Positions 1 through 64,000 of a stretch of 64,000 nt of DNA are shown here, one piece after another. Position 1 is the stretch's first letter; every line of letters begins with the position of its first letter. This DNA comes from Lichina pygmaea (lineage: Eukaryota > Ascomycota > Lichinomycetes > Lichinales > Lichinaceae). A program made the translations under genes and the position numbers. The notes under the pieces were generated by a model that saw only the letters and a program-made list of their open reading frames with translations, searched no databases and was not told the DNA's origin. The stretch is from assembly GCA_963422465.1 (NCBI GenBank), contig OY730169.1:4278001-4342000 (forward strand), given 5' to 3'.

Positions 1-540
1 GTCAAGATGCTCAATAGGCTCTTCAGTGGCATCTTCAATTGGCCATCCAGACTATTTGACCAGGTACTTGAACTTCTGTCAAGACGTTGCTGGCTTGGAG
101 TCAAGGATTTCTTCAACCTGGAACTCTTCATCTATGTCTTGACCAATGACAGGGCCAGGGTGTTCATTTGATTGGCCAGGGATAGGATTAGCAGGTGTCA
201 GACGTAGAAGGGAAACGTGAAAGACAGGGTGGATCTTGAGAGTGTGTGGAAGCTCCAGATGGCAGGCACGGCTTCCGACTGTCTTCAACACCTTGAATGG
301 TCCAATCCACTTGTCGTCAAGCTTTTTGCATGGGCGGCGTGTCCTGATGTTCTTGGTATTCAGCCAAACAAGATCTCCAGTTTGATAGGACGGTGACGGA
401 ACTTGATGCAAATTGGCGGTGTGAGCTTGAGCTTCCTGGGATAGTCGGAGTTCAGCTTGCAACTGTTCCAGAATCTGCGTCATTTCTCCAGAGATTTCCA
501 TAGCATCTTGGTTGCAGGCTTCACTCGTGGGTGTGATGCT
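1..540 (-). mobile_element. Ty3/gypsy chromovirus fragment (Gyp1 family)
   Basis: This is an internal piece of a Gyp1 element: the end of integrase and the start of the chromodomain region, nearly identical to the matching parts of the three longer copies in the window. It stops abruptly where the left LTR of the next element begins. The missing continuation is not found on the far side of that element, so the junction reflects recombination or a later rearrangement rather than a simple insertion. It is a fossil fragment. Confidence 0.85.
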
Positions 541-886
541 TGTGACAAGGCAATGGCAGAGCAGAACTCAAGCCTAACTGATCCAGTAACCTTGACCTGA
601 CTTGGCTTGAGACTTGAGACTTGGATTGACGTACAAGACGAAAGACAAGGAAGGAAAAGAGAAAAGAAGAAGAGAAGAAGCTGGGGGAGCAGGAGAAGTT
701 CTTATAGGCAGGGGATACGGCGGAGCAAACAGGCAACAGTGCAGATGGAACTTCCCGGCACGGTGCGTGACTTGTGCCAGAAGTGCAACAAGGCAATGGC
801 AGAGCAAACAGGCAACAGTGCAGATGGAACTTCCCGGCAAGGTGTGTGACTTGTGCCAGATATGCAACTGGGCCAGAACTGTGACA
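541..886 (-). repeat. 3' LTR of Gyp1 copy A
   Basis: This LTR runs TGTCACAG...CTTGTCACA on the minus strand and is 346 bp long, against 267-277 bp for the simplest LTRs of the family. The extra length is an internal duplication of the segment that includes the GTGCAGATGGRACTTCCCGG motif. The duplicated part carries a short piece otherwise found only at the LTR edge (AAGGCAATGGCAGAGCA), so it looks like a mosaic. Confidence 0.9.
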
Positions 887-3800
887 TTACCCCCCTCCTT
901 CACATGGCGAACTCCTGTGAGCCTCATGCCACTCGTGGGCGTAGTTCCGTGGCCGTGGTTTCCTTGGGTATTTCTCATGGAAGTTGTAGATGGTGTCTTT
1001 GGCGTTGTCAAGATGCTCAATAGGCTCTTCAGTGGCATCTTCAATTGGCCATCCAGACCATTTGACCAGGTACTTGAACTTCTGTCAAGACGTTGCTGGC
1101 TTGGAGTCAAGGATTTCTTCAACCTGGAACTCCTCATCTGTGTCTTGACCAATGACAGGGCCAGGGTGTTCATTTGATTGGCCAGGGATAGGATTAGCAG
1201 GTGTCAGACGTAGAAGGGAAATGTGAAAGACAGAGTGGATCTCGAGAGTGTGTGGAAGCTCCAGATGGCAGGCACAGCTTCCGACTGTCTTCAACACCTT
1301 GAATGGTCTAATCCACTTGTTGTCAAGCTTTTTGCATGGGCGGCGTGTCCTGATGTTCTTGGTATTCAGCCAAACAAGATCTCCAGTTTGATAGGACGGT
1401 GACGGGACTTGATGCAAATTGGCAGTGTGAGCTTGAGCTTCCTGGGATAGTCGGAGTTCAGCTTGCAACTGTTCCAGAATCTGCGTCATTTCTCCAGAGA
1501 TTTCCATAGCATCTTGGTTGCAGGCTTCACTTGTGGGTGTGATGCTGAGCTGTGGATGGAACCCTTTGTTGGCAAAGAACAGTGACATGCCAGAGGAATC
1601 AGACTGGGAGTTGTTCTGCGTGAACTCTGCCAGAGGAAGCCATTGGACCCAGTCATCTTGGAGATAGTTGACATAGGATCTCAGGTAGTGTTCAAGCTCC
1701 TGATTCTCTTGTTCTGTCTGACTATCTGTCTCTGGGTGGTGTCCTGAGGATAGTCGTAGCATGACGTCAAGATAGGCACAGAGTGCTTTCCAGAATAAGC
1801 TGACAAACTGACCTCCTCTGTCTGAGACAATACTCCTGGGCAAGCCATGGGTACAGACAACAAACTGGATGAACATCTGGACAAGATGTGAGGTTGTCAT
1901 CTCAGCACATGGCACAAAGTGGTGTTCTTTGGTGAGACAGTCAGTGATGACCCAGATGTGCTTGGCACCAGGGAAGCAGGTATCTCTTGACTTGGGCAAG
2001 TCAGTAATGAAATCCATAGCCAGATCCTGCCAACATTGCTGAGGCACGGGAAGAGACAGCAGCTCTCCTTGGTGATCACAGGCAGGCTTTGCTTAAGAGC
2101 AGACATGACAATTCCTGATGTACTGCTGTATGATGTTCACCATCTTTGGCCAATAGTACCAACAAGACAGAAGATTGTGGGTTTTGGTAATCCTAGTGTG
2201 GCCAGCCATTGCTTGGTCATGGGCTTCTTAGAACAGGTGTAGGCGTAGCTCATTGTTCTCAGGGATCCAGAGTCAGTTCTTGTAGAAGAGACAGTCATTT
2301 TCCAAGCTGCAGTCTGAGAGAGACACTTCTTGACTGTGCCTGACACTATCCCTTAGCATCTGTGACACTGTTACCACTAGATCACCTTCAGCAAGGTTGT
2401 TATAGGCAGCTTGGATGATGTCTGAAAGAGGTGCAGCATCAGGTTCAGTGTCAACTGGTGCAGCTTCTGAACATCTCAGGATCTAGATGGGCTTGACTTG
2501 AACCTCTGAATGTGCAAGATTCTTGGGCTTGAGGACAACTTGCTCCATGAAGTCTTGACAGGGATCACTGTCTGACGGGAGGTCTTGGGAATGTCGAGTG
2601 AGGGTGTCGGCCTTGCACTGACTGCCTGGACAGTAGCTGATCTTGAAATTGAAACGTGACAAGAACTTGCTCCAACAGGCTTGACAGCGGGAAAGGCACT
2701 TTGACAACATGAAGTACTCCAAGTTCTTGTGATCAGAGATCACCTTGACAGGTTCTGGAGATTCTTCAAGCTCTGCTCACCATTCTTCAAAGGCACAGAC
2801 AATTGCCAGCAACTCCTTGTCGTAGATCTTGTAGTTGCATTCTGCCGGCAGGTGGCGGCGTGACAAGAAGGCAACAGGGTGTAGAACTTCTTCATGGTCT
2901 GGCTGTGACAGGACAGCACCAGAGACGTAGTCAGAAGTGTCAGTCTTAACAACACACTCCTTCTCCAGATCAAAGTGCTGCAGGATGGGTGCAGTGCTGA
3001 ACACCTTCTTGATGCTTTCAAACAAGCACTGCTCTGGGGTTTCCCACTTGAAGGCAACATTCTTCTTGGTCAGAGCTGTGAGTGGGGATGCAAGCTTGGC
3101 AAAGTCTTTGATGAACTGGTGGTAGAAGTTTGCAAAGGTAATGAAGCTCTGCACTTCCTTGAGACTGGTAGGAGGATTCCACTCCTTGATGGTGTCGGTC
3201 TTGGCTGGGTCCATGCTCACAGATCTGGGTCAGCCATCTTCAGTGGCAGACTGAATGATGAGGCCAAGGTTTTTGACTTGATGGACTTCAAAGTTGCACT
3301 TGGAGATGTCAACTTGCAGGCTTGCATCTTGTAGTCAACTGAGAACAAGCTTGACATGCTTCTGGTGTTCCTTGAGTGTCTGACTGTAGATAAGGATGTC
3401 ATCCACATAGGCAGTGCCAAAGACGTCAAGGATGTCAGGTCCCAAAACATCATTGATGTAGTTCTGGAACGTGCTTGGAGTATTGGCAAGACTAAAGGGC
3501 ATGACGAGGTATTCGTAGAGGCCTGAGCGTGTGCGGAACACAGTCTTCCATTCTTCACCTTCCTTCATCCGGATACAGTTGAAGGCACCAACAATGTCAA
3601 GCTTGGTGTACCACACAGCTTTGCAAAGCTGGTCCAACATCTCCCGGATCAGTGGCAGGGGGTAACAGTTCTTGATGGTGATGGTGTTGAGTGCTCTGTA
3701 GTCTACACAGAAACACAATCCACCTCCTGGCTTCTTGACAAAGAGGACTGGTGTAGCAGCAGGTGATGAAGATGCTTGAATGAAGTCCTTGTTTAGGTTC

Positions 3801-5662
3801 TCTGTCAGGTACTTCTTGAGAACTTCAAGTTCTTCTCTGCTCATGCCGTACAGAGGTCCAGAGGGTGCCTGGGTTCCTGGTTCCATCTTGATCTTGTGGT
3901 CAACTCCTGGGTGTAGAGGAGGAAGCTTGTCAGCGTCATCCTTGCTGAAGATGTCCAGGAACTTGTGGTACTGAGCAGGGAGAAGTATGGCAGGATCCAC
4001 ACACTTCTTTGGCTTCAACACCTGCTCAATATCTCTCAGAGAAACACTGAACACCTGGTGATCTGGCTTGGCAGCAAGGAGAGAAAATGTGGCAGCATTG
4101 ATGGGGATTGGCGTGGCAGAAAGGAGCTTGGGATTCTGAGACTTTCCAGCAGACGTCTTGGCTTCAAGATCCAAAGAGATTGGATAGCTATTGTTTGACT
4201 TGAGGCATGCAGATCAGCAGTGATCTGACTTGAACATGATTGAGGTGTTTGTCCAATCAATGTGTGGCCTGTGCTTCTGGAGCTATGGCATCCCCAGAAT
4301 CACATCATAGTGAAGACCAGGAGACACAAAGAGAGAGACTTCCTCCTGGTGCACGCCATGTGCTGTGGTCATGATTGTCTTGGCGAGATGTGTGGTTTGT
4401 GACATCTTGCCATCAAACAATCACAATGTGTGTGGGTAGGGGAGAGGTTCTTGGTGAAGGGATTGCGCAAAGGAAGCACCAATGCAGCCAAATGCTGAAC
4501 AGCCAGAGTCAATAAGAGCATTGCACTTGAATTTCCCATCTAGGATACAAGGAAGAAACAAGCACTTGCTGTCCAATTGCTGGTCTGGAGACAGATAGCC
4601 AACATGGAGATCCTTTTCATGTCCTTGGGTGTGATGATGACCAAGGACTACTTGTTTTCCGACTCTGGAGTAGTCTCAACAGTGGCAGACTTGGTGGTGG
4701 TTGTGGTGGTGGCAACAACAGGCATGCTTTTCACTGGACAGAAGGTTGAGACGTGACCTTGGTTCCCACAGTAGAAGCAGAGGCCTTTGCTTTGGCGATG
4801 TTCTCGCTCTTCTGGTGTCAGCTTAGAGTGGCTGAGATCCATGGTAGGACTTGGTGGCTGTGGCGTGAAGGCTGGCTTGATGAACCCTGGACACAGAACT
4901 GAAGCTCCTGACCGTGGAACTGAGGCTTGGGTGGGAGGTGCTTGACGTGGACGGCAAGAGTTGGCAGAAGTGGCACGCAACTGGTTGTCCTGCAGCTGGC
5001 ATTCCTCAACAAGCTTCTGATAGCTGATGTCCTTGAGGTTGATGCTGACAAGCTGCTTGGCAAGCTCTTCAGAGACAGCACATCAAAGATGGCACTTCAA
5101 GGCCTTGTTGTTGAAGTCTGTGCGTGGAGTATACTGATTGAACTCTGTGAAGAACTCGGCAAAGGAACGGTTGGCCTGACGCAAGGCGATGAGCTTCCTC
5201 TGAGCTAGGAACTCTGGGTCTGGGTCGGAGAAGGTGTTCCGGAGATCTTGGACGATGTCGTGCCAGTCAATGTACTAGCCAGCTGTGATCTTAGCTGAGA
5301 TGTAGGACTGCGCAGTGCCAGTCGTGTGTGAAAAGACGTACGCAATCCGTGATGTTTCTGTGGGGTACCGGTCAGCGTTGAGCGTCATCTTGAGTGACAG
5401 TGACATGATGAAGCTCTCAAGCTTCTCATGCGTGATTTCCGTGTTTCCGCCATCGCCACTGAAGATCTCTGGGTCAGCAGTGTGTTCAGACTTGGACTTG
5501 GGAGTAGTGTTAGTAGCTTGAATTCGCATGAACTCTGCAAACATGTTGCGAAGGAACTTATCATTTCCAGCAACTGGCATAGCTTGGTCTGGTTGTTGAG
5601 ACATGACAAGGACATGAACATGGCTTGGTGAAGTGTGTTATGGTTGGGTAGGTCTTTCGTAG

Positions 5663-5939
5663 TGTGACAAGGCAATAGCAGAGCAGAACTCAAGCCTAAC
5701 TGATTCAGTAACCTTGACCTGACTTGGCTTGAGACTTGAGACTTGGATTAATGTACAAGACGAAAGACAAGGAAGGAAGAAAAAGAGAAAAGAAGAAGAG
5801 AAGAAGCTGGGGGAGCAGGGGAAGTTCTTATAGACAGGGGATCAGGCAACGGCGGAGCAAACAGGCAACAGTGCAGATGGGACTTCCCGGCAAGGTGCGT
5901 GACTTGTGCCAGATATGCAACTGGGCCAGAACTGTGACA
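5663..5939 (-). repeat. 5' LTR of Gyp1 copy A
   Basis: 277-bp LTR with the same termini as the other Gyp1 LTRs and a single copy of the internal repeat module. The gag leader starts just inside it, on the minus strand. Confidence 0.9.
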
Positions 5940-8900
5940 TGGTGCTGGCGGGAGAGGTAGAGGGAAGAACTGGGTTTTGAATACTTCTACCTTTTCTGTG
6001 AAAGTTCTGGTAGTTTCTCTATCTTGCTTTGTGAGCTCTGGAATAATTAGAAGTTCTGGTAGTTTGCCAGCTTTTTCTTTACCCCACTTGGCTATTTTCC
6101 AGTACTTTTATGTTTCAGCCAGGTTCTGGGGTTGTTCTCTGAATGTCTTTCTTTTAGTATTCTCATCAGGTGTTTCTTTTCCTTTATTACCTTCTCAAGT
6201 TTGTAGACTGGTTCTTGGTTTTGGAAGACTTTTCTTCTTAGTTTTCTTTCCTTTTTAATTTTCTCTTCAATCTCTTGGTTCCACCAGGGAACAGTGTACT
6301 TTGAGTCTCTCAGAGATCTTGTTGTCCTGTCAGCCAATTCTTGAAGAACTTTGTCCAGATTCTCCAGATAGTTGTCCACTTCCTCTCTGTTAAGTAGTGG
6401 TGGAATAGGGGGAAGATTCTTAGCTTCTTTCTTAACTTGGTCCAGATCTAGTGTTCTCCAGTTTCTTTAGTGGGTTCTGGCTTTCTTTGGTGTTTCCAGA
6501 CTTAGAATTATCTGAACTGATCTGTGGTCTGAACCTGTGTGGAAGTCTAGGTTAATCTGGGAAGAAATAAAGGAATTAAGAAGTGATATAGAAATAAAAG
6601 ATAAGTCAATAGCAGAGGAGGGAGACTCTACCAGTGTTCTTGCTCTTGTTGGTGTGGAAGGTGCTATTGCCAGCTCTAGTCCTTGATCATCTGTGAGTTC
6701 TTTGAACTTAGTAGCTAGTTCAGCGTAGAGTTGGGAGGATTTTGACCAGGATGGGTGGTGGAGGTTTGAGTCAGTCAGAAGAAATATTCTCCTTCTTTCT
6801 CCAGTGCCTGGGCCAGTACATCCAGTAGAGCTTCTGCTGATATACTCTGTAGTTTTCCTGGCTTGTAGGTGTGAAGTACAGGTTATGTACCCAGAACACT
6901 TTTGCTTACACTCTTATCTCCAGTGATGTTAAATCCTTACTCCAGAACACAGAGGTTATAGCTGACCTCTGTATTCTTCTGTTGATTAGAACCAGAGTTC
7001 TCCCTAGCACTTGGTCTTGAAGAGAGTAGAAGGCTGAGAAGACTGTTGAGGTACTTGTTTCCTGGTATAGATTTCTCCAAGGTTCTTGAAGTGCAATCAG
7101 ATCTACTTCCTGGAGTCTGGGGTTAGCTAGTAGAAGATCTTGACATGTCTGGCTTTTCTGCATGTTATACTGGAGAAGGTTGAGAGTTGGTGTACTCATC
7201 AAACCTCTGGGTTAGAATCCACAAGTATCTTAAAAGAATTTTGTTTTGGAAGATTAGTGGTAGTCTTCAGGTTTTGCAGAGAGGTTGCTTGAGAGCTAAG
7301 TCTTGCACTTGATCTGGTTCTCACCAGCTCTCCCTGTTTTCTTTTCTTCCTATCCTCTCTATCAGATAGATTATGGCTTCTTCCAGTACTAGTGGTCTGG
7401 CTTGGAGAGAAGATAAAAGTGGAAGAGATGTTTTCTGGAGTGGTGTATCCCCCAGGTCTGGTGAGCCAGGATTCTCTAGCTTTCTGTGTAGCCTCCTGCT
7501 TTTTAGGGTAGACTTTTTCCCAAGCAGAGTGCTTCCCTCCACAGTTAGCACATTTGGGAACTAGCTTTTCTTGAGGACTTAGGCAATCTCTTCTGGCATG
7601 TTTTCCTCCACATGCCAGGCACTGTGCTTAAGCTTGGCAAGTTCTTGCCTGGTGTCCAAACTTTGAGTATTTATAGTATTAGACCACTGATGTATCCAGA
7701 AGTGCTAGCTCTACTTCATAGATCATGTGGCCAAGTACAACTTCTCTCTTGATCAGTAGATTAGCTTGCTCAGGTGTTGCAAGATCTATGTGCAGAGATG
7801 TCACAGATTTCTTAAGAAGTTTGGACTTTCTGGTCCAGTAGGTTCTCAGGATTTTGACCTGGTTTTCTATACCAGGGTTTTGTCTGAAGATAGTCTTAGT
7901 TATCTCTTCCAGGTTGTCTGGGTTAAAGTCCTTTGCTTGAACTCCATAAACCATGACTGGGAAGATTCTGGAAGAGATCTTAGCTTCTTCAGAGAACACT
8001 GCAGGGATCCAGTCTTTGTTCTGCTCTAGCTGGGTCTTGGCTGAGGGAGATTCCAGAGAGATGATAATATCACCAGAAGGGAGCTTTCTGACTGCTCTGA
8101 TATCTTTCTGGCAAGATGTAGGGACTTTGTTCTTGATAGCCTGCACAAGCTGGGAGGGTGTTCTGTTTCCTGTCTGTGCTGTTTGGACTCCAGGTCTGAT
8201 AGTAATCTCACTGAAGATTCTCTGAGGGAACTGGAATTTCCTGAACTGTAGCTTTCTGGACTGCTTGAGTATAGAAGAGATTAGATGCTGGTGTTTGCAC
8301 ATTTTTCTTAATTCTGTCCAGTCTCTGGAGAACTTTCTGGATCTCTTGTCCAGTGGTGGAAGGTGTGGCTATATAGCTTGCTAGCTGGGTGGTGATTTTC
8401 TTCCATGCTGCCTGTACCTTTGGGGGAGCTTTAGACTTGTTTAGCCAGACTTCAACAATCTGGGATACTGGCAGTATGTTTTCTCTAGCTTGTTGATCTG
8501 GTGTTACCAGAGAGGTATCTTGTTAGCTTGGCTCTGGGGGAATAGATAAAGAAGAAAAGCTAGATTGGATGTTGGGGGATCTGGGAGCCAGTATAGAGAT
8601 TAGTGCTCTAGAGTTGTATTGGGGAGGACTGGGTTTTTTCTTTTTTGAAGCTATTACTCTGGGTTTCCAGTAGTGATACCTTTAGAGAGTTGAAAAAGTT
8701 GAGGGAAAGAGAAGAGTACTCTGACTTCCTAGCACTAGTGATCTAGCCCTGAGTCCAGACCTCAGAGCTAGACTTTCCTGGGCAGCTTCTTTCTTCTAAG
8801 CTCTGGGTTAGGTCTGGGAGTATTCACCTAGACTAGGGACCAGATCCTCTATCTAGACTTTCCTTGAATTCTTAGATTCTACCAGCCAAGAGTAGAGCTC

Positions 8901-9045
8901 AAGTTATTCCACTTTTCCACTCTCTGTTTTCCTCTTGAACTGGGAGTACTTACTCAATTCTGGGACCACACCCCAAGACTGAGTGTTCCTAGGTAATTGG
9001 AGCCTGTCCCCAGTTCTCCAGAAAACCACTAGTCTCTCTCTCTCT
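5940..9045 (-). mobile_element. Tad-like LINE fragment (5' half, decayed)
   Basis: Minus-strand non-LTR element cut off by the LTR of Gyp1 copy A. Present are about 350 bp of 5' UTR (8690-9045), a decayed ORF1 (about 8660-7560, best open stretch 8302-7679) whose initiator ATG reads ATA, and the beginning of ORF2. The ORF2 start at 7202 carries the endonuclease motif LIALQEPW; the linker before the reverse transcriptase is open at 6379-6092. The reverse transcriptase and 3' end are missing. It aligns along its length with the intact LINE at 18077-24726 and carries many stops and shifts. Confidence 0.85.
8690..9045 (-). promoter_or_regulatory. LINE 5' UTR with repeated monomer-like units
   Basis: The 5' UTR repeats a degenerate motif, CTAGACYAGGGACCAGAYCC followed by CTAGACTTTCCTKG, about three times (near 8740-8790, 8830-8875 and 8950-8995), and ends in a CT-rich run. 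Single copies of the same motif occur in the 5' UTR of the intact LINE near 22965-23010 and 24610-24655. Tandem 5' monomers act as promoters in some LINEs; that role here is inference. Confidence 0.55.
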
Positions 9046-9252
9046 TATTATTGGTAGTCTGTTACTTGTTGAAGTTAAAGATTGTAAAGTCTGGGATCAC
9101 AACTTTTGGCAAACAGGTTGAGTTTTCGAAAGTGATGGGTTTTCACCTTAAGGTTTTGGTGGTGTGAGGGTGGAACTCAGCTGCTTTCCAGGACTTTTGA
9201 TCAAATGCGGTGATTGTCAGAAGTGATGGTCCTTTGATGTAGGTCTACTGGG

Positions 9253-9571
9253 TGTGACGAGGCAATAGCAGAGCAGAACTCGAGCCTAACTGATTCGGTA
9301 ACCTTGACCTGACTTGGCTTGAGACTTGAGACTTGGATTGATGTACAAGACGAAAGATGAGGAAGGAAAAGAGAAAAGAAGAAGAGAAGAAGCTGGGGGA
9401 GCAGGAGAAGTTCTTATAGGCAGGGGATCAGGCAACGGCGGAGCAAACAGGCAAACAGTGCAGATGGGACTTCCCGGCAACGGCGGAGCATACAGGCAAA
9501 CAGTGCAGATGGGACTTCCCGGCAAGGTGCGTGACTTGTGCCAGATATGCAACTGGGCCAGAACCGTGACA
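9253..9571 (-). repeat. 3' LTR of Gyp1 copy B
   Basis: 319-bp LTR followed on the plus strand by the family's polypurine tract (TTACCCCCCTCC read on plus). Confidence 0.9.
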
Positions 9572-9784
9572 TTACCCCCCTCCTTCACATGGCGAACTCC
9601 TGTGAGCCTCAGGCCGCTCATGGGTGTAGTTCCGTGGCTGTGGCTTCCTTGGGTATTTCTCATGGAAGTTGTAGATGGCGTCTTTAGTGTTGTCAAGATG
9701 CTCAATAGGCTCTTCAGTGGCATCTTCAATTGGCCATCCAGACCATTTGACCAGGTACTTGAACTTCTGTCGAGACGTTGCTGG

Positions 9785-10103
9785 TGTGACGAGGCAATAG
9801 CAGAGCAGAACTCAAGCCTAACTGATTCGGTAACCTTGACCTGACTTGGCTTGAGACTTGAGACTTGGATTGATGTACAAGACGAAAGACGAGGAAGGAA
9901 AAGAGAAAAGAAGAAGAGAAGAAGCTGGGGGAGCAGGAGAAGTTCTTATAGGCAGGGGATCAGGCAACGGCGGAGCAAACAGGCAAACAGTGCAGATGGG
10001 ACTTCCCGGCAACAGCGGAGCATACAGGCAAACAGTGCAGATAGGACTTCCCGGCAAGGTGTGTGACTTGTGCCAGATATGCAACTGGGCCAGAACTGTG
10101 ACA
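9785..10103 (-). repeat. Solo LTR of Gyp1 nested in copy B
   Basis: A 319-bp LTR with no internal region, flanked by perfect 5-bp duplications GCTGG (9780-9784 and 10104-10108). Removing it restores continuity with the same region of copy A. It is the footprint of a full insertion that lost its body by LTR-LTR recombination. Its length and module pattern match the LTRs of copy B. Confidence 0.95.
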
Positions 10104-13100
10104 GCTGGCTTGGAGTCAAGGATTTCTTCAACCTGGAACTCTTCATCTGTGTCTTGACCAATGACAGGGCCAGGGTGTTCATTTGATTGGCCAGGGATAG
10201 GATTAGCAGGTGTCAGACGTAGAAGGGAAACGTGAAAGACAGGGTGGATCTTGAGAGTGTGTGGAAGCTCCAGATGGCAGGCACAGCTTCCGACTGTCTT
10301 CAACACCTTGAATGGTCCAATCCACTTGTCGTCAAGCTTTTTGCATGGGTGGTGTGTCCTGATGTTCTTGGTATTCAGCCAAACAAGATCTCCAGTTTGA
10401 TAGGACAGTGACGGGACTTGATGCAAATTGGCAGTGTGAGCTTGAGCTTCCTGGGATAGTTGGAGTTCAGCTTGCAACTGTTCCAGAATCTGTATTATTT
10501 CTCCAGAGATTTCCATAGCATCTTGGTTGCAGGCTTCACTCATGGGTGTGATGCTGAGCCATGGATGGAACCTTTTGTTGGCAAAGAACAGTGACATGCC
10601 AGAGGAATCAGACTGGGAGTTGTTCTGCGTGAACTCTGCCAGAGGAAGCCATTGGACCCAGTCATCTTGGAGATAGTTGACATAGGATCTCAGGTAGTGT
10701 TCAAGCTCCTGATTCTCTTGTTCTGTCTGACTATCTGTCTCTGGGTGGTGTCCTGAGGATAGTTGTAGCATGACATCAAGATGGGCACAAAGTGCTTTCC
10801 AGAATGAGCTGACAAACTGACCTCCTCTGTCTGAGACAATGCTCCTGGGCAAGCCATGGGTACAGACAACAAACTGGATGAACATCCAGACAAGATGCGA
10901 GGTTGTCATCTCAGCACATGGCACAAAGTGGTGTTCTTTGGTGAGACAGTCAGTGATGACCCAGATGTGCTTGGCACCAGGGAAGCAGGCATCTCTTGAC
11001 TTGGGCAAGTCAGTAATAAAATCCATAGCCAGATCCTGCCAACATTGCTGAGGCACAGGAAGAGACAGCAGCTCTCCTTGGTGATTACAGGCAGGCTTTG
11101 CTTGAGAGCAGACATGACAATTCCTGATGTACTACTGTATGATGTTCACTATCTTTGGCCAATAGTACTAACAAGACAGGAGATTGTGGGTTTTGGCAAT
11201 CCCAGTGTGGCCAGCTATTGCTTGGTCATGGGCTTCTTGGAACAGGTGTAGGTGTAGCTCATTGTTCTCAGGGATCCAGAGTCAGTTCTTGTAGAAGAGA
11301 CAGTCATTTTCCAAGCTGCAGTCTGAGAGAGACACTTCTCGACTGTGCCTGACACTATCCCTTAGCATCTGTGACACTGTTGCCACTGGATCACCTTCAG
11401 CAAGGTTGTTATAGGTAGCTTGGATGATGTCTGAAAGAGGTGCAGCATCAGGTTCAGTGTCAACTGGTGCAGCTTCTGAATATCTCAGGATCTGGATGGG
11501 CTTGACTTGAACCTCTGAATGTGCAAGATTCTTGGGCTTGAGGACGACTTGCTCCATGAAGTCTTGACAGGGATCACTGTCTGACGGGAGGTCTTGGGAA
11601 TGTTGAGTGAGGGCATCAGCCTTGCACTGACTGCCTGGACAGTAGCTGATCTTGAAATTGAAGTGTGACAAGAACTCACTCCAACAGGCTTGACAGCGGG
11701 AAAGGTGCTTTGACAACATGAAGTACTCCAAGTTCTTGTGATCAGAGATCACCTTGACAGGTTCTGGAGATTCTTCAAGCTCTGCTCACCATTCTTCAAA
11801 GGCACAGACAATTGCCAGCAACTCCTTGTCGTAGATCTCGTAGTTGCATTCTGCCGGCAGGTGGTGGTGTGACAAGAAGGCAACAGGGCGTAGAACTCCT
11901 TCATGGTCTGGCTGTGACAGGACAGCACCAGAGATGTAGTCAGAAGTGTCAGTCTTAACAACACACTCCTTCTCTGGATCAAAGTGCTGCAGGATGGGTG
12001 CAGTGCTGAACACTTTCTTGATGCTTTCAAACAAGTGCTGCTCTGGGGTTTCCCACTTGAAGGCAATATTCTTCTTGGTCAGAGCTGTGAGTGGGGATGC
12101 AAGCTTGGCAAAGTCTTTGATAAACTGGTGGTAGAAGTTTGCAAAGGCAATGAAGCTCTGCACTTCCTTGAGACTGGCAGGAGGCTTCCACTCCTTGATG
12201 GCGTCAGTCTTGGCTGGGTCTATGCTCACAGATCTGGGTTGGCCATCTTCAGTGGCAGACTGAATGATAAGGCCAAGGTACTTGACTTGATGGACTTCAA
12301 AGTCGCACTTGGAGATGTCAACTTGCAGGCTTGCATCTTGTAGTCGACTGAGAACAAGCTTGACATGCTTCTGGTGTTCCTTGAGTGTCTGACTGTAGAT
12401 AAGGATATCATCCACATAGGCAGTGCCAAAGACGTCAAGGATGTCAGGTCCCAAAACATCATTGATGTAGTTCTGGAACATGCTTGGAGCATTGGCAAGA
12501 CCAAAGGGCATGACAAGGTATTTGTAGAGGCCTGAGCGTGTGCGGAACGCAGTCTTCCATTCTTCACCTTCCTTCATCCGGATACAGTTGAAGGCACCAA
12601 CAATGTCAAGCTTGGTGTACCACACAGCTTTGCAAAGCTGGTCCAACATCTCCTGGATCAGTGGCAGGGGGTAACAGTTCTTGATGGTGATGGTGTTGAG
12701 TGCTCTGTAGTCTACACAGAAACACAATCCACCTCCTGGCTTCTTGACAAAGAGGACTGGTGCAGTAGCAGGTGATGAAGATGCTTGAATGAAGCTCTTG
12801 TTCAGGTTCTCTGTCAGGTACTTCTTGAGAACTTCAAGTTCTTCTCTGCTCATGCTGTACAGAGGTCCAGAGGGTGCCTGGGTTCCTGGTTCCATCTTGA
12901 TCTTGTGGTCAACTCCTGGGCGTAGAGGAGGAAGCTTGTCAGTGTCATCCTTGCTGAAGACGTCCAGGAACTTGTGGTACTGAGCAGGGAGAAGTGTGGC
13001 AGGATCCACATACTTCTTTGGCTTCAACGCCTGCTCAATGTCTCTCAGAGAAACACTGAACACCTGGTGATCTGGCTTGGCAGTAAGGAGAGAAAATGTG

Positions 13101-14638
13101 GCAGCATTGATGGGGATTGGTGTGGCAGAAAGGGGCTTGGGATCCTGAGGCTTTCCAGCAGACATCTTGGCTTCAAGATCCAAAGAGATTGGATAGCTAT
13201 TGTTTGACTTGAGGCATGTGGATCAGCAGTGATCTGACTTGAACATGATTGAGGTGTTTGTCCAATCAATGTGTGGCCCATGCTTCTGGAGCCATGGCAT
13301 CCCCAGAATCACATCATAGTGAAGGCCAGGAGACACAAAGAGAGAGACTTCCTCCTGGTGCACACCATGTGCTGTAGTCATGATTGTCTTGGCGAGATGC
13401 GTGGTTTGTGACATCTTGCCATCAAACAATCACAATGTGTGTGGGTAGGGGAGAGGTTCTTGGTGAAGGGATTGCGCAAAGGAAGCACTAATGCAGCCAA
13501 ATGCTGAACAGCCAGAGTTGATGAGAGTATTGCACTTGAATTTCCCATCTAGGATACAAGGAAGAAGCAAGCACTTGCTGTCCAACTGCTGGTCTGGAGA
13601 CAGATAGCCAACATGGAGATCCTTTTCATGTCCTTGGGCGTGACAATGACCAAGGACTACTTGTTTTCCGACTCTGGAGTAGTCTCAACAGTGGCAGACT
13701 TGGTGGTGGTTACAACAGGCATGCTTTTCACTGGACAGAAGGTTGAGATGTGACCTTGGTTCCCACAGTAGAAGCAGAGGCCTTTGCTTCGGTGATGTTC
13801 TCGCTCTTCTGGTGTCAGCTTAGAGCGGCTGAGATCCATGGTAGGACTTGGTGGCTGTGGTGTGAAGGCTGGCTTGATGAACCCTGACCGTGGAACTGAG
13901 GCTTGGGTGGGAGTTGCTTGACGTGGACGGCAAGAGTTGGCAGAAGTGGCACACAACTGGTTGTCCTGCAGCTGGCATTCCTCAACAAGCTTCTGATAGC
14001 TGATGTCCTTGAGGTTGATGCTGACAAGCTGCTTGGCAAGCTCTTCAGAGACAGCGCATCAAAGATGGCCCTTCAAGGCCTTGTTGTTGAAGCCTGTGCG
14101 TGGAGTATACTGATTGAACTCTGTGAAGAACTTGGCAAAGGAACAGTTGGCCTGACACAAGGTGATGAGCTTCCTCTGAGCTAGGAACTCTGGGTCTGGG
14201 TCGGAGAAGGTGTTCCGGAGATCTTGGACAATGTTGTGCCAGTCAATGTACTGGCCAGCCGTGATCTTAGCTGAGATGTAGGACTGCGCAGTGCCAGTCG
14301 TGCGTGAAAAGACATACGCAATCCGCAATGTTTCCATGGGGTACCGGTCAGTGTTGAGTGTCATCTTGAGTGACAGTGATGTGATGAAGCTCTCAAGCTT
14401 CTCATGCGTGATTTCCGTGTTTCTGCCATCGCCACTGAAGATCTCTGGGTCAACAGTGTGTTCGGACTTGGACTTGGGAGTGGTGTTGGTAGCTTGAATT
14501 CGCATGAACTCTGCAAACATGTTGCGAAGGAACTCATCATTTCCAGTAACTGGCATGGCTTGGTCTGGTTGTTGAGACATGACAAGAACGTGAACATGGC
14601 TTGGTGAAGTGTGTTATGGTTGGGTAGGTCTTTCGTAG

Positions 14639-14957
14639 TGTGACAAGGCAATGGCAGAGCAGAACTCAAGCCTAACTGATCTGGTAACCTTGACCTGACT
14701 TGGCTTGAGACTTGAGACTTGGATTGATGTACAAGACGAAAGACAAGGAAGGAAAAGAGAAAAGAAGAAGAGAAGAAGCTGGGGGAGCAGGAGAAGTTCT
14801 TATAGGCAGGGGATCAGGCAACAGCGGAGCAAACAGGCAAACAGTGCAGATGGGACTTCCCGGCAACGGCGGAGCATACAGGCAAACAGTGCAGATAGGA
14901 CTTCCCGGCAAGGTGTGTGACTTGTGCCAGATATGCAACTGGGCCAGAACTGTGACA
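14639..14957 (-). repeat. 5' LTR of Gyp1 copy B
   Basis: 319-bp LTR with two copies of the internal module. It abuts directly a truncated Gyp1 LTR in the opposite orientation. Confidence 0.9.
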
Positions 14958-15172
14958 CCATCTGCACTGTTGCCTGTTTGCTCCGCTGTTGCCTGATCCC
15001 CTGCCTATAAGAACTTCTCCTGCTCCCCCAGCTTCTTCTCTTCTTTTCTCTTTTTCTTCCTTCCTTGTCTTTCGTCTTGTACATCAATCCAAGTCTCAAG
15101 TCTGAAGCCAAGTCAGGTCAAGGTTACCGAATCAGTTAGGCTTGAGTTCTGCTCTGCCATTGCCTTGTCACA
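14958..15172 (+). repeat. Truncated Gyp1 LTR in inverted orientation
   Basis: About 215 bp of LTR on the plus strand, starting inside the LTR at CCATCTGCACTG and running to the true LTR end TTGTCACA. With the neighbouring minus-strand LTR it forms a tail-to-tail inverted repeat that could fold into a long hairpin. The missing outer 70 bp or so suggests a palindrome-centre deletion or a breakpoint junction. Confidence 0.9.
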
Positions 15173-16253
15173 CAAAGTCATGTGTGACTGTTAGCTGAAG
15201 GTAGCTTGCTGCTCAAATCCATGATCAGAACTTTGTATCATCTATTCCCTGTGACTTCTGCATTCTCTGTAGTTAACTATGTTTCTAAATACTGGAAGAA
15301 GGCAGCAAATTGAAGTGTGCTGAGTGCACTTGTTGTGGGAAGTCTTGTGTCTCTCTGTCCTGGGATTCTCTGAATATAGCCTGAGATAACCTTTGTGAGA
15401 GTCTGGCTGTTGAAAAAACAACACAAGATGTACTTGTCAAACAACTTGCTGTGGCACAGGCCTGTGTCTCTTGAAAGTGGAAGGTGTTGGAAAAGACTAA
15501 GGTTCATGTGAAGCAGAAGCTTCAGTGTCTTGTGAAAGAGATAGATTCAGAAAGTAAGAATTTGACTGTGACAGTTATTGACATGTCTCTCCTGCAGGCT
15601 GAGCTTTTCAGTCCTGCCCCTACTGGAACTGTCACAGAAGAAGCTGGCAGTTCTTGAAGTTCTTAAGTGGTTCCCAGGTATTTTCCAAGTCTGGGTATTC
15701 TTTCCACTTGATAAGGTATCACTGATCTTTCTTAGACAGAATTTGTTTAACTTTGAATTCCTGTTTCTCTTCAGGCTAGTAATGAAATATCTCTTGCAAG
15801 AATGTGCTCTGGTCAGCTGGTTCAATCATTAAGATATGAAAGTTTGGATAGACTCTGGTATCCCTTGGTAGTTGTATCTTGATGTTGACTAGTCCTGTTC
15901 TCTTTTCAACCAAAAATAGTCTGACCTTGATGTTGTCAAGTTTTTTTGTCTTTGGTTTCTTTGTTTTCCAATTTTTTGTGAGAAGGTAGACTTTATCTCT
16001 CTTCTTCAGCTGAGGTGCTATTTTTGATTTTCTGTCTATTTGGCACTGTATTTTCTTCAAGGTTTCTTGAAGGTAGTGCCTTATTATTGTGTGTGTTTGC
16101 TATAGTAGCTTGTTGTATTGGAGTGCTTTTTCTGTGCTTGGTGAAGCTTTACTTGGTATTCTGATGTTTGCATGTTGTCCAAAGTTGGTAAAGAATACTG
16201 ATTCCTTTGTTGAGTCTGATCTGTACTAGTTAATTGCCAGCTGAGACAAATAG
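15173..16253 (-). mobile_element. Ty3/gypsy chromovirus remnant (Gyp3 family)
   Basis: Minus-strand remnant of a third chromovirus, unlike Gyp1 and Gyp2. Visible are the end of integrase (about 16250-15850, including RDTRVYPNFHILMIEP, the conserved VFHVSLL-type motif before the chromodomain) and a chromodomain-like stretch near 15760-15640 (YLIKWKEYPDLENTWEP). Bases 15173 to about 15560 lie beyond the chromodomain and may be its 3' end or LTR; I cannot define LTR ends there. The upstream part is cut by the LINE at 16254 and resumes for only 11 bp or so at 29026-29036. Heavily broken fossil. Confidence 0.7.
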
Positions 16254-17351
16254 GGACTAGAGCTGGCAATAGCTCCCTACACACCAACAAGAGAAAGAGC
16301 TCTTCTAGAACCACCTTCATCAGCAATTGATCTTTCTTTTATTTCAAGTTCTTTACTTAATTCTCTTATTTACTCACAAATTAACATGAGATTCCACACA
16401 GGGTCAGAGCACAGACCAGTGCACACAATTCTCAGTCTGGAGACTCCAAGAAAAACCAAAACAGACAAAAAGAACTGGAGAACTCTGGATGCTAGTCAAG
16501 CAAGACAAGAAGCTGACAACCTACTATCTATTCCACCTCTAACTAGCAAGAAAGAAGTGGATGATTACCTGGAAAGACTGGACAAAACTCTCCAAGAAAT
16601 TGTAAACAAGACAACCCAACCTTGCAAAGAGTCCAGGTATGTAGTACTATAGTGGAACCAGGAAATCAAAGAAATAATCTAGGAGGAAAGAAAAGTAAGA
16701 AGAAAAGTACTCCAAGGCCAAGAGGAAACCACCAGACTGGAGAAGATAACTAAAAAGAAAAAAGCCTGATCAGACAAGCTAAAAAAAAATATTCAGAACA
16801 CATCTCCACCAGCTAGCAGAAACCCAGGACTACTGGAGAATTGCCAAATAGAGAAAAGAAAAAGCTGGCAAAGTTCCTGACCTACCAATAGTCCCAGAAC
16901 TTATAGAACAACAAGAACAGCTGGCAAAGTCTTTTGAAGAGAAAACAGAAGCTTTCAGGACTTAATTCTTCCCTCTTCCCCTACAGCCAGAGCCAGAGGA
17001 ACAGGACCTACCAGAAGAAACCCAGGAATAGCAACTATCCCAAGAAGTCTCCAAGGAAGAAGTACAAGAGGTTCTAAAAAAGAAAAAACCCCTCTCAGCA
17101 CCAGGCCAAGACACTACCAAATGGATTTGTAAGAGCACTGGAAGACCTCTTCAACAAAAGAATTGCCAAGATTTTGGAGACTTGCTGGAGACTGGAATAC
17201 TTCCCAGACAGGTACAAGTCAGTCAAGACAATCTGCCTAAGGAAACCTGGCAAGAGATCCTACTGTCAAGCAAAAGTATAGTGTTCTATAGCTTTCCTGA
17301 ATACAATTGGGAAGCTAATGGAAGCTATTGCAGCTGCAAGACTAAGTGAAC

Positions 17352-17525
17352 TGTTGTGCAGTGCTGTACAGAGTAGGCTAAAGTGGAACTGAGCTAAAAG
17401 ACTACTATGTCTGGGCTTAGTGTCTGACATCTCTGTACTAGTGATAGATAAGTGTGACTGCACCCACCTGCTTAGTCAGGTGACAAGGCTGACTAAGCAC
17501 CAAGTCAGGTGACTAGCTTCTGACA
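17352..17525 (-). repeat. 3' LTR of the TRIM
   Basis: 174 bp; matches 17861-18034 over its full length with scattered transitions. Confidence 0.88.
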
Positions 17526-17860
17526 TTACCCCTCTTCCAAGACTAGTGTCCCCACTAGCTGCAAGTCTTGCTAAGAAGATGTATCTTGCTTACTGCAAGT
17601 AGTGTACATACTAGCTTGAAGTCTGTGCCCAGCCACAGTGTAGCCACACAAGGTCAGCAGGTCACAAGTGGGTAAGTGGGCCCTGTTCACCTATCACAAG
17701 CCTCCAAGGTACTTCTGTACTTTCTGGGGATTGAACCTGAAGATGTACAAAAACCTTGTCAGCACTATGCACTAGCCTGACTTGAACTTATAACTGTGTG
17801 CCCTAGACAGCCAGTCTATACTCAAGTGAGGGGTGGGGTACTGACTAAGCCCAGACATAC

Positions 17861-18034
17861 TGTCACACAATACTGTACAGAGTAGACTAAAGTGGAACTG
17901 AGCCAAAAAACTACTATGTCTGGGCTTAGTGTCTGACATCTCTGTACTAGTGATAGATAACTGTGGCTGCACCTGCCTGCTTAGTCAGGTGACAAGGCTG
18001 ACTAAGCACCCGGTCAGGTGACTAGCTCCTGACA
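17861..18034 (-). repeat. 5' LTR of the TRIM
   Basis: 174 bp, begins TGTCACACAATACTG on the plus strand and ends TCCTGACA. Confidence 0.88.
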
Positions 18035-18254
18035 TGAACTAGGTGAGAAAGAAAATCTCTTGCCAGAAATCCAGATTTTTATTTATTTATTTTTTATTTG
18101 ATTCTTACACTGGTAGTAGCTTTACAGCCATGCAGATCTTCTAGCTAATAGTGAACTCCTTCAGAAAACCTTTGAAGGGATAAAAACTGAAGGCAGGGTG
18201 TGACTAGGGAATGTAACAAAAGGAATCTTGAAGTTTCTGGTAAGAGAAGAGAAT

Positions 18255-21200
18255 CTAGGTATTGGATTGGGAATAGTGGAGTTTGAAAGCTAGATTAAAC
18301 TGGTTTAGTCTTTTCAAAGACATAAACCAGTACAAGAACTTCTGTAGTAGCTCTGGGTTTGAAATAATAGTGGTGAAGTCTTGGGGATTAAAAGAGACTT
18401 GTTGTCTTTGTCTTGAATAAAGAGAGCATGAAGAGGTGATATGTTTTGCAGTTTCTTCTGCTTGGCCACACACACATAGTGGGGTAGGGAAGTCAGGAGC
18501 TCCAGCTCTGAAAAGAAAACTTGCCAGACCAATTCTTCCAGTCCTGATTTGCAGTAGCAGACTTGCCTCAGCTTTCTGTAACTCTTTGTAGAGCTTCAGA
18601 TTGTTTTTGTGTGGCTTTTGACAGAAAGTCTGCCAGCCTGGATAGCTTCTTCTTTTCTTCTCTTCCCATTGGTCTTCCCACTCTTTAGTAAAGAGCTTTT
18701 GTAGTTCTTTCTTTGAACTAGCCTGGTTAGTAGTTATTTGACTTAACCAAGTGAATTTCCACTTAGGAGAGATAGTTGAGGATTCCTTTAAAGGTTTCTT
18801 CAAGAGAGAGGCATAGCTGGAAATAGTGGAAAAGATACTGTCAAGAAAGTATTTGAGAGGGGAGTTTTGAATAGAAGAAAGAAAACAGGCAGTGCAAAAT
18901 TTAAAGTATAGGTCTAGAGGTAGAAGAAAAAGCTCACTCTCTAATAGAAAAGAAGGAGTGGCTTTGAAGGCACCCCCAATAAGTCTTAGGCATCTGTTTT
19001 GAAATGAAACAAGAGAAGAGATATTGGAGGATTTTCTTAGAGGGTTAAACCAGATCCCCACTGCATAGCTCAGTAGAGATCTCAGTATAGCAGTGTACAC
19101 CAGACATGATGTGTGAACTGGAAAGCCCCAAGTAGAATAGGAAGTTCTAGAAAGAGAAGAGAGTGCTTTCTGTGCTTTTTGAAGAATAATCCTCTGGTGT
19201 TTGTGCCAGTGGAGCTTTGCATCTAGGTACACTCCAAGTACTCGCACTTCTTCTTTTGGTTTGAGAATCACATTCCCCAGTCTGAGCTTGAGCTGAAGAT
19301 TGTCTGATCTTCTTCTGGAAAAATGAAGTATTTCATATTTCTCAGGTGAGAAGACCATTCCATGTCTTGCAGCCCAGGATAGACATTTGTGGTGTGTGTT
19401 CTTTAACTTCAGAAGGTTACTTTTCAAGGAGTGACCAAAAGCAAGCAGATTTGTATCATCTGCAAACCCCAGGGCAGATACACCAGAAGAGGGAGTATGC
19501 ACAGTCTCATGCAATTCAGAAATGTAGAATAGAAAAAGAATAGGGGATAATGGAGAACCTTGAGGAACTCCACAATGAATAGGAATAGAATAAGACTCAG
19601 AATCATCAAAGACAAGAGTGGTAGAGCGCTTATCACAGAAGGAGTAGATCCAGGAAGCTAGCCAGGCAGGTATTCCTTTTCTTTTCAGAATTTGCTGTAG
19701 TATCTTGGGGAGAACTCTGTCATAGGCTCCTGAGATATCCAGTGAGAGTAGGGATGCAACCATGCCTTCCTTCCAGACTTTTTCCACTTGGGAGGTTAGA
19801 AGGAAAAGTGCTGCTTCAGTGGATCTTCCTTTCCTAAAGCCCATCTGGATATCTGGCAACAGTCCAGCTTCTTCTGCTATCTTGCTTAGTCTGGCTGCAG
19901 CAATAGCTTCCATCAGCTTGCCTGTTGTGTTTAGCAGAGCTATAGGGCGCCAGGCTTTAGCTTGATTGTAGGTTCTCTTGCCAGGTTTCCTCAAGCAGAC
20001 TGTTTTTGCACTCTTAAATCTTTCAGGGAAGTACTCCAGTTTCCAGCATGTTGAAGTCAGAATAGCTAGAGCTTGGCAGAACCTAGGCCCCAGAGCTCTC
20101 AGAAATCCATTTGGCAGCTTATCTCTCCCTCCTGCTGTGAAAGGTTTCTTCTTGGCCAGAATTTGCTCCACTTCTTCACATGTTACCTCCTGGGAGAGCT
20201 GTATCTCAGAGATAGTCTGGGAGCTTTCTGAGCCTGGTTCTGGAACTAGAGCTTTTGGAAAGAACTGTTGTGAGAAGGCTTTAGTCTTTTCCTCAAAGGT
20301 TTTGGCTATTCCTTCTTGTGTTTCCAGGTCAGGAACCAGAGGAAGATCAGGAGTCTTGTTGGCTTTGGACTTTCCCCACTTTGCAAGCTTCCAGAACTTT
20401 GAAGAGCTGGCCAGCTCATGGATTTGGTGTCTGAAAGTGTTCTGTTTTCCATCTCTGACTGCCTTTTTCTTGAGCTTAGTTGCTTGCTCAAGTTCCTCTT
20501 GACTTGCTTGCCTTTTTTGCACTTTTCTTCTTACTCTTCTTTCCTCTTTAACCTTGTTTTGGATCTCTTGATTCCACCAGGGAACTGAGTGGCCAGATTG
20601 CTTCTGGAGCTGTGTGGATTTGCTTGCTATTTCTTGGAGAAAGTTGTCAAGATACTCCAAGTACTCATCCACTTCATATTTGTCTTGGAAGTGGAAGGGC
20701 AGGTGTAGCTTCTCACACTCTACTCTTGCAAGGTTTGAGTCCAGTGTTCTCCAGTTTCTTTCTGGTTTCCAGATTTTCCTTGGAGGATCCAGGTCCAGGC
20801 AGGTTAGTACAGGTCTGTGGTCAGACCCATGAAAGAACTGAAGAGCCACTTTAGAGAAAATCAGAGAGTTAGAAAGAGAAGAAGAAATAAAAGACAGATC
20901 AATAGAAGAACATGGTTTTTCAGAAAGAGATCTTGCTCTGGTAGGGGTGAAAGGTGCAATAGCTAAATCCAGATTTAAGTCTTTCATTAGGTCTTGAAAC
21001 TTGTTTGCAGTCTCAGAGTACAGTCTTCTTTTCTTTGACCAGTCTGGGTGGTGAAGATTTGAGTCTGTGAGAAGAATATGTTGTCCTTGTTCTTGTAAAG
21101 CATTTTGGAGTAAACAGAGAAGAGCTTCTGATGCCTCTGTGTAGTTTTCTTGACTTGATGGGGTGAAGTAGAGATTATGTACCCAAAGAGAAGTAGAAGA

Positions 21201-21497
21201 GTTTTCCAAGTAGATTTCAAGAGAAACAAAGTCTTTATTCCAGAAGGTAGGATGAAGAGAAGAGAGTTTCAGATTTTTATTAATAAGAAAAAGTGTTCTG
21301 CCAATCTCTGAACAGTAGAGAGGAAGAAAGGAAGAGAAAACAGTTGAAGTGCTTGTTTCTAGGTGAGGGTTTTTCCAGGGCTCTTGAAGTGCAATAATGT
21401 CCACCTCTTGGAGAGCTGAGATTGCTAGCAGTAGCTCTTGGACTGATTGGCTTTTTTGCACATTATACTGGAGAAGTGTCAGCTTTGTGTCTTTCAT
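18255..21497 (-). CDS. LINE ORF2: endonuclease / reverse transcriptase (1080 aa)
   Basis: ORF2 of the intact LINE nicks target DNA and copies the LINE RNA at the nick. Residues about 1-235 are an apurinic-like endonuclease of the exonuclease-endonuclease-phosphatase fold, with IIALQEPW, LLTDSNLHHPDW and GSDHRPV motifs. Residues about 440-740 are the reverse transcriptase, with GVPQGSPLSPILF and the catalytic FADDTNLLAF. The C-terminus (about residues 1005-1025) has a CVCG...H...C zinc-binding motif typical of I/Tad-type elements. I see no RNase H domain between the reverse transcriptase and the C-terminus, although several Tad-clade elements have one. The start overlaps the end of ORF1 by 35 nt in another frame, suggesting reinitiation or a frameshift (inference). 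The protein is a transposon product, not a host gene. Confidence 0.9.
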   Translation of the reverse strand: MKDTKLTLLQYNVQKSQSVQELLLAISALQEVDIIALQEPWKNPHLETSTSTVFSSFLPLYCSEIGRTLFLINKNLKLSSLHPTFWNKDFVSLEIYLENSSTSLWVHNLYFTPSSQENYTEASEALLCLLQNALQEQGQHILLTDSNLHHPDWSKKRRLYSETANKFQDLMKDLNLDLAIAPFTPTRARSLSEKPCSSIDLSFISSSLSNSLIFSKVALQFFHGSDHRPVLTCLDLDPPRKIWKPERNWRTLDSNLARVECEKLHLPFHFQDKYEVDEYLEYLDNFLQEIASKSTQLQKQSGHSVPWWNQEIQNKVKEERRVRRKVQKRQASQEELEQATKLKKKAVRDGKQNTFRHQIHELASSSKFWKLAKWGKSKANKTPDLPLVPDLETQEGIAKTFEEKTKAFSQQFFPKALVPEPGSESSQTISEIQLSQEVTCEEVEQILAKKKPFTAGGRDKLPNGFLRALGPRFCQALAILTSTCWKLEYFPERFKSAKTVCLRKPGKRTYNQAKAWRPIALLNTTGKLMEAIAAARLSKIAEEAGLLPDIQMGFRKGRSTEAALFLLTSQVEKVWKEGMVASLLSLDISGAYDRVLPKILQQILKRKGIPAWLASWIYSFCDKRSTTLVFDDSESYSIPIHCGVPQGSPLSPILFLFYISELHETVHTPSSGVSALGFADDTNLLAFGHSLKSNLLKLKNTHHKCLSWAARHGMVFSPEKYEILHFSRRRSDNLQLKLRLGNVILKPKEEVRVLGVYLDAKLHWHKHQRIILQKAQKALSSLSRTSYSTWGFPVHTSCLVYTAILRSLLSYAVGIWFNPLRKSSNISSLVSFQNRCLRLIGGAFKATPSFLLESELFLLPLDLYFKFCTACFLSSIQNSPLKYFLDSIFSTISSYASLLKKPLKESSTISPKWKFTWLSQITTNQASSKKELQKLFTKEWEDQWEEKKRRSYPGWQTFCQKPHKNNLKLYKELQKAEASLLLQIRTGRIGLASFLFRAGAPDFPTPLCVCGQAEETAKHITSSCSLYSRQRQQVSFNPQDFTTIISNPELLQKFLYWFMSLKRLNQFNLAFKLHYSQSNT

Positions 21498-22884
21498 GCA
21501 GACATCTCAGCATCAAAGATCTTGAAGGAGTTAGCTGGTAGCTTTCCTCCAGAGTTGGCTGATCTTGAAGAAAGAATTTGCACTTCTGGGAGTGCACCTC
21601 TGAGTCTCTCTGAGCTTCTGCTTGGCTCAGCTGTTTTACGTTTTTCCCCCCTGGTAGAGACTGAGAGAGAGGGAAAGACATAACTGGGGGGGGTTGTAGA
21701 GCTGGAACAGAGGTAGCTGTTGGGATCTCATATTTTCCTGGGCGTGTGTTCCATGCTTCTCTTGCCTTCTTGGCTGCTTCCTGGCGTACTGGACAGACAC
21801 TGGCCCAGGCTGGGTGAGCTTCTCTGCAGTTGCAGCATTTTGGCTTGAGAAGCTGTTCAGGAACTTGGCAGGCTCTCCTTTCATGCTGGCCTCCACAGGC
21901 ACCACACACAGCTTTGTTCTTGCAGAAGCGTGCTTGGTGCCTATAGCCAAAGCACTTGAAACATTGTGCAATAACTGTGTCTGCCAGAAAAGGTTCTGCT
22001 TCATGCATCCTGTGCCCCAGCACTAGCCCACTCTCAATCAAAAGATTGGCTTGTTCAGGGGTAGCCAGATCCAGGTGGAGAGAGGTAACTGGCTTCTTTT
22101 GAGCTATAGCCTTCTTAGACCAGTAGGCTCTCAGGATGGTGATTTGCTTGCTCAGAGATGGGTTGCTGTTCTGGATTATCTGGCGGGTTTTCTCCAGGTC
22201 TTCAGGTTGGATATCTTCTGTTCTGACTCCATGGATCAGAACTGGAAATCTCTTGGGCTGGATGGTTGCTTCCTTTGTGAAGATAGCTGATACCCAGGCA
22301 GGGTTTTTCTCTAGGAAGACTTTAGTCTCTTGGCTTTCTGTGTTAATAAGGATATCCCCTGAAGGAAGTTTCCTTACTGCTCTGACCTGCTTGTTGTAGG
22401 GGCTGGGTAGTCTGTCTTGAAGAGTCTGGAAAAGCTGGATGTGAGTTCTATTAGCCATGTCAGGTGGCTGGATACCAGGATGTACAAGAACTTCTTTGAG
22501 AATTCTTGCAGGTAGAGGGATTTGTGCTGGAATAGATTTTTGGACAGCCTGGGCATATGATGGCTTGGCTTCTTGTTTGTCCAGCCGCTTGTTGATATTC
22601 TCCAGCTCCTGGAAGATTCTGTTGGTGAGGCCAGTGGAGCTAGACTGGGCTTCTGTAGGGAAGGAGTTCTTTTTGATATTTTCCCAGCTTTTCAGAATGG
22701 ATTCTGGGACTGGTTGAGTTTTGATCCAGGAGTCTACTAGTTTGTAGTCACTCTGGGGAGCTGGTTGGGGGGTAGGAGAGCTGGACTGGGTGCTAGCCAG
22801 ACTGGGAGCTGGTTGGGAGAGTATAGCTGGTGTAGCTCTGGTGTTACTTTCTGAAAAGGTGGGTTTTTTCTTCTTGGGAGCCAT
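21463..22884 (-). CDS. LINE ORF1: RNA-binding gag-like protein (473 aa)
   Basis: ORF1 of the intact LINE encodes the nucleic-acid-binding protein that coats LINE RNA. The N-terminus is basic and then proline/serine-rich. The middle (about residues 130-290) is well conserved with the decayed copy at 5940-9045 (RAVRKLPSGDI, SLHLDLATPEQANLLI). Three cysteine knuckles follow: CFKCFGYRHQARFC, CGACGGQHERRAC and a third beginning CCNCREAHP. This arrangement is usual for ORF1 proteins of Tad, I and related clades. The start codon at 22884 is followed by a lysine run (MAPKKKKP) and is the first ATG in frame. Upstream lies the 5' UTR with a monomer-like repeat. The reading frame is fully open. Confidence 0.9.
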   Translation of the reverse strand: MAPKKKKPTFSESNTRATPAILSQPAPSLASTQSSSPTPQPAPQSDYKLVDSWIKTQPVPESILKSWENIKKNSFPTEAQSSSTGLTNRIFQELENINKRLDKQEAKPSYAQAVQKSIPAQIPLPARILKEVLVHPGIQPPDMANRTHIQLFQTLQDRLPSPYNKQVRAVRKLPSGDILINTESQETKVFLEKNPAWVSAIFTKEATIQPKRFPVLIHGVRTEDIQPEDLEKTRQIIQNSNPSLSKQITILRAYWSKKAIAQKKPVTSLHLDLATPEQANLLIESGLVLGHRMHEAEPFLADTVIAQCFKCFGYRHQARFCKNKAVCGACGGQHERRACQVPEQLLKPKCCNCREAHPAWASVCPVRQEAAKKAREAWNTRPGKYEIPTATSVPALQPPPVMSFPLSQSLPGGKNVKQLSQAEAQRDSEVHSQKCKFFLQDQPTLEESYQLTPSRSLMLRCLHERHKADTSPV

Positions 22885-23028
22885 GTTAGAGATTGTTTGG
22901 CACTGGTTGGGTGTTTCCTGTCTGCAGAGTACTGCCAGAAAGAAGAGTCACCTGGTTTCCCAGCAGTAATAATCTAGTCCTGGGACCAATCCCCAAGACT
23001 AGACTTTCCTGGGCAGCTTTTTCCAACT

Positions 23029-24575
23029 TTTTTTGATTTGATTCTTACACTGTTTGTAGCTTTACAGCCATGCAGATCTTCCAGCTAATAGTGAACTTCT
23101 TCAGAAAACCTTTAAAGGAATAAAAACTGAAGACAGGGAGGTGACTAGAAAGTGTAGCAAAAGGAAATCTTGTAGTGTCTGGTAGGAAAAGCTTCTAGAT
23201 GTTGGAGTGTGAATAGTGAAGTTTGAAAGCCAGATTAAATTGGTTTAGTCTTTTCAAAGACATAAACCAGTACAGAAACTTCTGTAGAAGCTCTGGGTTT
23301 GAAATAATAGTAGTGAAATCTTGGGGGTTAAAGAGAGCATGTTGTCTTTGACTTGAGTAGAGAGAGCATGAAGAGGTGATATACTTTACTGTCTCTTCTG
23401 CTTGACCACACATGCATAGGGGGGTAGGAAAGTCAGGGACTCCAGCTCTGAAAAGAAAACTTGCTAGACCAATTCTCCCAGTTCTGGTTTGCAGTAGTAG
23501 ACTTGCCTCAGCTTTCTGTAGCTCTTTGTAGAGCTTTAGGTTGTTGTAGTGAGGTTTTTGGCAAAACACCTGCCATCCAGCATAGCCTTTTCTTTTCTTC
23601 TTCTCCCATTGGTTTTCCCACTCTTTAGTAAAGAGTATTTGTAGTTCTTTCTTTGAACTAGCCTGGTTAGTAGTTATTTGACTTAACCAAGTGAACTTCC
23701 AATTAGGAGAGATAGTTGAGTATTTCTTTAAAGGTTTCCTCAGTGAAGAAGCATAGGAAGAAATAGTAGAAAAGGTACTGTCAAGAAAGTCTTTCAGAGA
23801 GGAGGTTTGGATAGAAGATAGAAAACAAGCTGTGCGAAATTTAAAATAGAGATCTAGAGGTAAAAGAAAAAGCTCACTCTCTAATAGAAAAGAAGGAGTG
23901 GCTTTGAAAGCACCCCCAATAAGTCTCAGACATTTGTTTTGGAATATGATAAGAGAGGAAATATTAGAGGATTTTCTGAGTGGGTTGAACCAAATTCCCA
24001 CTGCATAGCTCAGTACAGATCTGAGTATTGCAGTGTACACAAGGCGTGCTGTGAGAACTGGAAAGCCCCAGGTGGAGTAAGAGGTTCTAGAAAGAGAAGA
24101 TAGTGCTTTTTGTGCTTTTTGAAGAATAATTCTCTGGTGTTTGTGCCAGTGGAGTTTGGCATCCAGGTACACTCCCAATACTCGCACTTCTTCTTTTGGT
24201 TTTAGAATCACATTCCCAAGTCTAAGCTTGAGCTGCAGATTGTCTGATCTTCTTCTGGAAAAATGAAGTATTTCATATTTCTCAGGAGAGAAGACCATTC
24301 CATGTCTTGCAGCCCAAGATAGACATTTAAGATGTGTATTCTTCAACTTCAGAAGGTTGCTTTTAAGAGAGTGTCCAAATGCAAGCAGATTTGTATCATC
24401 TGCAAATCCCAGAGCAGAAACACCAGTAGTAGGAGAATGTACAGTCTCATGAAGTTCAGAAATATAGAATAGAAAAAGAATAGGAGACAAAGGGGAACCT
24501 TGGGGAACTCCACAGTGAATAGGAATAGAAGAGGACTCAGAGTCATCAAAAACTAGAGTGGTGGTACGTCTGGTT
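23029..24575 (-). mobile_element. 5'-truncated Tad-like LINE nested in the 5' UTR of the intact LINE
   Basis: Minus-strand LINE beginning in mid reverse transcriptase and running to the 3' tail. An 11-bp duplication TTTTTCCAACT (23018-23028 and 24576-24586) flanks it, and the 5' UTR of the host LINE resumes exactly after it. The remaining frame (24490-23195, 431 codons) is open and about 90 percent similar to ORF2 of the intact LINE. 5' truncation is the common outcome of incomplete reverse transcription. Confidence 0.9.
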
Positions 24576-25720
24576 TTTTTCCAACTAAGCTCTGGGCAAA
24601 GCTAGAAGTATTAACCTAGACTAGGGACCAGACCCCCTATCTAGACTTTCCTTGAGCCAAAGACTCTGCTAGCTCCAGAGTCAGTCAGACTCTAACCATT
24701 CCTCTTATCCTGAGACTCTCTCTCTGAGAAATCCAGATAGGATTCAGAAAAGAAAGATCAACAGAATCAGCACTTTTTCTTCTGACCTTCCAGGTAGAAA
24801 AGATCTGGAAAGAAGGAATAGTTACTAGTCTTCTCTCTCTGCACATCTCTGGAGTCTATGACAGAGTCTTGCCAGAAGTTCTCAGAAAGATCCTGATTAA
24901 GAGAAAGATTCCTAAGTGGTTTATATTCTGGATCTTTTCTTTCACTACTTCACACACTACCTCTCTTGTGTTTGATGACTCAGAGTCCCCCCAGTTCCCT
25001 ATATACTATGGAGTCTCTCAAGGATCATCTTTCTCTCCTATTCTATTTCTTTTCTATATCTTAGAACTGCACAATACTGTACACACTCCTGAGAAAGAAG
25101 TTTCAGCACTTGGTTTTGCAGATAACACCAATCTTCTTGCATTCTCCTCTTTCTTGAAAAGCAACCTTCTCAAGTTGAAGTCTACACATTCCAAATGTCA
25201 GGACTGGGCAAGAAAACATAGTATGAAGTTTACACCTGAAAAGTATAAACTTCTCTATTTTTCTAGAAGAAGAGACAATCTTCAGCTTAGTCTAAGACTT
25301 GGAGAAGTGGTACTTCAACCAAAAAAGAAGTGTGTATCTTGGGACTTTACTTTGACTCAAAACTTGTCTGGAAAAAACATCAAAAAATCATGTCACAGAC
25401 AGTCTTCAAATATTTCTCAGCTTTATCCAGAACAACCTACTCTACTTGAGGACTACCAGTCCTAACAGCATGTTATGTCTACACTGCTATACTAAGATCT
25501 TTTCTTAGCTATGCAGTAGGAGTCTGGTTCAATCTCCAAAAGAAACTCTCTAATATTATTTCATTATCTACTTTCTAAAATAAATATCTAAGAACTATAG
25601 AAGGTGTTTTTAAAGCCACTCCTATTTTCCTACTTGAATCAGAACTATTTCTACCCTCTCTAGACTTATACTTCAAGCTGAGAAAGTATAATTTCTTTCA
25701 TCTTTCTATTCAAACACACT

Positions 25721-25776
25721 GGCCTGCAACAACTCAAACCTCCACATGGTGCAGGCTGGGAACCTCAGGGCAGTTG
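25721..25776 (+). ncRNA. Candidate HDV-like self-cleaving ribozyme at the chimera 5' end
   Basis: The first bases of the insertion can form the nested pseudoknot of hepatitis-delta-like ribozymes. P1 is GGCCTGC (25721-25727) with GCAGGCT (25751-25757), 7 bp with a G-U wobble at the first pair, as in HDV. P2 is CAACT (25730-25734) with AGTTG (25772-25776). P3 is ACC (25738-25740) with GGT (25748-25750) around the 7-nt loop TCCACAT. P1.1 could pair CC (25742-25743) with GG after P1. The candidate catalytic C is 25771. P4 is very short, the weakest point. The predicted cut lies exactly at the target-site junction. Such ribozymes define the 5' ends of several non-LTR elements. Confidence 0.45.
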
Positions 25777-28195
25777 ATGGCGGGTGGCTTCCCAGACTGT
25801 TTGTAGTCGCTGCACTAAGAGCTAATCAAGTCACCAGTTGAGCTGCTGGTGTTGCGGAGTGACAGGCTACTGGAGGTGTTGCGCAGACACCCTGGACACC
25901 TCTGTGAAACAGCTACAGCAGAACAGAGGACTGCAACCAAGCTTGGGAGATGAAAACCACCTGACAGACAACTACTGTGTACACTACAGCCTGAAGCCAG
26001 CCCCACAGCTGGTGGATGTGAAGTCTAGATGTCTGATAGAGCACCTCTGGAGTAGTCAAGAGGAGTTCTTGTCAAGTCACCCTCCTAGCAGAGTCTCCAG
26101 CTAACATGTGAGGATCTGCTAGGGGGGGGAGTGGCCTTGGCACCACAGTGTTGTTAATCAAACAGGGACCACCTGTTAAAGAAGGAGAGTGGTTGTATGA
26201 GGAGATGTCACTACTCCAGTGCCTAAGGGCCGTGTGATAGCCAAAGTCCTGGCTTGATGGTTTTGCCTAAGGCCTTGCCACAAAGTCTCTTTGTACAATC
26301 CACAATCTGGGGCTGGGGGACTGGGTTATCCAGTGGGCCAACAGGTGCAACCGAGGCCCCACAGGTGACAGTGGACCAAGGAAAACTCCTCCCTACTTGG
26401 TTAGTGGGCTGGAAAGGCAGCCCTGCAGGTGCTGGCACAGCCTGCAGGGTCTCTAAGGCCTGTGAGGCATGGTCAGCCTTTGTACAAGAGATCTGCGAAG
26501 GTAACACAAAACAGTTAACAACTGTGAGGTGTGGCATATAATGGCAGTGACAGAGGTAGGGCCTGGGCCTACTACAAGACTGTCTATATAGCCCAAGAAG
26601 ACAGATGCGCATGCTGGTTTGTATGGAGTGCAGGCTTAGACTGCAAACAACAAGCTCAGGGAGCAAACTACAGTTGGAGTGTGGGCTCTGGGCTGGTGAC
26701 CCAGCACTCTGAAGCAGGATCCCAGGGGTGAGCATGTACAGTGGAGTGCAAGAGACTTCAGGACTGTGGGAAAGCGTGGTAGAGACTCTGTGGGGGGGTG
26801 CCAACTCTACACTATGTTCTGGCATAGTACGACTGTGGCTAAAAAGCAACCTTCTGAAGTTGAAGAACACACACCTCAAATGTCTATTATAGGCTGCAAG
26901 ACATGGAATAGTCTTCTCTCCTGAGAAATATGAAATACTTCATTTTTCCAGAAGAAGATCAGACAATCTTCAGCTTAAGCTCAGACTGGGGAATGTGATT
27001 CTAAGACCAAAAGAAGAAGTGTGAGTATTAGGAGTGTACCTGGATGCAAAACTCCACTGGCATAAGCACCAGAGAATTATTCTTCAAAAAGCTCAGAAAG
27101 CACTTTCCTCTCTTTCTAGAACTTCATATTCTACTTGGGGTTTCCCAGTCCTCACATCATGTCTTGTGTACACTGCAATACTCAGATCTTTACTGAGTTA
27201 TGCTGTGGGGATCTGGTTCAATCCTCTAAGAAAATCTTCTAATATCTCTTCTCTTAGCACATTCCAGAACAAGTGCCTGAGACTTATTGGAGGTGCCTTC
27301 AAAGCCACTCCATCTTTCTTATTAGAGAGTGAGCTTTTTCTTTTACCTCTAGATCTCTATTTCAAATTTCGCACAGTCTGTTTTCTCTCTTCTATTCAAA
27401 CCTCCTCTCTGAAAACACTTCTGGACAATATCTTTTCCAATATCTCCCACTATACCTCTTCTGTGAAGAAACCTTTAAAGAAATCCTCAACTATCTCCCC
27501 TTATTAGCAGTTCACTTGGTTAAACCAATTAACTACTAACCAGGCTAGTTCAAAGAAAGAACTACAGAAACTCTTTGTTAAAAAGTGGGAAACCCAATAG
27601 GAGGAGAAGAAAAGAAGAAGCTACTCTGGGTGGCAGGTGTTTTGCCAAAAGCCTTACCACAACAACCTGAAGCTCTACAAAGAGCTACAGAAAGCTGAGG
27701 CAAGTCTACTACTACAAACCAGAACTGGGAGAATTGGCCTGGCAAGTTTTCTATTCAGAGTGGGAGTTCCAGATTTTCCTACCTTTTTATGTGTCTGTGG
27801 CCAAGCAGAAGAGACAGTGAAACATATCACCTCTCCATGCTCTCTTTATTCAAGTCAAAGACAGCAAGCTCCTTTTAATTCTCAAGATTTCACTTCTATT
27901 ATTTCAAACCCAGAGCTTCTACAGAAGTTTCTATACTGGTTCATGTCTTTGAAAAGACTGAACCAGTTTAATCTGGCTTTCAAACTCCACTATTCACACT
28001 CTAATATCTAGAAGTCTTCTTCCTACCAGTCACTACAAGATTTCCTTTTGCTACATCCTCTAGTCACCCCCAGTCTTCAGTTTCTATTCCTCTAAAGGTT
28101 TTCTGAAGAAAATCACTCTTAGCTAGAAGATCTGCATGGCTGAAAAGCTACTATCAGTGTAAGAATCAAATAAAAGAAATAAAATAAAATAAAAA
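25721..28195 (+). mobile_element. Chimeric LINE: unrelated 1.1-kb 5' segment fused to a LINE 3' part
   Basis: One insertion, flanked by a 13-bp duplication ATTCAAACACACT (25708-25720 and 28196-28208) inside the older plus-strand LINE. Bases 25721 to about 26839 resemble no LINE or LTR element in the window. From about 26840 to 28195 the sequence is the C-terminal half of LINE ORF2, the 3' UTR and an A-rich tail (open stretches 27034-27507 and 27637-28011, interrupted by stops). Both parts lie within the same target duplication, so they inserted together. This fits template switching during reverse transcription, as known for the MINE element (WEIRD plus MGL) of Magnaporthe. The fusion point has a short A-rich microhomology. 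Confidence 0.85.
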
Positions 28196-29036
28196 ATTCA
28201 AACACACTACCCAACTCTTCTTCTACACTTCTCCACAAAATACACAGTCAAATTTCTCTCTATGTTTCTTCTCTCAGAACTGCACCAAAGTCTCTGACAA
28301 CTATTTCTCTGAACTGGAGAATAGTCTGGCTGGAACAACTAACTACTAACCAAGACTTCTCAAAGAAACATCTACAGGAGGTTTTCCACAAAGAATAGAA
28401 AGCCAGATGGCAGGTAAGCAGAGGAAATTGTTCTGCTATTTGGGACATGTTCACCAGAAGACCACAGAAGAAAAACCTCAATATCTTCAAAAATTTAAGA
28501 AAAGCTAAGTCTAGTCTATTCCTTCAAATTCTGTCAGCAAGGATAGGACTGGCCAGTTTTCTTTTCAGAGTAAATATCCCAGACTTCAACTTCTCTCTAT
28601 ACACCTGTGGTTTTGGAGAAGAAACAGTCCAACACATCACTTTTTTCTGTAACAAATTTTCAAACCAAAGACAACAAGTCCAATTCTCTCTACAAGATTT
28701 TCTATCTATCTTATTCTCCTCCAAGCTACTTCCTAAACTTCTTTTCTGGTTTATGTTTTTGAAAAGACTTGACCAGTTCAACCTAGCCCACCAACTCTCT
28801 TTCTGAGCTCTACCAAGTCAACTATTTGTTTTAACAAATAGCTACATATACAAATTTCCTTAGCTACTGTATATTCCTCAAGATTTTCTCTAGTCTCTCC
28901 CAAGCTCCAGTTTTTATTCCTCGAAAGGTTTTCTGGAGAAACAAACATGTACCTAGAAGTTCTGCATGGCTCTACAGCTAAATCAGTGTAAGAATAAAAT
29001 AAAATAAAATAAAATAACAAATAGATCTCCCAGAAT

Positions 29037-29686
29037 GTTAAGGCCCAGACTGGAACAGCTGAGCCAACCTAAGCAAGTGTACAGAGGTACACAGAACAAT
29101 GTTCACTCAACCCAGTGGTAGAGATGGCAGAGATGTGACAAGCTCCACCAACTCCACCACACAGAAAAGCTGATACCTCTTGGGAGAACCCCCCCCTCAG
29201 ACTTCTGTATATAAGAAGACCCAGATAGCTGGAGAGAATAGCTCTTCAGACTGAACACATATTACAAGTGATAATAGCAAGAGAGTTAGTCCACTTGCTA
29301 TTCATCTATTGAGTCCTTGCTTTTCTCAGTCAAGACATGTAGACTATCCACATTCTGAGTGAGTGTGGACTGGTCTATAACAGTTTCAGCCTCTAACATA
29401 TAGAACACCAGCTCAATACAATAGTAGATCCACACAGCCCTACCTCTTCACAGACAGGCAAAGCCCAGACTGCACCTCTAGTGCAAGCCCAGACACCACC
29501 TGTCACTACCACCCTCACCTTACCTCCAAAGTTGTTGAAGGTAGGTATGCTGAAAAGGTACAATAGATCACAAAGAGGATTGGAGTTATTCTTCTCTCAG
29601 CTTGAGCTTTACTACAGATTCAACACCACACAATTCCTGACAGAACAGAAGAAGGTGCTATTCACTGCCTCCTACCTGGATGGACT
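29037..29686 (+). mobile_element. Ty3/gypsy chromovirus Gyp2, decayed 5' fragment
   Basis: The 5' LTR (29037-29382, 346 bp, TGTTAAGG...TATAACA) and the beginning of gag (to 29686) of a relative of the complete Gyp2 element at 36479. It is cut off by the LTR of Gyp1 copy C and does not resume on the other side. Compared with the complete element it is strongly shifted from C and G towards T and A, and its LTR lacks the triple hairpin repeat. It is an older fossil. Confidence 0.88.
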
Positions 29687-30050
29687 TGTGACGAGGCAAT
29701 GGCAGAGCAGAACTCAAGCCTAACTGATTCAGTGACCTTGACCTGACTTGGCTTGAGACTCGAGACTTGGATTGATGTACAAGACGAAAGACAAGGAAGG
29801 AAAAGAGAAAAGAAGAAGAGAAGAAGCTGGGGGAGCAGGAGAAGTTCTTATAGGCAGGGGATCAGGCAACAGCAGAGCAAGCAGGCAACAGTGCAGATGG
29901 GACTTCCCGGCAAGGTGCGTGACTTGTGCCAGATATGCAACTGGGCCAGAACCATGACAACAGTGGAGCAAGCAGGCAACAGTGCAGATGGGACTTCCCG
30001 GCAAGGTGCGTGACTTGTGCCAGATATGCAGCTGGGCCAGAACTGTGACA
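29687..30050 (-). repeat. 3' LTR of Gyp1 copy C
   Basis: 364 bp, lengthened by a 92-bp tandem duplication of its left part that includes the LTR end, so two near-identical LTR-end segments (near 29958 and 30050) lie in tandem. Confidence 0.88.
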
Positions 30051-30394
30051 TTACCCCCCTCCTTCACATGGCGAACTCCTGTGAGCCTCAGGCCGCTCAT
30101 GGGCGTAGTTCCGTGGCTGTGGTTTCCTTGGGTATTTCTCATGGAAGTTGTAGATGGCGTCTTTGGTGTTGTCAAGATGCTCAATAGGCTCTTCAGTGGC
30201 ATCTTCAATTGGCCATCCAGACTATTTGACCAGGTACTTGAACTTCTGTCAAGACATTGCTGGCTTGGAGTCAAGGATTTCTTCAACCTGGAACTCTTCA
30301 TCTGTGTCTTGACCAATGACAGGGCCAGGGTGTTCATTTGATTGGCCAGGGATAGGATTAGCAGGTGTCAGACGTAGAAGGGAAACGTGAAAGA

Positions 30395-30661
30395 TGTGAC
30401 AAGGCAATGGCAGAGCAGAACTCGAGCCTAACTGATTCAGTAACCTTGACCTGACTTGGCTTGAGACTTGAGACTTGGATTGATGTACAAGACGAAAGAC
30501 AAGGAAGGAAAAAAGAAAAGAAGAAGAGAAGAAGCTGGGGGAGCAGGAGAAGTTCTTATAGGCAGGGGATACGGCGGAGCAAACAGGCAACAGTGCAGAT
30601 GGAACTTCCCGGCACGGTGCGTGACTTGTGCCAGAAGTGCAACTGGGCCAGAACTGTGACA
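30395..30661 (-). repeat. Solo LTR of Gyp1 nested in copy C
   Basis: 267-bp LTR without internal region, flanked by perfect 5-bp duplications AAAGA (30390-30394 and 30662-30666). Without it the surrounding integrase sequence is continuous with copy A. It represents the shortest LTR variant of the family. Confidence 0.95.
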
Positions 30662-33600
30662 AAAGACAGGGTGGATCTTGAGAGTGTGTGGAAGCTCCAG
30701 ATGGCAGGCACAGCTTCTGATTGTCTTCAACACCTTGAATAGTCTAATCCACTTGTCGTCAAGCTTTTTGCATGGGCGGTGTGTCCTGATGTTCTTGGTA
30801 TTCAGCCAAACAAGATCTCCAGTTTGATAGGATGGTGACAGGACTTGATGCAAATTGGCGGCATGAGCTTGAGCTTCCTGGGATAGTTGGAGTTCAGCTT
30901 GCAACTGTTCCAGAATCTGCGTCATTTCTCCAGAGATTTCCATAGCATCTTGGTTGCAGGCTTCACTCGTGGGTGTGATGCTGAGCTGTGGATGGAACCC
31001 TTTGTTGGCAAAGAACAGTGACATACCAGAGGAATCAGACTGGGAGTTGTTCTGCGTGAACTCTGCCAGAGGAAGCCATTAGACCCAGTCATCTTGGAGA
31101 TAGTTGACATAGGATCTCAGGTAGCGTTCAAGCTCCTGATTCTCTTGTTCTGTCTGACCATCTGTCTCTGGGTGGTGTCCTGAGGATAGTCGTAGCATGA
31201 CATCAAGATGGGCACAGAGTGCTTTCCAGAATAAGCTGACAAACTGACCTTCTCTGTCTGAGACAATGCTCCTGGGCAAGCCATGGGTACAGACAACAAA
31301 CTGGATGAACATCCAGACAAGATGCGAGGTTGTCATCTCAGCACATGGCACAAAGTGGTGTTCTTTGGTGAGACAGTCAGTGATGACCCAGATGTGCTTG
31401 GCACCAGGGAAGCAGGCATCTCTTGACTTGGGCAAGTCAGTAATGAAATCCATAGCCAGATCCTGCCAACATTGCTGAGGCACAGGAAGAGACAGCAGCT
31501 CTCCTTGGCGATCACAGGCAGGCTTTGCTCAAGAGTAGACATGACAATTCCTGATGTACTGCTGTATGATGTTCACTATCTTTGGCCAATAGTACCAACA
31601 AGACAGGAGATTGTGGGTCTTGGCAATCCTAGTGTGGCCAGCCATTGCTTGGTCATGGGCTTCTTGGAACAGGTGTAGGTGTAGCTCATCATTCTCAGGG
31701 ATCCAGAGTCAGTTCTTGTAGAAGAGACAGTTATTTTCCAAGCTGCAGTCTGAGAGAGACACTTCTCGACTGTGCCTGACACCATCCCTTAGCATCTGTG
31801 ACACTGTTGCTACTGGATCACCTTCAGCAAGGTTGTTATAGGCAGCTTGGATGACATCTGAAAGAGGTGCAGCATCAGGTTCAGTGTCAACTGGTGCAGC
31901 TTCTGAACATCTCAGGATCCAGATGGGCTTGACTTGAACCTCTGAATGTGCAAGATTCTGGGGCTTGAGGACGACTTGCTCCATGAAGTCTTGACAGGGA
32001 TCACTGTCTGACAGGAGGTCTTGGGAACATTGAGTGAGGGTGTCAGCCTTGCACTGACTGCCTGGACAGTAGCTAATCTTGAAATTGAAGTGTGACAAGA
32101 ACTTGCTCCAACAAGCTTGACAGTGGGAAAGGTGCTTTGACCACATGAAGTACTCCAAGTTCTTATGATCAGAGATCACCTTGACAGGTTCTGGAGATCC
32201 TTCAAGCTCTGCTTGCCATTCTTCAAAGACACAGACAATTGCCAGCAACTCTTTGTTGTAGATCTCGTAGTTGCATTCTGCCGGCAGGTGGCGGTGTGAC
32301 AAGAAGGCAACAGGGTGTAGAACTCCTTCATGATCTGGCTGTGACAGGACAGCACCAGAGACATAGTCAGAAGTGTCAGTCTCAACAACACACTCCTTCT
32401 CCAGATCAAAGTGCTGCAGGATGGGTGCAGTGCTGAACGCCTTCTTGATGCTTTCAAACAAGTGCTGCTCTGGGGTTTCCCACTTGAAGGCAATATTCTT
32501 CTTGGTCAGAGCTGTGAGCAGGGATGCAAGCTTGGCAAAGTCTTTGATGAACCAGCAGTAGAAGTTTGCAAAGGCAATGAAGCTCTGCACTTCCTTGAGA
32601 CTGGTAGGAGGCTTCCACTCCTTGATGGTGTCAGTCTTGGCTGGGTCTATACTCACAGATCCAGGTTGGCTGTCTTCAGTGGCAGACTGAATGATGAGGC
32701 CAAGGTACTTGACTTGATGGACTTCAAAGTCACACTTGGAGATGTCAACTTGCAGGCTTGCATCTTGTAGTCGACTGAGAACAAGCTTGACGTGCTTCCG
32801 GTGTTCCTTGAGTGTCTGACTGTAGATAAGGATGTTATCCACATAGGCAGTGCCAAAGACGTCAAGGATGTCAGGTCCCAAAACATCATTGATGTAGTTC
32901 TGGAATGTGCTTGGAGTATTGGCAAGACCAAAGGGCATGACAAGGTATTCGTAGAGGCCTGAGCGTGTGCGGAACGCAGTCTTCCATTCTTCACCTTCCT
33001 TCATCCAGATACGGTTGAAGGCACCAACAATGTCAAGCTTGGTGTACCACACAGCTTTGCAAAGCTGGTCCAACATCTCCCGGATCAGTGGCAGAGGGTA
33101 ACAGTTCTTGATGGTGATGGTGTTGAGTGCTCTGTAGTCTACACAGAAACGCAATCCACCTTCTGGCTTCTTGACAAAGAGGACTGGTGTAGCAGCAGGT
33201 GATGAAGATGCTTGAATGAAGCCCTTGTTCAGGTTCTCTGTCAGGTACTTCTTGAGAACTTCAAGTTCTTCTCTGCTCATGCTGTACAGAGGTCCAGAGG
33301 GTGCCTGGGTTCCTGGTTCCATCTTGATCTTGTGGTCAACTCCTGGGTGTAGAGGAGGAAGCTTGTCAGCATCATCCTTGCTGAAGATGTCCAGGAACTT
33401 GTGGTACTGAGCAGGGAGAAGTGTGGCAGGATCCACACACTTCTTTGGCTTCAACACCTGCTCAATGTCTCTCAGAGAAACACTGAACACCTGGTGATCT
33501 GGCTTGGCAGCAAGGAGAGAAAATGCGGTAGCATTGATGGGGATTGGCGTGGCAGAAAGAGGCTTGGGATCCTGAGGCTTTCCAGCAGACATCTTGGCTT

Positions 33601-35098
33601 CAAGATCCAAAGAGATTGGATAGCCATTGTTTGACTTGAGGCATGCAGATCAGCAGTGATCTGACTTGAACATAATTAAGGTGTTTGTCTAATCAATGTG
33701 TGGCCTGTGCTTCTGGAGCTATGGCATCCCCACAATCACATCATAGTGAAGACCAGGAGACACAAAGAGAGAGACTTCTTCCTGGTGCACACTATGTGCT
33801 GTGGTCATGATTGTCTTGGCGAGATGTGTGGTTTGTGATGTCTTGCCATCGAACAATCGCAATGTGCGTGGGTAGGGGAGAGGTTCTTGGTGAAGAGATT
33901 GCGCAAAGGAAGCACCAATGCAGCCAAATGCTGAACAGCCAGAGTCAATAAGAGCATTGCACTTGAATTTCCCATCTAGGATACAAGGAAGAAACAAGCA
34001 CTTGCTGTCCAATTGCTGGTCTGGAGACAGATAGCCAACATGGAGATCCTTTTCATGTCCTTGGGCGTGACGATGACCAAGGACTACTTGTTTTCCGACT
34101 CTGGAGTAGTCTCAACAGTGGCAGACTTGGTGGTGGTCATGGTGGTGGCAACAACAGGCATGCTTTTCACTGGACAGAAGGTTGAGACGTGACCTTGGTT
34201 CCCACAGTAGAAGCAGAGGCCTTTGCTTTGACGATGTTCTTGCTCTTCTGGTGTCAGCTTAGAGCGGCTGAGATCCATGGTAGGACTTGGTGGCTGTGGC
34301 GTGAAGGCTGGCTTGATGAACCCTGGACGCAGAACTGAAGCTCCTGACCGTGGAACTGAGGCTTGGGTGGGAGGTGCTTGATGTGGATGGCAAGAGTTGG
34401 CAGAAGTGGCACGCAACTGGTTGTCCTGCAGCTGGCATTCCTCAACAAGCTTCTGATAGCTGATGTCCTTGAGGTTGATGCTGACAAGCTGCTTGGCAAG
34501 CTCCTCAGAGACAGTACATCAAAGATGGCACTTCAAGGCCTTGTTGTTGAAGCCTGTGTGTGGAGTATACTGATTGAACTCTGTGAAGAACTCGGCAAAG
34601 GAACAGTTGGCCTGACGCAAGGCGATGAGCTTCCTCTGAGCTAGGAACTCTGGGTCTGGGTCGGAGAAGGTGTTCCGGAGATCTTGGACGATGTCGTGCC
34701 AGTCAATGTACTGGCCAGCCGTGATCTTAGCTGAGATGTAGGACTGCGCAGTACCAGTCGTGCGTGAAAAGACGTACGCAATCTGCGATGTTTCCCTGGG
34801 GTACTGGTCAGTGTTGAGTGTCATCTTGAGTGACAGTGACGTGATGAAGCTCTCAAGCTTCTCATGCGTGATTTCCGTGTTTCCACTATCGCCACTGAAG
34901 ATCTCTGGGTCAGCAGTGCGCTTGGACTTGGACTTGGGAGTAGTGTTAGTAGCTTGAATTCACATGAACTCTGCAAACATGTTGTGAAGGAACTTGTCAT
35001 TTCCAGCAACTGGCATAGCTTGGTCTGGTTGTTGAGACATGACAAGGATGTGAACATGGCTTGGTGAAGTGTGTTATGGTTGGGTAGGTCTTTCGTAG

Positions 35099-35372
35099 TG
35101 TGACAAGGCAATGGCAGAGCAGAACTCAAGCCTAACTGATTCAGTAACCTTGACCTGACTTGGCTTGAGACTTGAGACTTGGATTGATGTACAAGATGAA
35201 AGACAAGGAAGGAAGAAAAAGAGAAAAGAAGAGAAGAAGCTGGGGGAGCAGGAGAAGTTCTTATAGGCAGGGGATCAGGCAACAGCGGAGCAAACAGGCA
35301 ACAGTGCAGATGGAACTTCCCGGCAAGGTGCATGACTTGTGCCAGATATGCAACAAGGCCAGAACTGTGACA
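35099..35372 (-). repeat. 5' LTR of Gyp1 copy C
   Basis: 274 bp with a single internal module. The gag leader follows on the minus strand. Confidence 0.9.
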
Positions 35373-36478
35373 AGAGCTGAGTATGGGCTTAGCTAACCTA
35401 ACCTTGTATGCAGACTCTGCTGGCAGTTTGACTAGTGTCACTCTGCCACACATGTCTCAGTCTTCTGCATATAGTTTATGTCCCACAATCTTTGACTGTC
35501 AATCACCAATCACCAGTGATCACTAGTTGTCATGTGGCTTCCTAGTCACATGACCTGCAGACCTGTCACTTGTAAGTAGATCTTGTGATGGAGTCTTACA
35601 GTGTTCACACTGGTGACCAGAATGCTGTGAGCAGTAACTGTGTTGATATACCTCTTGATAGTCACAGAGAAGACCACCTGTTCCAGCTATGTCATGTTCT
35701 TCTCAAGACTCTGGCAGACTGCCTCTATCTGTGTTCTGATAAGCAAGTCACTACTTGTCATGCAGCAGATCTTGACAATCTGTGAGATGTAGCCACCAGC
35801 TATCTGGATGCACTTCAGAAGTTTCTTGCAGGCTACCCACTATAGACCTGCCACCTGATCCAGGTCTCTGGTGTAGACTATAATAGTTTTGAATTCATAC
35901 TGGAGGGGTGCTGTAGACTGCAGTGGTGAAGGTAGTTGTTATTGCTGTGGAGCTGGGTGTGTACTGGCACCTCACCAGACCACCACTGTGTAGGAGTTGT
36001 CACTATTGGGAGGTGGTAGACCAGTATCCAGTTATTGTTCAATACACTGGACTATCTCAAGGATAGTTCTCAGAGTGAGCTCAGTGGTGTTGTGATGGGC
36101 AGGTGGTGTTGTGGCACTAGTGTTGGAAGTCTTAGTCTGTGTGATTGATGTCTGCAGATGTCTGGTGATCTGCCAGAGTAGTCTCCAGTTCACCTAGGTC
36201 TTATCAGCAGCAGGACTGGCTACTTCTATAAGTTGCTGTAGCTCTGAGCAGAGTGTGTAAGCTTTCTCTACAAAGCTGGTTGTGGCTATTCAAAGTTTTT
36301 TTTTAGAGAGGAGGATGTTCTTTGTACAAAGGTATGTATACAAGTATGTATAACAAGTGTAAAGTGGACATGACTGACAAAAGTTTCTTTCCAGAAGTGG
36401 GCCAGCTTGAGCTTCTCCTATCCCTCCCTCTCTCATCCACTCTGCCCACCCCCCCCCCCCCCACAAGTAAAAGTCAGA
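35373..36478. other. Unassigned, CpG-poor spacer
   Basis: About 1.1 kb between Gyp1 copy C and the complete Gyp2 element. No open frame above 66 codons and no similarity to other elements in the window. It is as CpG-poor as the surrounding repeats, so it is probably the remains of a repeat not otherwise present here. A run of about 15 C lies near 36450. Confidence 0.5.
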
Positions 36479-36903
36479 TGTTAAGGCCTAGGCCGGAACA
36501 GCCTAGGAAAGCGAGGGAGGAGTGTTAGTCATACAGAACAACATCTGACTGATCCGGTGGATAAGCAAGAGCTAAGCGAGGAGCTCGTCTGGTGGACAAG
36601 CAGGAGCTAAGTGAGGAGCTTGTCTGGTGGACAAGCAGGAGCTAAGTGAGGAGCTTGTCCACACAAAAGAATGATACCCCTCGGAGGAGACCCCCCCCCT
36701 AGGGCATCTGTATAAAGACCACCCCAAGGGCCTGGAGGGATTAGCTCTCCAGGCTGAACACAACACGCACACATCGTACTGAGACAATAGTACAGAGAGA
36801 GTTACTTATCTGTCTATTTCTCTATCAAGTCCCTGTCTAGAATCTGCCCTGCGAAGCAACAGACTGTACTGGTTTCTGTGTGAACCTGGCCCGGTCTTTA
36901 ACA
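36479..36903 (+). repeat. 5' LTR of Gyp2
   Basis: 425 bp. It holds three tandem copies of a unit of about 35 bp that can each fold into a hairpin (36545-36655). It differs from the 3' LTR at about 21 sites, all reading as C-to-T or G-to-A changes in this copy and nearly all at CpG. Confidence 0.93.
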
Positions 36904-39900
36904 GTTTCAGCCTCTAACACATAGGACACTGACTTGATACGATGGTGGATCCACAAAGCTCTACCCCTTCTCAGGTGGCCCAAGCCCAGGCTGCTCAGGC
37001 GGCTCAGGCCCAGGCTGTCCAGGCAGCACCTATTGTTAACCTACCTCTGAAGCCCTTGAAGGTAGGTGCCCTGAAGAGGTACAATGGATCCAGGGGAGGA
37101 CTGGAGTTGTTCTTCTCACAACTGGAGCTCTACTATGGGTTCAACATAGCCCAGTTCCCGACAGACCAGGAGAAGGTGCTATTTGCAGCCTCCTACCTGG
37201 AAGGACCAGCCTTCGCTTGGTTCAACATCTACTTAAGGGATTACCTAGACAATCAGGCAGACCCCAAGGAGCAAGAAGACAATACCCGACAGGTCATGGG
37301 AAGCTTGAAAACCTTTAAGACAGCCATGAGAAAGATGTTTGGGATCCTTGACAAGGAAAGAGATGTGGAACAAAAGCTCCAAGCACTGCGGCAAACTGGA
37401 TCAGCATCGGAATTCACGGCGAAGTTCCAACAACTAGCAGTGAGGACCCAGTGGGGGGACAGTGCACTAACAGCACTATTCTACCAAGGCCTCAAGGAAC
37501 AAGTCAAGGATGACATCGTGCGAGGAGACTGACCAACCGAGCTCTACGAAATGATCAAGACTGCAGCTCGCATCGACGACTGACAGTTCGAGAGAGAGCT
37601 TGAGAAGTGAGGCAAGCAGACAAAACCATGGGTGAAGAAAAAGCCAACACCTGCCAAAGATAACTACAGCTTGGTACCCATGGAAATCGATGCGGTGGAA
37701 CCACAAAAGAAGAAGACACAGAAGTGTTACAACTGTCAGAAAGTGGGCCACCTTGCAGTGAACTGCAGGAGCAAGAAGAAGAACAAGAAGGGCAAAGGGA
37801 AGCAGTTGAACACCACGAGCGCCTGGAAAGGCAGGGAGACAGAGGAGCCCCAGAGAGCCCCCCAAGGCACACTACCCCACAATCACCCTGAGGTGGCACT
37901 CCTCAGAGAGGAGGACGACCTCTGACAACACGCTGAAAAACTCGAGAATATACTTCAGGAAATCTTGGATCACCTCAACAAGGTCCAAAGGAAGGTCGAC
38001 AGAATCCACTGGGAGGAAGACCTGATCTCTGAGTTTGACACAACCAGCTATATGGAGGAACAGGTTGACGACAAGGAAGCCCAGCCACCACCAGTCCCTG
38101 ACAAACCTGTCCTTTGACAACAGGACACAACCCTATCAGAAATAGGGGAGACGCAAGTGTCACGATGGGTCGACGATACCCTCAGCATCACACAGGTCAG
38201 AGACATCACCACACAAGTGGACCTACACCAGGCTACAACAGCAGTCTGCGGACGACCTTATTGGAAGGTGTGCGAAGACAACCACTGCAAGGAACACCTT
38301 CTAGAGAAAAGAAAGAAGATGTGGTTCCCAGGGTCCGAGGTGGAAGTGCGATGGAATATGCACATCCAAAGGGTCAACCCTGAACAAGATGACTGCAACC
38401 AAGACCTGTGGGAATGATGCCTCACCACACGATGCAAACAACACGCGGTAGAGCGTCAGGCCCAGGGCCTAGGCAGCTCAAAAAACTAGCAGTGCTCTTC
38501 AAAACTGGGGTCGGAAGAGCAGGCAAGACAACACCCCGGGAGGAAGGAGTCAAGCCGAGCCTTGACGCAACAGCCTGCAGCCCGCACTTTCGCATCAAGA
38601 TCAGAGTCAATGGGCAGTTGGCTAAGGCCATGATCAACTCTGGTGCGACTGGCAACTTCATGTCAGAAAGCTTTGCCAGAAGAAACAAGGTTCCAGTCCA
38701 AGGCAAGAAAGACCTCTACCAGTTGACGGTAGTGGACAGAACACCACTCTCCAAAGACAAGGGACAAGTGACAAAGGAGACTAAGAGCCTGAGACTGAGT
38801 GTCCATGGCACGACGATCAGAACAGAGGAATTCGACTTGGTCCGAATACTACACAAAGTTATATTGGGACTTCCGTGGTTGGAAAAAAAAAACCCAAGGA
38901 TTGACTGGAAAAGAAGGTAACTAGTCTTTCCGGACAGAACACTGGTCACGTCAGAACCAGGGGTGACAATTAAAGAAATCTCACTGACACGGTGGAAGAA
39001 ATACCACCAGCGCAGGCAGGCCTGTGTGGCCTGGATGAAACCCTGAACACAACAACTTTGCACCACGCAAGACGCCGTGGGCAAGACTCAGGCACCGCAG
39101 TTGCCAAGTGAGTATAAAGAATACCAGGAGATGTTCGAAGAAACAGCGATCACAACACTACCGGAACATCAGGAGTGGGACCACAAGATTCTGCTGGAAG
39201 ACAGAAAAAAACCCACACACAGCCCTATCTACACTCTGTCAGCAAAAGAGCTTGAGGCCCTGAGAGACTACCTGGACAAGAACCTAGCGAAAGGGTTCAT
39301 AAGACCTTCAACATCACCAGCTGGATACCTGATATTGTTTGTGCCAAAGAAAGACAGCAAACTTCGACTGTGTGTTGATTATCAGCGGCTAAATGTGATT
39401 ACAGTGAAAAACCGCTACCCGCTGCCATTGATATCGGAAATCCAAGACCGGATCCAAGGAGCCAAATAGTTTACCAAGTTCAACATTCAAGGCGCTTTCA
39501 ACCTGGTTAGGATGAAAGACGGCGAAGAATGGAAGACAGCTTTTTGTACAAGGTACAGGCACAACAAGTATACTGTGATGCTATTCAGCCTTACAAATGC
39601 ACTGGCAACATTCCAATCACTTATTAACACTGTCCTCCGACAATACCTGGACATATTTGTCACCGCTTACATCGACGATGTCTTGGTATACACCAATGGA
39701 ACCTTGGAGGAGTATAAACAGCATGTCAAGAAGATCCTACATGCACTCCAGAAAGCAGGCATGAGGTTACGCCTTGATAAAAGTGTTTTCCACACAAAAG
39801 AAGTGGAATATTTGGGGTCGATCCTGACAACAGAAGGAATCTGAATAGACGACACAAAAACTATAGCAGTACGAGACTGGCCAACACCCAAAAACCTCAA

Positions 39901-41840
39901 AGAAGTACAATCCTTCCTAGGATTTGCAAACTTCTACTGACGATTCATCAAGGACTACTCAAGAACAGCAGCAGTCTTGACAGAGTTAACCAGAAAGAAC
40001 AAATCTTTCAGGTGGGGGGAGAGCCAACAAGCAGCCTTCCAGGAGTTGAAGAATAAATTCATCTCCACACCCATTTTGGCATCATTTGATCCTGAGAAGA
40101 GGATCATTCTGGAAACTGATGCCTTGGACCAAGCATTAGAATCCTACTTGTGTCAACCAGACGCCGACAACCGCTTACACCCTGTTGTGTACTGATCGAG
40201 AAAGTTCTCTGGCCCAGAACTGAGGTACGATGTTCACGACAAAGAGTTGTTAGCAATCGTCGACGCATTCCAAGAATGGAGGCCTTACTTGGAGAGGGCA
40301 AAATACACAGTAGACGTGTACTCGGACCACAAGAACTTAGCTTACTTCACAACAACAAAGAAGCTAAACTGACAACAAGTTTGATGGGCAGAGTTGTTGG
40401 CATCATACAACTTTCAAATCCTCTACTGGAAGAGCACTGAGAATGTCCGAGCGGACACACTCAGCAGACGACCAGATTTAATGGATGACAAAACAATAGA
40501 GGAACACCCAATCCTAGCGACAAAAGGATGAACTCTGGTCTATGCCCAACCCCAACTGGCAACAACTGAAACAAAGGGTCCACTCCTTACCCTTGGCCAC
40601 AAGGCGGCAAACAAAAAGGAAATTGTGCCAGAAAGAGCACAAGAGGAGGTGATCCGGAGGCACCATGACAGGCCTTTGCACAGACACCCCGGGTGAGATA
40701 AAACCTTGGAGAAAATCCAAAGGAACTACCGCTTCGACAGAATGAAGCGCAAGGTGACAGAGTTCATCCGCAACTGTGAACAGTGCGCAAAGAACAAACC
40801 ATCAAGACATAAGCCCTACGGGCAGGCACAGCAAATGGACCTACCCAAGGCACCATGGGAAACTATCACGATGGATTTTGTGGTCAAGTTGCCAAAGTCA
40901 ACAGACCCAGCAACAAAGGTGGTATACGATAGCATTTTGGTGGTTGTTGACAAGCTCACCAAATACGCCCACCTGGTCCTGTGGAAAGAGTCAGGAACTG
41001 TGAACAAACTCGCGAGTGTCCTACTCAAAGAGCTGGTAAGCCACCGAGGGCTACCAAAGACAATCATCTCAGATCAAGACAAACTCTTCACCTCGAAATT
41101 CTGGAACATGTGGACAAGGCAACTTGGCATTGATACAAGGATGTCAACGGCCTACCACCCACAAACTGATAGACAAACTGAGCGGACAAACCAGACAATG
41201 GAGCAGTATCTACAACACTACGTCAACCACTAGCAGGATAACTGGGTGGAACTGCTACCAATAGCCCAGTTTGCGTACAACAACCAGCAACACAGCGTGA
41301 CAGGGACAACACTGTTCTTTGCGAACTACAGAAGAAACCCCTGATGGCAGGCAACAGCAGGAGGCAATGTTGTTGATGTTAGCAAACTCACTGCTATGCA
41401 CGAGATAATGAAAACAACAATCGACCATGCCCAGAACGCCACCGCCCGCTGATTACATGACAAAAGGTTGAAGGGACCAACCCTGGAAAGGGGGGATAAG
41501 GTCTACCTATCAACAAAAAACCTGCGCTCAAAGTGACCGAGCAAAAAGCTGGACCACGTACGAATCAGACCATTCAAAATTGAGAAGTGCACTGGGAAGG
41601 TCAACTATCGACTGAGACTACCACGAAAAGCAAGGATACACCAAGTATTCCATGTCTTGCTGCTTGAACCAGCACCCAGCGACGCAGAGATCAAGACAGA
41701 ATGGAACTTCAAGGATGACAAAGAAGAGTACGATGTCGAAAGGATCCTGGATAGTCGAAGAAACAGACGGAAAACTGAGTACCTGGTGAAGTGGTTAGGA
41801 TTTGACGAAGAGGAGAATTTGTGGGAACCAACCGAGAACT

Positions 41841-42413
41841 TCAGCTCTGCGATGAACCAGAAGCTGGTGGATTACCACCAAGCAAACCCGCAGCGACCAG
41901 GTCCGACAGGGACAACAGCTCAAGAGAAGCCAAAGTCTCTGAAGAGAAGACATCCTCAAAGGACAGCAGAGCAGCAGCCTGACTGGCCTCCTGTTCGCAG
42001 ATAACGCGGAGGGCCTCTTGTTCCTGAGCATCAAGGGACTCTTGATCCTCGATGGCTGACAGCTCACGACGGATGGCATCAGCCTCCTTCTGTGAGAGAT
42101 AACCCAGCTGCCGGCGGAGGCAGATCTGCCGGGGAAGCAACTTTGACAATTGGTCATCGGTCTCCCGCAGCTGAGCCTCGAGCTGCTCGCGCTCAAGTTC
42201 CATCTTCTTCCATTCTGATTCTGAGAGATGAAGGTCGCAGCGACAACCCTTCTCGATGCACCAACGACAAAAAGACGATGTGGAACTCACGACGCACTTA
42301 GCCTGGTCACGACGACAAGCACCGCATGCGATTTTCGATTCCTTGCCTATTTTGCCAATGCGACAAGAGAGAGAACTGCGATGACGAGCACGAGTTGTCC
42401 GATCTTGGTTCAT
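41841..42413 (-). CDS. Antisense ORF in Gyp2, zinc-cluster-like protein (190 aa)
   Basis: An open frame on the strand opposite to Gyp2, starting 60 bp inside the 3' LTR and overlapping the chromodomain end. Residues about 31-59 carry CGACRRDQAKC and, 8 residues on, CRWCIEKGC, a spacing close to the fungal Zn2Cys6 cluster (CX2CX6C, then CX2CXnC). Residues about 60-135 are rich in E, L, Q and R with heptad character, so a coiled coil is likely; the C-terminus is leucine- and serine-rich. The layout recalls a small DNA-binding, dimerising protein. Some LTR elements carry extra antisense genes, but I do not recognise this one. It may be real or a chance open frame in a GC-rich stretch. Confidence 0.5.
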   Translation of the reverse strand: MNQDRTTRARHRSSLSCRIGKIGKESKIACGACRRDQAKCVVSSTSSFCRWCIEKGCRCDLHLSESEWKKMELEREQLEAQLRETDDQLSKLLPRQICLRRQLGYLSQKEADAIRRELSAIEDQESLDAQEQEALRVICEQEASQAAALLSFEDVFSSETLASLELLSLSDLVAAGLLGGNPPASGSSQS

Positions 42414-42473
42414 GACAAAAGAGGAGCAGGAAGAAAAGGATCTGGGGACAGAACCCTTGGAGAGAGGGGATAG

Positions 42474-42898
42474 TGTTAAGGCCTAGGCCGGAACAGCCTA
42501 GGAAAGCGAGGGAGGAGTGTTAGTCATACGGAACAACATCTGACCGATCCGGTGGACGAGCAAGAGCTAAGCGAGGAGCTCGTCCGGTGGACGAGCAGGA
42601 GCTAAGCGAGGAGCTCGTCCGGTGGACGAGCAGGAGCTAAGCGAGGAGCTCGTCCACGCAAAAGGATGATACCCCTCGGAGGAGACCCCCCCCCTAGGGC
42701 ATCTGTATAAAGACCACCCCAAGGGCCCGGAGGGATTAGCTCTCCAGGCTGAACACAACACGCACACATCGTACTGAGACAATAGTACAGAGAGAGTTAC
42801 TTATCTGTCTATTTCTCTATCGAGTCCCTGTCTAGAATCCGCCCTGCGAAGCAACAGACCGTACCGGTTTCTGTGTGAACCCGGCCCGGCCTTTAACA
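42474..42898 (+). repeat. 3' LTR of Gyp2
   Basis: 425 bp, same length as the 5' LTR. Its CpG sites are preserved, and the triple hairpin unit (GACGAGC...GCTCGTC) is clearest here (42551-42655). A TATA-like TGTATAAAG lies near 42705. Confidence 0.93.
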
Positions 42899-42903
42899 TC
42901 AGA

Positions 42904-43781
42904 GGAAAGACAAGCACCACTATTCTGACAAGACCACCAACTACAGTACCTTCATACCTCCATACCTCTGTACATACTGTACAGTACTTCATCTCAGGCA
43001 GTACCAGCCACAACAAGGCAACTCTCAAGAACCACAACCAGATGATAATCTACTCCAAAAAGACTGGAGACCAGGCAATCACTCCCAAAAGAAACCAAAA
43101 AAGACCAGCCCTTCAAAGAGGATAGAGCTCCCAAGTATTTTATAAGGATAAGAGAGCAGCCACACACACACACACGCACACACATACACATACACCAAAC
43201 GATAGAACAAAAAGACCCACTTCAAAAAGAGGAGATGAAGCTCAGGTGTTCGGTAGACCGTGGTCCAACTCCAAAGGATGAGCACCAGAGAATACGTAAC
43301 TCACGGGCTGTCGGTGCTTGGGTGGAGGATAAACCCCCCACCACACCACGGACTCTGGGCTCTGGGCTCTGGGCTCTGGGCTCTGGGCTGCGTGCGTACC
43401 TGGTCAGGTCAAGACAGCCGCTGACAGCCGCTGGCAAACCAGCGATACGGATTCTGTCTGTCAACTAGGTCTGAGCTGGGTGATCCAAGAGTACTGTACG
43501 GTGCAGTACCTGACTGTTCGACACCAACATCAGAGAAGGCCAAGGATAACAACAATCAGAAGCCTTTGTAGCCAGAGAAGAGCACTCGATCGGCCGTGAT
43601 TGCAACTGAATTACTGTACGGCACTATTGTACACCATCCAAGATAAAAGTGAAAAAGAGACCCGGGGGAAGGGGGGGGGGGGGGGGGGGGCATTAGAGGA
43701 ATGCAGACGATGAAGAGGAATATAAAGAAGAGGATATAAAAAAAAAAAAGAGGAAAATCAACAGATTAGAGGAAAACCATT
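42904..43781. other. Gene-free boundary between repeat block and host genes
   Basis: No gene seen. It contains a CA-rich microsatellite (about 43162-43198), about five tandem GGGCTCT heptamers (about 43352-43390), a poly-G run (about 43664-43690) and A-rich sequence just before the stop of the glucosidase gene. CpG frequency rises along it from near zero to the level of the host region. Confidence 0.6.
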
Positions 43782-44090
43782 CTATGGAAATTCAATGGTC
43801 CAATCCGTCGCGACGCCGACTTTCGGATCGCGAATGATGGCCCAGGCTGCTCTGCCGTCTTGCGCCCGGTGGCAGAGCATCTCGGCATGGCGGCGCCGAG
43901 GGCTGGACTGGTCCTCGTCATCGTAGCCGTCGCCGTCCCTGACGACGACGGTGCGCTTCGTCGACGAGGACCATGCGGCCGGTAGGGAGCCGACGATGAC
44001 AATCTTCTCGACGCGCACTGCTCGCATCGACTGTGCGTACTTGGCCGCGTGCTTGGATCTGGTGGCTTTCGCTTTTGCTTTCGCCTTCTT

Positions 44091-44128
<38 letters not shown>

Positions 44129-46930
44129 GTGACGACTGAGAAAAGTCTTCGGAGCGCAGGGAATTGCTGCCGCTGCTTCCGCCAAGGTCGACGACGAATC
44201 GCCGGTGGATGTACGCGCCCTCTTCGTACTCGAACGAGTCGCCGTCGTCGACGTACAGCGTCCCCTCGGCGTGGCCTTGCTTGTCCAGCGCGACGACCAG
44301 CGTGAACGGGTCCCATCGCATGAGCCCGCTGCTCCGACGGAACCGGTCCCGCCGCGGGATGACGTGCCCGCCTTGCATTAGCACGGGCGTCTTGTCGAGC
44401 GGGGCGGCCAGGGTCTTGCTCCCCGGCCCGCGGTGGACGGTGTAGTCGAAGTAGTCGTAGTACGGCTCGTCGTCGGCGAGATAGACGTCTGTCGTCGTCG
44501 CACCCTCGACGACGACGGGCTTCACCAGCAGACCGGTCGAGCCAAAGTAGAACTGGTCGTCGATGGCGAACCCCCGTTCGTCGTCGGGGAAGACGTAGTA
44601 CTGCGGTCGCAGGATCGGGCTGCCGTCGACGTGCGCCTCGTGGAAGGCCGTGTACCACGCCGGTAGGAGTTGGTATCGCAGACGAATGGCGCTGGTGATC
44701 ATGCTCTTGTACGGCTCCTCTGCCAGATACGGCTCGCGTCGGCGCGTGTCGATGTGCGCGTGCGCGCGGAAGAAGGGATAGAAGGCCCCGGCCTGGTACC
44801 ACCGGGTGAGCAGCTCGATGCTGGGGTTCCCGAAGAAGCCGCCGACGTCGGCGCCGGCGTTGGGAAAGCCGGCGATGTTCAGCGACAGGATCATCGGGAT
44901 CGACGCCGCCAGGTGAGGCCAGGCCGCCTGGTTGTCGCCCGTCCACACCGCACCGAACCGCTGGCTCCCCGCGAAGAAGGCCCGGGTGAGGACAAAGGGC
45001 CGTCGCCTTTCGCCCTTCTTGCGCTCGATGAGCCCCTGATACGTGCCGTCGATGATCGTCAGGCCGTTGAGGTTGTGGACGTCCCGGTGCTCCCAGTTTC
45101 CGTGGTGGATGTTATCCCTTGGGGCCGAGATCTCCGGTCCGTTGAAGATGGACGGCTCGTTCATGTCGTTCCAGAGGTAGAGGTTGGGCGTCGTGTACTT
45201 CCACCGGTCGTACCGGTAGAGGCCCGTCCACCACTTCAGCGCCGCTGGGTTGAAGCAGTCAACCCAGTGGGACGCGCCTGGCCAGCACCAGCCCTCGTAG
45301 ATCTTCCCTTCCTTGTCCAGCATGGCGTAGCCTTTGCTTGTCAGCTCGTCCACGACGAAGTAGTTGCTCGTCTTCTTGATGTGCGGGTCGATGATGGCGA
45401 CAAGCTTCCTGTCCCGCTCGTCGAGCTGTTGCTGCATCCCGACCGGGTCCTTGAAGTTCAGTGGGTCCCAGGTGAAGTACTTCCGGTCGTCCGTGTACTC
45501 GATGTCCAGCCAGATGGCGTCGTACGGGATGTTGTGCTTGTCGAACTTTCGGTCCACGTCACGGACGTCCTGGTCGGTGAAGTAGTTCCACCTGCATTGG
45601 TGATAGGCGATGGAGAAGTACGGTGGAAGCTGCGCGGTCCCGGTCAGCTCGGTGTAGGATCTAACAACATCTTGTGGCGTGGGACCAAGGAAGACAAAGA
45701 CATCCAGGATTCCGCTCTCGGAGAACCAGTGCGTCTGCGTACTGGTCCTGCCGCCGATCCCTAGACTCAGCGGATTGGTCGAGGCCTTCGACTTTTGGAC
45801 GTCGACCCAAGTCTCGGCCGCGTTCAGCCACAACACTCCCACCGTAGAACCTTTTCGCTTTGCCTGCATGAACGGTATGGACCCGTACAGCGTCATCGGG
45901 CTGTCCATCTCGTACTCGAACACGTCGGCGTTGTACATGCGATATGGCTGGCTGTATCGGCCCGCACCGCCACCACTTCGTCCACGAAAAGCTAGGTCAG
46001 CGGGGCATTCGACCAGGCTGGGCTTCACATCTGACGAACCGTGTTTCCTTCAGGGACAACGGAGCCGCATGCTCGGGGATGCCGTAGACATGGTCGTAGT
46101 CCTGGAAATTGATGTCGACGCCAACGCTCTCGGGGCCCTTTGGCTTGCTGTCTGTGTTGCCACCAAAGGTCTCCTCCCACCACGTGCTGTCGTCTTCCGT
46201 GGCATTGCCTCCGTTGCTGTCTCCCGTCTCGGGCTTCTTTTCCACCTTTGGCCTCCAATGCTCAATGTTGAAGAACCCTCGACCGTTGACGGCCACATGC
46301 GTCTCCCCGTCGCGAACAAACTCGATCCGGAAAGGGTCATGGGAGATGACCGCGACGTACGAATTCGACGGCCCATACCGAACCCTCGTGACGCGGTCCT
46401 TCTCGTCCTCCTTGACCGCGGTCTTACTAACATCCAAGCCACCCACCAAGGCCCACTGGCCCGCTTCGTTGTAGCGCTGTTTTCTGGCTTTACTCTTGTG
46501 CCGAAGTTCAATCTCCCCCTTCTGACGTCTTTCCTCGTCGACTGTGACTCTTGCGACCCCAGACGCCAAAAATGTCACCTCAAGAGGAAGTCGGATGGTC
46601 CCGCCATCCCGAGCAAGCTTCAAAATCGTTCCCACCAGTCTCCCATCCTTGAACGCAATTGAGTCCCAGCTCAGGATATATGGCGACACCCAGCTCGATC
46701 CCAGAGATGTTGCGGCGTCAGCGTACGCTTGCTGGCGCTTACAGAAGCCAGCTTGCTCGCACGTCTTGAAGTCGTGATGCTTCACCGCACCTAGCAGAAG
46801 CGTCACGTCGTCAGCTTGGACAGCCAGACACCGGTTCAGGATGCTCCTCACCAACAGTGACAAGGCAGATGGAGAAGACAGCGATCAGCGCCGCCCAGCA
46901 GCGTGTAGAGAAGCAGGAGGTGGCGATCAT
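43782..46930 (-). CDS. gls2: Glucosidase II alpha subunit, GH31 (3 exons, about 1007 aa)
   Basis: Catalytic subunit of ER glucosidase II, which removes the two inner glucoses from N-glycans during glycoprotein folding. Proposed exons on the minus strand are 46930-46852, 46790-46040 and 45975-43782, with introns of 61 and 64 nt, both with CTGAC branch points. Together they give 1008 codons including stop. Exon 1 supplies a signal peptide (MIATSCFSTRCWAALIAVFS) joined to GAVKHHDFKTC, the hallmark N-terminus of the family. The nucleophile is D547 in WNDMNEPS and the acid/base D624 in WTGDN, 77 residues apart as in known homologues. The GADVGGFFGNPS block is also present. A serine- and lysine-rich stretch at about residues 880-915 is unusual. 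There is no ER retention signal; the beta subunit normally provides retention. The neighbouring gene is divergent. Confidence 0.93.
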
Positions 46931-47111
46931 GACCTCAATTTCAGTTTCTCGACACTGTAAACGGGGCAGAGGAAGAGCGCCGTTGATAGAGCCACGTACT
47001 ACAAAAGATATAAGAGCTGCTACTATCTCATAGCGCCGGAACAAGCTCGGGATAAGCACTTAAGGGCTAAACTGCAGCTGACAACAGCTTTTAGCCTGTT
47101 GTACGTATGTC
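46931..47111. promoter_or_regulatory. Upstream region of the glucosidase gene
   Basis: Short segment between the glucosidase start and the inverted-repeat element. It should hold the core promoter of the minus-strand gene, but I see no distinctive motif. Confidence 0.3.
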
Positions 47112-47637
47112 CATTTCAGATGTAGTGCGGCTGTAGAAATTTTTGTAGTCTCATCACTTTTTGGTGGGTAGTCTATAATAGTGAGAATTTTCAGTTCTCG
47201 ACACTCATCTTCTCTGTCCTCAACCTATGCACATCATGACAAAGAGATACTACTCAATTGGAGAGCATATCCATGTGCTTTCTCTGGCAGAAGATACATA
47301 GCCATTCATACACCTACATTACAGAGATCACTAGCATGTCAAAGTCACAGATCACACACCTTCAAAAAAAAGCCTGAGAACAAGACTTTGACCTGAAGGA
47401 TTCCCAGCAATTAAAAGATGAATACATGCAGGATGCACCTAAGAGTGGTCATCCTAGGCTATACCAGGTCATTAGGTGTAGTTATTGACCTTGTCTATAG
47501 GTTCAGTTCCTACATTCTCATCAAGCAAGAACACCAAGGATGGGGACTTGGCGTATCATATAGAATTTCGACTCAATGCATCAAAAGTCATAAGACCACC
47601 AAAAATCTCTCGGCCGCACTACAGTACATCTGAAATG
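47112..47637. mobile_element. MITE-like inverted-repeat element (526 bp)
   Basis: Both ends begin CATTTCAGATGTA and continue as imperfect inverted repeats of about 55 bp (47112-47166 against 47637-47580), sharing GTGCGGC and ATTTTTG blocks. The interior encodes no protein. It lies between two divergent promoters, a common site for MITEs. I cannot find a clear target duplication, so the exact ends and superfamily are open. A B-box-like GGTTCAGTTCC at 47500-47510 hints at a possible tRNA relation. Confidence 0.5.
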
Positions 47638-47930
47638 AACCTTCGTAGCTGTCCCAAAACTCCAATTCAAGCCGCCAGATGAAAGTCACGTGCCGTGGAC
47701 ACTGTACGTACCTTGACGGCCCGTGCGGCCCGAGCCCCACCAGCCACGCCGGGACGGGCATTAGTAAGAACTAAGGAGGGCTGTCCGTGGCCGCCCAACC
47801 CCACTCCTGATCAACGATTGACAAGCCCACGCAGGATCCTCCAATATATCAATTCTTGAGCCCAAAGACTCAAGGCTATCTCAGATATACCCAGTCGATC
47901 AAAGCGGCGGCCGCCGATCAATCGACAGCG

Positions 47931-48805
47931 ATGAGTGCATCCGAGCGGACGTGAGTACCCTTTCATCAACCGTCAAGCGGTTGTCCCGAAGCAGACTTGG
48001 CTAAGGGGCATTAGGTTCATTGCAATCAAGCCAGACGGCGTGCAGGTAAAAGCTTTGGAAAGAAGAGCAACGGTTTGGCCACTAATGGCTCCATAGCGCC
48101 AACTCATTGGCCCCATCATCTCTCGCTTTGAGCAGAGAGGGTATGCCAGAGCTATACCTCAACATGTGCTTTCTGTCGTCATTCTGACCCCACTATAGGT
48201 ACAAGCTCGTGGCCATCAAACTCGTTTCTCCGTCCAAGGAGCATCTCGAGAAGCATTGTTAGTGGTCCTCCCCCACCGTCTCGCAGGTGGCTGCTGACAA
48301 AGGCTCCACCAGATGAGGACCTCTCCAGCAAGCCCTTCTTTCCGGGGCTGATTAAATGCAAGCAATACCCCCAACAGAGGATGCCCTGAGACTGCAGGTC
48401 GCCTAACCGAATGACATAGATATGCTCAGCGGACCCATCTGCGCTATGGTGTGGGAAGGCCGCGACGCTGTCAAAACCGGCAGATGTACGACTGGCCAAC
48501 TGTGACGATTCTATGCGGGGTCTAGACTGACATGACCGCCATTGGCAGCGCTTCTCGGTGCCACAAACCCGCTGGCGTCGAGCCCGGGCACGATTCGTGG
48601 GGATTACGCCATCGTGAGCACTGCCCGTCGATCTGCCAATTCTCGCAATTGCTCTAACGTCATATTCTAGGATGTCGGTCGCAACGTATGCCACGGCTCC
48701 GATAGCGTGGAGAGTGCCAACAAGGAGATTGCCCTGTGGTTCAAGGACGGCGACTTCGTCTCGTTCAAGAGTGCTCAGCACGACTGGATCTACGAGAAGC
48801 CGTAG
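47931..48805 (+). CDS. ndk1: Nucleoside diphosphate kinase (8 exons, 154 aa)
   Basis: Transfers the terminal phosphate from ATP to other nucleoside diphosphates, balancing the NTP pool. Exons are 47931-47950, 48015-48045, 48097-48140, 48199-48257, 48313-48357, 48420-48485, 48549-48613 and 48671-48805, exactly 155 codons with stop. The protein reads [17 protein letters not shown] at the start, has the NVCHGSDS active site with the phosphorylated histidine at H118, and ends [11 protein letters not shown]. Length (about 150 aa) and motif order match the family throughout. Intron 5 (48358-48419) begins GCAAGC instead of GT, the known minor GC-AG class; the frame requires it. All other introns are GT-AG and 46-64 nt long. 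Seven introns are many for so short a gene, but this density is usual for fungal NDK genes. Confidence 0.95.
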
Positions 48806-48912
48806 ACAGGGACCAAAGGACCAATGGTAGGTGGAACATGGCGCAAGCCGCCTCACTCTCTGCCATCATCTAACATTGAGGGAAGGACATCCGCTTGGGG
48901 ATCTGTGTTTGC

Positions 48913-48964
48913 CACGTGATCGAAGCTCTTGTACGTACTGGTAGGGGAGGTACATATCACGTGA
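48913..48964. promoter_or_regulatory. Two CACGTGA sites before the MRX11-like gene
   Basis: CACGTGA at 48913-48919 and the palindrome TCACGTGA at 48957-48964 lie 100-150 bp upstream of the MRX11-like start. TCACGTG is the core bound by fungal bHLH factors such as Cbf1. Function here is inferred. Confidence 0.4.
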
Positions 48965-49065
48965 TATCGATTCATGACTTTTGTCTGCACCGCCTGCTGT
49001 CGTAGCTGTCTTGGGCTTCACCGTGTTACGCCTTCGTCCGGACATTCGAGTAGGTCCTCCCGAAC

Positions 49066-49917
49066 ATGTTGGGACGCATTCGCCAGCGGATGTGGCAAGG
49101 CCGGAGCGTCCGCGCGCACCGGCTGCCTCGAAGCTCGAGTCAGGGCTACACCACCGAACCGCCCTCCGACGCCCGGTCACGTGTCGACCGGGTCATCAAC
49201 CGTCGTAAGCCTTCTGTATTCATCGTCGCTTGAGCTGCTTGGCCGTCTGTCTAGGGATCCAATGCAGACCATGGTGACGCTTTACGGGGCCTTCCAGTGC
49301 CGCGGTTTCTCCAACGCTTCGCGCTTCCTCTGCGCGATGCTCCTGTTACGCACATTGGCTCGTTCCTCGTCCTGCACGAGCTCACCGCAGTGATTCCACT
49401 GTTTCTGCTCACGGGCATCTTTCATTACACTCGATGGCTTCCGCCCTACATCAGCGAAGGAAAATGGGTCAGCGACGGCGTGGAGAAGTTTGGGCGCTAT
49501 TTCCGCAAGAAAGGCTGGCTGGGAGACGATGATATCACAGGAGGGGCCTCGAAATGGTGGGGAAGAGGCGAGAAGGGCGTCAGGCTGATTGCAGAGTATG
49601 CCCATTTCTGATTTACCCTGCGAGAAGCACTACCTTCAGAAATAGTACTGACCCACACGACGCTTAGACTTGCGACGGCGTATGCCGTAGTCAAGATCTT
49701 TCTCCCGTTCAGGCTGGCACTCAGCGTCTGGGCTACGCCATGGTTTGCCCGGGCCGCTATGACACCCGCTCTTGGACGGGTCAAGCAAGTCTGGATGGCG
49801 AGCTTCGGCCGCAAAGCTACAGCGAGTTCACGACCTGCGGGAATTGGTCCAACGGCAGGAGGAGGAGGAGGGGGGGGAGCAGGAATTAGCAAGCCGCCGC
49901 ATGATCTCAAGAGATGA
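49066..49917 (+). CDS. MRX11-like mitochondrial protein, FLILHELTA family (3 exons, 228 aa)
   Basis: Member of the fungal FLILHELTA family, which includes yeast Mrx11 (YPL041C), a component associated with mitochondrial expression complexes; its biochemical role is not known. Exons are 49066-49204, 49298-49595 and 49668-49917, 229 codons with stop. The N-terminus (MLGRIRQRMWQGRSVRAHRL) is rich in arginine and lacks acidic residues, a good matrix-targeting sequence. Residues 69-77 read FLVLHELTA, the family signature, inside a probable membrane segment (about 66-88). A second hydrophobic stretch lies in exon 3 (AYAVVKIFLPFRLALSVWAT). A stop codon in frame just upstream supports the start, and a glycine run precedes the C-terminus. 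The first intron (93 nt) has a less certain acceptor; the one chosen gives RVDRVINR-LPRFLQRF, typical of homologues. Confidence 0.85.
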
Positions 49918-50450
49918 TAGATGGTGGTCCCCACAGGAGATTCTTGGCTACAGCCGATGGATGGAATGGCTTGACGTTTGAGGTACGATTGCTTGGGAGC
50001 CTCTGATCCTGGCTGGAGTTGCAGTCTCGCTATTCTCTAACTTTGCTGTAGGCTCTATCAGCTCCGGCTGAAGATTGGAATGAAACCTCTTTCCAAGTTA
50101 TTGTCACTTGGCAGGTAGATACCTTGATAGGGGCCCACAAACAAAACCTAGCATACTAGGTCAGTTACCTCAATCATTCCAGATGAAGCTGCTACTTGAT
50201 TTTATAGTAGCTCCGTCGGCTGTGATGCTCACGTGACAGGCTTGCTAGCGTCGTAGTTTAGGTGGTCAAAGTCTTGGAATGACGTCAAATCTGACCTCGC
50301 TACATACGTGGGTACGTACGGACTTGTGGTCCATTTGTGATGAAGGGTACGAGGTACGTCATAGACCAAGGGCTAAATCCCCGCCCTACGCAACTATGTA
50401 TACTCGGTCACAATCCTCACGAGCTATCAACACAGACCGCCGTTGCTAAG
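49918..50450. promoter_or_regulatory. Intergenic region before PPX1, with a TCACGTGA site
   Basis: No gene seen. A TCACGTGA palindrome lies at 50229-50236, about 215 bp before the PPX1 start, the same motif as upstream of the previous gene. Several GTACGTAC-type palindromes occur, as elsewhere in the host region. Confidence 0.4.
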
Positions 50451-51796
50451 ATGTCTCTCCCTCGCACCTCCGTAAGAAAATTCCTCATCAGCGCCAAGGG
50501 GGCTCTGCATCGGGCATGCGAAGAGTCGCGCAGAGTGACCATTGTCATTGGAAATGAGTCCGCCGGTATCCCATCGTCAGTACGGCTTTGGAGGATGATC
50601 CGCTGATCTGAGTTGAAGATCTTGACTCCATGGCGAGCTCGATCCTCTTCGCGTACGTCCGCACATACGCTCAGCGGACTCTCAACTGGAGAGAAAAATC
50701 CTCAGATATCTACATACCTATCACGAACGTTCGAGCGGCCGACATCTCGCTGCGGCCAGAGTTCCTTGCTCTGTTCCCACTGGCCGGAATTAAGCCTACA
50801 GACCTCATCACCTTGGATGATATACCTCCACCCGCCGAATGCGGGAGTCGGCTGAAACCGGGGAATACCGACTGGATTTTGATTGACCACAACGCCCTAC
50901 AAGGACAGCTGGGGATGGTGTATCAGAGCCGGATTGCCGGCGTAATTGACCATCACGAAGATGAAGATTTTGTGCCACAAGACACCGGGGATGAGCCAAG
51001 GATGATAGAAAAAAGCGGCAGTTGCGCGAGCTTAGTAACTCAACATTGCCGAGACCCTTGGGATGAGATCTCCCTGCACCCTGCACCCAACGAGAATGAA
51101 GATGACGACTCTCTTGTCTGGGACGCGCAGCTGGCCAAGTTGATATTGGCTCCAATCTTGATTGATACTGCCAATCTGAAATGGGAACCTAAGGTGACGG
51201 CTCATGATGTTCGCGCGGTCGAGTATCTCGAGTCAAAGCTTGCCAGGCTACCACCGGACCTGGCAGATTACGACAGAGGAAGCTTCTATCAAGATATCAA
51301 CACGGCGAAGCAAAACATTGCTGGTCTCGCCACGAACGAGATCCTAAGAAAGGATTATAAAGAATGGACCGAGAAGGGCGACAGGAAGCTCGGGATCAGC
51401 TCGGTCGCTCGGTCGCTCGGGTGGCTTGCGGAACATGAGGCATCTGGTGCTCCGGCAGGCAACGCACCCACGGGACTGGGGACGTTGCTGCAAAACTTCG
51501 CCGAGGAGCGAGATCTGTCTCTGTACGCCATCATGACGGCGTTTACGGCCGCAGACGGCGGTTTCCAGAGGGAGCTTCTCGTCTGGGCTCGTGACGCCGA
51601 TTGTGTCCCGGTTCTGGAGCGATTCGGTGAGGCGGCCGACGAAGAGTTGGGTCTCGAACGCTGGCAAGGGAAGAGCCTTGGAATATCTGACGATGGCCAC
51701 GGATCGAGAGTATGGAGGCAGCATGAAGTGGGGAAGAACAGGAAACAGGTTGCTCCAATGCTACGTCGCTGCGTGGAGGAGACCTCCTATCGTTAA
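50451..51796 (+). CDS. PPX1: Exopolyphosphatase, DHH superfamily (2 exons, 430 aa)
   Basis: Releases orthophosphate from the ends of polyphosphate chains; fungal Ppx1 is a soluble DHH/DHHA2 phosphoesterase needing divalent metal. Exons are 50451-50565 and 50619-51796. Splicing joins GNESA to DLDSMASS, rebuilding motif I of the DHH family, whose aspartates D39 and D41 bind metal. Further motifs are IDHN (D128) and VIDHHED (DHH at 149-151). The C-terminal DHHA2 part ends WRQHEVGKNRKQVAP, conserved in fungal homologues. The length is usual for the family. A later in-frame ATG at 50630 would lose motif I, so the two-exon model is preferred. The intron is 53 nt. The gene lies on the same strand as NDK and the MRX11-like gene, but spacing and eukaryotic layout argue for independent transcription. 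Confidence 0.93.
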
Positions 51797-53642
51797 CGGA
51801 GAAGTGCACCATGCAGCAATCGGTTGCATCCAGCGGGACAAGCGTGGCAGAACTGCAGATATCAGATGACGCTACTTGACGCAAAAGCCTGACTACTCGT
51901 TGCCGGCAACATGTGTGCAAAATGCGGTGGATGCCTGTGTTGTGCACGGAGATGTTTCTGTCACAGCCCAGTCTAGTCCGCGCAGATAACATGCGATCGA
52001 GGTTGCGGTGCCGAGCCAGAAACTAGGGTATCGAATATCGCTGTCGCCTTACAGGGTCTGACGCTCGAGCCCACAGCCGTAGAGCCATACGAGCTCTGAT
52101 TCCGCAGCGGAATGATCTCACGGCATTCTGCCATCCACGGAGCTTGCTCAAGCTGTACCGGAGGAGCGTTGCGATGGACAGCGCACAAGGTGTGCGGCGC
52201 AGCCGCTTGGATGGGGTGTGGTCGTTGTTGTCCCCGGGCTCACAAAAGCCAGTCTTCTCTCGTCCGCGTCCGTGTCCACAGTGAAGCAGGGGACCGTCAC
52301 CATATGGCCGGTCATCTGCCCGCTGCAGCTGTTCCTGGGTTCTTCGGGTGCTGGCAATCAAGAAGTGCAGCAATGCTAGCCTCTTTGTTCCCCCCCGACC
52401 TGCCAAGCATACCGTCACAGTGCCGGCAACTCGGTGCTTTGGAGGGAGCGATGATACACAGGGACTGTTTGGCCTGGTGCTATGCGAGGCAAGTCCGAAC
52501 TCTATTGCTTCCTGTCGTCGAACGGCCGTCGTACGAGTAGGCAGACAACTCTAACGCCCCGCAGTTTCACGAGTACCTTTGCATGCACGTGTGTTCCGAC
52601 CGATACGGATTGCAGTGCTACCAGTCGGATCGACCATTGGAAGATTTTCCCTTTTACACAAGAAGGATGAAAAGGCCGTTGCCAAAGCTGTGAAGTCCGT
52701 TTCGGTGTCAGCGTCGGAAGCGCAGTGAAACGCTTCTTCTCAAGAGGACGAGCTGTCGGATCTACGTGACGAGCGAGACCGTTGGGTCGTCCATGGATAA
52801 TAATCGGGCGATGACCGCAGATGGCCATCGGCGTGCTCTCGGAGAAGAGCTGACGGTCTAGGGACGTCTTCGAGTTCCGTTGGACTATACTAGCCAGCGT
52901 CTCTTCTCGTAGACCTCGACAGTCATCCTCGGGCCCAGAGACACCGAAGACCATATCGACAGACTCGCAGGGCGGCGATGTGGAGTGTGACAATGACCAC
53001 CACAGGAAGCTTCTATTGCAAGATGCTTGTGCCAGTGCCGCCACATAATCTTTCAGGCGACTTGCGTATGTCACTTGCGATATGTCAATCGTCGTCGAGC
53101 TGACAATTCTAGTTCCACCAAGCTAGCACCGACCGCAGTAGAAGAAATGGGTGTACTATCCCTGACGCTTGTCCACCTCCATACTCGGTCAGACGTTGTG
53201 CAACGAAGGTCCACAAGCGGCCGTAGCAGCGGCGGTGGCGCCGTCCACTCGGCGGGCTCTCTCGTTCGACGATCAAATGTCGCGAATACAATAGCCTTGA
53301 CGAAGGCCAGCCAAGAAAGCTACTGGACCGTTGCTTGTCGGGCGCATAGTAGACTAAGCTAGTATGCACTAGAGCTGCTCTACCCCCATGATCATATGCC
53401 ACTACAAGCAGACACTTACAATAGCGCTCCCTGAAGCTCTCCAATCTGTCCCATCATTCTCGGATTGTCCGGTGTCGACAAAGGTCGGCGCGGCTACATT
53501 ACGGCATACCGTAGGGCCCGAGTACTGACATCTACAGGTCTTGCGGTATCTCCATGTCTTCTAGCACTCCGACATCTCCATCTTGCAAGCCCAAATCAAC
53601 GCGGCCATATTCCAATCCCTCATCACAAGAGAGGGCGGGGAT
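51797..53642. other. Gene-free region, nothing recognised
   Basis: Several open frames of 60-190 codons occur on both strands (the longest 53074-52502, minus), but they overlap, lack motifs and recall no family. CpG is frequent, so this is not part of the decayed repeat block. I assign no gene. The last 13 bases form one copy of the target duplication of the SINE that follows. Confidence 0.5.
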
Positions 53643-54101
53643 TTGATTTGATTTGATTTGATTTGATTTGATTCTTACACTGATTCGGCTGTTAAGCCAT
53701 GCAGAACTTCTTGAAGAATTTTTGTCTCTGGTAGACTTGACTCGGGGACCTCACGCATTTACCGTACACCCCGTGGTTTGTAGTGTACGTACTGTGGGAA
53801 ACCCCCAAACCCCGTAGGGGCCCGTAGGGGAAATAGGAAAACCACAGTAATGAGGGTTTTGTGGATCTTGACGGATATTGGGTGAGCTATTTCTTGAGGG
53901 TTTTCATACATCTTGCGAGGAGTACATCTTAGACAAGTTCTATGAATCTCGGGGGGTTTTTGTGGCAGAATGTGGGGTGGGTCAGATTCGAACTGACGAC
54001 TAGTTTAGTCAGGTTCTCCAGGCCTGACACCACTAGTTCCGGGTCATGGGTGCCACGTAGTGGGAAACTCTCACCAGCTTCCCACTACACCATGCCGCCC
54101 C
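53643..54101 (-). mobile_element. tRNA-derived SINE with LINE-matching tail (about 459 bp)
   Basis: Read on the minus strand, the element starts at 54101 with GGGGCGGCATGGTGTAGTGG, in which TGGTGTAGTGG fits the polymerase III A box at the tRNA position. A B box, AGTTCGAATCT (near 53992), lies in a perfect T-arm (GTCAG...CTGAC with a 7-nt loop), followed by CCACCCC, which pairs with the 5' GGGGCGG except for one base. A body of about 230 bp follows, then a tail near 53655-53725 almost identical to the local LINE 3' end (AAGTTCTGCATGGC, CAGTGTAAGAAT), and (ATCAA)n repeats. A 13-bp duplication AGAGGGCRGGGAT (53630-53642 and 54102-54114, one mismatch) flanks it. This is the full anatomy of a SINE mobilised by the LINE machinery. 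Confidence 0.85.
53974..54101 (-). ncRNA. tRNA-like head of the SINE
   Basis: 128 nt from acceptor-like GGGGCGG to CCACCCC. The distance between the A and B boxes is longer than in a plain tRNA, because of an inserted hairpin (GTAGTGGGAA...TTCCCACTAC) and a second one (GTCAGG...CCTGAC). It may descend from an intron-bearing tRNA. The anticodon cannot be assigned. Confidence 0.6.
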
Positions 54102-54114
54102 AGAGGGCAGGGAT

Positions 54115-55427
54115 ACCAGTACGGTATGCCATCGCCGCGGGCTCGAACAAACGTGTTGGACACCATCCGCATCTGCGCGAAGCAACCACTGCAACTGTCC
54201 CGTCCGAGGACGGGGCAGCGGAGAGGGGGAGGGGGGCCAGGGAATAGGCCGGCATGGCTTGCTACAGTAGGGCTGAAATGCTGTAAGACGGCACGGACGG
54301 ATAGCGCGCTCGGCACGCTCGGGTAATTAGTTCCGTAGCTCGGTCGCTTAGTCGGGAACTGGCGTCGGCGCTTTAGCCACACTTGCGTTGTGAAACAAGC
54401 GCGGGGTTTGGCGCTGCTGCGCCACAGGACAAGGTACGAGGGTCTGGTACATACGTAGTGGGCAGAGACCAAGGATGATCCAGCGCACTCGATTCGGCGT
54501 AGGATGGCCCAGAATCAGCGGTTATAGCCTGCAGTACAGTACGGTACGTACGTAGTAGCTTCAACTGCGCTAGCTCTAGCTGTACGCTGCAGCACCGAGC
54601 CCAGACAAACTACCCGCTACGAGCCCCTTGTACGGAGTACTTCGTACGATACCTACGTACTCCGTACTTCCGTACAGTATCACGACACAAGCCTGGGTAC
54701 ACCGGTACAACCCATCAGCTGCTATCTTCTCAAGTAATGCGACAGAATCAGAGTTACATGGACAGCAGCAAGTGATGATGTATTGATCCTCCGGACTAAC
54801 CCGAGGTAGATTTTATATGAAGGTGTACGCAGACTTGTGTCGTGCCACTGTGCCTCCCCTCTCCCCAATCCTCCTGCCTGTGATTCGGACCTTTGACGGA
54901 GAAAGACGGGCTGCGAGGCCGGCAAGCAACATCGGAATTCAAAACGAACCGGTGGGCTTGCGGCTGACCGGCGATGACTCCGCTTGTCGTTGAATGACGG
55001 AAAGATTCGACGGCGTCCGCCCCCCGGCGGAGAGGAGGAGGGGAGGAGAGGAAGAGAAGCCACCAAGATTGCAAGCGCCGGACTCGCCCAGCTGGATCAT
55101 CTCTACGATATACGGAGTACGATGATACGGCCGTACAGTACGTGCGGACGGGCGTGTGGCCGGACGGAGAGACGGACGGGGTCGGGCTATCGGATACATC
55201 AACGTAGATATAAGATGGGAGCCACGTTCCCCCAAGTTACGACAGCCCAGATCCCCAGTTGATCACCGCGCGCCAGAGCCCAACCCCTATCTGCCCGTTC
55301 TCCTCGTTCAGGAAGACGCTCTTGCCCATCTCGCCCGACCTCAGACGACCGATTTCTCTGAGAGCTTGAGTGCAGTGATCATCCTCACCGACACCAAGGG
55401 ACCCCCCCCCCCCCCCCCCCCCCCAAA
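54115..55427. other. Gene-free region before the VOC-fold gene
   Basis: No gene recognised. It is dense in TACGTA/GTACGTAC-type palindromes (for example 54630-54680). A poly-C run of about 24 bases (about 55399-55423) lies directly before the start codon of the next gene and probably falls in its 5' leader. Confidence 0.5.
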
Positions 55428-56080
55428 ATGCCTATCAACCACGTCGGCGTCGCCGTGCCCGAGACCCAGCTCGAGGAGACGGTGCAGTTCTACCTCAGGG
55501 CGCTCGGGCCGCTGGGCTACGTCGAGATGGTGCGACCGGTGCCGGGCGTCGTCGGCCTGGGCGCCAAGGGCGTCGCCGACCTGTGGCTCTCGGCCCTGCT
55601 GTCGGACGTCACGAACTCGAAGATCCACCTCGCGTTCGACGCCGAGAGTGAGGACTTTTTGCCACCCTTGACGCATCCAGCCTTTTTCGTCTGGACGACC
55701 CCCTCCTGACGCTGTCGTGATACGTGACCGCTCTTCCGCTGGAGATTCCCGCCGCTGACCGCCGAGAATATATAGATCGAGACCTTGTCATGAAGTGCCA
55801 CGAAGAGACTCTGTTCGTTTGACCCTTTTCCCATTCCCCCCTCTCCTCGGGCTGTTCCCATCTCTGCCCGAACGCACTTGCCCTGCGCGCGTGTCCCCAA
55901 AGTCGCATCTTCTAACGTCTCCCGTCGTCGTCGTCGTCGTCGTTCAGTGCGGCTGGCGCCAAGGACAACGGCCCTCCTGGCACGCGCGAGCACTACGCCC
56001 CGAGCTACTACGCGTGCTACATGCTCGATCCGCTCGGCAACAACGTCGAGATCGTCACCCACGCCGCCGAGACGGCCTGA
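55428..56080 (+). CDS. VOC/glyoxalase-fold protein (3 exons, 129 aa)
   Basis: Small single-domain member of the vicinal-oxygen-chelate superfamily (glyoxalase/bleomycin-resistance/dioxygenase fold). The substrate is unknown; close fungal relatives are mostly uncharacterised. Exons are 55428-55647, 55776-55812 (only 37 nt) and 55948-56080, 130 codons with stop. The protein starts MPINHVGVAVPETQLEETVQ, with H5 as the likely first metal ligand, continues to KIHLAFDAE, then NRDLVMKCHEETLAAGAKDN across the microexon, and ends YACYMLDPLGNNVEIVTH, with E as the likely last ligand. Without the microexon the flanking exons are out of frame and a conserved helix is missing, which supports it. Both introns are long for this locus (128 and 135 nt). 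A poly-C run lies a few bases before the start. Confidence 0.85.
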
Positions 56081-57202
56081 GTCGTTTTTGAGCCGACGCC
56101 GTCCGAGACCGGACACTCTGGTCCTCTGTCATGTTTTCTCTACCGTCAAGCGCGAATGGCCCCCACAAAATGCCAATGGGGCTTGCCACGTTGTTCCGAT
56201 TAGAGCTGCCCGAGGTGTGTGATTGATCGTCGCTGTGGTTGTTCCCTCGTCTCTCGTGTCTTGCTCGAAGCTCCTGCATCGATGGACGGCCAACGCAAGT
56301 GTTTTTTTTGGATATACATGCGTAGGCGTTGGGTAGATGTGCATGAAGCAGTTCAGAGCTCCAGTTCGAGATGCACTTTCGTTTCCGATGGTTATCAAGT
56401 ACAATCGATCCACCGAGTCGACTACCTACCATTTTCCACCTCTCACCTTCCACCTTCCACTCTTCACCTTCTAATTTTCACCTTCCACTCTCCACCTTCT
56501 ACTTTTCACCTTCCCACTTTCCATCTTCCACCCACCGTACGCCTCATCCATACATTTCACAACAAGTCCAGACGTGCCAACGTCTTCCCACTACGTAACG
56601 TAGCTACAGTCATACGAGTATACTGCATGTTAATCATACGGAGCGAACCAATGTGACGTGTTCCGTCCGTCAGCACACTGAAGAAAAGCATTACGGTACT
56701 GTAGCGGCCAAGGACGGAATTGGAGCATGTCTTTTATTCTGTGCGCGCACGAGAGAGAGGGAGAGAGGGAGAGAGGGAGATTAGATCTATGCGGATTCCA
56801 AGTCACGTGTTCATGAGTTGTTGCTGAGATATCTATGGATCGTGCTGGGATAAGACGAAAGATGGACAGAGCAAAGGAGACGGAAGACTGGAGGTTCTTG
56901 AGACTTTTGACTTACCGTTACCGTACCTAGAGCCTTGACGTACCGTGCCTAGCAAAGCTCCATCTTCTGTGACGTACCAGTATCTTACTGAACAGGAGGG
57001 GGGGTCCCAGCCCAGCCCAGCCCAGCCCAGCCCAGCCCCTTACTGTACAGTAGAACAGGAAGGGGGGGGGGGGGGGGGTTCAGCCCTGCCCCGTCCTGCC
57101 CCGTCCTGCCCTGTCCTAGAACCTAGAATGTAGCATCTAGAACGATATCAAGGAATCAGCAGAGACCCGGGTGATGGGAGGGGCACGAGATTGAGGGGAA
57201 CA
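56081..57202. other. Gene-free region with simple repeats
   Basis: No gene recognised. It contains a pyrimidine-rich repeat of CACCTTCCACTYTT-type units (about 56435-56535), a GAGAGAGG microsatellite (about 56750-56780), a CCCAG run (about 57005-57038) and a poly-G run (about 57063-57079). Confidence 0.6.
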
Positions 57203-57691
57203 TCAGGAGGGAGAGGCAGAGCCGGTCGGTAAGCTGTAAGATACAGGCGGGGATAGCGAGCGGCTAGGGACAGAAGGAGAAGGGTTGACGAGGTACTTGA
57301 CGACGTCGACCGACATGGGGCCGTAGTCCTTCACGAAGAGCTCTTCCCAGGCGACGTAGCGCATGCGGGCGTCGTTGAGCGTGCGCCGGACCGCGACGAG
57401 GTGCGCCCGCGTGTGGTGCAGCTCGGCCAGAGCGCTGCCGTAGACGGCCGCGGCCGCCGGCGTGGCCTCGACCTCGTCGCGCGGCGTCAAAAAGTCGTGA
57501 TCGAACTGGGCCCGGTGTGCGGCCATGACGTGCGTCACAAAGGCCTCCTCGCACGTGCGCATCGCCCTCCGATGGTCGAACAGCTCGTGAACGTAGCACG
57601 CGTGGCACATGAAGCCTTCGCTCCGCAGCGTGCTCCTGTCGTGACACTTGCACGGCTCCGGCCAGGAGAACGAGTGGGGTTGTTGATCCAT
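57203..57691 (-). CDS. Hypothetical protein (162 aa)
   Basis: Not recognised. The frame is open for 249 codons, but the first part is low in conserved character and probably 5' leader; I take the ATG at 57691 (MDQQPHSFSWPEPCKCHDRS) as start, inside a good context. The N-terminal third is rich in cysteine and histidine (CKCHDRS, FMCHACYVHELFDH, TCEEAF), so it may bind a metal. The middle is helical and charged (HHTRAHLVAVRRTLNDARMR), and the C-terminal 25 residues are serine/proline-rich. There is no signal peptide or membrane segment. Codon use is GC-rich like the neighbouring host genes. It could also be the last exon of a longer gene. Confidence 0.5.
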   Translation of the reverse strand: MDQQPHSFSWPEPCKCHDRSTLRSEGFMCHACYVHELFDHRRAMRTCEEAFVTHVMAAHRAQFDHDFLTPRDEVEATPAAAAVYGSALAELHHTRAHLVAVRRTLNDARMRYVAWEELFVKDYGPMSVDVVKYLVNPSPSVPSRSLSPPVSYSLPTGSASPS

Positions 57692-58243
57692 TCGACTGTT
57701 CTGTTGTTGGATGTGCTGTGTGTCGGTGTTTGGATGCGTCTGTGTGTGGTAGATCAGTCTTGCTCTGTAGGTATCTGTGTTCTTGATGCCCTCGATCCAT
57801 GACGGACGGCCACGGCTACTTATGAGCGAACCGAGCAGCTGTTCGGTGTTGGTTCGGTGTTGTTCAAGCAAGTTGAAAAATGGATGGGCGGAAACAACGG
57901 ACCCGACAATGGACATTGTCTTGTTCGACAGTCTGGCGCTGGGTGCTTCCATTGTTTCTCTTGTCGAACAAGGTCAATGTAATCCTGCGCCGGTCGCTTT
58001 CATTGTTCCTCTGTTCGGAACAAGGCCGTTGCCCGACCAAAACAATGGGAGGTGTTGCGACACGAGGCCGTCCGGCGAGTCGACCAGTAGAAAGCCACCA
58101 GTGACATGACGTCCCGTAGCTCTGCTCCTTCGGTCATGCGACTGTAGGACTCTCCTCGCCGCGATCAATCGATCGGCTGTATCGGGTGTCCAGGCAAGTA
58201 CGATCCAACGTAGCAGCAAGAAGATCCCCGCACCGGAACGATC
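57692..58243. promoter_or_regulatory. Divergent intergenic region
   Basis: Shared upstream region of the minus-strand hypothetical gene and the plus-strand rhodanese gene. It holds imperfect inverted and direct repeats of TTGTTC/GAACAA blocks (about 57850-58030, such as TTGTTCGACAG, GTCGAACAAG and TTCGGAACAAG). No other gene seen. Confidence 0.35.
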
Positions 58244-58877
58244 ATGTCGGCCGACGCAGCATCCGCAACGCCGCCGTGGCACGCTGCTTATCCGAAGCCG
58301 TCGAACCCCGCACCGGCCGCGGTGACGGCGGAGGAGATCCGTCGACGCTTCGACGACGGCAATCTCCCGGGCAAGACGTACCTTCTGGTCGACCTGCGCC
58401 GGAACGACCACGAGGTGAGCCAACCCCGGCACTCTCGGAAGTAGCTAGTGCACGGTACGGGGCACAGTACGACCAAGAACTGAGCGGTCATGAGGGCGGC
58501 ACGATCCACCGATCGATCAACCTGCCGGCGCAGTCGCTGTACCCTAGTCTTCCGGCGCTGTACGACGTCGTGGCGGCCGGCGGAGTGACCGAAGTGATCT
58601 TCTACTGCGGTGCGTCCTCCCTCCCCGGCCCTTTGCCCCGACATATCGTAGCCAAAGTCCGACACGGGTCGTCCCCATCTGAAGTCGTCAAACAGTCTCG
58701 TCTCGTGGTCGAGGCACTCGCGCGGCCGGCTGGTTCGAAGACCACATCAAGAGCAGGGGCGACTCGAGCCTGAAGAGTCTCGTGCTGGAAGGAGGCATTG
58801 CTGGCTGGGTCGGCGCCGGGTCAGAGTACACGCGCTGGATGGACGGATATGACGAGAAGGTGTGGACGAAGCAGTGA
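58244..58877 (+). CDS. Rhodanese/Cdc25-like phosphatase-fold protein (3 exons, 155 aa)
   Basis: Single rhodanese domain of the Cdc25/Acr2 type, a group that includes arsenate reductases and small phosphatases; the substrate cannot be told from sequence. Exons are 58244-58414, 58495-58609 and 58696-58877, 156 codons with stop. The protein has LLVDLRRNDHEGGTIHRSIN (the usual DLR and IHxSINxP blocks), then VIFYCVSSRGRGTRAAGW, in which the active-site loop CVSSRGR fits CX5R and is built across the second splice site. The C-terminus LVLEGGIAGW is the usual end of the fold. Introns are 80 and 86 nt. The length matches stand-alone fungal enzymes of this type. The residues after the catalytic cysteine depend on the acceptor chosen at 58695. 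Confidence 0.87.
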
Positions 58878-60644
58878 GTGGATGTTCCACGGCCTTGGGA
58901 GGTGGTGATTACCGTAAGAGCTTGACTGGTGGCTGTGGGAGATGAACATATACGAGTACAACTGCTCAGCTGCAAGAGGGGAGCATTCCTCGATATGTCT
59001 TTCTTTGTTGGAGATTGCTGTCGTTGACATTGTTACTGCAAGGACGTCACTGCTGTCCACCTTTATATTGACAGGGATGATGGTCATCATGGACAAGCAA
59101 ACGTGAACAGATACTGCAAATCTACAACGCCCTTCACTCGTTCCCTTTTTCTCTCAGCCTCTCCTAGTATTTCTCCCCCAGCATCTACAATGACCATCGG
59201 TCTCTCTCTCCAAGTTCACGTGGCTAATTCCAGGAGTCTACGATCTACAAAGAAACAGCACTACGGTACTTAGCACCAGCACCAGCCAGCAGTAGCACCG
59301 GCAACAGCAATAGCACCTTCTACACCAACAGCAATGACAACAACACCAACAGCACTAGCACTAGCACCAGCACTAGCAACAGCATCACAGGGTCACTCTA
59401 CATAAACACTTCAAGCACAGACCAGCGGGTAGAAACAACACAAAGCAGACAACATCACCCAAGATCACACCAGACAACGACACCAGGTAAGACCACCAGC
59501 CAGGGGAGAATACCAGAAGAGAGACTTGAGTATTTCCACCCGTGTAAAACAGTCGTGCTGCTTCCACAGTACTGTAGGACAAGTACGTGTAGTACCGTAG
59601 TGCCAAGTAGAGATAGGGAGCGAGTGAGTAGCTGCTTTCTCAATCTTGCCCTAACCCCTCCCCCCTAGCCTTTACTATCCCCTGTCGTCCCATCCTGTCC
59701 AGACCCAAGATGCAGGGTACCAGATCCCAGATCCGGGGGATTCCTGGCTCGTGGTGGCAAGCTCAGCTTTCCGTGTTTCTTGTCTGCATCGCAAGGTCGG
59801 CTTCCTGGTCCATTGATACGGCCGACGTCTTGGTCGAAAGTGAAGAAGAAGAAGAGGAGGAGGAAGAGGAAGAAGAAGAAGAAGAAGAAGGAGAAGAAGA
59901 AGGGGAGGGAGGAGCTGCCCTGGTACCACGTGCCGTCAAATATTGGGTTCCAGTGTTCGTTCACTGTTCCTCTTCGGACCTTTCTCCGGTTGTTTTTTGG
60001 GGGGTTCAAAGAAGAGAAGAGTCGAAGCACGAGAGATGGGCAAGACGAGGCAGATCAGACGAAGAGGAATTTCTTGAGGTGAAAAAAAACTTGGTTCTAT
60101 TCCTATTGAATGAGTAGCCCCATATACTCCCCTCCCCTTTCCCCTTCCCCGTTCCTCTTCCCCACTCCCCCGTTTCACTTCTTCCCCCCCCCCCCTTCCC
60201 ACTCTCGGCGACCAAAACTCCACACACCCCACACTCATCCCGCGGGGTACCTTGTTTTGGACGCAACGTCCTTCTTCCTGGGGTATATCTACAGAAGGAT
60301 GAAAGAAAAGGGGAAGAAATTGAGGAAGAGAGGATGGACTGGAAGAGAAAGTGAGGGAGGATGAGAGGAAGAGGAAGAGGTGGAGAATGACAGGGTGGAC
60401 GATGTATCGCGTCAACTAAAGCGTAAAGTAGTATTAGAATCGAAACATTGGAAAATATGCTGACAACAGACAGAGGCGGGAGATTTTGGGGCTGAACATC
60501 GCTCTATCACGCTCGACGTTTGAATGGAAGATGAAAGATGAAGGGACGGAGACTGGTGATTGGTGGTGTTGATGGCGAGAAAGATGGGTAGTCTACATGT
60601 CGATGGTCATGGTCATGTCGGTAACGAAGACGTTGCTCCATGAC

Positions 60645-60679
<35 letters not shown>

Positions 60680-60904
60680 CGACAAAGAGGCGAGTGCGTA
60701 CGTGAGGACCAACTTGTCGAGCGGGACATTGATTGGGAGAGAAAAACATCCATATGCTTTGTCGACATACCATTGGCATAGATTCGTCGTAGATGGTCGT
60801 ACCAGGAGAAGCGGTAGTAGTGCCGGCAACAGCAGAAGCGGTTTTGCCGGCAACAGCAGTGGCGGTGATAGCCCCCGCAACAGCAGTAGTAGGGACCCCA
60901 CCCG
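58878..60904. other. Gene-free region with low-complexity repeats
   Basis: No gene recognised. It contains an AGCACCAGC-type repeat (about 59270-59390), a GAAGAAGAG purine run (about 59836-59905), C-rich runs near 60190, and GAC and GGCAACAGCA repeats (60650-60890). Long open frames here are by-products of these repeats. The right end is the 3' flank of the zinc-finger gene. Confidence 0.5.
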
Positions 60905-62418
60905 TCATAGGCCGTTTCGGCCGTGGCTCATGCTGTTGCTGCCGCCGATGCCGCTGCTGAAGCTGCTGCTCCCGCGAAGAGAATCGCCGCGCCGGTTCTG
61001 CGTCGAGAGCGCTCGTCGGAGCCCCGTCATCTCGTCCGACAGCTGGTTGAGGCGCGACTCGAGCGAGCGGATGTAGCGCCACATGTCGTCCTGCGTCGAT
61101 CCCGACCCGGCGCCGCCCGCCCGAGAGCCGTCGCCCATCGCGCTCGACTCGGCCGACAGCCCCGTCGAGCGCGACAGCGGGCTCGACATCGCCGGCCCCG
61201 GAGAGAGCTGCGCTGGCTGCGTGAAGCCCGACGAGAGCGGCGGCACGTCGGATCCCGATCCTCTCGGCGGCCCGCCGACGCCGACGCTGGCGAACGACGG
61301 CAGCGGCGGAGGCAGCCCCTGCTGCGGCGACGAGTGGCTGTTGCTGCGTCGGACCCAGTTTCGTTGTTGGAGCTGCTGAGTCAAGCTCGGCGAGCGCGGT
61401 CGACGGCCGGTTCCGACCGTGTCGGCACGTCGCAGCGTCGCCGTGGCGACGTTGCCGGGGCTGAGCGGCGCGGGGCTCTCGGTCATGCCGCCGTGAGGCA
61501 GGAAGGCCGACATGCTCCCGCTCCCGCCCCCACCGCCTCGCCCGATCGAGGCGCTAGCGCTCGCGATCGGTAGCGCTCCCTGGAAACGCGACGCCGCGGT
61601 TGACTCGGAGCGAGGCAGGCGCGACTGCGAACCGCTGCCGCCGCTGCCGCCGCTGCCGCCGCTGCCGCCGCTGCCGCCGGCGCCGCCTCCCGACGGACCA
61701 GGATCGCGCCGCTGGCCGGGAGGAGGATACGTGCTCGCTTGTGACGGCAGAGCGAAGCCGCCGCGGCCGCCGACGCCGGGCAGGGCTCGAGTCGGCTCCG
61801 CCGCGGCAGCGCTGGACAGACTGTGATGTGACCCAGGCGCCACGGTCGAGCTCGCCTGATCCATGCGCGACGACCCCTCCGCGTGCTGCTGCTGCTGCTG
61901 CTGCTGCTGCTCCTCGGAGGTGTAGACGAGGTCCTCCATCTGGTCGTCACCGGCGGTGAGGTCGGCATCCTGCATGGCCTCGTCATCGTCGTCGCCGCCG
62001 CAACCGCCGGCGCTGCCACGTCGACCGGCGCAGCCACCTTGGCCCTTGGTGTGTCGGGCGAGGGCGTCCCCGCGGGCGAAGCGCCGGTTACACCGCGGGC
62101 AGATGTGTGGCCGCTCGCCCGTGTGCAGCTTCGTGTGCCGCTTCAGGTCGTGCAGGCGCCGGAAGCGCGCCTGGCACGTTTCGCACACGTACGGCTTCTC
62201 GTGGCTGTGCGTCAGCAGGTGACTCTTGAGGTTGTGATGCCGCGTAAACTCCGTCGCGCAGTGCGTACACCTGTGCTTCTTGACCGACGACGAGGCGCGC
62301 TGGACTTGCGAGCTGGGCTCGGGCGCCGGCAAGGTCATGCCCCGCGCCGGCGTCAGCGTGTCCTCGGCGTCCGCACCCAAAATCCGGCTAGGGAAGGTAA
62401 AGGCCCGGTTGACGTGCC

Positions 62419-62511
<93 letters not shown>

Positions 62512-63280
62512 GCTCTTGCTGCACTTGTTGCTGCTCGTCAAGACCGTTCACACTCCCGGTCGAGTGCCCAAAGCCATGACCGGCCTGACGCCGCGCGTCA
62601 CGGGACGTGTCGACCGCTTCGGCTGGCGTCCGCAGGGCCTCAGCGGTCACCGTCGGCACCGAGCCCATCACCGACGCCAGGCTGGACGTGCTCACCGGGC
62701 TCGGATGAGAGACGGCCGGCTCGATGGCGGCGGCGGTGGTGGCAGGGGCTTGGGCCGCCGGCGCCTGTTCCGGCATGGACATGGCCCGCGCGGCGGCGGC
62801 GACGCCTTCGCTCATGGACGTCGTCTCCCTCGGCGCGTCGTCGGGTCTGCTCATGTTCGGTGCCGAGCCGAGCAGCGCCTCGATGGCGTTGGCGGCCGGA
62901 TTCGGGCTCCGGCCGCGACCGTCGCCGTTGTCGGAGCGGTTCGACGCCACCGACGCTCGCGAGCGCCGTTCGGCGGCCAGGGCCTCAGCCGCTGTCAGTG
63001 GGCGGGGCGAGAAGCGAGCGGTCACGGGTTTAGGCGACAAGGGGCGGGGCGAGGCCCGCGTCGTCGCCGCCAGAGACATGGGTGGGCGCTGAGCGAGCTC
63101 GGGGGACCGCCGCTGAAGCGTGGGCGAAGCCGACCGTTTCGACAGGATGGCCGGCTCGGCCGCCGCGCCGACGTAGTTCTGAGAGAGCGACGCCTGCGTC
63201 GTCGGTAAGGTGACGGGAGGACGATGTACGGATGTAACTGGCTCGTCGATCGTTGCCATGCCCGGTGGTAGAGGCACCAC
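60905..63280 (-). CDS. C2H2 zinc-finger transcription factor with polyglutamine tract (791 aa)
   Basis: Likely nuclear DNA-binding regulator. Three consecutive C2H2 fingers lie at about residues 336-415: CTHCATEFTRHHNLKSHLLT then H; CETCQARFRRLHDLKRH; CPRCNRRFARGDALARH, followed by GQGGCAGRRGS. This finger set and tail resemble fungal proteins often annotated Azf1-like; I am not certain of that. Before the fingers, residues about 259-287 are a nearly pure glutamine run coded by CAG only. After them come a second shorter Q run, a GGSGGS repeat (about 533-548), long disordered Ser/Pro/Gly regions and a C-terminal coiled coil (about 730-760, MWRYIRSLESRLNQLSDEMT). No intron is needed. The start may be at 63280 or at the ATG 21 nt downstream (MATIDEP). 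Target genes are unknown. Confidence 0.87.
61888..61911 (-). repeat. Short CAG run in the zinc-finger gene
   Basis: About eight CAG codons on the minus strand, giving a second, shorter glutamine tract after the zinc fingers. Confidence 0.85.
62421..62505 (-). repeat. CAG microsatellite, polyglutamine coding
   Basis: About 28 uninterrupted CAG units on the minus strand, coding the long glutamine tract of the zinc-finger protein. The purity of the run suggests that its length varies between strains. Confidence 0.95.
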
Positions 63281-64000
63281 CGTCGTGGGATACAGATACG
63301 TATGAAGATGGATGTCGAAGTCGAGGTCAGAGTCAGATATCAGGCGTCGACGATGCAGGCTCTCAGCTGGGGCCCACCGGCCCTCCCCGACCTCAACCTC
63401 TGATGTCTTCCTGCACCCCAGCGTCAGCTTTGTGGGTCGACGGCGCAGAGAAACGTCGTCGCGGTAGCAAGGCCGTCATCGCGACAGCCTGGGTCGGCCG
63501 CAAGAACAAGCGAATCCGTTCTTCGCAAGAGTTCCGCGGCCTCCCGAGAGGGGAGAGGGAGGGAGAGACAAGGGCCGAAAGAGATGATGCGTTGGGTGGT
63601 GTAGAGGTCTCAGGATACGGGTGGGAAATCCGGACGGAACAACGTCCAACATGCCGGGGGCAAGACGGCGAGTGAGGGGGAAACGACCGGAAAGGTCGGG
63701 ACAGGGCAGAGGAGCGTTGAGGTCTGCTGTCGCGCGGGCTTGGAGAGGTCAAGGCGGCAGTGGCATGTGACACCCGAACGACTCGGGCCGATCGCGTCTT
63801 GAACGCACCTGCTGGAGATGTGGCCGACGCAGAACACCGTCGACGACGACGCGGTAAAGAGGCGCGAGCGGGCCGTCGTCGTGGCACCGTGGGACTATGC
63901 CAACCGGATCCGATGCGGCTCGTACGGAAGGGTCCCAACGGGCATAGCTTGTGTAAGGAAGGATTCGGTCGAGGTCGGCCGGACATGAAAGGACGGCTAG
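63281..64000. promoter_or_regulatory. Upstream region of the zinc-finger gene
   Basis: Presumed promoter and 5' leader of the minus-strand regulator. A 197-codon frame (63986-63393, minus) is open, but it is dominated by R, S and P, has no motif, and is more likely leader sequence. Nothing else recognised. Confidence 0.4.

Follow-up and report, generated by a model that had tools for sequence, protein, structure and literature searches.

The window, a 64,000-nucleotide stretch of Lichina pygmaea contig OY730169.1, carries a unit (25721–28195) that is very probably a MINE-type chimeric retrocopy, formed when a LINE reverse transcriptase switched templates to a 1.12-kb RNA with a putative ribozyme at its 5' tip. 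This chimera is one of a large family. The joint insertion of its two parts, the recurrent ends of the first, the variable points at which LINE sequence is entered, the several LINE partners and the different 5'UTRs of LINE-A and LINE-B can be read from the genome sequence itself. The features of the window copy are as follows.

24727..25707, + strand: host of the insertion, another LINE copy, ~78% identical to LINE-A; resumes at ~28263–29013
25708..25720, no strand: left target-site duplication ATTCAAACACACT, identical to 28196–28208
25721..26838, + strand: 1.1-kb non-coding segment of subfamily 1, GGCCTGC...GACTGTGG, with ends common to 40 full copies; interpreted as the RNA to which the template switch was made
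25721..25832, + strand: predicted HDV-like ribozyme fold, decayed (RF00094, 28.1 bits, E 0.22 at 25719–25793)
25721–25727/25751–25757, + strand: P1 of the ribozyme fold
25731–25736/25827–25832, + strand: P2 of the ribozyme fold, 3/6 pairs lost in the window copy
25738–25740/25748–25750, + strand: P3 of the ribozyme fold
about 25764–25773/25810–25819, + strand: P4 of the ribozyme fold
25821–25826, + strand: joining strand GCTAAT of the ribozyme fold
26839..28195, + strand: 5'-truncated LINE 3' half with A-rich tail; LINE-B relative, ~87% identical over the first kb
28196..28208, no strand: right target-site duplication ATTCAAACACACT, identical to 25708–25720

The two copies of the 13-bp duplication enclose the unit exactly, the right one directly following the A-rich tail, and the proposal of the initial annotation that a single event placed both parts is borne out by this shared duplication. 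The 1.1-kb part had also been said to match nothing else in the window, and BLAST indeed returned one match there, the segment itself. The LINE part begins at 26839 ± 1, the C at 26839 being attributable to either part. Its frames at 27025–27507 and 27601–28011 gave no Pfam match, so its assignment to a LINE rests on DNA similarity to LINE-B. In LINE-A and LINE-B themselves, the long first frame likewise has no Pfam match, while the second contains the Exo_endo_phos_2 and RVT_1 domains. No coding potential stood out in the segment, whose + strand stop-to-stop frames span 50–104 aa; a 238-aa frame on the − strand crosses the junction with the LINE part.

Other repeats occupy much of the surrounding sequence. 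A LINE-B copy on the − strand (18075–23028), with two long stop-to-stop frames of 494 and 1083 codons, is 97–99% identical over most of its length to the LINE at locus L026, and partial LINE copies adjoin at ~23028–24562 and ~24576–24726. Three copies of one repeat, ~95% alike, lie at 1095–5893, 10104–14866 and 30662–35372; by eye only, their frames resemble Ty3/gypsy pol (RT, integrase-like). CpG observed/expected is mostly 0.0–0.5 in the first 42 kb of the window, which are rich in repeats, and 0.8–1.3 elsewhere, and CpG decay in the window is confined to repeats.

Searching the genome (32.47 Mb, 8 contigs) with 25721–26839 revealed a family of well-defined copies. The best 40 of 304 candidates scored were 92–94% identical to the query (window copy apart), and 38 of them started at query bases 1–3, with one at 16 and one at 117. 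Pattern searches detected 258 segment 3' ends (≤1 mismatch) and 243 5' ends (≤2 mismatches), whereas the reversed-pattern controls gave 0 in each case. The 3' end of the window subfamily was fitted by 123 of the 258. A second subfamily, mostly 1124 bases long and ~78% identical to the first, starts and ends like it, with GGCCTGC and ACTGTGG. All 40 full copies gathered for the comparison share a common first base, 36 reading GGCC and 4 AGCC; some of them were excised by the start motif, and the independent evidence for the start comes from the similarity search, the subfamily comparison and the 5'-end pattern count. The 3' end of the presumed RNA is nearly as exact as its 5' end.

Outside CpG-type columns, mean pairwise difference was 2.1% in subfamily 1 (26 copies), 1.6% in subfamily 2 (14 copies) and 12.9% between them. 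The repeats are strongly CpG-depleted, with 10 CpG retained in the window copy and 82 in the best-kept subfamily-2 copies. Two contig ends examined carry CCCTAA/TTAGGG repeats, and segment copies L079 (C1:1-2300) and L080 (C6:3694700-3696575) lie at two chromosome ends, <2 kb from telomere repeats; the LINE of L080 is cut short, and TTAGGG repeats follow directly. Judged from sizes only, contig C8 (~48 kb by subtraction) may represent the mitochondrial genome, in which case the chromosomes would number seven.

Joint insertion of segment and LINE between target duplications, as in MINE, was seen beyond the window. Among 22 copies with longer flanks, 10 (window included) showed an A-rich stretch directly followed by a 13-base duplication (≤1 mismatch), against 4 of 458 when flanks were swapped between loci. 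The same test found no A-tail-linked duplication in the other 12, possibly reflecting later insertions, decay or short flanks.

The sequence following the segment was analysed in 134 junction records (133 loci, one recorded twice as L013 and L025) of the 258 3' ends, a sample drawn from the best matches and perfect 3' ends and hence under-sampling old copies. LINE sequence followed in 128 records: LINE-A, LINE-B or close relatives in 99, and GC-rich LINE-C-type sequence in 29. LINE-C is a label used here for sequences placed by mutual DNA overlap or by translated similarity to LINE-A and LINE-B (L101 by translation and later overlap with L156), and it may comprise more than one family. One record continued into a truncated subfamily-2 segment, and five (L079, L085, L108, L113, and L144) were unplaced; at L079, a LINE-B-like 5' end lies ~250 bases beyond the junction, and at L108/L140 the segment is 5'-truncated, its first base being 597, and leads into DNA that shows no similarity to LINEs. 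At one locus (L132/L133/L164), subfamily 1 is followed by subfamily 2 from base 46 and then by LINE ORF1-like sequence; we read this as a double switch, like the tripartite element of Magnaporthe.

The 80 well-placed copies entered LINE sequence at 65 distinct positions. Copies thus combine a full-length 5' part of constant ends with a LINE part cut at variable points, the arrangement that characterizes MINE-type elements. According to the initial annotation, chimera formation would be supported if the 1.1 kb, searched alone, turned up joined to LINE 3' ends at varying points or as a separate donor copy. The former was found in abundance; a separate donor copy was not found in the part of the genome examined, there being no clear solo donor among the 134 junction records.

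It is very unlikely that the 1.1 kb is the true 5'UTR of a LINE and that the copies are internally deleted, SIDE-type elements consisting of a 5' ribozyme and a 3' end. Such elements exist: HDV-like ribozymes are known at non-LTR 5' ends, and SIDEs are described as uniting such a 5' ribozyme with a 3' end (PMC3414825). Moreover, two copies (L015 and L059) are joined just upstream of LINE-A ORF1. The 5' ends of the LINEs themselves, compared for LINE-A and LINE-B, speak otherwise. At L026, the sequence past the segment is LINE-B 5'UTR, and ten LINE-B 5' ends were fetched for comparison (the best of 40 listed among 388 candidates). Nine reach a common start ~90 bases above the L026 junction, and the tenth (L048) falls ~15 bases short of it; the DNA preceding them is unrelated. 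Nine of ten LINE-A 5' ends, fetched from 41 places listed, run into a different 5'UTR of ~575 bases; only L059, whose junction point is the same as that of L015, carries the segment. By BLAST, the segment was thus absent from 19 of the 20 fetched LINE-A/LINE-B 5' ends, and its last 25 bases occur in only 2 of the 41 LINE-A places listed.

HDV matches were likewise lacking in the seven LINE 5' ends scanned (four LINE-B and three LINE-A), so that the ribozyme of a full-length LINE of the genome, from which a SIDE would take its own, was not found for LINE-A and LINE-B. The segment also has several LINE families as partners, with many joining points and no dominant fixed downstream sequence among the 134 junctions. 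For LINE-A and LINE-B, the reading as a 5'UTR with internal deletion is mostly refuted by the 19 fetched 5' ends. We had looked for precisely this case, an ordinary LINE 5' part, and found unrelated 5'UTRs instead; to LINE-A and LINE-B, the 5' part is foreign. Together with the variable LINE joins, these separate 5'UTRs support the chimera reading put forward in the initial annotation, in which an unrelated 1.1 kb and a LINE 3' half were inserted as one.

A very improbable alternative holds that the chimera itself is the transposon, having arisen in one or a few instances and thereafter spread as a unit. In its favour, some junctions recur, the strongest at LINE-B 3745 in five copies and another at 5351–5352 in 4 loci. 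However, the 134 records contain 118 distinct junction strings, and the five 3745 copies do not form a single clade in the star-like tree, their distances (0.4–2.9%) straddling the subfamily mean of 2.1%. This suggests that LINE-B 3745 is a hot spot of repeated jumps, although the tree carries little signal and some amplification as units is possible.

The junction sequence itself carries a signature. The segment ends in GTGG, and the base after it may come from the segment or from the LINE. A close LINE reference was available for 44 distinct sites; the LINE sequence there opens with C in 30, T in 13 and A in 1, i.e., a pyrimidine in 43 of 44 (p ~2e-12 vs 0.495), and the second was C in 28, T in 11 and A in 5; the two bases preceding the LINE point were often C and T (21 and 20 of 44). 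Across the 118 distinct junction strings, the first two bases were CC in 59, TC in 22, CT in 20 and others in 17. In Table 3 of the Magnaporthe study, the sequence preceding the switch point most often closes with CC, followed by TC and CT (PMC2104539). The pyrimidine pair is thus common to MINE and the present chimeras, although the side to which the bases are assigned differs, and it points to the same kind of event. It also points to either a preferred leaving point of the reverse transcriptase or a match of 1–2 bases with the end of the acceptor RNA, such as a possible 1–2 base C match with a GTGGC(C) end. Two specific ideas were rejected: a tRNA-like CCA end, as the third base showed no A excess at the 44 sites, and microhomology with the GTGG end, as the base before the LINE point was G in only 4 of 44.

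These junctions also bear on whether the join was made at the RNA level, by trans-splicing or ligation to LINE fragments before ordinary reverse transcription. The nearly constant 3' end of the segment and the pyrimidine pair that usually opens the LINE side would suit such a join, but the LINE side lacks a splice-site pattern, with bases −2 and −1 mostly CT or A rather than AG. We know of no enzyme that suggests itself for the reaction, and we consider this origin highly improbable.

The segment seems to begin at the predicted cleavage site of an HDV-like ribozyme. In a cmscan of the window, RF00094 (HDV_ribozyme) was the best match, at a sub-threshold score; its model base 3 falls on the segment's first base. 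Five of seven loci scanned gave 26.8–35.5 bits in the same register as the window copy, whereas L003 and L004 gave no RF00094 match at E ≤ 5; better-kept copies reached 41.7 and 42.3 bits, the match starting at the same base. Across the genome, 85 RF00094 matches were obtained at E ≤ 10 (best 86 of 1614 candidates scored), the best at 43.9 bits (E 6e-4), and none reached the Rfam gathering score of 50 bits. A comparison with the list of 3' ends was possible for 42 matches, those on C1, C2 and the part of C3 that was listed. For 35 of them, a perfect 3' end is listed at a distance of one element length; as the list holds perfect 3' ends only, the remaining 7 may belong to copies whose ends are altered. 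The ribozyme core, scanned for exact occurrences in viral_contigs and genome_contigs, gave 0 matches.

Well-kept copies can be folded into nested P1, P2, P3 and P4 helices with a J4/2 strand GCUAA, as in HDV-like ribozymes. Their P1 reads GGCCTGC/GCAGGCT, P3 ACC/GGT and the joining strand GCTAAT, while P2 reads GACTCG/CGAGTC in subfamily 1 and GACTCA/TGAGTC in subfamily 2. The last P2 pair is G-C in 21 of 26 subfamily-1 copies (A-C in 5) and A-T in all 14 subfamily-2 copies; this two-sided helix change lends weak support, because it involves only one pair and both changes are of the CpG-decay type. P2 is often broken in subfamily 1: in 20 of 26 copies the next-to-last pair (15-107) is disrupted, which is what CpG decay would produce, and in 15 of 26 pair 11-111 is. 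The window copy, with three of six P2 pairs lost, probably carries a dead ribozyme.

Divergence between the subfamilies outside CpG-type columns was 2.0% over the first 60 columns, compared with 8–20% over columns 181–840. By 60-column blocks, it was 2.0%, 8.1% and 4.2% in the first three, 7.6–25% in the remaining ones and 1.2% in the last few columns, which indicates that the 5' part (the ribozyme and somewhat beyond) and the 3' tip are the most constrained. Position, score and constraint thus support a ribozyme-like start. Neither this start nor the second subfamily could have been recognized in the window by itself.

The exact ends, together with the failure to see a solo gene, might also suggest that a single ribozyme cuts both ends of a circular or viroid-like RNA, but this is not supported: an exact tandem dimer was not found in a search allowing no mismatches, which decayed dimers would escape (two places fitted a loose pattern, with unrelated-looking spacers), and the fold looks branched rather than rod-like, with a stability moderately above that of shuffled sequences (4 copies with 40 shuffles each; z −2.4 to −4.5 for the + strand, −1.7 to −2.6 for the − strand).

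In the template-switch reading that we favour, a LINE reverse transcriptase would start target-primed copying at the 3' end of LINE RNA, leave that RNA at a pyrimidine-rich point, jump to a discrete 1.12-kb non-coding RNA and copy it from its 3' end to its 5' end, after which the hybrid cDNA would integrate between the 13-bp duplication. Since no donor gene was found, we can only infer the discrete RNA; the same goes for whatever makes its 3' end. If the putative ribozyme at the start of the RNA cuts there, self-cleavage would explain the exact 5' end of the segment and would leave that end shielded, and the stable fold may protect the RNA and favour full-length 5' junctions. Jumps of non-LTR reverse transcriptases between RNAs are described in vivo for R2 with U12 and tRNA (PMC3414825), L1 with U6 (PMC4476161) and MGL with WEIRD (PMC2104539). 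For R2, an HDV-like ribozyme is reported to cut at the 5' junction (PMC3774820), and a 5' HDV-like fold is described as improving insertion from R2 templates, probably by RNA protection (PMC11331408).

A more tentative extension, possible but doubtful, is that the 1.12-kb RNA parasitizes the template switch itself, multiplying only as a second template of LINE reverse transcriptases. Without a solo gene, the RNA would derive from its own chimeric copies, the 5' ribozyme freeing it from read-through transcripts. The subfamilies have diverged yet kept the ribozyme and both ends, and several LINE families are used, which fits selection of the parasite type.

The parallel with the MINE element of Magnaporthe (WEIRD fused to MGL), drawn in the initial annotation, holds closely for the architecture as described, down to the junction pyrimidine pair. 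WEIRD is a full-length non-coding RNA of 1113 nt at the 5' side of MINE (Gogvadze 2007, PMC2104539), and both systems join a ~1.1-kb non-coding RNA at the 5' side to a 5'-truncated LINE at the 3' side, with target duplications of 10–20 bp in MINE and 13 bp here (PMC2104539). In both, LINE sequence is entered at variable points, some of them hot spots, the junction shows a CC/TC/CT pair, a tripartite case occurs and no solo gene was found (PMC2104539). The scale differs, with 258 3' ends here and 31 MINEs in Magnaporthe, as do the partners, several LINE families here as opposed to one LINE and a SINE (PMC2104539). Compared by description, two RNA subfamilies and a predicted HDV-like ribozyme fold at the 5' end distinguish the present elements (PMC2104539); the main text of the MINE paper never mentions a ribozyme (PMC2104539). 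The feature that is new here, supported by the sequence comparisons above, is that the segment appears to begin at the cleavage site of such a fold.

U6 snRNA has known genes and is ~0.1 kb long, whereas the acceptor here is 1.12 kb, its gene was not found and its 5' end is ribozyme-like. Mammalian U6 snRNA-L1 chimeras otherwise resemble the present ones in that an RNA is added to a LINE by template switching (PMC4476161). In the hybrid R2/R1 SIDEs of Drosophila, too, an HDV-like ribozyme at the 5' side is connected with the 3' end of a LINE, and the R2-U12 and R2-tRNA template jumps, in vivo jumps to structured RNAs, can be likened to the present case (PMC3414825). In Drosophila, however, the ribozyme belongs to the LINE, whereas here it belongs to an RNA absent from 19 of 20 LINE-A/LINE-B 5' ends, and the join point varies widely, unlike that of the R2/R1 SIDEs (PMC3414825).

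In fungi, 230 HDV-like ribozymes have been described in 26 species in variable gene contexts, and the two that were assayed both cleave (PMC5640933). The variant ribozymes of that study and the fold predicted here share an extra base between P2 and P3 (A here), but the cleavage-site pair is C-G in the former and G-U here (PMC5640933). The word 'retrotransposon' is absent from the main text of that paper (PMC5640933), and within the literature covered, which took in few of the subscription journals, no publication was found that joins HDV-like ribozymes with fungal LINE chimeras.

The family described here provides a second, much larger natural data set for LINE template switching in a fungus, with 258 3' ends and several LINE partners. 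It links two literatures, those of MINE chimeras and of fungal HDV-like ribozymes of unknown role, and offers a proposed answer to what WEIRD-like RNAs are, namely RNAs with a putative self-cleaving 5' end. Why one RNA is a preferred jump target becomes testable, given that a 5' HDV-like fold is described as raising R2 insertion efficiency (PMC11331408). If the WEIRD of Magnaporthe also starts with such a ribozyme, RNAs of this kind would be old and widespread in fungi.
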